Positions 1-38,184 of a DNA stretch of 38,184 bases are shown here, piece after piece. The DNA is from a virus. The DNA lies in the IMG/VR virus record IMGVR_UViG_3300042898_000689, positions 1-38,184 of that record; one strand, written 5' to 3'. Below the pieces are notes generated by a model. It did no database searches. It saw nothing but the letters and a program-made list of their open reading frames with translations, and was not told where the DNA came from. Each line of letters opens with the position of its first letter. Positions within the stretch are counted from its first letter, which is position 1. Made by a program: the position numbers and the translations under genes.

Positions 1-127
1 CACACTTGGGGGAACGAAATCTACCCACAACTTCCGCAGGTCCAGTTTGTCGAACACCCCTTCGATGTGTCGTTATGCGAAACCCCAACAGCCACCATCA
101 GGCTTAAAGGGTCCATCGACTTTGTAG
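1..127. repeat. Terminal direct repeat (left copy), circular genome closure
   Basis: Bases 1-127 are identical to 38058-38184, and the reading frame of the nuclease gene continues across the join. This is what an assembler leaves when a circular or circularly permuted genome is cut at an arbitrary point. A true short terminal repeat of a linear virion is less likely, because the repeat lies inside a coding gene and not next to the packaging genes. Confidence 0.95.
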
Positions 128-489
128 ACGAGTTCAACGAAATCTGGGATTGGAAGACAGCGAACCGCCCATACGATCAATGGGAAGTTGACCGCTTTAA
201 AATCCAGCCAACCGCATACACCTACGGTCTGTTCATGTCCACCGACTTGGAACTACCCGAACCATTAACGTTTAACTATGCGGTCATGATGAAATCCAAG
301 CAGGACTGCATGGTCCTGACCACGCAACGTGACTCAGGTCATTGGCTTTGGCTACAGGAACAATGCAAAGTGATCGTGGAATTAATCGAATCCAACCTGT
401 CACGCTGGCCATTAAACGACCAGCACGCACTATGCAGCCCCAAATGGTGTACCGCATGGGATCGTTGTAAAGGAGCGCACGTCCAATGA
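1..489 (+). CDS. PD-(D/E)XK nuclease with Fe-S cysteines (C-terminal part; gene wraps the contig ends)
   Basis: 3' part of a 265-aa protein that begins at 37749. This part carries the catalytic core: GSIDFVDE (Asp about residue 143 of the whole protein), then IWDWKT (Asp153, Lys155), then the QPTAYTYG helix typical of RecB/Cas4-like nucleases. It ends with Cys248-x4-Cys253-x5-Cys259. Together with Cys24 near the N-terminus (in the 37749 part) this matches the one-plus-three cysteine pattern that binds a 4Fe-4S cluster in Cas4 and AddB nucleases. The likely role is a 5' or 3' exonuclease in recombination or replication. The gene lies in the early plus-strand operon, just before a 182-aa protein and a helicase. 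The cysteines and catalytic residues are seen directly; the exonuclease role is inferred. Confidence 0.9.
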   Translation, partial: HTWGNEIYPQLPQVQFVEHPFDVSLCETPTATIRLKGSIDFVDEFNEIWDWKTANRPYDQWEVDRFKIQPTAYTYGLFMSTDLELPEPLTFNYAVMMKSKQDCMVLTTQRDSGHWLWLQEQCKVIVELIESNLSRWPLNDQHALCSPKWCTAWDRCKGAHVQ

Positions 490-550
490 CAATGCGGGAA
501 TCGTCATGTAACCTAAAAATCTCTGCCAACCAAACCACAGGAGAACAGCA

Positions 551-1099
551 ATGACCACCGAAACACCCAACATCAACCCACAGGGGACGGTTTCGTTCTC
601 TCGTAAAGTCAGCGTCCGTCAATACGAGTCCGCTGAAGCATCAATCTTCGTCCAGTTCGATATCCCAACTGACGGCACCCCCGACGAGCAGCGCACGCAA
701 CTTATTGCTAATGCTCGTGCAGCGTTCTTCGCTGCGAAGGCGCTTGTGTTTGAAGAACTTGGGCTGGAATTTAGTGTCTCCGATAGCGGAGTCATCCACG
801 AGGTTGTCCAAAAGAACTTTGGTCGTGTGACTGAGGTCGTTAATGAACCCAACCCGTTCCCGTCAGCACCCCAACAGGTTGCTATCACCGAATCACCAGC
901 ACCAGCGGGTGTTGTTGGCGCTAACCCTCCATACGCTGCTGACACGCAGGACAAGCAGGAGCGCATTGAGAACAAGAAGTGGGCGGTCGCTCGCATTGCG
1001 ACCAACCCTGACGAGTGGTGGGATAACCGCAACTCCAAGCGCAATCCAAAAGCGCCCGATTACAAGCACAAGCAGAACGGCATGGGTGTGTGGCTCTAA
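551..1099 (+). CDS. Conserved-looking phage protein of unknown function (possible nucleic-acid binding)
   Basis: 182 aa with a good Shine-Dalgarno (ACAGGAGAACAGCA before ATG). The N-terminal half (about 12-85) looks like a compact alpha/beta domain. A Pro/Ala-rich linker follows (about 98-130). The C-terminus is basic and aromatic: NPDEWWDNRNSKRNPKAPD, then Lys/His-rich residues ending in GMGVWL. It sits between an Fe-S nuclease and a DnaB-like helicase, the position where phages often encode a single-strand binding or annealing protein. I see no diagnostic OB-fold or RecT/Erf motif, so this is only a context guess. The 490-550 gap upstream holds the ribosome-binding site and no other clear signal. 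Confidence 0.8.
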   Translation: MTTETPNINPQGTVSFSRKVSVRQYESAEASIFVQFDIPTDGTPDEQRTQLIANARAAFFAAKALVFEELGLEFSVSDSGVIHEVVQKNFGRVTEVVNEPNPFPSAPQQVAITESPAPAGVVGANPPYAADTQDKQERIENKKWAVARIATNPDEWWDNRNSKRNPKAPDYKHKQNGMGVWL

Positions 1100-1123
1100 G
1101 CCCAACCCAACCACAATGAACAA

Positions 1124-1160
1124 ACGGAACCGCTTGGGGAATCGTCCCAAGCGGTTCCGT
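1124..1160 (+). terminator. Perfect 15-bp hairpin between nuclease-region and helicase genes
   Basis: ACGGAACCGCTTGGG and its exact reverse complement flank the 7-nt loop GAATCGT. It lies in the 93-bp gap after the 182-aa gene. No U-tract follows (GCATACGGAC), so it may be a weak terminator, a transcript-stabilising end or an RNase processing site rather than a classic rho-independent terminator. Confidence 0.6.
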
Positions 1161-1192
1161 GCATACGGACCCAATAACGAAAGGGCTACACA

Positions 1193-2209
1193 ATGACCAT
1201 TGACGAACCAACCGTTCTAAGCATGGACGACGTTCTAGCGAACATCGCCAACCGCCGAAAGAACTCCATTAAAGAAACAACCGAAGAAGCCGAACGTAAA
1301 TACCAATACGTTCGACCATTCACCACAGCAGCAGACGGACTAATCGACTACGCCCAAAACCCTGAAGGCAGATTCATGCTGGGAATGCGTGACATTGACG
1401 CAATGACCCGTGGCTTCGGTCGTGGCGAATTAATTTACGTCACGGGCCGAGCCCACTCAGGAAAAACCCAAGTAGTTCTAAACGCAATCTCCAATAACCC
1501 AACCAAGCGAGTACTGCTATTCACACCCGACGAAGTATCAGAACTGGTGCTATCGAAACTGGTGTCAATGCACTACGGGATCTCCGCAGAAGACGTAGAA
1601 GCAGAAATCAAAAAGGGCAACCAGCAAACCGTAGACATGGTACGCAAAGCAGCAGCCCACGACTTTAAGAACCTGCTCGTTATTGACGACTCACTAACGC
1701 TAGGACAAATGGCCCGTGCCTACGATGAAGCCGTTGACTTCTGGGGCGGACCAGCGGACTTGGTTGTGGTTGATTTCTTGGAACTAATTCCAGGTGAAGA
1801 CGGTGCCGACGGTGTTGTCGCTAAGTCGCAAGCGTTAAAGCGTTGGACCAAGCAGGCCAACGTTCCCGTACTGTGCCTCCACCAAGCGTCACGTTCCTCA
1901 GGTTCCCGTGGCCAGTCCGCAGGCATGAACGCCATGCGTTATGGCGGTGAAACCGAAGCGATCATGGTCCTTGAGGTTTACCGAAAACTGGAAGACGAAT
2001 CGCTGGACGAGTTCGACCGCAAGCGCCATGCCAACAGCCTGACTGTTAACTTGTGCAAGAACAAGCGCCCGCCATCAAAGAAGGGCGAGGTCGATCTTTA
2101 CATGGACCCTGAGAACGGTCAGATCCGTGCATTCCGTGACGAAGACGCCTTCTCCTTCGGAGTGCCGTTGCAGTCGGCCGAACAAGCCATGATGTTGGTG
2201 AACAAATGA
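1193..2209 (+). CDS. DnaB/RecA-fold replicative helicase-like ATPase
   Basis: 338 aa. Walker A GRAHSGKT at residues 85-92 and Walker B LVVVDFLELI around 190-199. LLVIDD around 161-166 is part of the same RecA-like core. A Q/H-type motif, CLHQASRSSGSRG, follows Walker B, and an Arg/Lys-rich segment (KNKRPPSKKG) lies near the end, as in the DnaB family C-terminal domain. The usual DnaB N-terminal primase-interaction domain is missing: only about 70 residues precede the ATPase. The enzyme should unwind DNA at the phage fork together with the primase two genes downstream. The start has an AACGAAAGGGC ribosome-binding site, the SD type shared by many genes here. The stop overlaps the next start (ATGA). 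Confidence 0.9.
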   Translation: MTIDEPTVLSMDDVLANIANRRKNSIKETTEEAERKYQYVRPFTTAADGLIDYAQNPEGRFMLGMRDIDAMTRGFGRGELIYVTGRAHSGKTQVVLNAISNNPTKRVLLFTPDEVSELVLSKLVSMHYGISAEDVEAEIKKGNQQTVDMVRKAAAHDFKNLLVIDDSLTLGQMARAYDEAVDFWGGPADLVVVDFLELIPGEDGADGVVAKSQALKRWTKQANVPVLCLHQASRSSGSRGQSAGMNAMRYGGETEAIMVLEVYRKLEDESLDEFDRKRHANSLTVNLCKNKRPPSKKGEVDLYMDPENGQIRAFRDEDAFSFGVPLQSAEQAMMLVNK

Positions 2210-2427
2210 TCCCCATTGACGACACAATCAACCTGTACCTTGACCGCCTCGGCGCAACGCTATGGGGCCGTGCCTTTAACATTAACGATAAAGAAGATCG
2301 TGACGAAGCAGTCCTGTTCATCCGTGATCTTTGGCGTGACCTAGAGAACTACGAAGTCTATATTCTTGAAAACGCTGAGATCGAATATCTGAGAGAAGTG
2401 GCAGGTGTTAAAGATGCAACGTCTTGA
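2206..2427 (+). CDS. Small acidic protein between helicase and primase, unknown function
   Basis: 73 aa, starting in an ATGA overlap with the helicase and overlapping the primase gene at its end. It is predicted all-helical and acidic, rich in Asp, Glu and aromatic residues (LYLDRLGATLWGRA, FIRDLWRDLENYEVYI). No motif is recognised. The tight translational coupling on both sides argues for a role with the helicase and primase, for example as an adaptor, but nothing in the sequence proves it. Confidence 0.75.
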   Translation: MIPIDDTINLYLDRLGATLWGRAFNINDKEDRDEAVLFIRDLWRDLENYEVYILENAEIEYLREVAGVKDATS

Positions 2428-3379
2428 CGACCAACGAACCTCCACGTTCGCCCGACTGTTTAAAGGGCGCATGGATGCTTACGGCACCGAAGAAGGTGGC
2501 TGTGAACGAGTAGCGCAATGGGCATGGCCAGTCTACGAATCTCACATTAACGAACACTTACACGGCAACACACCTATGGGTGTGTATCCGATGATTAACG
2601 ATTCCGAACAGGAATGGGTTGTGTTCTGGGGATGCGTTGACTTTGACGAAGGCGACGAAGTGTCGTTCATCCACGCAACAAACCTGCAAACGGTGTTGGA
2701 TGCGTTCGACATTTCTTCATGGGTGGAACGTTCACGCTCCAAGGGCTACCACGTTTGGGTGTTCTCCAAGGAAGCGATCTCCGCTTCCCGTATGCGCCGT
2801 GCGCTGCTGGCAGCGTGCGACATTGCTAAAGCCCCAACCAAGGAAATCAACCCGAAGGCCGAAGGTTTCTTCACCACCGACGACAACGGCAACGAGATCC
2901 CCGACTGGTCCAAGATCGGCAACTACGTTCGTCTTCCCTATCCGCAAGGCTGGGAAGAAACACACAGGCGTTGCATGGTCGATAACGACGGTTACCCAAT
3001 CGACGTGGCAACGTTCACCGACATTGCGTTCCCGACTCGCATTACCGACGACGAGTTGGAACCGCTGCTGGAACTGTACGTCCCACCAGTTAAAACCCAA
3101 TTCAACTTTAACGGTGTTACCGCAACCGACCCATCGGAACTGCCAAGCACCCGTGAGATGAACTCAACCGCTTACAACGCTTGGAAGCACGGACCCTTTG
3201 AAGGATGCGACCGTTCTAGCACGCTATGGAAACTGGCGAAGGAACTTCGCAACAGCGGATACGGGTTCCCCGAAGCGATGGCGTTTGTGAATGACGCAGA
3301 TCGACGCTGGGGTAAACATCATGCCCGTGGCGACTTGGACCGTTTAGAGAAGATGGTCATTAAGGTGTATCAGGCATGA
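2414..3379 (+). CDS. Archaeo-eukaryotic-type primase / PrimPol-like DNA primase
   Basis: 321 aa from ATG 2414; an in-frame GTG at 2405 would add three residues, and either start is possible. The AEP active site is visible. The metal-binding DxD is in WGCVDFDEGD (Asp76, Asp78). The nucleotide-binding motif is SRSKGYHVWVF (Ser107/109, His113), and the third strand is KIGNYVRLPYPQGW (about 167-180). The helical C-terminus (about 260-321; RSSTLWKLAKELRNSGYGFP) resembles the PriCT region that follows phage and plasmid AEPs. It should make primers for phage DNA replication. The order helicase-primase-RusA within overlapping genes supports a replication module. Confidence 0.87.
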   Translation: MQRLDDQRTSTFARLFKGRMDAYGTEEGGCERVAQWAWPVYESHINEHLHGNTPMGVYPMINDSEQEWVVFWGCVDFDEGDEVSFIHATNLQTVLDAFDISSWVERSRSKGYHVWVFSKEAISASRMRRALLAACDIAKAPTKEINPKAEGFFTTDDNGNEIPDWSKIGNYVRLPYPQGWEETHRRCMVDNDGYPIDVATFTDIAFPTRITDDELEPLLELYVPPVKTQFNFNGVTATDPSELPSTREMNSTAYNAWKHGPFEGCDRSSTLWKLAKELRNSGYGFPEAMAFVNDADRRWGKHHARGDLDRLEKMVIKVYQA

Positions 3380-3723
3380 CCGAATATTCGTTTATTGCTG
3401 AAGGCAAGCCACAGGTTAAGCAGCGTCCACGCATGACAAGACGTGGCCGTGCCTACACACCCAAAGCAACACATGACGCTGAACGTGCAATAGCGGACCA
3501 GTACGCTGGTCCGTTATTCGACACTCCAGTCCATGTCGAAGTCCGTTACTCCAAAGACCATCAATCTGTTTACATAACAGAAATTGAAAATGAAGTTATT
3601 AAGTCCCTCAGGGGAGACATTGACAATTATCTGAAATTAACGTTAGACGGATTAAACGGTATCGCATGGACCGACGACGGCTTAGTTAAATCTGTTTACG
3701 TTTACTTTGAGGAGATCGTGTAA
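3376..3723 (+). CDS. rusA: RusA-family Holliday junction resolvase
   Basis: 115 aa, close to the normal RusA length of about 120. The basic N-terminus (PQVKQRPRMTRRGRAYTP) and the signature GDIDNYLKLTLDGLNG with following WTDD give the conserved acidic residues Asp81, Asp83, Asp91 and Asp100/101. RusA dimers cut four-way junctions symmetrically after a CC dinucleotide; here the enzyme would clear branched replication or recombination intermediates before packaging. The start overlaps the primase stop (ATGA) and the stop overlaps the next start (TAATG). Confidence 0.92.
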   Translation: MTEYSFIAEGKPQVKQRPRMTRRGRAYTPKATHDAERAIADQYAGPLFDTPVHVEVRYSKDHQSVYITEIENEVIKSLRGDIDNYLKLTLDGLNGIAWTDDGLVKSVYVYFEEIV

Positions 3724-4163
3724 TGGCACAGTTCCATCAGCAAAGTTTCTCCGCACGATTTGGGGCAATGGGCGACGAAGCCGAAGGAGTCTTTGAAGAA
3801 TTAAACGAAGGAAAGTTTGTTCGTTACGGGTTAAACAGACCGCCAGTAAACATGGCAATGCTGACACCGTTCATTCGTTACACCCCCGACTATCTGGTTT
3901 CAAGAGGTTTGGTAGAAGTCCAAGGTGTCGGCAAGGACCGTAAACTTAAACTGAAAATAGATAAAGCGTTGGCGTTGCAGCAATGGTCAACACACTTTGA
4001 TCTGCTGTTCTTTATCTGGGATACCACCCTTAAACGCTCAGGGTACGTTCAATGGAAAGACCTGTGGGCTGTTCTCCCCACAATGCCTATTAAACATTTC
4101 CCAGAAGGTAAGCCTTATTGGGAAATCGACGTTGACAATCACATTTGGGTTTCGGAAGAATAA
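3723..4163 (+). CDS. Putative PD-(D/E)XK nuclease-like protein
   Basis: 146 aa. FIRYTPDYLVSRGLVEVQGV followed by Lys-rich sequence places PD (about 54-55) and ExQ (about 64-66) at the spacing of a minimal restriction-like nuclease core, with Gln in place of the usual catalytic Lys. A helix ending in ALALQQW follows. That ExQ form occurs in some active members of the superfamily. It sits directly after RusA, so a structure-specific nuclease role in replication or recombination is plausible. The start is in a TAATG overlap and the same overlap leads into the next gene. Confidence 0.7.
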   Translation: MAQFHQQSFSARFGAMGDEAEGVFEELNEGKFVRYGLNRPPVNMAMLTPFIRYTPDYLVSRGLVEVQGVGKDRKLKLKIDKALALQQWSTHFDLLFFIWDTTLKRSGYVQWKDLWAVLPTMPIKHFPEGKPYWEIDVDNHIWVSEE

Positions 4164-4543
4164 TGTCAAAAGAGGAAGCGAAATACAAGAAATACGAAAC
4201 TCCTCAACCAACCCCTACATGGGAGAAATCACCCACACGCCCAGACACGCCTTATCAGGCGTTAATGGAAGCAGCACCATTCCAACCAACAGATATCTCA
4301 GTAGTCGAAATGTTGGAAGCCAAAGAAGCGCTAGCAGACGCATTTGATACACTCACAGCGGAGGAACAATGGGTATTGAATTCTTTAGTAATAGAAAAAA
4401 TGTCAATCAGGGAACTAGGGAATCAGATCGGGGCTCCGAAAACGACTATGGCTCGTATCCGAGACAAGGCACTTGGGAAAATGCGAGACTCGCTTTCGGA
4501 CAACCCAGCGATTCTGAACTTGCTGGGGGAAGTGAAGGAATGA
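4163..4543 (+). CDS. Sigma-70 region 4-like helix-turn-helix protein
   Basis: 126 aa from the TAATG start at 4163. The C-terminal half reads LTAEEQWVLNSLVIEKMSIR, then ELGNQIGAPKTTMARIRDKA, a sigma region 4-type HTH (about residues 66-112). The N-terminal 45 residues are charged and low-complexity (TPQPTPTWEKSP) with no region 2. A protein with only region 4 could recognise a -35 element with host RNA polymerase, or act as an anti-sigma or co-activator. It is a candidate for switching transcription to the GGGACA-type late elements. HTH identity is well supported; the promoter target is inference. Confidence 0.78.
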   Translation: MSKEEAKYKKYETPQPTPTWEKSPTRPDTPYQALMEAAPFQPTDISVVEMLEAKEALADAFDTLTAEEQWVLNSLVIEKMSIRELGNQIGAPKTTMARIRDKALGKMRDSLSDNPAILNLLGEVKE

Positions 4544-4845
4544 ACCGTCACCCCGAAAGCGCAGCGTTCCTAGACACCCTGACGACCATGCTGGAACTGC
4601 ATGACCGCAAGCAAAAGGACTACGGGACTTTGGAGTCCCCGTTCGCTAACGTCCGTGCCAGCGAAGACCTAGGCGTAGAACCTTGGGTCGGTGGACTGAT
4701 CCGCATGAACGACAAGATGCGTCGTCTACACAAAGCAGCAAAGGGCGGCCAGATGGCCAATGAAAGCGTAGAAGATAGCCTTTTAGACCTCGCCGTGTAT
4801 GCGGTGATTACTCTCATTCTTTACAAGGAGACAAACAATGACTGA
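4540..4845 (+). CDS. MazG-like / DUF1599-type nucleotide pyrophosphohydrolase-like protein
   Basis: 101 aa from the ATGA overlap at 4540; the open frame extends upstream to 4369 but that part overlaps the sigma-like gene. LELHDRKQKDYGTLESPFAN, then WVGGLIRMNDKMRRLHKAA and ESVEDSLLDLAVYAVI, match the all-alpha NTP-pyrophosphohydrolase fold used by MazG-like phage proteins. The metal-binding acidic positions (Glu/Asp of ESVEDSLLDLA) are present. Such proteins may adjust nucleotide or alarmone pools in the infected cell. The substrate cannot be read from sequence. Confidence 0.82.
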   Translation: MNRHPESAAFLDTLTTMLELHDRKQKDYGTLESPFANVRASEDLGVEPWVGGLIRMNDKMRRLHKAAKGGQMANESVEDSLLDLAVYAVITLILYKETNND

Positions 4846-5134
4846 AAACGAAAACGAAACAGAAACAACCGTTGAAGCAGAACTTCTTGCAACCCTTAAA
4901 GAAGGAAACACAAAACTAATTCAAGCCATGATCGACGCCGAATACGGCTTCGATCCCAACCAACTACTGAAACTCCGAGTGGACCTACTGACCGACGTTC
5001 TTATCGACTCGCAAATCGTTGACCAAGAACAACTAGAACTCCGCTGGGAACTAATGCTGTCCGAAGTCCTTAGCGACGTTATCAACCAGATCACGAAACA
5101 AAACGAGATCCTAGAACGGGAAGCAAATGAGTGA
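4838..5134 (+). CDS. Small acidic helical protein, unknown function
   Basis: 98 aa, preceded by AAGGAGA and overlapping the MazG-like gene by 8 nt. It opens with a Glu/Asn/Thr-rich tail (MTENENETETTVEAELLATL). Heptad-like helices follow (KLRVDLLTDVLIDSQIVDQ; QLELRWELMLSEVLSDVINQ), suggesting a coiled-coil oligomer. No known family is recognised. It belongs to a run of short, overlapping genes that lead to the muralytic gene. Confidence 0.75.
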   Translation: MTENENETETTVEAELLATLKEGNTKLIQAMIDAEYGFDPNQLLKLRVDLLTDVLIDSQIVDQEQLELRWELMLSEVLSDVINQITKQNEILEREANE

Positions 5135-5438
5135 ACCAAACGATGACCTCAAAAACATTCTCGGTGAAGAACTGTTTGACGAACTAAACAGCCTTGACCC
5201 TCACGACGGTTTCCCCGAAATTGACGAAGCCAAACTAATAGAAATCTCGTTAAAAGGATACCAAGCAACCATTGAATTCGGTGGAGAGCAAGCCTTGGAC
5301 CTAGTGGCTGCATTGTTTCATGCAGCCGACGAGAAATGCGAAGAATGCAAAGACCACATCACCCGTTTCTCAGGTTCAGTAATCGGTTCAATGTGGATGG
5401 CTATTCTCGCATCAGAAGGGCTGATCGAAAGTGAGTGA
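5127..5438 (+). CDS. Small acidic protein with CxxC, unknown function
   Basis: 103 aa, overlapping both neighbours by 8 nt. It has an acidic N-terminus (ILGEELFDELNSLDPHDGF), a helical core (EQALDLVAALFHAADEKCEE) with a single CEEC pair, and a Gly/Ser segment (FSGSVIGSMWMAILASEG). I recognise no family. One CxxC alone is not enough to call a zinc site. Confidence 0.73.
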   Translation: MSEPNDDLKNILGEELFDELNSLDPHDGFPEIDEAKLIEISLKGYQATIEFGGEQALDLVAALFHAADEKCEECKDHITRFSGSVIGSMWMAILASEGLIESE

Positions 5439-5634
5439 AGAAGACCGCATTGAACTAGGAGGCGTACACATCATACGCATCTTAGAACCAGATGGAACCA
5501 TGTCATTAGAGGTTAATACTGACGATGAAATCCATCAATGGGAAGTAATCGGAATGCTGACAGTAGCAATGCAATGGGAACTAGACTCATACCCCGTACC
5601 CGAAGACGACGATGAAACGGATGAATGGACATGA
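5431..5634 (+). CDS. Small acidic protein, unknown function (GTG start)
   Basis: 67 aa starting at a GTG that overlaps the previous gene by 8 nt. A short beta-rich part (GGVHIIRILEPDGTMSLEVN) is followed by a helix and an acidic tail (PEDDDETDEWT). Nothing diagnostic is seen. Confidence 0.7.
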   Translation: MSEEDRIELGGVHIIRILEPDGTMSLEVNTDDEIHQWEVIGMLTVAMQWELDSYPVPEDDDETDEWT

Positions 5635-6107
5635 AATACTACGCACCAGTAATCATAATCGCAATCGCATTAATGACATTAATCGGGTTTGACCAAACCC
5701 GAACAAACGAAGTGGCCGAAGTCGCAACCACAACAACATCCACCACCGAAGCCCCACCAACCACAACAACCAGCACCATCGACCTCAGTTTCCTAAACAC
5801 AACAACCACCACTACAGCCCCCGTTGTGGCTGAAAAAACAAAAACCCCCCAATCGACGGAAGCATTCTTTGAATGTATCCGTCACAGGGAATCGCGTGGT
5901 AACTATGGTGCAGTTAGTTCCTCAGGAACATTCATGGGTGCCTACCAGTTTTACCAAGGCGGCTGGAACACGTTCGCTGCACGCATCGACCGTCACGATC
6001 TGGTCGGAGTTCCCCCACACCACGCATCACCAGCAGACCAAGACGCAGTAGCATTAGCGGCATACAACGAGTTGGGCGCTAAACCGTGGAACGGAGCCTG
6101 CAAATGA
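5631..6107 (+). CDS. Membrane-anchored Rpf/transglycosylase-like muralytic protein
   Basis: 158 aa from ATG 5631 (ATGA overlap); an in-frame ATG at 5625 would add MD. One N-terminal membrane or signal segment (YYAPVIIIAIALMTLIGF, residues 3-20) is followed by a Thr/Ser/Pro linker with repeated TTTT runs (about 35-65). The C-terminal domain (about 78-158), FECIRHRESRGNYGAV then GAYQFYQGGWNTFA, matches the resuscitation-promoting-factor/transglycosylase fold with catalytic Glu in HRESRG. Rpf-like domains are a mark of Actinobacteria, where they cut peptidoglycan glycan strands. It lies in the early unit, far from the endolysin, so a role in wall remodelling during infection rather than lysis is worth testing. 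Confidence 0.85.
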   Translation: MKYYAPVIIIAIALMTLIGFDQTRTNEVAEVATTTTSTTEAPPTTTTSTIDLSFLNTTTTTTAPVVAEKTKTPQSTEAFFECIRHRESRGNYGAVSSSGTFMGAYQFYQGGWNTFAARIDRHDLVGVPPHHASPADQDAVALAAYNELGAKPWNGACK

Positions 6108-6178
6108 TTCAAATACTGGGACTAGCGATCCTCGTAATCCTTATTGGACTGTGGCTTGGGCTTGGAACAGATGATTGA
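6104..6178 (+). CDS. 24-aa single-span membrane peptide
   Basis: Too short for normal ORF calling. It starts in an ATGA overlap with the Rpf-like gene and overlaps the next gene by 8 nt, so it fits the tightly coupled operon pattern exactly. The peptide is MIQILGLAILVILIGLWLGL plus GTDD: almost entirely hydrophobic with an acidic tail, as expected for a single-pass inner-membrane peptide. It might regulate or accompany the membrane-anchored muralytic protein upstream. A second peptide of the same length and character is at 35929. Confidence 0.6.
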   Translation: MIQILGLAILVILIGLWLGLGTDD

Positions 6179-6392
6179 TATCGCAGAAGAACTCACAGCA
6201 CGAGGAGTAGCCCTAATGGAATTGGGGCAAGACCCTGACCTAATGTTTAAAGCCTCAGGAGAAATCCGTCTTCTGCGCATGGAAGCGCAGAAACTTGCAA
6301 ACCTATTAATGAGCGCATACACTTGGGTACACGAATCCAAAATCGCTGAGGTAGACTTAGCGTTAAAGCCATACTTAGGGAAGGAACAATAA
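6171..6392 (+). CDS. Small helical protein, unknown function
   Basis: 73 aa from ATG 6171. The longer open frame from 6144 has no ribosome-binding site and would read through the membrane peptide gene. It is helical throughout (IAEELTARGVALMELGQD; GEIRLLRMEAQKLANLLMSA). No family is recognised. The stop overlaps the next start (TAATG). Confidence 0.7.
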   Translation: MIDIAEELTARGVALMELGQDPDLMFKASGEIRLLRMEAQKLANLLMSAYTWVHESKIAEVDLALKPYLGKEQ

Positions 6393-6694
6393 TGGGAAGT
6401 TACGGTTCACAGTCAGTTGAAGCAATCGGTAACCTGATGGCATTAGAAGCAGAGTTGCAGGCGAAAAAGAAAGAACAGCCTGCACCGTATCGTATGCCTG
6501 ACGAACAGGTTGTAACGGTAATCATGCCCGTCGGTTTGATTCGCAAGATGACAGGCGACTGGAAGTCGCTACTGCATGGCGAGACTGTGGCAGTACGCTC
6601 TGCTATGCGTCATGCCCTATGGGACGAGTACGATGTTAAATCGGGCCTACAGGGATCTGAAACGGTTGATCTTCGGAAGGATCTACCCGCGTAG
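6392..6694 (+). CDS. Last early-operon protein, unknown function
   Basis: 100 aa, TAATG-coupled to the preceding gene. It mixes helix (VEAIGNLMALEAELQAKKKE) with a beta segment (EQVVTVIMPVGLIRKMTG). The 3' end runs 59 nt into the 3' end of the minus-strand gene 6636-6797, so this is the point where the early and late units meet. I do not recognise the family. Confidence 0.72.
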   Translation: MGSYGSQSVEAIGNLMALEAELQAKKKEQPAPYRMPDEQVVTVIMPVGLIRKMTGDWKSLLHGETVAVRSAMRHALWDEYDVKSGLQGSETVDLRKDLPA

Positions 6695-6797
6695 GAACCG
6701 CATCAGGTTCAACGTACTCGTAATCGTCGTCTGATTCAGGCTTGGCATGGTTGGGATCGTCAAGATCCCAATCAGGCCGTGGGGGTGCCAGCGTCAT
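6636..6797 (-). CDS. Small acidic proline-rich protein, last gene of the late unit
   Basis: 53 aa from ATG 6797; the frame could open at a TTG near 6824, but that lies deeper inside the holin-like gene. It is very acidic and Pro-rich (RPDWDLDDPNHAKPESDDDY; VDPSEDQPFQIPVGPI), a composition unlikely to arise as a shadow ORF. It overlaps the upstream holin-like gene by 26 nt, and its last 59 nt overlap the convergent gene 6392-6694. Function unknown. Confidence 0.55.
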   Translation of the reverse strand: MTLAPPRPDWDLDDPNHAKPESDDDYEYVEPDAVPTRVDPSEDQPFQIPVGPI

Positions 6798-7011
6798 CAG
6801 CAGGAATCTCTGTGTGCAAAGCAATACCGATCTGATCGTTTACCTTGCGACTGGCAACCACGGTCACAACCGCAGTAACGACAGCGGTAATAGCAGCAGA
6901 CTGTTCGCCCGTGATCTCTGCCCAACCAAACGCATTAACAAGCAAAATCACAGCCTGAACCAGACCGATTACTGCGCCAGCAATTCCTGTAGTACGACTC
7001 GTCATATTCAC
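6772..7011 (-). CDS. Putative holin (two-span membrane protein)
   Basis: 79 aa. Two hydrophobic helices (about 8-29: GIAGAVIGLVQAVILLVNAF; about 38-53: SAAITAVVTAVVTVVASR) are separated by a short turn with EITGEQ, and the polar tail is acidic. This shape, size and position six bases after the endolysin stop fit a class II-type holin or a small actinophage lysis-cassette membrane protein. The exact family cannot be settled by eye. Confidence 0.75.
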   Translation of the reverse strand: MNMTSRTTGIAGAVIGLVQAVILLVNAFGWAEITGEQSAAITAVVTAVVTVVASRKVNDQIGIALHTEIPADDAGTPTA

Positions 7012-7016
7012 ATTCC

Positions 7017-7877
7017 CTATTTAAGCCAGAACCACGTTTGTGGTCCGACAATTCCATCGACAGCCAAACGGTTGCCAAGATTAAAGAAGTTGCGGATATC
7101 AGTTTGCGCCCGACGCACAGCAGCCTCAGTCGCAGGACCAAACACACCATCAACAGTCAAACCAGCATTACTCCTAGCGTTCAGCAACACCTGAAGCCAC
7201 CTCACAGCGTCACCCTTAGAGCCACGACGAAGCACCTGCGAACGCGCATGGTTGATTGCATCGTTAATCCAACTAAGGTCAGGCAATGGGGCGGGGACAG
7301 GCTCAGGAGGCGGCGCAGGCTCATAAACACCAGCATGGCGTTTAATGGCAACCAGCAACATGATACTCAGACCCCACTCTTGTGGGTGATTAACAAAAGC
7401 GTCGCTACGATCTCGTGGCTGTGCTTCCCCATGCTGACAAAGCCCAGCACGTTCAAGGACCTCGGACTCAATCCATTCATTAGACGCAATCGGGTCAAAC
7501 CCGTTGCGTCGCCAGAAATCCACGATCTCCTTGGCGGCACGGTCGATCATCACATTCGTTGCCCAGTCATCCACATTCAGTTCAGATGACTTGCACGCTA
7601 GTGCGATGTTCCAGCAACGGCTGTTGTATTTACTCGTCGCCACACCGAATGCCGTGTAACTGTCTGGCATCAGGAAGACGGTGGAATTCCAGTCCACGAT
7701 ACAATGGTACGATCCTGCGTTGCTGCGACGGCTTATATAGGCCGCAGTATTTTCAGCAGAATCATCGCCACCCACACCCTCGGTGGTGTGAAGAACCACG
7801 CCACCAGTCATGGGGACGTTGCGGGATGGCCAGAATTGACGGCTGGCAGGAGGATTGTCAAGAAGGTAGTAGCCCAT
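7017..7877 (-). CDS. Endolysin: N-acetylmuramoyl-L-alanine amidase with peptidoglycan-binding domain
   Basis: 286 aa. The N-terminal PGRP/amidase domain (about 8-170) has the zinc ligand His30 in VVLHTTEG, His58 in GSYHCIVD, and a later His/Asp-rich segment (CQHGEAQPRDRSDAFVNH) that can supply the remaining ligand. A Pro-rich hinge (EPAPPPEPVPAPLPDLSW) leads to a PG_binding_1 domain (about 213-286; RRGSKGDAVRWLQVLLN; VDGVFGPATEAAVRRAQ). The enzyme cuts the bond between MurNAc and the stem peptide. The start ATG is 2 nt after the upstream gene's stop, with no clear Shine-Dalgarno. A GGGACAGTTC element lies 16 nt before the ATG, inside the end of that gene. Confidence 0.93.
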   Translation of the reverse strand: MGYYLLDNPPASRQFWPSRNVPMTGGVVLHTTEGVGGDDSAENTAAYISRRSNAGSYHCIVDWNSTVFLMPDSYTAFGVATSKYNSRCWNIALACKSSELNVDDWATNVMIDRAAKEIVDFWRRNGFDPIASNEWIESEVLERAGLCQHGEAQPRDRSDAFVNHPQEWGLSIMLLVAIKRHAGVYEPAPPPEPVPAPLPDLSWINDAINHARSQVLRRGSKGDAVRWLQVLLNARSNAGLTVDGVFGPATEAAVRRAQTDIRNFFNLGNRLAVDGIVGPQTWFWLK

Positions 7878-7879
7878 AC

Positions 7880-8158
7880 CTATAAGGTTGAACTGTCCCG
7901 ATATTCCGTTACATGGGCTTTTTCATGCTCAGCCTGCCAAATCTGAACATTGTCTAGTCTGTTGTCCAGTCTGTCTACTTTGGAGTCGATGCTACCAACC
8001 TGATTAGACAGATGATGCAATAGGCTGGAATTATGATTGTGTTGGTCGGTGTTCTCAGACCGCAACTTCCGAACCGAAAGAATCGTTGCCGAAGCAGCGA
8101 TTAAAGCCACCATCACAGGAACAATAGCGACCTCAGCGATCCGCAACACCGAATCCAT
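7880..8158 (-). CDS. DUF2746-like membrane/coiled-coil lysis-cassette protein
   Basis: 92 aa from ATG 8158, in a TAATG overlap with the giant protein's stop; a 106-aa frame from 8200 is less likely. One membrane span (about 5-28: LRIAEVAIVPVMVALIAASA) is followed by a coiled coil (SNQVGSIDSKVDRLDNRLDN) and a His/Glu-rich tail. This layout matches the DUF2746 proteins beside mycobacteriophage endolysins, thought to act as holin-like or spanin-like helpers. The family match is by pattern; function is inferred from position. Confidence 0.75.
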   Translation of the reverse strand: MDSVLRIAEVAIVPVMVALIAASATILSVRKLRSENTDQHNHNSSLLHHLSNQVGSIDSKVDRLDNRLDNVQIWQAEHEKAHVTEYRDSSTL

Positions 8159-11100
8159 TAGTTGTTCCCTTCTCCCAGCGCAGCAACCACAGCGGCCCAA
8201 TCAACCTTCTTTGTGGACGCAACATTCGTAAACGGAGAGTCCGAAGGCAAACCACCCTTGGGTTGCAGCAACGTCAAATACGGGCGCTTATCAGCAGCCG
8301 TTGGCTTAGATGCCAACGAAACCTGCTTCTGCCAATAATCGTAACCGCCGTAACCAAGTTTCTGAAGATCCTCAGCCATCTGGTCAATTTTCTTCTGACG
8401 AGCCCGAATCTCACCGTACTTATCAGACTGCGTGTTTGCACGCAACGACAAACCAAACGCCATGTTAAGAACAGTAACAGGCAAACGATCCTGATACCTA
8501 GGTTCATCAGGAAGCAAACGCTTTGCACGACCCAGCAACGGAAAGAACTGCTCCATAGCGTAAAGGTACTTGTCTTGAGCCATCAGGTTGCCGTTAATGT
8601 CACGTTCAGCGAAACCAAGGGTTTCCATGGCAGCACCCAAACCAGCCTTTTCGTAAGGGGTTGGAACCTGCACATATCCAAGGAACGGTGAAGACTCACC
8701 AAAATACAATTTGGTGTCCATAACCATTTCAACAGGAGTTTTAAGAACAGGGTTGACCTGCCCAAGCAGGTCATTCCAGTTGCCCAAAACATTAAGGTCC
8801 TTAATGGGCATATCAGGCATAAGATAAGTCTGGCCACCAGGAAGTGCAAATGGCAAACGAATATTCATTCGGTCACTCATCCACGAAGGAATCAAATCCT
8901 CAGGGTCCGACGCTGCCTCAATGGAATCCTTAGTTTCAACGTAACGAGCGTATGCTTTAGGGTTGCGGAAAACCATCTCCATCTGTGTCGGCAAGTTTTT
9001 TCGGAACCAAGTGTAAAACGGTGAAATCCGTTTCATGACGGAGTTTTCAAAATTGTTCAAATCGCTGTAATCAAAATGTGCTTTGAAAACAAGATCGTAG
9101 ATACCCTCAACGCCACGACCTGACTCAGCAGCATGAATAGCAGCACCACCACGCAACGTGCGTTCCATCTTACGGTTCATACTGTAAGTAGCACGGTTCA
9201 GCGGAGTATCAGCCAAGAACGTCAACACATCACGACGGCCACCAGCACCCGTAACCTGCTTCAAATCCGTTAGAGCATTCTCAACCTGACCGCCCAACTC
9301 CAAAACACCCGAAGCATGAACCATTCGATACGAGTCAGGCAAACCAGCCAAAGCCTCCTCAACAGTTTTGCCAGCATTAATAGCACGATTAAAAGCACGA
9401 TCAGCGCTCAAGAAGCGTTGCGTAGCACCAGGCGAAACTCCAAACAAATAATTCATATATATACCCGAATAACCGTTACGGGCAATAAATCCAGGAGTAG
9501 CAACAGCCCACGACTTAAACAAACGTGTGGCCCGATCAAAATACTTTAAGAAACTTGGCAACTCGTTAGGAGCAGTCACACGAGTCACCAACGCCATAGC
9601 ATCAGCAATATCCATAGGCGACTGTGAAGAACGTGAAATCTCAGCAAAACCCTTACGGACAATGTAACGAGCAGCCTCATCAGCCTTAGGTCCACGCAAC
9701 CAAACCGCATACTCGTAATCATCTGACGCTTTACCCAAACGGGTCAACGCCCGTTCCTCAGCGACCATCGCAATCTCAATAGCCCGCTGACCACGATTCA
9801 ACTCATCAAGACGCATACGAGCAGCATCATTAAACTCGCTAACCTTACGGTTCATGTTGTTATCAAACAACGCCTGCTTCTGCTTCTCAATCTTGCTAAG
9901 TTTCTGAGAGAAACCCTTAATGTTGGAATCAATCTCATCCAACTGAGCCAACTTATCAGCCTGCTGTGTAGTCAAACGCTTATTGGCCTTACCAACCTTA
10001 GTGATCTCAGCACGCAAATCATTAATCTTCTGCTGAGTCTTAGCCGACATACGCTTGGCCTTAGTGCCAGTAGCCGCAGTTCCAGGCTCCCCGCCCATAG
10101 CCTTAGCAGCGGCCTGCTTCGTTTGAGAAGCCTTAGTCATAGTCTTCATCGCAGCAGGATTATCAGCATTTGCGGCAGCAGCAGTCATAGCAGCAGGATC
10201 ATTGTCAGTCGCTTTAGCCATATCGGCCATAGCCTTTTTCTGAGCAGGCTCCATGCCCAACTCGCGAGTAACCTGCTTAATCACATCGTCAGTACTCTGG
10301 CTATCAATCGAACCGACAAGACGGATAACTTGCTCTTCAGTCAGACCGCTTGTGGTCGAAGCGAAACGTGCAACCTGAGCCGAATCCTCAGACAACTGAA
10401 CAGCCTGAACCGTACGCAACGAAGCCCGTTCGTAACGATTCTTAAACTCAAGGAACCTTGGATTAAGATTAGGATTCTCTCCAAAGTTGTTGGCGAATGA
10501 TGCTGACTCTTTTTCAGCATCATCCAAAGCCTTAGTCATGCGGCCAAACGCAACCTGTTCCTCCATCGCTGCCTCAGCAGCGTTGGCAGCACGAACATCA
10601 AGGTCAGCCACAAGTTTCTCAGTCTTAGCCAAACCTTCAAGTTCATCGTTTACAGCACGCCAATCAGACTTTGGCTCTCCACCCTTAAGTTCAGTACTGC
10701 GCGCACGATTTCTAGCCCGACGCATCTTAACGGTCTTATCGTTAATAGCAGTTTGAAGTTCACCACGCATAGCCTGAGTGTCATCAACATATTGCATAGT
10801 TGCTGTTTCCCACTCAGGGGTATAACCACCCTTAGGTGGTTCAGCAGTCCACGAACGTCCAGCAGAACCCAACCTAGGGTCAGCAGACATACGGGCCGCA
10901 GCATCCTGCGCCCGCAAATTATCCATGTATTCGTAAAAGCCCTTATTCTCCGCAGCCTGCATATCACGCAAAGCACCACGCATCTGCCACTCTGCAACAG
11001 CCATCTGTTCAGGAGAAGCCCCAATGTCACCCAAAGTTTTATGAGCGTCCCTTGCAGCCTCATACGCATCCTGACGGGCAATAACCTCAGGAACATCAGC

Positions 11101-14100
11101 AGCAGCCAAACGATTATTCTGCTGCAAATCAACAATCCGAGCCTGACGCTCAGGAGGCAAATCAGCCATAACCGACTGATATGTCACACCCTTGGGCTTG
11201 TTGTAAATAACAGTTTCAGGTTCAGTACCAGTAAAACCTTTATTTAAGAAAGGTTTATCACGCTTCAACTGCTGAAGCGCAGCCTCATTCTTAGCGACCT
11301 TTGCTTCCATCCTTGTGATAGCAGCAGTATCGCCAGAAGCCTCTTCAATCTTAGAAGCAACAAACGCAGCCCGATCAGACTCAGCGTTCTTTAACGCAGC
11401 CCTAGCCTTATCCAACTTGTTGCCAGCAGTCTTGGTCTTCTGGGCATTACGACCCGCAGCAGCAATCCTGAATTCTTCGGCAGCATCAGCAACAGCCTGA
11501 CGAGCCTTAATTACCTCAGGACCCTCACCTTGCAAACCTTTACGGGCAGCAGCAGCACCCCGACGAGCAGCCCTAGCCGACTCAACTTCACGTTTACCAG
11601 CAGCAATTGACGCTTCCAACTCGTTCCTAGAACGGATTGAAGTCCGAATCTCGTCTTCAGAAAAACGACTGAGACCCTGCATATTCTCAGGGTTAGCCAA
11701 CAAATCAGCAGGATTGAACTGTTGACCAGGAACCTCAGGGATCGCCTGAGGTTCTGGTATCGGCATTGCTTCAGGAATAGCCTCAGGCATTGCAGCAGGA
11801 ACCGCTTCAGGCACAGCAGCAGGTACGGTAGGCTTATAAGCAGCCAAATTCTTTTCAGCCTTAGCCAAAGCCTTTTGAGCAATAGCCAATTCTTTTTCAG
11901 CAGCCTTACCGCCCTGACCCATCTTCACAGCATTGGCAAGGTCATCAACCTCAAATTGCAGATCAGAAACATCACTAGCAAGTTTGTTCAACTCTGCATC
12001 AACCATTGTGGCCGACGGAACGGGAGCGGCAGCAGCCGCCTCAGCAGCATTGTCAGCCGCCGCAGCAGCGGCAGGAACAGCACCAGTAGCACCAGCAGCA
12101 GCCTGAGCAGCAGGAGCAGGTTCCTTCGGCAACAACTTCGCCAACTCCGCCTCAAGATCAGCAGCCTTAACCTGACCCTTAGCAACACGATCAGCCAAAG
12201 ACTCAACCTTCGACATTAACAACGCATGATCGTTCTGCAATTTCGTTAAAGCAGCACGATACTGAATTTGCTTAGGACTATCCTTAGGCACTTTGCCCGC
12301 GGCCACACGGATCTCATCCATCGCAGCAACAAGACGTTCATTTGCTTCACGAATAGCAACACGAGCCTCAGCCCGAACCATAATGCCAGACAAATACGCA
12401 TCCTCAGAACGCCCAATGGCGTTCATCAAACGATCAGCAGCCTGCTCAATTTTTCTTCTAGCCTTAGCAGGGCTCTTAGGATAATCCTTTAAGATCGTAT
12501 CCAACTCTGCGTTACCAGTCGGACGTGACCGCAAATACGCCGCTGCAACTTCTTCACCATGAGCAGCCGTGTACATACGCAAAGCACGACGCTGATTAGA
12601 AATATAATTTAGATCAAAAAGATCATACCCGAAAGTAGTTTTGTTTAACGCATTAACCTGCTCACGAACACTACGCCCAGCACGATCAGGTTTAAGGGTT
12701 TGAAACCGCACACTACTCTCAGGAGCAGTCTGATACTTAGAACGACCCTTTTTATCAACAACTCTAAAACGGGCAGTAGGTTCAGAAACATTCCGATTAT
12801 TTGTTAGAACCTCAAACTGGGCGTCACGGATAGCAGCATCACGGCCAGCCTTACCACGCCCAACACCAACACCAATAACATTACCCTGATCGTCTAAAAT
12901 CCGAGTAATATATTGTGTGGGATGACGCAAATCTTGATCTAAAAACTTGCGACCAACATCATAGTTGCGTCGCAAATCAGGACCAGCAGTACGTCCCTTA
13001 CCAGTATTCCTATAATTTTTACCTTGACCAACGCCAGCCGCAACAGCCTCATCAGTCAACTTTGACGCTTGGTGCATGGCAACATCGTCACCATAAATTG
13101 GCATCATCTGGTCTGCCCCAACACCAGCAGCATCCAACTGACGACCTCCAACCTCTATGGAGGTTGGCTTCCAAGACGCTTCAAACGCTTTAGCATCATC
13201 AACAAGCGTGGGATCAACAGCAGCAATACGCTGTGCAGCAGCAGCATTGCCACCCATAGCGTTATTCAAATCAACAGGATCAATATTCCCATTAAGAACA
13301 CGCTGTTCAATATCGCCAAGACCCTTAGCCTGCCTAAGTTCATAAGACGCCTCGCCACCAGAAGCAAGACGCTTAGCATCCTGAATATTACGAAACGCCA
13401 ACGCCTGTTCAGGAGTATCAGCGTTCAAAATCTTTCGCTTAATGCGACCTTCGCCACCAGCCCAACGAGGGCTCTCCCCAATCTCAGACATAATCCGAGA
13501 TGTTTTAATACTACCAAGAGTGTTAGACCCTGTGGACGAAATCTTACGCATCCAATCAGGACGCCCAAGATAAACCTGCTTCAACTCAGGAGCAGGACCA
13601 CCCAAAGTAGTAGAAACACGACTAGCAATACGACCAGTACCAGGAACGTTCCAATACAAACCACCCCGTAAAGGCTCATCAATAAGATTTGCCCCCTGAA
13701 GTTTGCCACCAAGCCAAGCCATATCAGACTTATCTAAGGCACCCAAACCACCTTGTCCCTTACGGACAAGGTTACCAGCGATAGTGGACAAACGAGCAGC
13801 GTCATCCACACTACCCGCAGCCCTAGCACTAATCGCTGCTGTTTCAGCCAACTTAGAGATACCTGAAGCACCACCAAGTTTAGTGATAACACCAGCACCA
13901 GCAAGATATGTTAAAGGATCAAGAGCAATAGAAGTACCAAGGCCAACACCAATTTTAGCAGCAGTAGGTAAATTTTTATACCAATCCTGAGTAGCAAAAA
14001 TTTCAGGAGGAGTAATGCCGCTACGAACGTCTTTAAGAAAGTTGCGATTAGGGTCTGCTGTCCTTGCGGCCGTTGCAGTAACTAATGTTAAAGGCAAACT

Positions 14101-14424
14101 AACTGCTTGACCAATACGGTCAACAAAAGATTTGCTTTCCGATTTAGCGTTAGGGGCCTTTCCTGTAGCCGAAAGTTTACTGCCAAGAGGTGCGTTGGAG
14201 TTATTGATATTGGCAATAGATTGCGCAAGTTTTGCTTGCGCATTAGCCAAATAATCTGAAGAATTTAAATTGCCACCAGTTTTAGAAAAAGCAGAAGCAA
14301 GAACATTTAATTGTTCAGGAGTAAAAGATTTTTTTAACCCACCAGCAGTAACTTTTGGCATAGACCTTGAAACTGCACCAAGTCTTGCCAAAGTTGCTGA
14401 ATCGACAGTAACTTTTTTAGCCAT
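8158..14424 (-). CDS. Giant (2088 aa) internal virion / DNA-ejection protein
   Basis: The largest gene, 16% of the genome. The N-terminus has amphipathic and hydrophobic stretches (about 150-190: AKIGVGLGTSIALDPLTYLA). The middle (about 700-1500) is Ala/Glu/Lys-rich coiled coil, with an Ala-rich patch and a Pro-Glu-Ala-rich linker of PEAxP repeats near 870-900. The C-terminal about 500 residues contain VVATPGFIARN-type and FDYSDLNNFENSVMKRISPF, then YTWFRKNLPTQMEMVFRNP, which resemble the ends of large phage 'polyvalent' or ejection proteins. No lysozyme or protease active site is obvious. Three genes in a row (15962 to 8158) probably form the ejected internal core of this short-tailed virion. 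It may also partly replace a tape-measure function. Confidence 0.82.
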   Translation of the reverse strand: MAKKVTVDSATLARLGAVSRSMPKVTAGGLKKSFTPEQLNVLASAFSKTGGNLNSSDYLANAQAKLAQSIANINNSNAPLGSKLSATGKAPNAKSESKSFVDRIGQAVSLPLTLVTATAARTADPNRNFLKDVRSGITPPEIFATQDWYKNLPTAAKIGVGLGTSIALDPLTYLAGAGVITKLGGASGISKLAETAAISARAAGSVDDAARLSTIAGNLVRKGQGGLGALDKSDMAWLGGKLQGANLIDEPLRGGLYWNVPGTGRIASRVSTTLGGPAPELKQVYLGRPDWMRKISSTGSNTLGSIKTSRIMSEIGESPRWAGGEGRIKRKILNADTPEQALAFRNIQDAKRLASGGEASYELRQAKGLGDIEQRVLNGNIDPVDLNNAMGGNAAAAQRIAAVDPTLVDDAKAFEASWKPTSIEVGGRQLDAAGVGADQMMPIYGDDVAMHQASKLTDEAVAAGVGQGKNYRNTGKGRTAGPDLRRNYDVGRKFLDQDLRHPTQYITRILDDQGNVIGVGVGRGKAGRDAAIRDAQFEVLTNNRNVSEPTARFRVVDKKGRSKYQTAPESSVRFQTLKPDRAGRSVREQVNALNKTTFGYDLFDLNYISNQRRALRMYTAAHGEEVAAAYLRSRPTGNAELDTILKDYPKSPAKARRKIEQAADRLMNAIGRSEDAYLSGIMVRAEARVAIREANERLVAAMDEIRVAAGKVPKDSPKQIQYRAALTKLQNDHALLMSKVESLADRVAKGQVKAADLEAELAKLLPKEPAPAAQAAAGATGAVPAAAAAADNAAEAAAAAPVPSATMVDAELNKLASDVSDLQFEVDDLANAVKMGQGGKAAEKELAIAQKALAKAEKNLAAYKPTVPAAVPEAVPAAMPEAIPEAMPIPEPQAIPEVPGQQFNPADLLANPENMQGLSRFSEDEIRTSIRSRNELEASIAAGKREVESARAARRGAAAARKGLQGEGPEVIKARQAVADAAEEFRIAAAGRNAQKTKTAGNKLDKARAALKNAESDRAAFVASKIEEASGDTAAITRMEAKVAKNEAALQQLKRDKPFLNKGFTGTEPETVIYNKPKGVTYQSVMADLPPERQARIVDLQQNNRLAAADVPEVIARQDAYEAARDAHKTLGDIGASPEQMAVAEWQMRGALRDMQAAENKGFYEYMDNLRAQDAAARMSADPRLGSAGRSWTAEPPKGGYTPEWETATMQYVDDTQAMRGELQTAINDKTVKMRRARNRARSTELKGGEPKSDWRAVNDELEGLAKTEKLVADLDVRAANAAEAAMEEQVAFGRMTKALDDAEKESASFANNFGENPNLNPRFLEFKNRYERASLRTVQAVQLSEDSAQVARFASTTSGLTEEQVIRLVGSIDSQSTDDVIKQVTRELGMEPAQKKAMADMAKATDNDPAAMTAAAANADNPAAMKTMTKASQTKQAAAKAMGGEPGTAATGTKAKRMSAKTQQKINDLRAEITKVGKANKRLTTQQADKLAQLDEIDSNIKGFSQKLSKIEKQKQALFDNNMNRKVSEFNDAARMRLDELNRGQRAIEIAMVAEERALTRLGKASDDYEYAVWLRGPKADEAARYIVRKGFAEISRSSQSPMDIADAMALVTRVTAPNELPSFLKYFDRATRLFKSWAVATPGFIARNGYSGIYMNYLFGVSPGATQRFLSADRAFNRAINAGKTVEEALAGLPDSYRMVHASGVLELGGQVENALTDLKQVTGAGGRRDVLTFLADTPLNRATYSMNRKMERTLRGGAAIHAAESGRGVEGIYDLVFKAHFDYSDLNNFENSVMKRISPFYTWFRKNLPTQMEMVFRNPKAYARYVETKDSIEAASDPEDLIPSWMSDRMNIRLPFALPGGQTYLMPDMPIKDLNVLGNWNDLLGQVNPVLKTPVEMVMDTKLYFGESSPFLGYVQVPTPYEKAGLGAAMETLGFAERDINGNLMAQDKYLYAMEQFFPLLGRAKRLLPDEPRYQDRLPVTVLNMAFGLSLRANTQSDKYGEIRARQKKIDQMAEDLQKLGYGGYDYWQKQVSLASKPTAADKRPYLTLLQPKGGLPSDSPFTNVASTKKVDWAAVVAALGEGNN

Positions 14425-14427
14425 AGA

Positions 14428-15525
14428 TTAAAGGCCAAGTTGTTTGCGTTGTTCGGGATCTAAACTTGCCCACAAGTTAACCAAACTTCCAGGATCTTTT
14501 TGAGCAGCAGCACCTATTAAAGAATTAATATCAAGATTAGTACCCCCACCCATAACCTCATCAAAAAGTTGTTTGCCTTTAAGATACTTGGTCATCTGGT
14601 CAAGAACATCGCCACCACCGCTAGAGCGGCCACCGCCGCCGCCACCGCTGCCCCCCATAGGCATGGCTTGGGCTTGCATGATTTCCTGTGCGCGAGCATT
14701 CTGCAACGCACTAAGCATTGCAGAATAATTGTTTTCCAAAGTACCAGCAGCACCCTGACGAACCAACTCACCACTAGCCAAAGAACCAGCCTGAGAAGAA
14801 GCAGCCAACTGCGACATTCGATCCTGAAGATCACGCTGAAATTGATTTGTGGTTGCCAAAGTATTAACAATATTTTCAGCCTGACCTTGAATCGGCTGTG
14901 CGCTAATACCTTCGCCAGTCAAAGAACCAGCCAACTGTTGCGCAGTACGCTGCGCCATCGCCTGCTGCTCAGCAGCACGGCGAGCAATTTCATTATTTTG
15001 TGCAGCAATACCTTGAAGATACGACTGATTAATTCCACCCAAATTTTGTTTATACTGATCGGCTAATCCAGTAATCTGAGCCAAAGAACTCATCCGATTA
15101 GTGCCAAGATCCTGTTGACGGCGATCATAACTAGAATTAATATCATTTACAAGTTTGGCAACATAAGCGGCATTACTGCCACCGCCACCGCCACCGCCAC
15201 CAGAAGCACCACCACCAGCATTAAATAATGCTAAAAAGTCTTCAAAACCCATAGGCAACTGACCCGACTCACCAGGATCATTAGCCTTACGACCAGCAGC
15301 CTCATTAGCCAACTGAGCAGCATTTTTCATTACATACGGCGAATTTAATTGAGTACCGATAACTGGCTTAGGCTTTTGTTCTTTGCCCTGGTCCTTATAA
15401 TATCTTTGGCCACTTTTTATAAACCCTGTAGCAGCATTAGTAGCCTGTTTTTTAACCCAATCGTCGCTAGCGTTCCAGCGATCTTTAATCCATTTGTCAC
15501 TATTTTTCCACCAGTCAGGCAACAT
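14428..15525 (-). CDS. Internal virion protein with Gly-rich linkers
   Basis: 365 aa. The basic, Trp-rich N-terminus (LPDWWKNSDKWIKDRWNASD) is followed by a poly-Gly linker near residues 100-115. A long Gln/Ala-rich helical region comes next (NEIARRAAEQQAMAQRTAQQ; QLAASSQAGSLASGELVR). A second poly-Gly stretch near 300 and a helical end (SLDPEQRKQLGL) complete it. It lies 3 nt upstream of the 2088-aa gene and 2 nt after the 144-aa gene. Composition and place fit an ejected core protein. No enzyme motif is seen. Confidence 0.75.
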   Translation of the reverse strand: MLPDWWKNSDKWIKDRWNASDDWVKKQATNAATGFIKSGQRYYKDQGKEQKPKPVIGTQLNSPYVMKNAAQLANEAAGRKANDPGESGQLPMGFEDFLALFNAGGGASGGGGGGGGSNAAYVAKLVNDINSSYDRRQQDLGTNRMSSLAQITGLADQYKQNLGGINQSYLQGIAAQNNEIARRAAEQQAMAQRTAQQLAGSLTGEGISAQPIQGQAENIVNTLATTNQFQRDLQDRMSQLAASSQAGSLASGELVRQGAAGTLENNYSAMLSALQNARAQEIMQAQAMPMGGSGGGGGGRSSGGGDVLDQMTKYLKGKQLFDEVMGGGTNLDINSLIGAAAQKDPGSLVNLWASLDPEQRKQLGL

Positions 15526-15527
15526 AG

Positions 15528-15962
15528 TTACATCACTTCCCGTAGTTGAGTAGCCAACTGTGATTGACGTGCATTGCGTTCCGCAGCAATTGACTCCAAA
15601 GCCATATTGCGCTGCAACTCAATGTCTCCGCCCTGCTCATTGTATGAACCCATATTGCGTTCATACTGACGTTGCAAATCACCTAAAGCCTGCTGAAAAT
15701 CAAGATTAGACTGTTGGCGTGCGCCTTGGTAAATGCCCGACCGCAACACATTGCGTCGGGCAAAACTGGCAGGGAATTGGCGATAAGTCCTAGCCCAATT
15801 CTTATTGGCCCGATCTTGAGCCAAACCAAAATCCTGAACAGTTTCAGATTTACGGTTGGCTAACTTAAATAATCCACGTTGGGCAGCAGTACCAGCCTGC
15901 TGTTGACGTAGTTCATATGCCGCAATTTCGGCTGGTTGAAGGTAATTTGTCACATTGCTCAT
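15528..15962 (-). CDS. Small Gln/Arg-rich internal virion protein
   Basis: 144 aa, helical, rich in Gln, Arg and Ala (AEIAAYELRQQQAGTAAQRG; SNLDFQQALGDLQRQYERNM). The tail NARQSQLATQLREVM is amphipathic. Size and position resemble the small internal core proteins (T7 gp14-like role) encoded just before the larger ejection proteins. AAAGG upstream is the SD. A GGGACA element lies in the 26-nt gap before the ATG. Confidence 0.72.
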   Translation of the reverse strand: MSNVTNYLQPAEIAAYELRQQQAGTAAQRGLFKLANRKSETVQDFGLAQDRANKNWARTYRQFPASFARRNVLRSGIYQGARQQSNLDFQQALGDLQRQYERNMGSYNEQGGDIELQRNMALESIAAERNARQSQLATQLREVM

Positions 15963-15988
15963 CTATAATAGCCTTTAATGTCCCGTTC

Positions 15989-18319
15989 TTACCATTCAGC
16001 CAAAACTGCAATTGCCCATGAAGTTCCATTATTATAAGTCACAGATGGACGAAACGCTGCTAATGCTGTGTTGACATTGAAATCGCATTCAATGTTATAA
16101 TTAGTTGAATAATTATTTAAGATTGATGTAATTGTAGCCACATTTGACCCATCAAAAACAGCAATATTTCCCGAAAGGGAGGGTGTTACTGGATTTGTAA
16201 GTTGATTAGTAGTTGGTCTTAATGGAACAGGCAATGCCGCTCCCATGCGTTGAGGAACGCCAGCACCAGAGGTAATCCCATTCATTTTGAAATACGGAAA
16301 ATACTGATAATAGCGTTGACACATAGCCAACTCAGTTGCGTAAGTTCGTTCTTCAAACGGAGTAGCAACAGACCCACGTTCAACTTGAATACCCCAAATA
16401 TCTATTCGGATATTTGGCTGCAAACCAATTGAACCTGCACGGCCCGCATATGCGGAACCGAGAGAACTATAAATTCCCAATCGTAAACGGCTGTCTTGGT
16501 TTGTACCAAGGCTTTTACCAGCCAAATCTGGCAAGGTCCCTGTGACTGAGTAACGAGTCCATGTCGTGTCGACTGTGACAGAACCAAAATCTGGTAGAAC
16601 AATTGCCGAAGGTGAACCTCCAGTACCAAAGTTTTGTTGGAACTCAATACCAATTTTTGGTGTACCGCTGCCCGATCTAGCCCAAAATGAAACTGTTACA
16701 GGCGCACCAGCCAAAGATCGCACATCTTCAATGGACTGGTACAATCCAAGATAGTTTGTAGAAGTTGATTGACCAGAATCAGTATATAAAGATACATAAA
16801 ATTTGGGTGTGTATCCACCAAAGTTTGCTGCCATCCCAAAATTTTGGGTTGACATACCTGAAGTAAAACTTGAGTTCCATCCATTTCCTTCCAACTGCCA
16901 ACGGTCTGAACCGTACTGAAGGTTTTGAAAACGAACACTTAGAAAACCTGCTAAACGCTGATTTACTCTGAAATCGCCATTCATAATAAAGTTTTTGTAT
17001 CCAGTACTAACGCCTTGCGGCCCAATTGGGCCAGCAACACCCTGAATACCCTGAATACCTTGGATACCTTGCGGTCCCGTTGGTCCCGTTGGTCCCGCTG
17101 GTCCCGCTGGACCTGTAGCACCGTCAACGCCATTAGTGCCTGCAACTCCTGGAATCCCAGGAGCGCCATCGTTGCCCGCAGGACCAGTAGCCCCAGTTGG
17201 CCCAAGTTGCGTATACATAACCTGAGTTGCCGTCAAAATAATTGACGGAACAGCAGGAGAAACTGGAGATGTCCCAGCAGGAAGAGACTCAACCTTTAAA
17301 TCTGTGCTAGTACCGCTCCAAAAAACTTGAACAAAATCGTTAGCAGCGGCTTCAGCAACATAGTTAATGGTTAAAACTTGACGGTTTGGATCAGAAGAAC
17401 TTTTCCTAGCCTGCAAATCTAACTCTGTAGCAGAATCAGGATAATCAGTTCCGTTTAACTTCAACCAAAAGATTGCTTTCTCAACAGAGTTTGCCAAGTT
17501 AGTGATCTGTATAGAAAAAGTTAGACTGTAAACGCCAGCATAAGCAAAAGTAATTTCGTCACCATTCTCAACAGTGACACCATTACCATCAGCAGTTGAA
17601 CCAATTGCAATAACTTGAGCAGCCGAGGTAGACGCTAAAGACTGGTCGGTCATATCATAAAAAGAACCCCAGTAACCAAGTGCGCCACCAGCGCCCGTGT
17701 TACCTGTGACTCCTTGAATACCCTGTGGACCTGTAGGACCAACATCACCCGTATTACCCGTGGCTCCCGTAGCGCCAACTAACCCCTGTGGGCCTGTTGG
17801 CCCCATTGCTCCTGTAGCACCTACGTTTCCCGTAAGACCGATTGGACCTTGGGGACCAGTTGGACCCATATCGCCCGTAGACCCGATTGGACCCGTAGGA
17901 CCGACATCACCTGTTGCGCCAATGGGACCGACTGCACCAGTAGGACCCATTGCGCCAGTAGAACCAATGGGTCCGATAGCACCAGTTGCTCCCACAGCCC
18001 CCTGAGGTCCCGTAGGACCGATTGCACCCGTAATACCCTGCAAACCCTGAGGACCAGTCGCTCCAATGGCTCCTGTGGCCCCTACGGGGCCTGTGGGACC
18101 AGCAATACCTGTCGCACCAGTCGCTCCAACAGGTCCAGTAGCACCAGTTGGACCAATAGGACCAGACGAGTACGGCAGGGCTGTCCATGTGGCAACGCCA
18201 GTACCTACTTTAAACTTGCCCGTATCTGTTTCCAAACCCATCTCACCAATAGCGAGAATCGGGTTGACGCTAGTCCAGTTTGCGGCTGTGCCACGTCGAA
18301 ATTGGATTTGAGTTGCCAT
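15989..18319 (-). CDS. Collagen-like tail fibre / receptor-binding protein
   Basis: 776 aa. The N-terminus [20 protein letters not shown], then [17 protein letters not shown], is the Mtd/hyaluronidase-type baseplate-attachment cap (about 1-48). Gly-X-Y repeats (mostly [12 protein letters not shown]) cover about 53-212. A C1q/TNF-like beta domain (about 213-370; [34 protein letters not shown]) follows. A second Gly-X-Y block (about 372-445, with three GIQ triplets) leads to a lectin-like C-terminal domain (about 447-776; [23 protein letters not shown]-like end). It should form a trimeric fibre that contacts the host surface. The repeats make this stretch prone to length change by recombination. 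Confidence 0.88.
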
Positions 18320-18708
18320 TAAATCACACCACCAGCATCAAGGGGCAAAATGCCACCATAAATAGACCAAGGAGATCCACCATCCACATTGTAAGTTCCA
18401 CCCATAGGACCAGTAGATCCCGTAGCGCCAGTAGGTCCAGCAGGACCCGTAGCACCAATCATGTCAACCCCAGCAGGCCAAACACCTGCTGTCTTTGGAC
18501 CAAATATTGTCCATGTGGAAGAATTAATGTAGAAATCTCCGTTAGCACCCGTCGCACCCGTAGGGTTCGACGTGCCATACAACAAAGTTGTTGTAATGCC
18601 GCTACCACCAGCCGTGCCAGACCATTCCTCAACAGAGGCAAGAATGACACGCATAATGTTTGCGTTAAACGGTTCTACCCCAGGAATAGGGTTCTTCCAC
18701 TCAGCCAT
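18319..18708 (-). CDS. Short collagen-like fibre-associated protein
   Basis: 129 aa, TAATG-coupled on both sides. The N-terminus ([20 protein letters not shown]) is followed by a beta segment ([20 protein letters not shown]) and a single short Gly-X-Y run ([20 protein letters not shown], about 84-103). It probably assembles with the large fibre encoded next, either as a connector or as an independent short fibre. It shares GATGA/GDFYIN-type fibre sequence but has no receptor domain. Confidence 0.75.
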
Positions 18709-19367
18709 TAAAAACCGATTGCAATATAACTGACACGGACTGTTTGGCTAACAGCACGATTAACGGTCCAACCCAAACCAAATGGGTTAACAACATCTAC
18801 AGTAAAACAGCGGACTTGAAAACCATTGGCATTTCTACCAAAGATCGACATAAACTGTGTAGGAACAGTAGCGTCACCGCTGGATACAACAACAGTAGTG
18901 CATTCAGTTGGGAATGAACCGTCAACAAAAGCAACAGTTGCCTCACCGACAGAGTTCGTTGTTACAACTGCATCGCGGGCCTTAATGATCTGACCCTGAT
19001 TAGCCATTCTTGGGCGGAACGTCAGCGGTGTAACCGCAGAATCATCCACATACTGCTTCCGAGTAAATTGATTAGCAGTAGTTGGATTAGTTGCAGGACC
19101 AGATGGGATACCAGTAAACGCTGTTGTGCCATCAATCTTTACACGCAAATTGTCTGCGTTATCAACATACTGTTTTCTAGCAAACTGATTAGGACTACTA
19201 GGGTCAGTACCAGGACCGCTCGGAATTGCCGTAAACGCTTTACTAGCGTCACGAACAATAACTTCATTGTTAATGTAATTAACAATGTCGTCAAAGTTTT
19301 GGTTTGCCTGAGAAGACTCAATCGGAGTCCCAGGAATAAAAGTATAAGTTTTAGCAACAACAGTCAT
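18708..19367 (-). CDS. Tail protein with internal duplication, putative fibre/spike
   Basis: 219 aa. Two tandem repeats of about 35 aa are visible: DASKAFTAIPSGPGTDPSSP then NQFARKQYVDNAD (about 39-71), and DGTTAFTGIPSGPATNPTTA then NQFTRKQYVDDSA (about 79-111). The C-terminal half is beta-rich (VTTNSVGEATVAFVDGSFP; VRVSYIAIGF), as in fibre-tip and adhesin domains that end with the last strand at the C-terminus. The KQYVDxA phrase is common in phage tail-fibre shaft repeats. It overlaps the upstream tail gene by 4 nt. Confidence 0.75.
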   Translation of the reverse strand: MTVVAKTYTFIPGTPIESSQANQNFDDIVNYINNEVIVRDASKAFTAIPSGPGTDPSSPNQFARKQYVDNADNLRVKIDGTTAFTGIPSGPATNPTTANQFTRKQYVDDSAVTPLTFRPRMANQGQIIKARDAVVTTNSVGEATVAFVDGSFPTECTTVVVSSGDATVPTQFMSIFGRNANGFQVRCFTVDVVNPFGLGWTVNRAVSQTVRVSYIAIGF

Positions 19368-20995
19368 CGTACTCTCCTAGGTACAAACTTAAAGATCAAA
19401 GCATCAACACCCCAAAAAACAGGGGCCTGAGGATTTACAGGATCGGGGATAGATAAAACTTCTCCACCGACCTTTAGACAAACCGCACGGGAAACGCCAA
19501 GGTTTGCTCCACGGTCAACATACGCATAATTGCCCGCTCTAGCCCACAAAGAACCAGTTCCGTCGTTATTTCCCCATTCCGATGAAGGATCATCCCAAAC
19601 ATCAGCATTAACAGAACTACCACTTGCTTCAGAACGAAACAGAAAGTTTTTAATAGGAATACTAGGGTCATAGTTTGCATATGAAACAACAGGCAAATCA
19701 TAAGCCTGTTCAACTTGCATAACCACTTCAGTTCGTCGCCAACGTTTCTTAACAGCAGGTTCACCCAAGTCAACCCAACGTGTTCGATAGTAAGAGTTAA
19801 TTGGGACAATGCCCGTTGCTCCACCCATGTTGTCGTAAAACTGATCGTGAACATCAAGACGATAAATCAGATTAGTGCCATGCAAATAACCTAAATAATC
19901 GTCATTGCGATGACCACGGGCATAAGGGCCAGCCTGCAACGAATATTTCGTCCAAGAAGCACCCGACTTTAATCTTGTATCCAAAACAAAAGTTACACCA
20001 CGAGGAACCGCAGGGTACTCGTCCCAAGGAACGCTAACCCACAAACGATTCTCAATCCAACCCAACTCAACATTATCAATCAACGCAGTCGGGATAGACC
20101 CATCACGCATTGCAGGCCAAATCTGTTCAAACACCCAATTAACGCTACTGCCGTTATAAACATTTAAACCAGTTTGATGGTCAAAGAAAAACAAACCAGC
20201 AGGAGTAGCCAAAGCACCCGAATGAGAAACAGCACCAACCGTATTAGAAATGTTTACAACCGAAAACGACTCAGCAGAGTAACCGTACACCGCATAAACA
20301 GAGTCACGTTTAAAAACAATTAGTTGATCGCCAAACGGAACAATAGCCGTAATGTAATCAGAATCCTTACCATCATCAATGTCAATGTAATCTTGCGTAC
20401 GCCAATTCTCACCAGAATTATCAAACGTATTAGCCCAAGAAAAACGCACACGGTTAGGATAATTCGTACCCGACTCCCATGTACTAGCCACCCACATATA
20501 ACCCGCATGGACAGCAGCATGATCCGCCCTGGGCATATTCCCAGAAGTCGGAGTAGTCGTATCATTAAACGCAGTAGTCAACGTTGACGCAGTAGCACCA
20601 TCCCACTTTGCAACATCAGCATTACCACGAACCCAATAATTAAAATTATTAAACGTGACAGGACAAACTTCCTGCGTAGCGGAACCCAAACTGGAACCAA
20701 CAGTAGACCAAGTGGAACCAGTCCCAGCCTTAATAGTCGTACCAACCTGAAACATTGTATAAACAGTTCCAGAATCGTTATACGACCAAATAGTATCAGG
20801 AGTTCCACCTGTGGTCGATGCAGAGAACGGGGTAACACCCCGTCGAACCTGAAAACCACCACGACGATCAATGTCAACATTCAACAAATCAGGAGACTCA
20901 TTCTCAGCCAACCTGAAAGTATCAGAAACAAGATTTAAACCGCCAGTAAAATCACGCAGCGTATAAAGTTGAGTACGTCTAGGAGTAGTACGCAT
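19364..20995 (-). CDS. Tail/stopper protein (beta-propeller-like; P22 gp10-type DNA stabilisation role)
   Basis: 543 aa. The N-terminal phrase DFTGGLNLVSDTFRLAENES then PDLLNVDIDRRGGFQVRRG is the hallmark opening of podovirus tail or packaged-DNA-stabilisation proteins. Repeated WSYNDSG / VRFSWANTF / LIVFKRDSVYAVYGYS-type strands through about 60-330 suggest a beta-propeller; a beta-rich C-terminus follows. It lies directly after the head-tail adaptor and should close the portal channel and bear the fibres. The assignment to a gp10-like role is by motif and gene order, not by alignment. Confidence 0.78.
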   Translation of the reverse strand: MRTTPRRTQLYTLRDFTGGLNLVSDTFRLAENESPDLLNVDIDRRGGFQVRRGVTPFSASTTGGTPDTIWSYNDSGTVYTMFQVGTTIKAGTGSTWSTVGSSLGSATQEVCPVTFNNFNYWVRGNADVAKWDGATASTLTTAFNDTTTPTSGNMPRADHAAVHAGYMWVASTWESGTNYPNRVRFSWANTFDNSGENWRTQDYIDIDDGKDSDYITAIVPFGDQLIVFKRDSVYAVYGYSAESFSVVNISNTVGAVSHSGALATPAGLFFFDHQTGLNVYNGSSVNWVFEQIWPAMRDGSIPTALIDNVELGWIENRLWVSVPWDEYPAVPRGVTFVLDTRLKSGASWTKYSLQAGPYARGHRNDDYLGYLHGTNLIYRLDVHDQFYDNMGGATGIVPINSYYRTRWVDLGEPAVKKRWRRTEVVMQVEQAYDLPVVSYANYDPSIPIKNFLFRSEASGSSVNADVWDDPSSEWGNNDGTGSLWARAGNYAYVDRGANLGVSRAVCLKVGGEVLSIPDPVNPQAPVFWGVDALIFKFVPRRVR

Positions 20996-21669
20996 CAGTC
21001 AAACGGGTAATTCAAACGGTCCTGCTGGCGAACCCGTGGGCCACCACCAAGAACAAGAGGATACGGACCAGGAGCATCGCCATACTGCTTCTTCAACAAA
21101 TCCATCTCAGCATTAAACGCATTAATGAACTGACCCGCCATCTCAGGATCTTCCTGCTGCAAATACGCCATACCCAAAAGATACAAACGCACAGCATCAT
21201 GGAAATCCTCAGGGAAATCAGGTACAGCACCAGCACCATCAGCAACCCAATCGTTAACCTTACGATAACCACGAAGATAAAGAACTTCACCAGCAGCAGG
21301 AGTCGGATACAACCTCAGGTTGTCGCCCCAAACGTTAAAGAACTCAACAGAACCATTATTCGTCTGATACGGCAAATATGCCGCTTCAGCCTCATCACGA
21401 CCCAAATAACGCAAACGGGCATCATTGCGAACAATCGACGTAATCTCATCCACATAAGGGGACAAACTAGACAACGGATAATCCTCTTGATCGTTAACAG
21501 TAGTTAACGTCCAAGACGTTTCAAAGAACGGCCAACGCTTACGAGTCCGAGCAATCTTAATCGTAGCGTCCCTAGCCCAAACATCCAAAAGATCATTCGG
21601 GACTTCAGATTCGTCCAAATCAAGGTGCTGTCGCACATAGCGACGTAACTGATCCAAAGTATAAGCCAT
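20995..21669 (-). CDS. Head-tail adaptor protein (P22 gp4 / phage adaptor family-like)
   Basis: 224 aa. It opens YTLDQLRRYVRQHLDLDESE and has the helical pattern WARDATIKIARTRKRWPFFE. A central beta part follows (VEFFNVWGDNLRLYPTPAAG, EVLYLRGYRKV). The C-terminal helix region is FPEDFHDAVRLYLLGMAYLQ. This pattern is typical of the podovirus/siphovirus adaptor that sits under the portal. It is TGATG/TAATG-coupled to both neighbours. Confidence 0.82.
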   Translation of the reverse strand: MAYTLDQLRRYVRQHLDLDESEVPNDLLDVWARDATIKIARTRKRWPFFETSWTLTTVNDQEDYPLSSLSPYVDEITSIVRNDARLRYLGRDEAEAAYLPYQTNNGSVEFFNVWGDNLRLYPTPAAGEVLYLRGYRKVNDWVADGAGAVPDFPEDFHDAVRLYLLGMAYLQQEDPEMAGQFINAFNAEMDLLKKQYGDAPGPYPLVLGGGPRVRQQDRLNYPFD

Positions 21670-21923
21670 TAGATTTCACCACGAGAACGAAGATGACCGA
21701 CACACCATTCAGTACCCCGTGCAGGACGAGCCTTGCAAGGTTCACCAACCTTAGTCATGCCAGAACACCCAATATGGGTATCAACAACAGTTTCAGTAGG
21801 CAAAGAAAAACCAGAACCAATCGCAGGAACAGCAGCATTGTGATGTTGAATCCTAGAAGAATCCGTAACACCACCCGACGCTGGAACAGCATTCGCTCCG
21901 TAACTAATTGCAATCTGCCTCAA
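21669..21923 (-). CDS. Small protein with Cys/His zinc-finger-like motif
   Basis: 84 aa. The C-terminal half, CSGMTKVGEPCKARPARGTE then WCVGH, gives Cys-x9-Cys-x10-Cys-x3-His, a spacing seen in DUF5763-like small zinc-binding proteins. The N-terminal half is low-complexity (ISYGANAVPASGGVTDSSRI). It is the first gene after the hairpin that follows the capsid gene. Possible head decoration or assembly factor; function unknown. Confidence 0.72.
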   Translation of the reverse strand: MRQIAISYGANAVPASGGVTDSSRIQHHNAAVPAIGSGFSLPTETVVDTHIGCSGMTKVGEPCKARPARGTEWCVGHLRSRGEI

Positions 21924-21942
21924 AGAAACCCCTTAAAATAGG

Positions 21943-21974
21943 AACGGGGCGGGGGCCGAAACCCCCGCCCCGTT
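21943..21974 (-). terminator. Strong GC hairpin after the major capsid gene
   Basis: AACGGGGCGGGGG pairs perfectly with CCCCCGCCCCGTT (13 bp) around a 6-nt loop. In the transcribed direction it is followed by CCTATTTTAAGG, only a short T-run. It sits 25-56 nt after the capsid stop and 20 nt before the next gene, so it probably attenuates rather than stops transcription. That would give high capsid output and lower tail-gene expression, or protect the capsid mRNA 3' end. Confidence 0.8.
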
Positions 21975-21998
21975 ACAAATGCTTGATAAAGATTATTA

Positions 21999-22955
21999 TC
22001 AGGCAGTCTTGGCGGTGAGAACACCCTGACGAGCGCGGTTGCTAATCGTCAGTTCGCCGTAGCACAGGATTTGTGCGTAACGTGCATCTTGGTTGTTCGG
22101 ACGAACAAACGGAGTTGGCTTAAACCAGTTATCCGAGTGACCGACAAGACGGATGTACTTGGTGTTAAGGAAGTACATATCGCCAGCCGTGACATAGTTG
22201 TCATAAACAATAGGCGCACCCTTGAACAGAAGGTTCTGGAAACCACCATCAGCGGTCTTAGCGTCCATGAAACGCTCTTGTGGCTGAAGAAGGTCTTCAT
22301 ACTTCTCAAACAAAGCACGGGTCGTGAGAATCACGTTCGGCTGATCGTTGCCAGCAGAAACCGTGTTGTAAGCCGTACGCATCTGGGCGAGCGTAAGCGC
22401 ACCAGCAGACGTGTTCTTGTGGCCAGGAGCCCACCAAGTATCAGTAGCCTGATTGATGCCACCAATGTTGGTTGACGTGCTGTCTTTCACAAGGGCTTCA
22501 AGGCCAAGCCAATCCTTGCCAGAGTTGCCAGTAGCGTTAGAGGTAAGACCCGACGAAATAAACATCTGGTCAAACTTTTCGGTAATGGTTTCTTCCGCTT
22601 GGAAGGTCTTCGCCTCAAGAAGATCAATGATCTGCTCTTCTGAGTTGTTCTGTGCTTCTTCGATACCAGAAATGGTGATCGACGCAGCGTACTGCTTCCA
22701 GTTGAACTCAGCAGAGGTGATACCAGTCTGCGGAGTAATGTTGATCGTGTCATACGCCGAGTATGACGCAGCAGTACCGTTCTGTCCGTAAAGAAGCGGG
22801 AGGACGATCTTAGAACCACCAGAGATGGTACGGACCTGACCAGCCTGCTTCAGAAAGTAAACAAACGGACGTGCCGAAAACACGTTATCAACCAACTTAG
22901 GCATGTGGTTCGCCAGAGTGGTTGAAAGGATTGTATCGTAATTAGGGTTAGGCAT
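21999..22955 (-). CDS. Major capsid protein
   Basis: 318 aa. It opens PNPNYDTILSTTLANHMPKL, followed by FSARPFVYFLKQAGQVRTIS and GGSKIVLPLLYGQNGTAASY, the pattern of HK97-fold coat proteins with a short N-arm. The end has VRLVGHSDNWFKPTPFVRPN, a typical A-domain/P-loop region. It follows the scaffold gene by 25 nt with a good AAGGATAAGA ribosome-binding site, and is followed by the strong hairpin at 21943. It would form the icosahedral shell. Which coat subfamily it belongs to needs profile comparison. Confidence 0.9.
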   Translation of the reverse strand: MPNPNYDTILSTTLANHMPKLVDNVFSARPFVYFLKQAGQVRTISGGSKIVLPLLYGQNGTAASYSAYDTINITPQTGITSAEFNWKQYAASITISGIEEAQNNSEEQIIDLLEAKTFQAEETITEKFDQMFISSGLTSNATGNSGKDWLGLEALVKDSTSTNIGGINQATDTWWAPGHKNTSAGALTLAQMRTAYNTVSAGNDQPNVILTTRALFEKYEDLLQPQERFMDAKTADGGFQNLLFKGAPIVYDNYVTAGDMYFLNTKYIRLVGHSDNWFKPTPFVRPNNQDARYAQILCYGELTISNRARQGVLTAKTA

Positions 22956-22980
22956 TTCTTATCCTTGGAATTAGAGGTGC

Positions 22981-23775
22981 TTATGCACCCAATGACTTCT
23001 TGGCTGCCAGATACGCTTCCCGCAAAGAACCAAACCCCTCGTTGCCAGCAGGACCAACAGATCCATTACGACCAGCACCATTATGCACAGTCTTAGAAGC
23101 CTGCCGTTTGGCATTAACTCGCTTCTGTTCTTCTGCCTTCTTCGCTTCAACCTCTGCAAGACGAGCCTGCAAAGAACTAAAGTTCATGTCGGCATAAGCA
23201 GAACGAAGATTAGGGAAACCACCCTTAATTGCGTGAGCAAACAAAGTTGATTCATCGAAATCTCCATACTGACTACGCATAGAGTTCAGTTCCGCTTCGA
23301 TAGCGGCCTGGGTTGCGGCTTGTTCCTGCGCTGCAATCTTCTGCTCAAGAATAACAATGCGCTGTTCATCAGGATCAAGATCCATAAAAGAATCTGTTTC
23401 CTGAACATCCATTCCTACCCCAAAAGCCTCTCCAAGAGCCTTAAGTGTGTTGGCAGGATCAGAACGCAATGCTTCCGTTATGGCTTCAGCATCAGCGAGG
23501 CGTTGCCGCATATCGGCTAGTTCTTGAGTCTTCTTTGTGTAATCAGACTGTCGAAGATAACCGTTTCGTGCTTCATCTAGGGTGATCTGAGAACCTTCGA
23601 CTTCAAAAAGATAGTCTTCAGGTGAATCAGATTCCGAAACAAAATCACTAGATTCGTATGAATCTCCGCTGATCGGGTTGTTCTCTCCGTCAGAATAATC
23701 TGCCGAATCGAATCCTTCAGTTGAGTCAAACGAACCTTCAGCCACCGAAGCATCGGTGGTATCAATATCACTCAT
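22981..23775 (-). CDS. Capsid scaffolding protein
   Basis: 264 aa, acidic N-terminus (Asp/Ser/Glu-rich, about 1-55). Then FEVEGSQITLDEARNGYLRQ and SDYTKKTQELADMRQRL, which is the common opening of the scaffold helix. Long coiled coil follows to about 210, and a basic C-terminus (KRQASKTVHNGAGRNG) would bind the coat protein. It lies between portal and capsid genes as expected. AAGGAAAAA precedes the ATG. Confidence 0.88.
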   Translation of the reverse strand: MSDIDTTDASVAEGSFDSTEGFDSADYSDGENNPISGDSYESSDFVSESDSPEDYLFEVEGSQITLDEARNGYLRQSDYTKKTQELADMRQRLADAEAITEALRSDPANTLKALGEAFGVGMDVQETDSFMDLDPDEQRIVILEQKIAAQEQAATQAAIEAELNSMRSQYGDFDESTLFAHAIKGGFPNLRSAYADMNFSSLQARLAEVEAKKAEEQKRVNAKRQASKTVHNGAGRNGSVGPAGNEGFGSLREAYLAAKKSLGA

Positions 23776-23789
23776 TTTTTCCTTGGAGT

Positions 23790-23806
23790 CCCATGACGAT
23801 CATGGG
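23790..23806 (-). promoter_or_regulatory. 7-bp hairpin in the leader between portal and scaffold
   Basis: CCCATGA / TCATGGG around CGA in the leader between the GGGACACTTTT element (23833-23838) and the scaffold start. It could set mRNA stability or translation of the scaffold-capsid transcript, or be an operator. Confidence 0.4.
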
Positions 23807-23815
23807 TTATTCCCT

Positions 23816-23839
23816 ATTAGAGATATTAAAAGTGTCCCG
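23816..23839 (-). promoter_or_regulatory. GGGACA-type late element before scaffold/capsid
   Basis: CGGGACACTTTTAATATCTC then TAATAGGG. It lies right after the portal stop and 40-60 nt before the scaffold start, a sensible place to boost scaffold and capsid transcription. Confidence 0.6.
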
Positions 23840-23841
23840 AA

Positions 23842-25815
23842 TTAAAGTTGCAAGCCCATTTGGTTTTGCAACTGAGCAAGCAATTCAGGAGGCAAACCGC
23901 CCTGACCAGTTTGTGACATATTGGTTTGCGGAGCAGGTTGCATACCCGCTTGTTCCATACCGCCAGCATTTTGAGCAGCCAACAAATCCATAGGATTCAT
24001 TTGCTCACCATTCATGCCAGGTTCACCCTTAGGTGGACCCATACCAGCATCAGGACCCATAGGCATAGCATTAGGGTCCTGTGGCATAGGTTGACCGTCA
24101 GGTCCCATAGCCATTGGCGGAGGCGGAGGCATCATAAATTTGCCTGGAGATTTAATACCAAAACCAAACTGAAGCACATGCTTAGCAATCTGCTGAGGAT
24201 CAATAACAGACCCAATAAGCGGAGCCAAACTATTCATCATTGCAACAGCCTGCTGACGACGGAAAGTATCATTCTGTGGCTGAGTAGAACCGCCCTCAAC
24301 TTGGAAATCAAACTCACCCTCAATGTCATCAGGTGTAAAATCAAACCAAAACTGTTGACCCTCAGCACCAACAATGCGTGCAGCCTGCTCACCAGTCATA
24401 TACTGCTGAGCCAACTGAACGATCTTGCGAGCAATATTGCCAATAGCAAGTTCGATCAAAGCCAACTTATCCGCAGACCTAGCGTTACTGGCATCCTGAA
24501 TCATCGCTGCTTCAGTAGCAGTACGGCGCACCTCAGGGGTTGCGCCACGAGCGTATTCATTCACACCCGAAACCTTATCCATATCAGCCTCAATGATTTG
24601 GCTGTACTGATAAAGATCACCAGACATGGGAGTAATCGGAACAGGCAAAATAACATCACCAAGAGGCTGATTGTCATCAACAACCTCAATAGCAACGTTA
24701 TCTTCGTTAGATTCAAGCCCTTGACGGCCTTCAGGTCCAAGCGCAGAAGCACGGTACAGATATTTGCGACCGTACTTCTTACGATGGTTCATCATTTGTG
24801 AACGAGTCTTGTTAAGTTCCTGTTGGGGAGCCTCAATCATTTCAAGATCACCGATGGGGTAAAACTCATCGGGGATTTCGTAGTTTGCAATAAACTCGTA
24901 AGGATGGCCAAACTCGTATGGCATTTCCTGAGGGTCAATTAGGAAATCATCTCCACCTTCAGCAAAAACAGAAATGGTTTCACGTTGAAGATCGTAGAAT
25001 TCCCAGACCGTAACACGTTGAATGTCGCTATCGACCTTACGTTTTTGATCTTGAGTCAACCAATCAGACGAAAGGACAGCATCAGCCTTCAGATCACGAC
25101 GGACCCGACCGTTGTAACGGCTGTCTTCCTTAACTTCCTCAATAGGACGGATAATGCGTTGAGCAATCCATTTAGCGTCTTCCAAAGACGTTGCTTCAGG
25201 GTCAACGAACATATCAAACGGAGAAACACGTTCCAAATACGGTTGATCCTCAAGGATAACCATCTTTGATTCAGGAACATTCGCTGCAATTTCCTCATCC
25301 GTAGGCACTTCATTGGCCATTTCAGGATTTTCCATTGCATATTCATCAGCCTGAGCAACCATTTCCTCAAACTGACCACGTTTTTCGCCTTCGGAAAGTT
25401 CTTCTTCCCCTTCAGCAAATTTATAACCAACTTTAATCCAACCGTGGCCGACAGTTAGAAAGTCTTTTGCGGCACGACGAAAAGGAGTGCGGAAATTGTA
25501 GTGTCTCCACCAGTAATTAATGACAGATTCAGTAATTACAGCACGATCCTCGTCCGCAGGACGATTAGCCATAACCTCAATCTTTGGATGATTGACAGTA
25601 ATGGACGGGAAAATTACGTTAATTGTTGAAAACGCAATATTGATCGCAATGCGATCTTCTTCGCCAATTCCCTTAGGGAAATGCTTGCCTTTATACAGGT
25701 CAAGCATACGTTCCCAAGTCTTATCCAAACCAGTTTCTTCGCGCCAACGCTTAGCGTGGTCAAGACGATTACGGTATCGCTTTAAAGATTCGGATTTAGA
25801 TATTTTTTTAGCCAT
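23842..25815 (-). CDS. Portal protein
   Basis: 657 aa, the usual length of podovirus portals. The N-terminal part, RWREETGLDKTWERMLDLYK and INIAFSTINVIFPSITVNHP, is the standard portal opening. The middle has PYLERVSPFDMFVDPEATSL, and the wing/crown helices include SQMMNHRKKYGRKYLYRAS and EVRRTATEAAMIQDASNARS. The C-terminus (about 565-657) is Pro/Met/Gln-rich and disordered. Twelve copies would form the packaging vertex that docks TerL and later the adaptor. The gene is followed immediately by the GGGACACTTTT element. Confidence 0.93.
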   Translation of the reverse strand: MAKKISKSESLKRYRNRLDHAKRWREETGLDKTWERMLDLYKGKHFPKGIGEEDRIAINIAFSTINVIFPSITVNHPKIEVMANRPADEDRAVITESVINYWWRHYNFRTPFRRAAKDFLTVGHGWIKVGYKFAEGEEELSEGEKRGQFEEMVAQADEYAMENPEMANEVPTDEEIAANVPESKMVILEDQPYLERVSPFDMFVDPEATSLEDAKWIAQRIIRPIEEVKEDSRYNGRVRRDLKADAVLSSDWLTQDQKRKVDSDIQRVTVWEFYDLQRETISVFAEGGDDFLIDPQEMPYEFGHPYEFIANYEIPDEFYPIGDLEMIEAPQQELNKTRSQMMNHRKKYGRKYLYRASALGPEGRQGLESNEDNVAIEVVDDNQPLGDVILPVPITPMSGDLYQYSQIIEADMDKVSGVNEYARGATPEVRRTATEAAMIQDASNARSADKLALIELAIGNIARKIVQLAQQYMTGEQAARIVGAEGQQFWFDFTPDDIEGEFDFQVEGGSTQPQNDTFRRQQAVAMMNSLAPLIGSVIDPQQIAKHVLQFGFGIKSPGKFMMPPPPPMAMGPDGQPMPQDPNAMPMGPDAGMGPPKGEPGMNGEQMNPMDLLAAQNAGGMEQAGMQPAPQTNMSQTGQGGLPPELLAQLQNQMGLQL

Positions 25816-25827
25816 TAGAAATGTGCC

Positions 25828-26028
25828 TTAACAACGTTCAGGTTCGTAGCCGTTTGCGCGTGCCGAAGCAAGCGTACTGTCAATACGTTCACGCAAAGTA
25901 GGACCATTCCAATGGTCATGGTCAGGGAGCGCAAGCCCAGGAATACCGTCCTCACGCCAATACTTCATTTTACAGGCGAAACAGGGATGCGGTTGGGTGA
26001 TGCACTCCTTGTAGGAGTGATCTGTCAC
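25828..26028 (-). CDS. Small Cys/His-containing protein (GTG start), unknown function
   Basis: 66 aa, GTG start directly after the TAA of the upstream gene. Cys/His residues in KECITQPHPCFACKMKYW suggest a metal site; the rest includes a helix (RERIDSTLASARANGYEPER). It lies just before the portal gene. Function unknown. Confidence 0.65.
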   Translation of the reverse strand: MTDHSYKECITQPHPCFACKMKYWREDGIPGLALPDHDHWNGPTLRERIDSTLASARANGYEPERC

Positions 26029-26265
26029 TTAGATTTCCTGTGAGCCACCAGGTCGTGCAGCCTTGGGGATATCACCAGAGCCCGTACGGATGCCTTGAGC
26101 AGAACCAGGAGAAGCGGACTTCGGAAGATCAGTCGTGACCTTCACGTTGCCGAAACCTTCGCCGCCACCGTCTTGAACGTCGTTCATCATAAACGATGGG
26201 GCCTTGCCGTGATAGCACTTTGGTGTTTCACCAGCACCAACAGAATTGTATGCACGAGATTTCAT
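26029..26265 (-). CDS. Small Gly/Ser-rich protein, unknown function
   Basis: 78 aa, GGAG ribosome-binding site 8 nt before the ATG. It is Gly, Ser and Pro-rich with low secondary structure (GGGEGFGNVKVTTDLPKSAS; GIRTGSGDIPKAARPGGS), including two similar P-K-(S/A)-A-(S/R)-P-G phrases. It is the first gene after the GGGACACTTTT element that follows TerL. No family recognised. Confidence 0.65.
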   Translation of the reverse strand: MKSRAYNSVGAGETPKCYHGKAPSFMMNDVQDGGGEGFGNVKVTTDLPKSASPGSAQGIRTGSGDIPKAARPGGSQEI

Positions 26266-26293
26266 TTTAACTCCAAAATAATAGGACAGTCCT

Positions 26294-26316
26294 AAGAAGT
26301 AGCCAAAAGTGTCCCG
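26294..26316 (-). promoter_or_regulatory. GGGACA-type late element after terL
   Basis: CGGGACACTTTTGGCTACTT then CTTAGG, starting at the TerL stop. Next to it is the palindrome AGGACTGTCCT (26284-26294), which could be an operator. Upstream of genes 26265 and 26028 and the portal. Confidence 0.55.
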
Positions 26317-27903
26317 TCAGCGTCTAGTGGAACTAGCCCCAATATTCCATTTGCTTTCATTACTGTCTTCCTCAGGCTTCAAATTAGCCCACCAATCAAC
26401 GGTCATATAGTTATCAACCTTCTCCTTGTACTCAGGAGCCCAAGCGTAACCAAGCATTTGATTGGCAATAGCCAAAGACATAACACGGTCGTCATGTGGA
26501 GAGCCACCCATAGCCCCACGTTCGTCACGGACGTAAGTCCGCAACTCACCTAAGGTTCCAGCGCACAACAACGTAATATCACGCTCACGGATAGCCCTAG
26601 CCAGTTCATCAATCATCAAAGGCTTAGTTGATTTGTTGGTATGCCAACCGTATTCGGTCATTGGGGTGTTGCCTTGAGTCGAATTTACCCGTCTGCGACG
26701 GAAAATTCGTTTATAACCTGCCCTACGAAGACTGGTAATCGTTGTTAAACCGTGGTTGTTGGATTCAATTCCAACCAAGGCGGTGTTATACCATGTTGCC
26801 AGTTTAAAGATTTCTTCACCAAATAGATCGGCGGGAATATGGCCGTGCCATTCGGCCACAACGTCCCCTGATTCGACCTCAATAACGTGGGCAGCGGAGT
26901 AGTCGCCCCAATCTAAACCTTCAGCAACGTCAGCACCAATAACGTACGCTTTGTGTGGCTGAGGGAACTCCCAAACCAGCACAGGGTCCAAAGCATCGTT
27001 GCTGTGGTTGGCAAGCCATTCAAAGTTACGCAACGATCCTCGTTGCACCAGCGTTCCAACACTAGGTTCTTCTGGTATGACCTTTGTCACAAGATCGTCA
27101 ACGTCGAAAACGGTACGACCAGACTTAATAAACGCTTCCTCGGCATTGCTAGGGTATTCCTGAGCCAACTGCCAACTGGTCATTGACCGCTTTTTGTTCT
27201 TATACCATTCTTGATCTCGTTCTTCATTAGCAGACCAAGGATAAAACATTGGTGAGAACTGGTTTGTGCGGGTTTCCGCTCCAACCCACATTTGGTGAAA
27301 GAAGTTACCGCTACCGTTTGCAGTACTGAGGCCAATGATTCGGCCACCAACGTCCGCAACAGGCTCAATAGAAGCCCACGCTTCTTCAGGATTAGGCAAG
27401 AACGCCCATTCATCCACAACAATCAACGTTGCCGATTCACCACGGGCAGGATCGGACGCACTAGGCATAGAGACAATTTGACTACCATTGTCAAAAACCA
27501 TTTTTTGCTGATGCTCAACTTGCGACTGTGGCCCACGTTCCAACATCCATTTCGGAAGGTTGCGGTAACCGTACTTTGTTTTCTTCAACAACAATACGGC
27601 TTCACGTTCAGTACGAGAAATATCAATAATGTTTTGATCTGATTTAAACCATGCCAACCAAAACTGATGGCCAGCCACCAAAGTAGTCCAACCAATCTGG
27701 CGAGCCTTAAGGGTTAATGAGTATCGTTCCCGACCCCATTCCTTTAAGGCTTCACGTTGCGCTTCACGCAACTTAAACAGGACACGACCGTCCTTAGGGT
27801 TCTGGATGTTCCAATAGTTTTCCAGAAAATAGGCTTCGTCTTTAACACATCTACGCCACTCAAGTTCCTGTTTCAACTCAAGTAGACGTGAACGATTAGC
27901 CAT
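26317..27903 (-). CDS. terL: Terminase large subunit
   Basis: 528 aa. ATPase: Walker A-type KARQIGWTT (66-74), Walker B LIVVDEWAF with Asp164/Glu165, coupling motif LSTANG (192-197). RNase H-like nuclease: Asp325 in VIGADVAEGLDWGDYS, Glu380 in ALVGIESNNHG, and Asp471/472 in GGSPHDDRVMSLAIA. It pumps DNA into the prohead through the portal and cuts concatemers. It overlaps the upstream membrane-protein gene by 8 nt. The headful or cos nature of packaging cannot be told from this gene alone. Confidence 0.96.
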   Translation of the reverse strand: MANRSRLLELKQELEWRRCVKDEAYFLENYWNIQNPKDGRVLFKLREAQREALKEWGRERYSLTLKARQIGWTTLVAGHQFWLAWFKSDQNIIDISRTEREAVLLLKKTKYGYRNLPKWMLERGPQSQVEHQQKMVFDNGSQIVSMPSASDPARGESATLIVVDEWAFLPNPEEAWASIEPVADVGGRIIGLSTANGSGNFFHQMWVGAETRTNQFSPMFYPWSANEERDQEWYKNKKRSMTSWQLAQEYPSNAEEAFIKSGRTVFDVDDLVTKVIPEEPSVGTLVQRGSLRNFEWLANHSNDALDPVLVWEFPQPHKAYVIGADVAEGLDWGDYSAAHVIEVESGDVVAEWHGHIPADLFGEEIFKLATWYNTALVGIESNNHGLTTITSLRRAGYKRIFRRRRVNSTQGNTPMTEYGWHTNKSTKPLMIDELARAIRERDITLLCAGTLGELRTYVRDERGAMGGSPHDDRVMSLAIANQMLGYAWAPEYKEKVDNYMTVDWWANLKPEEDSNESKWNIGASSTRR

Positions 27904-28126
27904 TGCGTTTCCATTTCATAAGATTCCAGCCATTAACGCTCCACCACAACGGTGGCATTAACGCTGCACCCCAATTATTTGACATTAAAGAAAAAACAAA
28001 CCAGGGGATAGAATGTAGCATGACTACACCCCATCCCCACCATCGGTTCGTTCCTACAATGTATTGGCCCCAAAGACCAATCGCTTCAAAAACTAGCAGC
28101 ACAAGCCACCATGTTTGCTCAGACAG
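27896..28126 (-). CDS. Trp-rich small membrane protein, probable CTG start
   Basis: 76 aa if it starts at CTG 28126, where AAGGAAAG lies 6 nt upstream. The first standard start is GTG 28102, which has no ribosome-binding site and would remove the residues SEQTWWL that read as a normal N-terminus. Two or three Trp-rich hydrophobic segments (LVLLVFEAIGLWGQYIV; WWGWGVVMLHSIPWFVFSL; LMPPLWWSVNGWNLMKW) make it an integral membrane protein. It resembles small membrane proteins of unknown role in actinophages. It lies just before TerL, overlapping it by 8 nt. Confidence 0.65.
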   Translation of the reverse strand: MSEQTWWLVLLVFEAIGLWGQYIVGTNRWWGWGVVMLHSIPWFVFSLMSNNWGAALMPPLWWSVNGWNLMKWKRNG

Positions 28127-28129
28127 AAA

Positions 28130-28375
28130 TTACTTTCCTTTAAGCGATGGTGTTGTAGTTGTTCCCTTGTACTCTTTTGACATACTGCGCAACATTGCTC
28201 GTTTTTCTCGTGAAATATTAGATTTAAGAGCCCTAATGCCAACTGCTTGCCCAATAGCCTCACGATTTGTCAGATTCTTATCACCGTAAGCCGAAGTAGC
28301 AATGCGGTCCAAGGCTTTATCTGTTGACAACGACTTCCTGGATCGTCCTTTATCTTTGGGCATATAAGCAGGCAT
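28130..28375 (-). CDS. Small basic protein, unknown function
   Basis: 81 aa, Lys/Arg/Ser-rich (PKDKGRSRKSLSTDKALDRI; KSNISREKRAMLRSMSKEYK). AGGA lies upstream of the ATG. It is the first gene after the GGGACAGTTTT element of 28413-28440. Possible nucleic-acid or packaging factor; no family recognised. Confidence 0.65.
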   Translation of the reverse strand: MPAYMPKDKGRSRKSLSTDKALDRIATSAYGDKNLTNREAIGQAVGIRALKSNISREKRAMLRSMSKEYKGTTTTPSLKGK

Positions 28376-28412
28376 AATTTAGATCCTAAGGTCAGGCCCC
28401 ATCCACCATGAG

Positions 28413-28440
28413 GCTATATAAACAATATAAAACTGTCCCG
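28413..28440 (-). promoter_or_regulatory. GGGACA-type late element upstream of the 81-aa gene
   Basis: CGGGACAGTTTTATATTGTT then TATATAG, in the 66-bp gap between the DUF6321-like gene and 28375. Best-preserved copy together with that at 29369-29395. The AT-rich TATATAG end could be a -10 region. Confidence 0.65.
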
Positions 28441-28441
28441 A

Positions 28442-28747
28442 CTAAGACTTCTTAGCCTTCAAACGCTTTGACATAGCAGCAGCCTTAGCCCGTGCATCAG
28501 CCTTAGAACGGGCTCCCCAAGCATACAGCGACAACAAAAGTCTGGTGGGTTCACCATTAGGCTTACGCTCAGGCCCAGGCATATTACCCATACGAGCCAG
28601 GAAACTGGCTCGCCGTGGATTATCACCAGACTTCACAGGAGCCCTAAGGGTTCCGCCAGTCTGCGCCTTATAAGACGCACGACCCTTAGCGTTCAAACCA
28701 CCCTTAGGATTCTGACCTTCCTTACGCTGCCACGCTGCACTAGCCAT
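28442..28747 (-). CDS. DUF6321-like small basic protein
   Basis: 101 aa. ASAAWQRKEGQNPKGGLNAK, then GRASYKAQTGGTLRAPVK, RRASFLARMGNMPGPERKP and a basic Lys/Ala tail. This AWQRKEGxNPxGGLNxKGRxSY...RRxSFxARMxxM pattern is the one I associate with the DUF6321 family found in many marine and environmental phages. Its role is unknown; the high positive charge suggests DNA or RNA contact. TAATG-coupled to the Lys-rich gene upstream. Confidence 0.75.
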   Translation of the reverse strand: MASAAWQRKEGQNPKGGLNAKGRASYKAQTGGTLRAPVKSGDNPRRASFLARMGNMPGPERKPNGEPTRLLLSLYAWGARSKADARAKAAAMSKRLKAKKS

Positions 28748-28923
28748 TACTTCTTCTTCTTCTTGGCTGCGTTCATATTGTCCACCAAATTAGGATAAGG
28801 ACGACCAGCCTTAACAGCAGACTTCTTAGCAGCAGCCTTCGCTGTGGGAGACAACTTCTTCGACGCACCCTTAGGTGCGGGCTTCTCCCAAACCATCTTC
28901 TTAGCAGCCATCTTCTTAGCCAT
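28747..28923 (-). CDS. Very basic Lys/Ala-rich 58-aa protein (histone-like tail)
   Basis: Just below common ORF cut-offs. It overlaps the small terminase stop by 8 nt and the next gene by TAATG, with TCCTC-complementary GAGGAATATA upstream. Sequence is KKMAAKKM, SKKLSPTAKAAAKKSAVKAG and a final run of five Lys. It resembles histone H1-like tails and may condense or neutralise DNA in the virion, or help the terminase hold DNA. Confidence 0.65.
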   Translation of the reverse strand: MAKKMAAKKMVWEKPAPKGASKKLSPTAKAAAKKSAVKAGRPYPNLVDNMNAAKKKKK

Positions 28924-29371
28924 TATATTCCTCCGTTAACTGACGCAACTCTGCAAGCAAATCCTCATCCGTAAGCGACTTCGTTTCAGTATCCTCAGAA
29001 CGAATAATACGCTTCGGCGTAAACCGATCAATATACTGCAAATACAAATTCGCAGCCTTAACATCCCCATTAATCGCAGCCTGATGCAAAGCATCAACAA
29101 CCGACTGAACACGATCAACCGAAATGTTCTTCTCCCTAGCCCGACGCTCCCACTCCTCCTGAAAACGTTTATCACGCTTCCAACGCTTCGGAGTATCAGG
29201 ATGAACCTTATTCTCCTCAGCCCACAAAGTACGATTCGACGGGTCCCTAGGATCAGACAACAACCAATCCAAAAACTTTGACTGCAACTCAGGCATCATC
29301 CAAGAGTTAGATTGGTTATCCCAATTCCAACCCTTGCCACCACCGTTACTGCCTTTCCAAGCATCTTCCAT
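28916..29371 (-). CDS. terS: Terminase small subunit
   Basis: 151 aa from ATG 29371. A frame opening at 29419 would run through the GGGACAGTTTT element and is unlikely. A start at the in-frame Met-Met of SWMMPELQ is also possible and would suit a promoter at the element. The domain after SKFLDWLLSDPRDPSNRTLW has the HTH EENKVHPDTPKRWKRDKRF and a helical oligomerisation part (VQSVVDALHQAAINGDVKAA, NLYLQYIDRFTPKR), as in phBC6A51-type small terminases. The acidic end is DEDLLAELRQLTEEYNG. It recognises phage DNA to start packaging. First gene of the late unit. Confidence 0.85.
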   Translation of the reverse strand: MEDAWKGSNGGGKGWNWDNQSNSWMMPELQSKFLDWLLSDPRDPSNRTLWAEENKVHPDTPKRWKRDKRFQEEWERRAREKNISVDRVQSVVDALHQAAINGDVKAANLYLQYIDRFTPKRIIRSEDTETKSLTDEDLLAELRQLTEEYNG

Positions 29372-29395
29372 ACAAACAACATAAAACTGTCCCAA
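29369..29395 (-). promoter_or_regulatory. GGGACA-type late element upstream of terS
   Basis: TTGGGACAGTTTTATGTTGT then TTGTATGG. It shares 22 of 24 positions with the element at 28413-28440. GGGACA is at 29393-29388 and TATGG follows 15 nt later, at the annotated terS ATG. Confidence 0.65.
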
Positions 29396-29540
29396 CACAG
29401 GGCAGACGCCCAGCGTCATTCGACGCTAGACGAATGGGCTGGGCTAGGTTGGGCTGGTCTGGTGAATGGCTGGACTTGTGATTGAACAAACCTGTGCCAT
29501 ACAGTATTCAGCCACATCACGAGTGAATTGTGTCACAAAA

Positions 29541-29564
29541 CACGAAAAACCTTTGTTTTTCGTG
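29541..29564 (+). promoter_or_regulatory. Perfect 10-bp inverted repeat next to the plus-strand GGGACA element
   Basis: CACGAAAAAC - CTTT - GTTTTTCGTG. It ends where GGGACA (29564-29569) begins, so it may be an operator controlling that element, or a terminator for minus-strand read-through. Confidence 0.5.
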
Positions 29565-29687
29565 GGACAGTATCACCTAATATATAGATGAGTGAGCAAC
29601 CACCTTTAGGTGGTGGTTGCGAACGAATACAGAACAGACAGTAAGTACTTAAGCACCCGACTAGACAAGATCTGGTCGGGTGTTTTT
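29564..29687 (+). ncRNA. Candidate short terminated transcript (leader peptide or small RNA)
   Basis: GGGACAGTATCACCTAATAT then ATAGATGAG has the same TATAGATGAG end as the element before 15962. Right after it is an 18-codon ORF (29588-29644, MSEQPPLGGGCERIQNRQ) containing the hairpin GCAACCACC/GGTGGTTGC (29596-29620). A rho-independent terminator follows at 29654-29687. The unit would give an RNA of about 100 nt that stops well before the AAA+ gene. Sequence signals are direct; expression is inferred. Confidence 0.5.
29654..29687 (+). terminator. Rho-independent terminator in the central regulatory region
   Basis: CACCCGACTAG pairs with CTGGTCGGGTG (11 bp, one G-U) around ACAAGAT and is followed by TTTTT. 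It is the clearest classic terminator in the window. It isolates the short unit at 29564 from the AAA+ operon. Confidence 0.85.
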
Positions 29688-30104
29688 ATGCCCAATAGCG
29701 TGTGTGCCATCCGTCACAGTATATCAACCACAAACCTGTGACCAGCACAAACCCTCAGACGCCCCCAAACGGGACAGGCAGTCTCAAATATGTCACGCAT
29801 AGGCTACCAAGTAATATATATATATACACACGCCCCCCACCCCCCCATCCCCCCCTCCTCTGTCATAGGGGGTCGCCGTGCGGTGCGATTACTCCCTATT
29901 TATTGTTTGCACTTTCTCGGTGCTGGCCCTGCCCCAGAACGGCGAGGGGGGGGACAGGCCCTAGCCTTGGGAACCGTACTAGGTCGGCTCGGATGGCAAG
30001 GGGCGCTTGGCGTTCCGTTAATGGTCCCGAATTCGGCTATAGTGGTGGTCGGCGGGGGAACCGTTCCCCTGCCATCTCATACCGTCCCGAAAGGACATAA
30101 GACA

Positions 30105-31370
30105 ATGGCAACTAAGGCACGAGACATTCATAGCATCGACACAAACGGTGTCACCTTTCATAGCCTGAATCACACCTTTACGACCTTTACCAAGTGGGCC
30201 GACATTCCTCGACCTGAACTAGTAAAGGTCTGGGCAATGACAAAGGTTCTGTTGGGCAAAGATTCCGTTCCCGCTGGGAATCCTCTTCACTTGTCGGCGG
30301 ATCTTCTCCGTTCGCACCTTGTAGCGGCTCACGGCGGAGAATCGGCACCTATCCCCGTTCCCGCCCCAGAATCGGCCACAGAGGACGCTACGGCGGCTCC
30401 TACGGCGGCTCCTGAGCCTGTCCCGACGAATAACGGCGGCGGCGGCGTTATTGATGCTCTGGCGGAATTCGTCAGGGTCACGGCGGCGGCGTCCGTTGAT
30501 GAGGACCGCGTGAAGGTTCTTATTGATGAGGCTCTAGCGGCTCTCCCGAAGGGTCACGGCGGCACCGTGATTAACGTCCCGAACCGTCCCGAACCGTACG
30601 AAACCGAGCAAGTGACCCATGAGCGTTTTGGGTTTCTTCTGTCGGTTCTGACGGCGAAAGGTGGGGCGGCTCTTCTGTCGGGTCCACCTTCAACGGGTAA
30701 GAGCCATGCGGCGGAGATGGCGGCGGAGGCTCTGGGAATTCGATTCGTAGGAATGCTGGCGTGTAGTCCCGACGTAATGCCATCGTCCTTAAAGGGATTC
30801 ATGAACGCGAACGGTGTCTATGTCGGCACCCCGTTCCGTGACGCTTACGAGAACGGCGGACTATTCGTTATTGACGAAGCGGACAACGCTCCCAGCGCCA
30901 TCACGGTCGGGATCGTCAATACGGCTCTAGAATCGTCGGTCCTTACGTTCCCAGACACAACCGTAAAGAAGCACCCCGAATTCAAGGTGATCGCTACGGC
31001 GAACACCTTTGGGACAGGACCTACGGCGGCATTCGCTGGGCGGTTCGCCATTGATGCATCGACACAGACCCGATTCGCCCGAATTTACTGGAATTATTCG
31101 GAGCGTGTCGATCATGCCGTTATTGCATCGTCTGGGGCTCCTTCCGCCATCGTGGACGGCGTAGTCGCCGCGATGGTGACCATTCGGGCCAACATTGAAC
31201 GGTGCGGATTTCGTATGTTCTGCACCTCCCGCGAGGGTCGTTTGGCGGCTCAATTGCTGGCAATGGGTGAAACATGGGCCGACGTGTTGGAGGCGTGCCT
31301 TATCCCAGCGGGAACGTCGGACGATCAGCGTCGCCAGATTCTCGATGGCGTCCGCCCCGTGTCGGCCTGA
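30105..31370 (+). CDS. AAA+ ATPase, MoxR/CobS-like
   Basis: 421 aa from ATG 30105 (SD GAAAGGAC); the frame is open to 29790 but that part is low-complexity leader. An N-terminal unknown domain (1-80) and a Pro/Ala linker (81-112) come first. The AAA+ module has Walker A GPPSTGKS (193-200), Walker B LFVIDEAD (253-260), sensor-1 Asn300 in VIATANTFGTG, and an Arg-finger-type region (DASTQTRFARIYW). MoxR/CobS-type ATPases usually work with a VWA-domain partner; the next gene, also heavy in GCN/GGC codons, is a candidate. This gene heads the early operon and is visibly richer in GC than most of the window. Confidence 0.88.
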   Translation: MATKARDIHSIDTNGVTFHSLNHTFTTFTKWADIPRPELVKVWAMTKVLLGKDSVPAGNPLHLSADLLRSHLVAAHGGESAPIPVPAPESATEDATAAPTAAPEPVPTNNGGGGVIDALAEFVRVTAAASVDEDRVKVLIDEALAALPKGHGGTVINVPNRPEPYETEQVTHERFGFLLSVLTAKGGAALLSGPPSTGKSHAAEMAAEALGIRFVGMLACSPDVMPSSLKGFMNANGVYVGTPFRDAYENGGLFVIDEADNAPSAITVGIVNTALESSVLTFPDTTVKKHPEFKVIATANTFGTGPTAAFAGRFAIDASTQTRFARIYWNYSERVDHAVIASSGAPSAIVDGVVAAMVTIRANIERCGFRMFCTSREGRLAAQLLAMGETWADVLEACLIPAGTSDDQRRQILDGVRPVSA

Positions 31371-31400
31371 TTAATTACAACTAACGAAAGGACCAAGACA

Positions 31401-32225
31401 ATGAAGACCTACAAGAACACAAGCAACACTACGGTTATCGAATACTCGTCTTTTGACGATATGTTGGGAGACATTAAGGAGCCTCACGGTTCAACGGCGA
31501 CCTACGGCGGCGCCGATTGGAGCGGCACCGCCGACTATGCCGAGGCTATGTCTTTAGCCTTTAACGGTTGGACCGCTATTCGTCCCGCCGTCGATTCGAT
31601 CATGGCCCGAATTCGGGACCGTATCGCTGACCGTACGGCTCCCGTCTTCAATATGTCGCATGACGTTTGCGGCATGGCCGTTGATATGTCCGCCTTTATG
31701 GCTGGCCAGCCTGAGTGCATGATTATGCCGATCCCAGAACCGTCCCGCAATAGCGGCAAGGTGGTGCGCATCCACTACAACGCCGTCGGGAATTGCCACG
31801 TTAAGGCGGAAGCAATGCAGGAACGTGGCGCCGCCATTCTCGCCCTAGTTGATGCTCTTAATGTTCTCGGCGTTAATGCCGAAATTTGGACAGAGATCAG
31901 CGTCAATAAGAACCGCCGCAACGGTTCCGTATTGGTGAACATTAAGAACGCCCACGAAACCGTGGACGTTAACCGCTTAATGTTTGCGCTGGGTTCCCCT
32001 TCGTACCTTCGCCGCTTAACGGTGTCGGTCATGGCCAAGCACGCTCTGGTCGGTGTGCAGACGGGCGGCGATTGTACGGGCGTAGCGTTGCACCTTGTGG
32101 ACGACGTAGCGGCTGACGTGGTGGTGCGATCGGAGCATTCTAATGACGACCGTATCGCTAAAGATCCTGACGGTTGGATCTTGGGCGAATTGGCCCGCCT
32201 TGGGTTCGACGTGGAGCCCAAGTAG
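31401..32225 (+). CDS. DUF7192-like protein, putative VWA-like partner of the AAA+ ATPase
   Basis: 274 aa, SD GAAAGGACCAAGACA. An N-terminal part (about 1-60; GWTAIRPAVDSIMARIRDRI) is followed by a Rossmann-like alternation: FNMSHDVCGMAVDMSAFMAG, ECMIMPIPEPSRNSGKVVRI, RGAAILALVDALNVLGVNAE, IWTEISVNKNRRNGSVLVNI. This matches, by eye, the DUF7192 proteins that sit beside AAA ATPases in other phages. The fold looks VWA-like, but a full MIDAS DxSxS is not clear (DVCGMAVDMS is only suggestive). With the ATPase it may remodel a host or phage complex; the target is unknown. Confidence 0.75.
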   Translation: MKTYKNTSNTTVIEYSSFDDMLGDIKEPHGSTATYGGADWSGTADYAEAMSLAFNGWTAIRPAVDSIMARIRDRIADRTAPVFNMSHDVCGMAVDMSAFMAGQPECMIMPIPEPSRNSGKVVRIHYNAVGNCHVKAEAMQERGAAILALVDALNVLGVNAEIWTEISVNKNRRNGSVLVNIKNAHETVDVNRLMFALGSPSYLRRLTVSVMAKHALVGVQTGGDCTGVALHLVDDVAADVVVRSEHSNDDRIAKDPDGWILGELARLGFDVEPK

Positions 32226-32239
32226 GAACGGGATCGGGA

Positions 32240-32263
32240 GGGGGGAGGCTACGGCCTCTCCCC
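32240..32263 (+). terminator. GC-rich hairpin after the AAA+/DUF7192 pair
   Basis: GGGGGGAGGC and GCCTCTCCCC pair over about 10 bp around TACG. No U-run follows. It separates the pair from the promoter at 32304. Confidence 0.5.
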
Positions 32264-32303
32264 GCCTGTCCCTTAATGTCTAGCCCCGCTTGTCTAGTGG
32301 TCG

Positions 32304-32333
32304 TTGACAGCACTAGGGCCGAGATGGTACGCT
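32304..32333 (+). promoter_or_regulatory. Sigma-70-like promoter before the small-gene cluster
   Basis: TTGACA (32304-32309), 18-nt spacer, TACGCT (32328-32333). Start of transcription is expected near 32340, 46 nt before the next ATG. It resembles the promoter at 34423 and that at 36914, so these three may be early promoters read by host polymerase. Confidence 0.7.
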
Positions 32334-32385
32334 CGGCTCTTGTGGTGCAAACGGCACCGAATCCCTACAAACAAAGGACAAAACA

Positions 32386-32571
32386 ATGACCCGCAAAGAT
32401 TACACCGCCCTTGCTGCAACCTTTAACCGTATCCATGAACAAATTGTTCTTGGACGTACTGACAACGCTTTCGATGCTTTCGTTGAGTCCGTTAACGCTG
32501 TGGCCGACGCTATGCAACGCGAGAACGGACGCTTCGACCGTCAACGCTTTATGGCCGCCTGCGGCTTTTAA
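32386..32571 (+). CDS. Small protein, common actinophage type, unknown function
   Basis: 61 aa: TRKDYTALAATFNRIHEQIV, ... FDRQRFMAACGF. The DYxxLA...RFDRxRFxAACG layout is common in small early genes of many phages. Role unknown. SD ACAAAGGACAAAACA. Confidence 0.75.
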   Translation: MTRKDYTALAATFNRIHEQIVLGRTDNAFDAFVESVNAVADAMQRENGRFDRQRFMAACGF

Positions 32572-32659
32572 TCGGTCAGCAGCGGGGACTCCATCGGCTA
32601 GGTCGGTGGGGTCCACGATGCCTATCGGTATCAATCCCAATAACGAAAGGACCAGTAAC

Positions 32660-32905
32660 GTGATTAACGTTAGAGAACTATCAGCAGAGATGATGCGCCA
32701 GCAGGCCACGATCGACGGGCTCCGTGTTGTCCGTCAATGCTTGTGGGACAACGCCCCCAGCAGTATCGAAACGGGGACCGTCTTAAAGGCCATTAACGCT
32801 GCCATCCTGAAGGCCGACGGGAAACTAAGCAAGGCACATCGGGAACTACACGCTGTTGTGGCTGAACCCCGCAAAACCGTTATTAACGAAGAAGGAGAAA
32901 TCTGA
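32660..32905 (+). CDS. Small helical protein (GTG start), unknown function
   Basis: 81 aa from GTG 32660, supported by AACGAAAGGACCAGTAA; an open frame to 32411 is the shadow of the previous gene. Helical (VRELSAEMMRQQATIDGLRV; KAINAAILKADGKLSKAHRE), probably coiled coil. The stop overlaps the next start (TGATG). The 32572-32659 gap can fold into two small hairpins (GGACTCC/GGGGTCC and GATGCC/GGTATC) but does not match the hammerhead pattern. Confidence 0.68.
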   Translation: MINVRELSAEMMRQQATIDGLRVVRQCLWDNAPSSIETGTVLKAINAAILKADGKLSKAHRELHAVVAEPRKTVINEEGEI

Positions 32906-33225
32906 TGGAAAAGTTGGAAATGCTCGCTTACCTTATTGTCCGCTTCGGCTTAATGGCTTTGGTCGTTGCTGTCGGTGCTGCCATGCTTTACCCGCTGGTC
33001 AACCGTTGGAAGTGGCTTAAAGATCCTGAACCGACGTGGGAGGATTACTGCGACGAGACCGACTGCGACGACTGTCTCACCCGTCTGTTTGACTGCGACG
33101 GCTGCGGCAACACCTACGACATGAAAGGGTCCTGCGAATACCGAACCTATAACGAGGACGGCGATAAGCATGACTACCTGATCTGTCAGGGCTGCTATAA
33201 CGAGATCCTTGACTCTTGGGCATAA
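32905..33225 (+). CDS. Membrane-anchored zinc-ribbon-like protein
   Basis: 106 aa. An N-terminal membrane span (about 7-32: AYLIVRFGLMALVVAVGAAM) is followed by a cytoplasmic Cys/Asp-rich domain: YCDETDCDDCLTRLFDCDGC, then GSCEYRTYN and YLICQGCYNEIL. Eight or more cysteines in CxxC pairs suggest one or two zinc sites. It may act at the membrane on host defence or signalling; no family recognised. Followed within 2 nt by hammerhead A. Confidence 0.75.
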   Translation: MEKLEMLAYLIVRFGLMALVVAVGAAMLYPLVNRWKWLKDPEPTWEDYCDETDCDDCLTRLFDCDGCGNTYDMKGSCEYRTYNEDGDKHDYLICQGCYNEILDSWA

Positions 33226-33226
33226 C

Positions 33227-33287
33227 GTCGAAACCACCTTCGGGTGGTCCGTGTGAAATAGCCACCGCACGCTGATGAGACAGGCTA
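33227..33287 (+). ncRNA. Type II hammerhead ribozyme A
   Basis: Order of parts matches a hammerhead with stem II open. Stem II 5' GTC (33227-29); GAAA core (33230-33); stem III CCACC-TTCG-GGTGG closed by the A-U pair; cleavage-site TC with C17 at 33249; stem I CGTGTG/CGCACG (33250-55/33266-71); core CTGATGA (33272-78); stem II 3' GAC (33279-81). In addition TAGCC in loop I (33259-63) can pair with GGCTA after stem II (33283-87). All universally required core bases are present. Expected cut is after 33249, 58 nt before the next gene's ATG. Confidence 0.93.
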
Positions 33288-33307
33288 GAAATGAAAGGAC
33301 ATTAATA

Positions 33308-33544
33308 ATGATTATCGTCGAATTTACCGAGGCTGAAGCCTCAAGAATGCTTTACATCCTCAACCAACAAATTGCTTTCCTCCGCCCCGAAATAACCAAG
33401 GTTAAAGACCGCTTTGTGGAAGCGGAAATTCTCGGTGGAGAACCTCACCAGTATTTCGTTGACCGTCTGCCCGTATTGATGGACGAGATGGAAGACGCTC
33501 TTAATCTTCGGTCTGTAATCCACTCGGCCATTAATTTCAACTAG
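33308..33544 (+). CDS. Small helical protein between hammerheads A and B, paralogue of 34011 gene
   Basis: 78 aa from ATG 33308 (SD GAAAGGACATTAATA); an in-frame ATG at 33275 lies inside the hammerhead. MIIVEFTEAEASRMLYILNQ, then QIAFLRPEITKVKDRFVEAE. It lines up with the 34011 protein (VELKLTVAEAQTLSRILEFK ...), suggesting duplication. Predicted short beta strand plus helical hairpin. Function unknown. The stop codon's G is the first base of hammerhead B. Confidence 0.75.
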   Translation: MIIVEFTEAEASRMLYILNQQIAFLRPEITKVKDRFVEAEILGGEPHQYFVDRLPVLMDEMEDALNLRSVIHSAINFN

Positions 33545-33603
33545 TCGAAACCCCTTCGGGGGTCCATGCAAGGTGGCTCCTTGTGTGCTGAAGAGACAAG
33601 CCA
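33544..33603 (+). ncRNA. Type II hammerhead ribozyme B
   Basis: Stem II GTC (33544-46)/GAC (33595-97); GAAA (33547-50); stem III CCCC-TTCG-GGGG; cleavage C17 at 33564; stem I CATGCAAGG/CCTTGTGTG (33565-73/33579-87), nine pairs with two wobbles; core CTGAAGA (33588-94), the allowed CUGANGA variant. Loop I TGGCT (33574-78) pairs with AGCCA (33599-603): the same pseudoknot as in A and C but with compensatory base changes. Every stem differs in sequence from A and C yet still pairs. Confidence 0.93.
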
Positions 33604-33622
33604 TTAACGAAAGGGCAATACC

Positions 33623-33931
33623 ATGAACGAGTCCGCACTAATCCACATGATGACCGAAGAAATCCCAACCGATAACGAACGGCTCGCTGCCACAATAACG
33701 GCGAACCGTGCGCTGGCACAGTCAGGGCTGTACACGCTCAGCCATTACAACGGGAACCACGCCTGCTGGGACCTTAATCCTGACGCAGATATGCTGGCGA
33801 TCTTCCCGCCGCCTGTGCTGGCCATGATTGTCGAATTCGCTACCCATGTCGTCACGACAAGGTGCGAGGAGAACATCCTCGCCGTTAGCGGTAACAACGA
33901 GGAGATGGTCTTTCACGCTTCGATGGATTAA
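33623..33931 (+). CDS. Small protein between hammerheads B and C, unknown function
   Basis: 102 aa, SD AACGAAAGGGCAATACC. Contains IPTDNERLAATITANRALAQ, SHYNGNHACWDLNPDADMLA and FPPPVLAMIVEFATHVVTTR. Mixed alpha/beta, no motif recognised. The stop is 1 nt before hammerhead C. Confidence 0.72.
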   Translation: MNESALIHMMTEEIPTDNERLAATITANRALAQSGLYTLSHYNGNHACWDLNPDADMLAIFPPPVLAMIVEFATHVVTTRCEENILAVSGNNEEMVFHASMD

Positions 33932-33932
33932 T

Positions 33933-33992
33933 GTCGAAACCCCCGTTGGGGGTCCGCACGATCTAGCCTCCGTGCGCTGATGAGACAGGCTA
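33933..33992 (+). ncRNA. Type II hammerhead ribozyme C
   Basis: Stem II GTC (33933-35)/GAC (33984-86); GAAA (33936-39); stem III CCCCC-GTT-GGGGG; cleavage C17 at 33954; stem I CGCACG/CGTGCG (33955-60/33971-76), perfect; core CTGATGA (33977-83); pseudoknot TAGCC (33964-68)/GGCTA (33988-92). Expected cut 56 nt before the next ATG. Confidence 0.94.
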
Positions 33993-34010
33993 AACAGAAA
34001 GGCATTAATA

Positions 34011-34283
34011 ATGGAAACCTTTAACGTGGAATTGAAGTTGACTGTGGCTGAAGCCCAGACTCTTTCCAGAATCCTTGAATTTAAGGTCGGAGTGGAACAA
34101 GGTCTGGTGGACCAGTACACCAAGCGTTTGGCTGAGGCCGACGATGGCCACGGTAACCCTAAAGAGTTGCTGGGCAAACTCATTAACGAGGGCCGTGGTG
34201 AGCATAAGAAGATCAGTTATCTGCTGGGTGTCATTAACAGCGCCACCAAGGACGCACAGGAACGCACTAGCGAACCGTTCTGA
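34011..34283 (+). CDS. Small helical protein after hammerhead C, paralogue of 33308 gene
   Basis: 90 aa: METFNVELKLTVAEAQTLSR, ILEFKVGVEQGLVDQYTKRL, ... EHKKISYLLGVINSATKDAQ. Same length class and N-terminal layout as the 33308 protein (beta strand, then TxAEAxxLxxIL... helix). SD CAGAAAGGC. Function unknown. Confidence 0.75.
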   Translation: METFNVELKLTVAEAQTLSRILEFKVGVEQGLVDQYTKRLAEADDGHGNPKELLGKLINEGRGEHKKISYLLGVINSATKDAQERTSEPF

Positions 34284-34290
34284 AATGGCA

Positions 34291-34330
34291 GCGGTCCCCG
34301 ACAAGGAAAGGACAACCTGACGGGGACCGC
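34291..34330 (+). terminator. 10-bp inverted repeat after the hammerhead-gene cluster
   Basis: GCGGTCCCCG and CGGGGACCGC flank a 20-nt loop that itself contains an SD-like AAGGAAAGGAC. It probably ends or stabilises the transcript of the hammerhead cluster. The rest of 34284-34488 holds the promoter at 34423 and the leader of the next gene. Confidence 0.6.
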
Positions 34331-34422
34331 GCTCTGCTCCGCTTACACCAACCAGCACTTGCGGAGTACCCGTACCGTACAAGGGTAAACCCGTAGTGTC
34401 TTCGTCCAGCCCCGATCCCCCA

Positions 34423-34451
34423 TTGACAGTACCGCTGTACTAGATTACGAT
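34423..34451 (+). promoter_or_regulatory. Sigma-70-like promoter
   Basis: TTGACA (34423-28), 17-nt spacer, TACGAT (34446-51). It lies 38 nt before the ATG of 34489, which has a strong AGGAGG ribosome-binding site. Confidence 0.8.
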
Positions 34452-34488
34452 TGATTCCAACACCAACCAAGCCCTAGGAGGGCCAGCC

Positions 34489-34716
34489 ATGAAGAAAACA
34501 CCCAACCCCAACCTTGTCGAAGACGCACTAATGCTCTCGGCAGCACAAGAAGCAATGTGCGACGCTTTGGATCTCATCGAAGACGATGATCTCCGCCTTC
34601 AACTTGTCGATGCTTGTGCAGGTTATTGCGCAGCGTTCATTATCGGAGCGGCACACGCTCTCCAGCATGACGCTGAACAGAGCATCATCGAAGCCACCAC
34701 ACCATCAGTTAACTGA
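34489..34716 (+). CDS. Small protein, unknown function
   Basis: 75 aa with the strongest Shine-Dalgarno in the window (CTAGGAGGGCCAGCC). Helical and acidic (EDALMLSAAQEAMCDALDLI; VDACAGYCAAFIIGAAHALQ). Its own TTGACA promoter and the long hairpin after it mark it as a separately expressed, probably abundant early protein. No family recognised. Confidence 0.75.
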   Translation: MKKTPNPNLVEDALMLSAAQEAMCDALDLIEDDDLRLQLVDACAGYCAAFIIGAAHALQHDAEQSIIEATTPSVN

Positions 34717-34722
34717 TCGGTG

Positions 34723-34772
34723 GCATCAGGGAGAACAGGGGAGCCCCGCCTCTCTCCTGTTTCTCCTGATGC
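34723..34772 (+). terminator. Long hairpin after the 75-aa gene
   Basis: GCATCAGGGAGAACAGG pairs with CCTGTTTCTCCTGATGC over 17 positions with one mismatch and two wobbles. No U-tract, so the end may be processed rather than terminated. Confidence 0.65.
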
Positions 34773-34814
34773 TCCCGCATCTCAACACCAACCAATAACC
34801 AATAGGAGACTTTA

Positions 34815-35819
34815 ATGGACCCGAATCAAGGGCTGAACACAACCAGCCAAGGAACATCGTTTGCTTATAACGCAAACAACGGCCACCCGTACCACAAACT
34901 TGGAACACCAGTTAACGGTTACGGCACCATTGACGAAATGCTTAAAGCCTCTAATTCCGATTACGAGGTCGAACTTGGCGGCATCTGTGCTTTCGACCAA
35001 AACGGCGAGATGTACGACGTGGAAGATCACTTCGCAACCATGTGCAACACCAGCGACGGCATGAAGATCCTCGGCGTTGTCGGCAAGGGCTACGTTATTG
35101 AGCAGAACCGTGAGGCTGCCGAGTTCGCATACGACTGCGTGGGAGCCTCCCGTGGTGACGCTGTTATCGACACGATGGGCGTAATGAAGAACGGTGCAGA
35201 GTTCTTCACCTACCTGCGTCTTGAACCGCTGGTGCTGGACCCTCACGGCGTTAAAGACGAACTGGAAATGGGCTTGGCTGTCCGAACCTCACACAACGGT
35301 TCGGTATCGCTGTCCGCTTATCCGACCGCTATTCGTTTGGTTTGCCGCAATTCGGTCACCATGTCGTTTAACAAGGCCAAGAAGCACGGCCAACTTGTCA
35401 AGGTCCGCCACACCAAGAATAAGACCGACTATAAGGCTGACGCTGTGCGAGCGTTGGGCATGGCAGCGAAGGTCCGTGAAGACTTTATTGCCAACGCTGA
35501 GTTAATGATGAAGTCGCACGGCACGTTTAACGAGGTGCGTTATGCCGCCAACCAGTTGTGGCCGATCGAAAGCGATCCATCACCACGGGCAGCGACGATC
35601 CATGAGAACCGCATCGAAACGTTGCACCACCTTTGGCTGTCTGAAAAGAATTCAGGCGGCTTTGGAGAAACCCTTTGGTCGGCATGGCAGACCATCGGGG
35701 AGTACCTTGACCATCATCGTGGGCTCACTCCTGAGAAGCGTGCGTACGCTTCAATGACCCCAGAGTCTTCGATTAACGCCCAGAAGCGTCGGGCTGCGCA
35801 AATCCTTCTTGGTGTCTAG
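34815..35819 (+). CDS. DUF932 phage/plasmid-like protein
   Basis: 334 aa. It shows the DUF932/TIGR03299 opening (YNANNGHPYHKLGTPVNGYG, TIDEMLKASNSDYEV), LGVVGKGYVIEQNREAAEFA and FTYLRLEP, and the signature VRTSHNGSVSLSAYPTAIRL with VCRNSVTMSF. The fold is beta-rich and common on plasmids and phages; the biochemical role is unknown, though an association with DNA metabolism or anti-defence is often suspected. SD TAGGAGACTTTA. Confidence 0.88.
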   Translation: MDPNQGLNTTSQGTSFAYNANNGHPYHKLGTPVNGYGTIDEMLKASNSDYEVELGGICAFDQNGEMYDVEDHFATMCNTSDGMKILGVVGKGYVIEQNREAAEFAYDCVGASRGDAVIDTMGVMKNGAEFFTYLRLEPLVLDPHGVKDELEMGLAVRTSHNGSVSLSAYPTAIRLVCRNSVTMSFNKAKKHGQLVKVRHTKNKTDYKADAVRALGMAAKVREDFIANAELMMKSHGTFNEVRYAANQLWPIESDPSPRAATIHENRIETLHHLWLSEKNSGGFGETLWSAWQTIGEYLDHHRGLTPEKRAYASMTPESSINAQKRRAAQILLGV

Positions 35820-35850
35820 TTAATCGGGGGATTAACCCGACACCTTGAAT

Positions 35851-35897
35851 AACCACAGGCGGGGCAGGGCATCTCGGTCCCTGTCCCGTTTGTGGTT
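35851..35897 (+). terminator. 19-bp hairpin after the DUF932 gene
   Basis: AACCACAGGCGGGGCAGGG pairs with CCCTGTCCCGTTTGTGGTT over all 19 positions, three as G-U, around a 9-nt loop. The most stable hairpin in the early unit. No U-run follows. Confidence 0.7.
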
Positions 35898-35928
35898 AAC
35901 ACCATCAACCACAAGAGAGGAAACAATA

Positions 35929-36003
35929 ATGAACATTTGGACCGTAGGATTCCTAGTTGCAATGATTCTGTTCATCATTTGGGGCGAAAGAATCAGCAAG
36001 TGA
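35929..36003 (+). CDS. 24-aa single-span membrane peptide
   Basis: MNIWTVGFLVAMILFIIWGE then RISK, with the SD AGAGAGGAAACAATA and a GTGA overlap with the next gene. The hydrophobic core of 16-17 residues ends in a basic tail, as in single-pass peptides with a cytoplasmic C-terminus. Same length as the peptide at 6104, but the charge of the tail is opposite. Confidence 0.65.
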   Translation: MNIWTVGFLVAMILFIIWGERISK

Positions 36004-36215
36004 CAATCAATGTCGGTGACGAAGTTACCGTTAAAGGAATACAAGGCACGTTTATCGTGCGCAATATCCGTGACGAGCAGGACGGTCAGGTGATCGGAAT
36101 GTTTGGTGGCTCCAAGAATCCTTTGGGGCATCGGTCGTTCAGGTTCTTTACCGCTGACCGTGTTCGTCGTGTACCCGTTAAAAGAAACCGCAGGAAGGAC
36201 ATTAATGAAGACTGA
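36000..36215 (+). CDS. Small SH3/KOW-like basic protein
   Basis: 71 aa from GTG 36000 in a GTGA overlap; the longer frame from 35892 has no SD. Beta-rich (INVGDEVTVKGIQGTFIVRN, SFRFFTADRVRRVPVK), looks like a small SH3-type barrel with a basic tail. Possible nucleic-acid binding; function unknown. Confidence 0.7.
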   Translation: MTINVGDEVTVKGIQGTFIVRNIRDEQDGQVIGMFGGSKNPLGHRSFRFFTADRVRRVPVKRNRRKDINED

Positions 36216-36411
36216 AACATTTACCGTTAAATATGCGGTGATGGAGATCCGAGAGATCAAAGTCCCAGCAGCATCGCAGGAAGAAGCAGAGTCGTTAATC
36301 CAATGCCAGAAAGGTCTGTACTCAACAGGAAACCCGTTGCACGGCACAGACCGCTGGCTTAAATCATGGTTCTATGGAGTTCTGGAAAGGAAACGTTATG
36401 AAGACGATTGA
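36205..36411 (+). CDS. Small protein, unknown function
   Basis: 68 aa from ATG 36205 (SD AGGAAGGACATTA), overlapping both neighbours. ETFTVKYAVMEIREIKVPAA then SQEEAESLIQ resembles the 'VxYxVxE...vxAxSxEEAE' N-terminus of small DpnD/PcfM-like phage proteins. Function unknown. Confidence 0.68.
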   Translation: MKTETFTVKYAVMEIREIKVPAASQEEAESLIQCQKGLYSTGNPLHGTDRWLKSWFYGVLERKRYEDD

Positions 36412-36673
36412 GATTAAAGACCTTTGCACGCATTGTTGCGAAGACACAGGCTGGGGCAGCGGAAAATACGTTAACCGAATCCCTTGTGGAAGCGGTTGGG
36501 AAGTTGAAACCAGCGGTGGGAAATCTATTCGCATTTACGTTGACGGTTGGATGTGTGAAGAATGCCAGCAAATGCCGTGCGATAAATGCGATACCGAAAC
36601 AATCCACTACCAATTCTTTGATGGGGAAACCCTTTGCGAAGACTGTTTCCCTGAGGAGGAAGACAATGATTAA
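36398..36673 (+). CDS. Zinc-ribbon protein
   Basis: 91 aa from ATG 36398 (SD GGAAAGGAAACG). Four Cys pairs: LCTHCCEDTGWG, MCEECQQMPCDKCDTE and LCEDCFPEEED. That gives at least two treble-clef or ribbon-type zinc sites, like the DksA/zinc-ribbon class of small phage proteins. Probable nucleic-acid or protein adaptor. Confidence 0.75.
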   Translation: MKTIEIKDLCTHCCEDTGWGSGKYVNRIPCGSGWEVETSGGKSIRIYVDGWMCEECQQMPCDKCDTETIHYQFFDGETLCEDCFPEEEDND

Positions 36674-36917
36674 GAACATCGGAATGATTAACGCCCACCA
36701 CGCAGACACGGCTAACTGGTTAAACGGTTTCACCGACGACACCGATAAAGCCATTGCTATCGGCTGGTTAATCGAAAAGCAGCAAGAGGAAATCTCTCGG
36801 CTAAGCGAAACAAGACAGGATCTTGTTCGACGTATGCGAAACGAAGGACGCAGCATCAGACGAATCGCAGCGGACCTTGGCGTTAGTTCCACACGCATTG
36901 AACAACTCTCACGTTGA
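36666..36917 (+). CDS. Small HTH protein
   Basis: 83 aa from ATG 36666 (8-nt overlap with the zinc-ribbon gene). An N-terminal helical part (ANWLNGFTDDTDKAIAIGWL, then a coiled coil) is followed by a C-terminal HTH: RMRNEGRSIRRIAADLGVSS then TRIEQLS. Resembles resolvase-type or sigma region 4-type HTHs. Probably a transcription regulator; it ends just before the promoter at 36914. Confidence 0.75.
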   Translation: MIKNIGMINAHHADTANWLNGFTDDTDKAIAIGWLIEKQQEEISRLSETRQDLVRRMRNEGRSIRRIAADLGVSSTRIEQLSR

Positions 36918-36941
36918 CGCTTAGGGATTAGCCGATACAAT
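36914..36941 (+). promoter_or_regulatory. Sigma-70-like promoter before the HTH/nuclease/replication block
   Basis: TTGACG (36914-19), 16-nt spacer, TACAAT (36936-41). It overlaps the stop of the upstream gene. Transcripts would start near 36948, so an ATG at 36940 cannot be the start of the next gene. Confidence 0.75.
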
Positions 36942-36974
36942 GGAGAGCGAAGCGAACCCCACCAACAGGCTGGA

Positions 36975-37032
36975 GGCACCCCAACGGGGGGTGCCGACAG
37001 CACAAGCACAAGAGTCACCCACAAGCCTTGTG
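36975..37032 (+). promoter_or_regulatory. Leader hairpin and palindrome before 37054 gene
   Basis: GGCACCCC/GGGGTGCC (8 bp, 36975-36995) and the near-perfect palindrome CCACAAG-C-CTTGTGG (37018-37032). Placed in the 5' untranslated part between the promoter and the SD GAAAGGAC. Could be an operator for an HTH protein encoded nearby, or a transcript-control element. Confidence 0.45.
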
Positions 37033-37053
37033 GATGAAACGAAAGGACAAGAA

Positions 37054-37749
37054 ATGCAAGACGATCTTGATGACGTGATCCTGACAGGGGTCACGCTTGT
37101 CAGCGATAACCCAGCGGACTGGATTGTTCCAGTCACGATGGCTGAATACGAAAACGTCGGAGACTGGTGGCACGCTCTGACGTTCGGCAGCAACCAACTG
37201 AACTTCATGTCACCGCAGATCCGTCGGTCGTTAATCTGGCTGGCCGACACTTACGAGCAACTTCAATCGGAAGCGTTCCAAGGGCAATCGACCGTCCCGC
37301 ACCAAGCAAAAATCCGTTCAGTATTAAGGCAAATCTGCAAGTACGGTTTAACAACCGAGCAGGTTGCACGGCTGGTGCGGACAACGAAAGAGCAGGTTGT
37401 GGCTGAGTTGTATTGCAACCGACCGTTAACGGCTGAAGACATTGCGATGCGTTTAAACGCTGAACAGCAACTTCGACACGGGGCCACGGTTCCTGAGGTC
37501 GTAGCGTCCAGCGGGCTGAACCGTGACCAAGTAGAAACCTTGCTTTCCACTTTAAGCATCGAAGCGAAGCAGGCTCACACCCAATACACAGCCGAGGTGA
37601 AGCAGCGTGCGATAGACTTGCGCATCGAAGGCAAGGACAACCACGAGATCGCACAGATCATGTTGGAAGAAGGACACGTCATTAAGCCAGCGACCGTTTC
37701 TAAATGGTGGGGTCGTTACTGCGCCAACAACAAGAAAGCAGGACAATAA
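37054..37749 (+). CDS. DNA-binding protein with multiple HTH-like segments
   Basis: 231 aa from ATG 37054, chosen because the upstream frame from 36940 overlaps the promoter. Three HTH-like stretches: SVLRQICKYGLTTEQVARLV (about 90-115), PEVVASSGLNRDQVETLLST (about 160-182) and RIEGKDNHEIAQIMLEEGHV then IKPATVSKWWGRY (about 195-225). Looks like a regulator or origin-binding protein in front of the replication genes. TAATG coupling with the Fe-S nuclease. Confidence 0.75.
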   Translation: MQDDLDDVILTGVTLVSDNPADWIVPVTMAEYENVGDWWHALTFGSNQLNFMSPQIRRSLIWLADTYEQLQSEAFQGQSTVPHQAKIRSVLRQICKYGLTTEQVARLVRTTKEQVVAELYCNRPLTAEDIAMRLNAEQQLRHGATVPEVVASSGLNRDQVETLLSTLSIEAKQAHTQYTAEVKQRAIDLRIEGKDNHEIAQIMLEEGHVIKPATVSKWWGRYCANNKKAGQ

Positions 37750-38184
37750 TGCCAGGAATCGAAATTTCAGATAACGTTTACACGTTAAGCCAGTCTTGGA
37801 TTAACACGTTCATGAACTGCCCCGAACAAGCACGACTTGAAATGGGAGGTTTGCTTCCACGCAAGGAATCCGATGCGACAGCAATCGGAACAGCCATGCA
37901 CTCATCCATCGAATCCGTCCTACGGGACGGAACCAGCATGGAAGAAGCCGTTAAAGCAGGCCACGGAACGCTTGAACGTTTAATTGACCTACCTGAGTTC
38001 CAGTTCATTCAGGTTAAAACACCCGAAACAATGTTTAAAACATTCGACCGTGTGTTTCACACTTGGGGGAACGAAATCTACCCACAACTTCCGCAGGTCC
38101 AGTTTGTCGAACACCCCTTCGATGTGTCGTTATGCGAAACCCCAACAGCCACCATCAGGCTTAAAGGGTCCATCGACTTTGTAG
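37749..38184 (+). CDS. PD-(D/E)XK nuclease with Fe-S cysteines (N-terminal part; continues at base 1)
   Basis: 5' part of the 265-aa nuclease. The last 127 bases are the terminal overlap. The N-terminus YTLSQSWINTFMNCPEQARL is the 'SxSxxxxFxxCPxxxrL' opening of Cas4/RecB-type nucleases, with the first cluster Cys at residue 24 and GTAMHSSIE (about 47-55) as the usual His-containing motif I. Start in a TAATG overlap with the HTH gene. Confidence 0.9.
   Translation, partial: MPGIEISDNVYTLSQSWINTFMNCPEQARLEMGGLLPRKESDATAIGTAMHSSIESVLRDGTSMEEAVKAGHGTLERLIDLPEFQFIQVKTPETMFKTFDRVFHTWGNEIYPQLPQVQFVEHPFDVSLCETPTATIRLKGSIDFV
38058..38184. repeat. Terminal direct repeat (right copy)
   Basis: Exact second copy of bases 1-127. 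Removing one copy gives a 38,057 bp circle and restores an uninterrupted 265-codon nuclease gene (37749-38057 joined to 1-489). Confidence 0.95.

Follow-up and report, generated by a model that had tools for sequence, protein, structure and literature searches.

A clade-specific GGGACA element at phage late genes is a probable compact promoter with a stand-alone sigma region 4-like protein as its candidate reader

Analysis of a 38,184-nt stretch of viral DNA (the window) and its relatives indicates that the GGGACA element found ahead of late genes is probably a compact, phage-specific late promoter, with its box at about -20, transcription starting at an A, and a phage region 4-like protein reading it on host RNA polymerase. 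A clade-specific hexamer, GGGACA in the window, would lie at about -22 to -17, and transcription would begin at the A in the TATG or TAGG that closes the element. The protein encoded at 4163-4543 would be made from an early or middle transcript, read the box and steer host core RNA polymerase to the late genes. The sequences themselves show that the element is conserved, that it stands at a fixed distance from start codons, that leaders covary, and that box and recognition helix vary together between clades and are absent together; what we infer is the exact start site, region-4 binding, use of the host core and timing.

A sequence-only reading had described GGGACA[GC]TTTT in the larger late-gene gaps, and all of its positions were correct: exactly four exact copies were found in the window (29393, 28439, 26315 and 23838), all on the minus (late) strand and none elsewhere. 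The copies at 29393 and 28439 were identical at 22/24 positions, the plus-strand copy at 29564 was present, and the two copies described as weaker (15984 and 7899) were real, both being kept in relatives with 87-88% TerL identity. When one mismatch was tolerated, the short string was found 4 times compared with 1.7 expected in the window, which is unimpressive by itself. The extended motif GGGACA-N14-16-TA[GT][AG] occurred 7 times in the 38-kb genome compared with 0.58 +/- 0.81 (maximum 5) in 200 dinucleotide shuffles. Of these matches, 6/7 were sites already named, in late-gene gaps or the divergent region, and the seventh (30424) was GC-rich and intragenic. The 15984 copy, with a shorter distance to TATAG, falls outside these seven. 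The exact 11-mer was rejected as the unit, being too narrow and missing from most relatives that do have GGGACA. Taken together, these data confirm the original observation, for which the comparative evidence is far stronger than the window count.

Table 1. Features of the window, with predicted transcription starts
Feature	Coordinates	Strand	Description
Putative late promoter element 1	29368..29393	-	GGGACA 29393-29388, spacer, TATG; predicted start at the terS ATG, 29371
Putative late promoter element 2	28414..28439	-	GGGACA-N15-TATAG; predicted start 28417; gene 28130-28375 downstream
Putative late promoter element 3	26290..26315	-	Directly after terL; GGGACA-N15-TAGGACTGTCCTA; predicted start 26293
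Putative late promoter element 4	23812..23838	-	Before scaffold; GGGACA-N16-TAGGGA; predicted start 23815
Putative late promoter element 5	15960..15984	-	GGGACA-N16-ATG, the start codon of ORF 15528-15962; conserved in G001, G004, G005
Putative late promoter element 6	7875..7899	-	GGGACA-N15-TATG, at the start codon of endolysin gene 7017-7877
Divergent element copy	29564..29589	+	GGGACA-N15-TAGATG; predicted start 29586
Scaffold message leader	23776..23815	-	Hairpin from predicted start, then Shine-Dalgarno AAGGA
Probable small non-coding RNA	29586..29687	+	Hairpin 29596-29620, intrinsic terminator 29653-29687
terS (small terminase)	28916..29371	-	PHROG terminase small subunit, 4e-4
Stand-alone sigma region 4-like protein, candidate reader	4163..4543	+	126 aa; no region 2

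At six sites, all close relatives examined kept GGGACA at the orthologous position, whereas the spacer had changed. Element 1 precedes terS in close homologues, with the ATG 21-23 nt from the first G; the terS start was placed from the conserved N terminus and synonymous changes. Several relatives also carry an inverted GGGACA half-copy 5-6 nt upstream of this element. Three relatives (L008, L014 and L015) have GGGACA in the gap homologous to that of element 2, with a diverged spacer. Element 3 was found in all close relatives, element 4 was conserved even in G012 and L136 (MCP 60% identical), and element 6 was kept in L145, G004 and G005; endolysin homologues in unrelated phages lack element 6, and several carry a Shine-Dalgarno sequence there. 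The divergent copy was conserved in G001, G002 and G008, its spacing to TA unchanged.

More distant relatives displayed the same sites and architecture with a different box: RGAACA in clade B, GTAACG in clade C and AGAACG in clade D. The clade B phages L024 and L030 carry GGGACA where the C terminus of the portal protein is encoded; this was set aside as coincidental coding sequence, the clade B box lying elsewhere. In the outgroup MW202803, CGTTTCTGACGGAAACG stands at a fixed distance before terS and a post-terL gene; this palindrome is also scattered through coding DNA on both strands and was therefore not counted as support. An unannotated region-4-like ORF (E 2e-4) was seen in the same genome. 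A search of phage records found no near relative, and a host search with TerL against bacterial genomes returned nothing useful.

The position of the start codon relative to the box was examined across clades. In three cases (terS, the endolysin gene and ORF 15962) the distance from the first G of the box to the ATG is exactly 22 nt, and no conserved Shine-Dalgarno sequence is present. Here the predicted start-site A also opens the start codon, and these messages would therefore be leaderless; terS is probably translated from such a message. At the remaining sites a leader, not an ATG, begins at the terminal bases of the element. On the late strand the start codon lies 14-17 nt after the box across clades; control counts revealed no such peak on the opposite strand or for the reversed word. 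The ATG of a late-strand ORF fell at position 21 in 14/116 clade B boxes, position 23 in 15/52 clade C boxes, position 22 in 8/28 clade D boxes and position 23 in 5/50 clade A boxes. An unbiased word-by-offset screen at start codons, at first dominated by words overlapping the start codon and repeated with such words excluded, ranked the box top or second in clades B, C and D, beside Shine-Dalgarno words. The signal in the window's own clade was weak taken alone, because most of its sites have leaders. Starts at the fixed distance from the box mostly lack a Shine-Dalgarno sequence.

The sequence-only reading had interpreted the element as a -35/-10 pair, with GGGACA as a mutated TTGACA and TATAG/TAGG/TATGG as the -10. 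A phage-specific late promoter is indeed very probable, but neither half of the pair was supported. Because TATG/TAGG at the end of the element overlaps the start codon, or else falls on the base where a conserved leader begins, it is better read as the start site than as a -10. Between this predicted start and the box, which is about 20 bp rather than 35 bp away, no -10 hexamer is conserved. Per-column information content revealed signal in the box and start region only, and positions -12 to -9 carried next to none in each of the clades; by this measure no clade had a sigma-70 hexamer TANNNT 16-18 bp past the box or a conserved ECF-type -10 such as GTT/CGTC. TTGACA was not found as a -35, all close relatives having GGGACA and the others the three variants above. 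Elsewhere, a TTGACA-N17-GATACT site is present in the early region of G004. Clades B (GGAACA/AGAACA) and D (AGAACG) carry an ECF upstream box of the GGAAC type, from which the window differs by one base (GGGACA for GGAACA), and the box appears better described as an ECF-type GGAAC box. The ECF spacing, which puts the box at about -34 to -29, was not seen, a result that hinges on the predicted start.

These data bear on two other readings. The first keeps canonical geometry: region 4, seated on the beta flap, would contact the box as a true -35, a 15-bp spacer would lead to TATGG/TAGGA as the -10, and transcription would start about 12 nt downstream. We consider it unlikely. The box does look like ECF -35 elements, the protein is region-4-like and a 15-bp spacer is near sigma usage; however, the start would then fall inside coding sequence at terS and similar genes, terS, the first late gene, would have no promoter of its own, covarying 5' arms of leaders would go untranscribed, the T of TANNNT is missing from the terminal bases, and the fixed position of the start codon within the -10 of dozens of genes is left unexplained. 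The second, quite unlikely in our assessment, makes the box an operator, a site where a phage repressor or activator would bind over host promoters that are otherwise weak, comparable to the stoperators of cluster A mycobacteriophages. Several oriented intergenic copies and the inverted half-copies at terS would suit an operator, but operators do not need a base-exact tie to the start codon, and a conserved host -10 or -35 is absent nearby. No integrase or repressor family was found among the proteins scanned, a subset of ORFs.

Sites that are not leaderless would give messages whose short leader folds into a 5' hairpin and carries a Shine-Dalgarno sequence, and the leaders are conserved and paired from the predicted start onward. 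Among 17 scaffold leaders, 90% of cells were paired and 9 double-change cells were found compared with 2.8 in shuffles; the TAGAG..CTCTA pairing covaries. At element 3 the leader palindrome AGGACTGTCCT becomes AGAACTGTTCT in L134, a compensatory change. In clade C, the arm of a divergent hairpin starts 6-8 nt past the predicted start; G021 has an entirely different arm there, with compensatory changes. The divergent copy in the window precedes what is probably a small non-coding RNA with its own terminator (29586..29687). Its fold scored z = -6.4 (0/200 shuffles) and it was conserved in four phages; Rfam holds no family for it, and 16-mer matches in two other contigs were dismissed as chance, the sequence being unrelated. 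The element is also not exclusively late, as the plus-strand copy heads this conserved RNA. The box might instead act at the RNA level, making or marking 5' ends 15-17 nt downstream as a signal for processing or translation, and start codons at a fixed distance without Shine-Dalgarno sequences agree with that. This is nevertheless quite improbable: the box itself displays no structural covariation, it also occurs at sites with leaders and Shine-Dalgarno sequences and at the non-coding RNA, and the divergent copies share one gap in which recognizable upstream sigma-70 promoters are absent.

The candidate reader of the proposed compact promoter is the protein encoded at 4163-4543; the ORF at 3723-4163 was the wrong ORF for a sigma gene. 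The suggestion that the 4163 gene encodes a sigma region-4 fold was borne out by PHROG (sigma factor, 1.3e-7) and by Foldseek matches to -35-binding domains, and the protein has the region-4 helix-turn-helix. Scores against NCBIfam sigma70-ECF (2.1e-7) and Pfam Sigma70_r4 (17.3 bits, cut-off 24.1) were below cut-off. The AlphaFold model, with mean pLDDT >90 over residues 61-110, matched the region-4 structures 3hug and 2h27 (Foldseek, target TM about 0.8), the latter being sigma-E region 4 on its -35 DNA. Region 2 (PF04542) was not detected in 14 related phage genomes, with a positive control. The protein is present in all four clades (A-D) and its recognition helix differs by clade: K[TS][TS]x[AF]R in A, KSHAWR in B, KPHAWR in C and KSV[TA]WY in D. 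Three relatives by capsid protein (G013-G015) have neither a region-4 gene nor such a box. In clade A, G004 and the window share an identical box although their helices differ at several positions, and the box-helix agreement rests on four related clades and therefore on few independent changes. The region-4 domain on the beta flap is normally placed at -35; a box at -20 is therefore geometrically odd, and another docking mode would be needed. Tentatively, a region-4-only protein may replace a whole sigma factor, with one box at about -20, no -10, and the host core starting at the start codon, box and helix having co-diverged into orthogonal promoter-factor pairs.

We also examined whether the phage encodes an RNA polymerase. 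The large ORFs scanned contained no RNA polymerase family, T7-type single-subunit enzymes included, and no conserved DxDGD motif. The one unassigned ORF of suitable size encodes a 2088-aa virion protein without a family; it was rejected as a late virion or single-subunit RNA polymerase, having no family, solved relative or catalytic motif. The genome-wide PF00940 search carries no weight, its positive control having stayed silent. Dependence on an unrecognized single-subunit or two-barrel phage polymerase would fit the compact architecture, the start inside the motif and the TATTAGTA(+1) region of clades B and D, which recalls T7-type and mitochondrial start regions; set against the failure of these scans, it is highly improbable.

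Late promoters that are specific to a phage and read by its own factors are already known, and searches of the literature turned up no account of this motif. The combination of base-locked start codons, an ECF-like box about 20 bp upstream of the start and a candidate reader consisting of region 4 only would match no described class known to us or in the literature searched. At least four variants of the box, alongside four different recognition helices, offer a ready test of DNA reading by region 4 without region 2, and the clade-wise differences in box and protein suggest an unusual virus-specific steering of host RNA polymerase. The element further offers a sequence handle on a large group of uncultured aquatic phages, with which their transcription units, start codons and leaderless late genes might be predicted. 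T7-type class III late promoters occur in several copies before late gene blocks (scaffold, tail, lysis) and start within the motif. The element shares this placement and, as predicted, an internal start, but the box is further upstream and no single-subunit RNA polymerase gene was found. In Bacillus subtilis SigO-RsoA, a split sigma, region 4 sits on a separate protein (PMC8103513), as here, although no region-2 partner was found in the phage genomes. In the late promoters of the jumbo phages AR9 and phiKZ, the start site likewise closes a short box, AACA-N6-TA/G or TATG (PMC5312081); those phages have their own multisubunit non-virion polymerase and a spacing of 6, whereas here the spacing is 13-16 and no such polymerase was found. 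ECF (group IV) promoters, such as those of sigma-H and E. coli sigma-E, share the box, clade B GGAACA being the -35 element of M. tuberculosis sigma-H (GGAACA, consensus GGAAYA; PMC6411747), and the candidate reader has a region-4 fold. They differ in placing the box 34-29 bp rather than about 20 bp from the start and in having a -10 and region 2; the phage start codon, moreover, stands at the predicted start site. T4 middle promoters, with MotA, AsiA and sigma appropriation, have a MotA box centred at -30 and require a good host -10 (PMC2988021), which the element here lacks; they are alike in that a phage DNA-binding protein and a dedicated box would redirect host RNA polymerase.

The repeated GGGACA element proposed by a sequence-only reading is a genuine feature, as judged from conservation, spacing, covariation and co-occurrence, all drawn from sequence, and is very probably a lineage-wide, clade-specific promoter. 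Exactly four GGGACA[GC]TTTT copies were found where that reading had placed them, all in minus-strand gaps between late genes. GGGACA-N14-16-TA[GT][AG] occurs 7 times in the window compared with 0.58 in dinucleotide shuffles. Close relatives (TerL 82-100% identical) have kept GGGACA wherever contigs cover the sites (terS, the gap after the small genes, post-terL, pre-scaffold, ORF 15962 and the endolysin), and the 14-17 bases 3' of it vary freely among them, a T-rich tendency aside. The terS, post-terL and pre-scaffold copies were also kept in a relative with a capsid protein at 60% identity.

Relatives at 50-57% TerL identity lacked GGGACA at these sites and carried the same design in the same gaps. 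The box was RGAACA-N13-TATGG/TAGAG in clade B (genomes G016, G020, G025 and G026), GTAACG in clade C (G017, G018, G019 and G021) and AGAACG in clade D (G022 and G027); clade A includes the window. When only the ATG of ORFs of at least 50 codons was counted, it lay at position 21 relative to the box in 14 cases (B), 23 in 15 (C), 22 in 8 (D) and 23 in 5 (A), cases that span many different genes and are not independent events because genomes of one clade are related. Controls using the opposite strand or the reversed word gave no peak. In a search over every word and every offset near start codons that did not name the box, the box came out at the top or in second place in clades B, C and D. In MW202803 (L247), a palindrome, CGTTTCNNNNGGAAACG, recurs with near-copies in genes and gaps and lies at a fixed distance 5' of terS and the post-terL gene; being spread over coding DNA on both strands, it is not counted as support.

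The start-codon A of terS, the endolysin and ORF 15962 is base 23, counting from the first G of the box. The terS start codon is real, since the N terminus is conserved from this ATG and synonymous changes follow directly 3'; no Shine-Dalgarno sequence precedes it, and many other late genes have one. At the remaining sites a leader begins at the same element position, its conservation starting at the terminal T-A. In the pre-scaffold leaders of 17 phages TAGAG pairs with CTCTA, with 9 double-change cells compared with 2.8 in shuffles, and the post-terL leader palindrome AGGACTGTCCT becomes AGAACTGTTCT in one relative (L134). The terminal TATAG/TAGG/TATGG is thus better read as the beginning of a start codon or leader than as a -10. 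We infer that the element end is the transcription start and often the translation start too.

The earlier view of the element as late holds for most copies but not for the plus-strand copy, which heads a non-coding stretch. This stretch folds far better than shuffles (z = -6.4), matched no family in Rfam, and is a probable phage small RNA with an intrinsic terminator. Divergent boxes occupy this position in clades B and C too; together with conservation of the plus-strand copy, this suggests that the element serves the divergent region both ways. The inverted repeat beside the divergent box resembles a terminator of leftward transcription.

Features of the window, with the leaders that begin at the element end
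Feature	Position	Strand	Observation
Region-4-like gene	4163-4543	+	126 residues; separate from the next gene
KQxDYG-type gene	4369-4845		overlaps the region-4-like gene
Secreted protein	5625-6107	+	threonine-rich linker; weak resuscitation-promoting-factor/transglycosylase similarity
Alanine-rich protein	8158-14424	-	2088 residues, no family; C-terminal part alone conserved across all clades
Inverted repeat CACGAAAAACCTTTGTTTTTCGTG	29541-29564		directly abuts the divergent box; compensatory changes in G002
Plus-strand GGGACA	29564	+	conserved in G001, G002 and G008
Non-coding stretch	29586-29687	+	a hairpin, then an intrinsic terminator hairpin; conserved in four phages
Hammerhead_II match (Rfam)	33932-33994	+	37.2 bits (gathering 37); core CUGAUGA, CGAAAC and GUC intact; lies in the gene block of the plus strand, directly 3' of ORF 33623-33931
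Post-terL leader			TAGGACTGTCCTA
Pre-scaffold leader			TAGGGAATAACC or TAGAGCAACC

The window (38,184 bases, IMG/VR) is a complete circular-mapping phage genome, as it is a virus record whose first bases are repeated near its end. Its minus strand carries the genes for TerL, portal, scaffold, capsid, internal virion-like and collagen-type fibre proteins, and its plus strand those for DnaB helicase, AEP primase, RusA and AAA-ATPase. The 2088-residue protein is probably a virion or ejection protein. No near relative was found in an annotated phage collection and no host by a TerL search of bacterial genomes; the weak similarity of the secreted protein hints at an actinobacterial host. In G004, a related genome, a canonical host-type promoter (TTGACA-N17-GATACT; L086, minus strand near the contig end) heads the early block, in contrast to the late boxes.

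The best candidate reader of the box, on sequence grounds, is the region-4-like protein. Its suspected kinship to sigma region 4 was borne out by a helix-turn-helix match and the predicted fold: residues 61-110 of the AlphaFold model have a mean pLDDT above 90, and the model's closest solved folds are ECF sigma -35-binding domains, including DNA-bound sigma-E region 4. A homologue follows the RusA gene in all clades A-D, either free-standing or fused with its downstream neighbour, and its recognition helix reads K[TS][TS]x[AF]R in A, KSHAWR in B, KPHAWR in C and KSV[TA]WY in D. Three of three capsid-protein relatives without this gene (G013-G015) lacked the box at -18 to -23. One of them, G014 (L259-L260), carries a word of its own, TTTCCTATATT, 5' of several start codons (-39 to -34), which may be a further phage-specific promoter. 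In-frame fusions to the neighbouring KQxDYG-type protein were seen at L222 (G012) and at L226-L231 and L234-L235 (G017-G019, G021), as open frames of 293-309 aa. Region 2 was absent from 14/14 genomes, with the control working.

GGGACA had been likened to a changed -35 box; it lies at about -20, counted from the start that start codons and leaders point to. In the canonical arrangement, with the box as -35, the element end as -10 and the start ~12 nt further downstream, start codons would not be expected at the element end. In the divergent transcript of clade C, moreover, a hairpin has its 5' arm wholly replaced with compensation in G021; this arm begins 6-8 nt downstream of the inferred start, so the later start would cut it. 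Mainly on these two grounds, we consider the canonical arrangement improbable. Reading by a phage-encoded RNA polymerase is also unlikely, since the scanned proteins include none and a DxDGD motif was not found; lacking a positive control, a direct search for PF00940 is uninformative either way. Most likely, the region-4 protein would dock on host core RNA polymerase in a different mode. The clade B box matches the -35 element of sigma-H of M. tuberculosis, GGAACA (PMC6411747). ECF and sigma-70 promoters carry this box at about -35, whereas in the phage element it would lie about 20 bases from the start.

Follow-up and report, generated by a model that had tools for sequence, protein, structure and literature searches.

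A conserved hairpin unit with tandem GA/GA modules, probably a structured noncoding RNA, between the terminase and putative early genes of a virus lineage

The material analysed was a single virus record of 38,184 bases (the whole of which is hereafter called the window), and the unit studied was located on its plus strand at approximately 29481-29687. This position is a divergent gap, with the late genes, including the terminase, on the minus strand and a set of genes presumed to be early, as judged from their position and content, on the plus strand. The genes and the parts of the unit are listed below; relatives are given by locus number.

21999-22955, minus strand: major head protein (late gene)
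23842-25815, minus strand: portal (late gene)
26317-27903, minus strand: TerL (late gene)
28916-29419, minus strand: TerS (phrog_2538, a weak match, E 4e-4)
29481..29530, plus strand: possible promoter and RNA 5' end (by eye, TTGTGA...TACAGT and then a kept CAGCCAC)
29531..29569, plus strand: hairpin 1 (TGTC, inner 10-bp stem, GACA; contains the inverted repeat and GGGACA)
29570..29587, plus strand: A+U-rich linker with TATAG (identity 0.78/0.78/0.72 to L003/L002/L098)
29588..29628, plus strand: hairpin 2, the GA rod (from folding, module scan and covariation)
29629..29650, plus strand: variable linker (low identity in relatives)
29651..29687, plus strand: intrinsic terminator (15-bp stem and T5)
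30105 onward, plus strand: genes for an AAA ATPase, DUF7192 and DUF932

When TerL of the window was compared with isolated phages, all matches were below 60%, and the best was 46.5% to MW202803, an environmental podovirus genome. The ATG of the next gene, at 30105, lies 418 bp past the unit (an earlier note on this DNA had given about 420 bp), and promoter-like sequence belonging to this gene was recognized by eye, both here and in several relatives. Between the unit and this gene, 29811-29870 consists of a (TA)n run and then a C-rich tract (read as G runs on the opposite strand); it is kept in nearly all relatives, including L134, which has no rod, and is perhaps an origin or promoter region. 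On the other side of the unit, a further inverted repeat (CTGTCCCAACACAGGGCAG, 29387-29405) is located just ahead of the point where TerS probably starts. Its half-sites resemble those of hairpin 1, and it is retained as TGTCC...GGACA in L003, L002, L108, and L099-L104. Farther along the plus strand, 33932-33994 matches the type II hammerhead ribozyme at 37.2 bits, the gathering score being 37. The match sits exactly in the gap between an ORF ending at 33931 and one starting at 34011, and contig L001, which is 98% identical, has it as well, at 38.9 bits.

The earlier note had read the unit as an inverted repeat, a GGGACA element, a TATAG, an 18-codon ORF with an internal hairpin, and a terminator. 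The inverted repeat is present (CACGAAAAAC-CTTT-GTTTTTCGTG, 29541-29564) and forms the inner 10-bp stem of hairpin 1 (29541-29550 with 29555-29564), outside of which TGTC at 29531-29534 pairs with GACA at 29566-29569. GGGACA was found at 29564-29569 as an arm of this longer hairpin and not as an element of its own, and TATAG at 29583-29587, absent from L108 and L025, is not a conserved promoter. The two motifs are 13 nt apart here and at other spacings in relatives; a promoter made up of them was rejected because of this variable spacing and because GGGACA is a hairpin 1 arm. A sigma-70 scan returned no site in 29481..29530, and no consensus promoter was found for the unit.

The hairpin within the ORF had been noted at 9 bp and proved longer, because two GA/GA internal loops extend its stem. 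The layout of hairpin 2 is AU-[GA]-GU-[GA]-GCAACCACC / GGUGGUUGC-[GA]-AC-[GA]-AU, in which the outer module joins 29590-29591 with 29625-29626 and the inner module joins 29594-29595 with 29621-29622. The modules of this rod are symmetric GA/GA mismatches with 2 bp between them, and we take them to be sheared G.A pairs, judging from such sequence contexts. When 29586-29690 was folded using RNAfold, the two inner spacers paired and the GA/GA modules formed 2x2 loops. The fold of this segment reached -43.4 kcal/mol, compared with -22.5 +/- 3.3 for 200 dinucleotide shuffles (z -6.3; 0/200 as good). A hairpin with two stacked GA/GA modules was found once in the window (both strands scanned); 60 first-order Markov surrogates, scanned on one strand each, contained none.

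Relatives were also folded using RNAfold in 220-nt contexts. The rod extension formed fully in L002, L098, L105, L108, and L025, while in L028 four of the five GA loops closed (all five formed when this rod was folded alone over 81 nt). Only the inner GA loop was obtained in the window and L003, and the extension was not predicted for L128.

An ATG at 29588 does open the 18-codon frame MSEQPPLGGGCERIQNRQ (29588-29644), as the earlier note had it, and this frame overlaps hairpin 2, which is what speaks for a leader-peptide attenuator. The frame itself is not conserved. Among nine lineage members read at the start-codon position, four have ATG, four GTG, and one GCG, and the frames that follow are 18, 71, 15, 31, 45, 7, 7, 3, and 78 codons long (the L105 length is a lower bound, its frame reaching the contig end). 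The reading frame also shifts within the hairpin in L105, and no Shine-Dalgarno-like sequence was seen in the 20 nt before the ORF start. The attenuator was rejected, since the conserved short ORF that it would translate ahead of its terminator was not found, and we consider it extremely improbable. Of the two readings offered earlier, a small RNA or an attenuator, the first survives as a conserved structured RNA with a terminator; of the early/late switch at which either was placed, what the analysis shows is the position between the two operons. Conservation in relatives had been proposed as a check on the fold or the peptide; it failed for the peptide, for which start codon, frame, and length all change among the nine members, and held for the fold, for which the hairpins are kept and their stems covary.

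The conservation of the unit was followed in the lineage defined by TerS. A TerS-based search gave 16 loci, of which the gap was readable in 15 (the L130 contig starts at TerS), so that the lineage set comprised 16 viruses including the window. The position in this gap is conserved together with the structure: at least two stacked modules are present in 8/16 (window, L003, L002, L098, L105, L108, L025, and L028). Module counts are two in the window, three in L108, three in L025 (one of them GAA/GAA), and five in L028; the third module of L108 is in register and replaces two C-G pairs of the window. L128 has, by eye, one perfect module and a second with an A.A mismatch in the spacer. Six viruses (L099, L100, L101, L102, L103, and L104) carry a different, one-module hairpin, ACCGC-GA-GU-(GCA or GAA)-AC-GA-GCGGU, followed by a GAA/GAA-loop hairpin and then a terminator (L100, L101, and L104 were folded and the other three read by eye), and the gap of L134 holds no rod. 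No rod was seen in 11 printed gaps of farther TerL relatives, and a scan of all collected loci gave none there beyond weak two-module hits in L045, L075, and L076. In four of the farther relatives (L034, L037, L046, and L095), reading by eye showed a different hairpin in the gap from TerS to the plus-strand genes, whose stems covary and whose loop hardly changes (GUUCGUGAGAUAA or similar).

Pairing in hairpin 2 was counted in an alignment of six rows (five distinct), from which L025, L028, and L128 were excluded as their rod lengths differ. Of all cells, 96.9% pair. Both sides are altered in 4/13 pairs, compared with 1.5 in shuffles (2/500 reach four), while 8/13 pairs are invariant and hence uninformative on covariation. 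With these five distinct rows the covariation score was 0.262 versus 0.112 for shuffles (0/500 as high), and none of the slid registers of the alignment came near the observed score. Hairpin 1, folded separately for each member, forms in 8/9 lineage members with differing stem sequences; in L128 the inner stem forms and the outer TGTC/GACA does not, and L028 is without hairpin 1.

Identity to L003/L002/L098 was 1.00/0.97/0.85 for hairpin 1, 0.98/0.98/0.90 for hairpin 2, and 0.97/0.97/0.69 for the terminator, with 0.60/0.44/0.40 for the linker measured over 29629-29652. Values were 0.78/0.76/0.44 for 29481..29530 and 0.45/0.48/0.27 for the sequence upstream. The region just past the terminator was well kept (0.91/0.90/0.68), and conservation is therefore not limited to the unit.

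The terminator reported earlier is present, with a stem at 29651-29685 running into T5 at 29683-29687. A simple terminator scan did not list it, probably because its outer A-U pairs consume the T run. It is kept in L003, L002, L098, L025, and the L099-L104 group, and is weaker in L105. No T run was seen after the rod in L028 or L128, and the L108 contig stops before the terminator position.

With its two hairpins immediately ahead of a terminator, on the early side and in the early direction, the unit could also be a cis regulator of the early operon, in which hairpins of the nascent transcript decide whether the terminator is passed, either as an attenuator or as an antiterminator like HK022 put. 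Hairpins in the gap of L134 and of the L099-L104 group fit such a regulator. Against it, 418 bp separate the terminator from a gene with its own promoter-like sequence (by eye), and the leader peptide is not conserved; we regard this explanation as rather unlikely. We judge it quite unlikely that the unit is an insulator or end-protector, that is, a terminator with a nuclease-resistant hairpin that does no more than keep transcription of the two operons separate or stabilise an RNA end. The length of the rod, which differs freely among close relatives (two to five modules), its absence in L134, and terminator-like hairpins seen by eye in this gap in L031 would suit that role. A plain barrier needs no precise GA/GA symmetry, yet this symmetry is kept in L108, L025, L028, and the far relative L218 (below), and hairpin 1, which a plain barrier does not need, is kept as well.

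The unit adjoins TerS and lies beside the kept (TA)n/C-rich tract, as might be expected of a DNA-level element in which an extruded hairpin serves as a replication, packaging, or operator site. Half-site spacing in hairpin 1 runs from 24 to 40 nt overall, unlike a dimer operator, and most members carry a terminator of the same sense behind the unit. DNA folding parameters, which may undervalue G.A pairs, leave the GA extension open. A DNA-level role is very unlikely in our judgement. An RNA of the plus strand is favoured because GA mismatches and T run have the same sense and because the DNA fold is open; this argument is modest, since RNA of the minus strand folds too, forming one of the two extra helices.

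Rods of this kind were also sought beyond the lineage. A scan for module letters returned 79 stretches. Those numbered L162 and up contained 12 hairpins with at least three modules, of which L218 and L228 were retained and 10 were set aside; the four with lower numbers (L146, L152, L159, and L160) were scanned with the 18 stretches described below. Those set aside were ATGA-type or similar simple repeats (L169 twice, L202, L205, L210, L215 twice, and L222), a GCAGAT repeat (L183), and a hairpin with a 13-nt loop (L175). L218, found by the pattern of module letters alone, carries a five-module rod and is a far relative of the window (TerS 41%, TerL 57% over one frame, portal 51%). Its rod adjoins the TerS gene on the opposite strand, with a terminator hairpin directly after it, and the fold there has z -2.7 (3/200 shuffles as good). 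Read from its first start codon, the TerS ORF would overlap this rod; because the TerS match begins at residue 105, the true TerS gene probably does not include the rod. The L228 rod (9372-9411, minus strand) is near three tRNA genes, between head-tail adaptor and head genes.

Another rod pattern matched 18 stretches, with at least three modules in L152 and L159 (the latter being the same contig as L028), two modules in L146, L161, and L154 (with its copies L155 and L157), and none in the other 11. Of 11 stretches matched by a first, short pattern, nine were unrelated and just two, L006 and L007, held the unit. A much longer run was that of L106/L109, with 13 consecutive complementary 2-bp spacers and 12 GA/GA modules plus one AA/GC. 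The L106 rod lies at about 11815-11960 (minus strand) in a large gap, has a fold z of -11.9, and is followed by a terminator-like hairpin; the L106/L109 contig is podovirus-like, with a portal (phrog_156) and TerL, and is not close to the window. Outside the lineage, module counts were three in L152, four in L228, and two in L154, and some of these outside rods may be convergent or repeat-derived. In contigs of cellular genomes the hairpin pattern matched nine stretches, about the number expected by chance (hand estimate). Five of the nine were, by eye, gap hairpins with one or two copies per genome, in Fibrobacter (L110, L118) and Deltaproteobacteria (L113, L115, L117), and we do not claim a relation between these and the phage unit. 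A DNA search of isolated phages and plasmids gave only short, chance-level matches to the unit and none to the L106 rod.

Known RNA families were searched using Rfam 15 at E 1, with 0 matches for window positions 29420-30110 and 0 for the L106 rod; at the Rfam gathering score, no rod match was obtained in 14 loci. Kink-turn and box C/D RNAs have tandem G.A pairs beside a Watson-Crick stem, as does the GA rod. The rod differs in having symmetric 2x2 loops repeated two to five times and no 3-nt bulge, and kink-turn membership was rejected as this bulge beside tandem G.A pairs was not found. HK022 put sites are RNA antiterminators in front of the genes they serve, where they suppress termination. 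They are, as the unit would be, phage RNA with two hairpins between operons that acts by structure; here, in contrast, a terminator follows at once and antitermination is not known for the unit. The phi29 packaging RNA is a structured phage RNA encoded near packaging genes, as the unit would be, but its fold is unlike, no Rfam match was found, and the lineage phages have ordinary TerS and TerL. A literature search brought up no phage RNA in which tandem GA modules repeat; this does not establish absence from print. The candidates of Weinberg et al. 2010 (PMC2864571) are intergenic RNA folds recognised through covariation, as is the present unit, and some occur in phages; in the part of that article consulted, a repeated GA/GA helix is not described and 'GA pairs' occurs 0 times.

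Taken from its sequence, the unit is very probably a small untranslated RNA, and we hold it highly probable that it is a conserved structured noncoding RNA. Such an RNA would be transcribed rightward out of the gap that separates the late and early operons, would be roughly 100-180 nt long with a hairpin at its 5' end, the GA rod at its centre, and the terminator hairpin last, and would be released at its own intrinsic terminator. It most likely works by shape, because the fold is kept while the letters of stems, loops, and linkers and the length of the rod change; the drifting loops and linkers disfavour an antisense seed. A protein partner is the simplest reading of an RNA that acts by shape. 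A protein of the host or of the phage would then bind to the surface of the rod, and the RNA may act in trans during infection as a scaffold or decoy. We infer transcription, protein binding, and action in trans, and the complete chain, from a discrete noncoding RNA through protein binding by the GA rod to a scaffold or decoy in trans, is offered tentatively, as slightly short of probable.

A wider proposal, possible though on the unlikely side, is that an undescribed class of phage RNAs is represented here, built on an adjustable helix of tandem G.A pairs and 2-bp spacers and found in unrelated viruses, where it perhaps occupies a host protein. Under this proposal the rods would recur in unrelated viruses (L106, and in shorter form L152 and L228), and the rod might occupy a host double-strand-RNA-binding or defence protein and at the same time withstand ordinary duplex cleavage.

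Phage noncoding RNAs are poorly catalogued, and the unit provides a concrete, testable case. If a small RNA is kept through its structure alone and its rod ranges from two to five modules, this would point to selection for a non-canonical helix geometry. The rod itself offers a bait for the protein partner as well as a sequence signature by which similar RNAs may be found.
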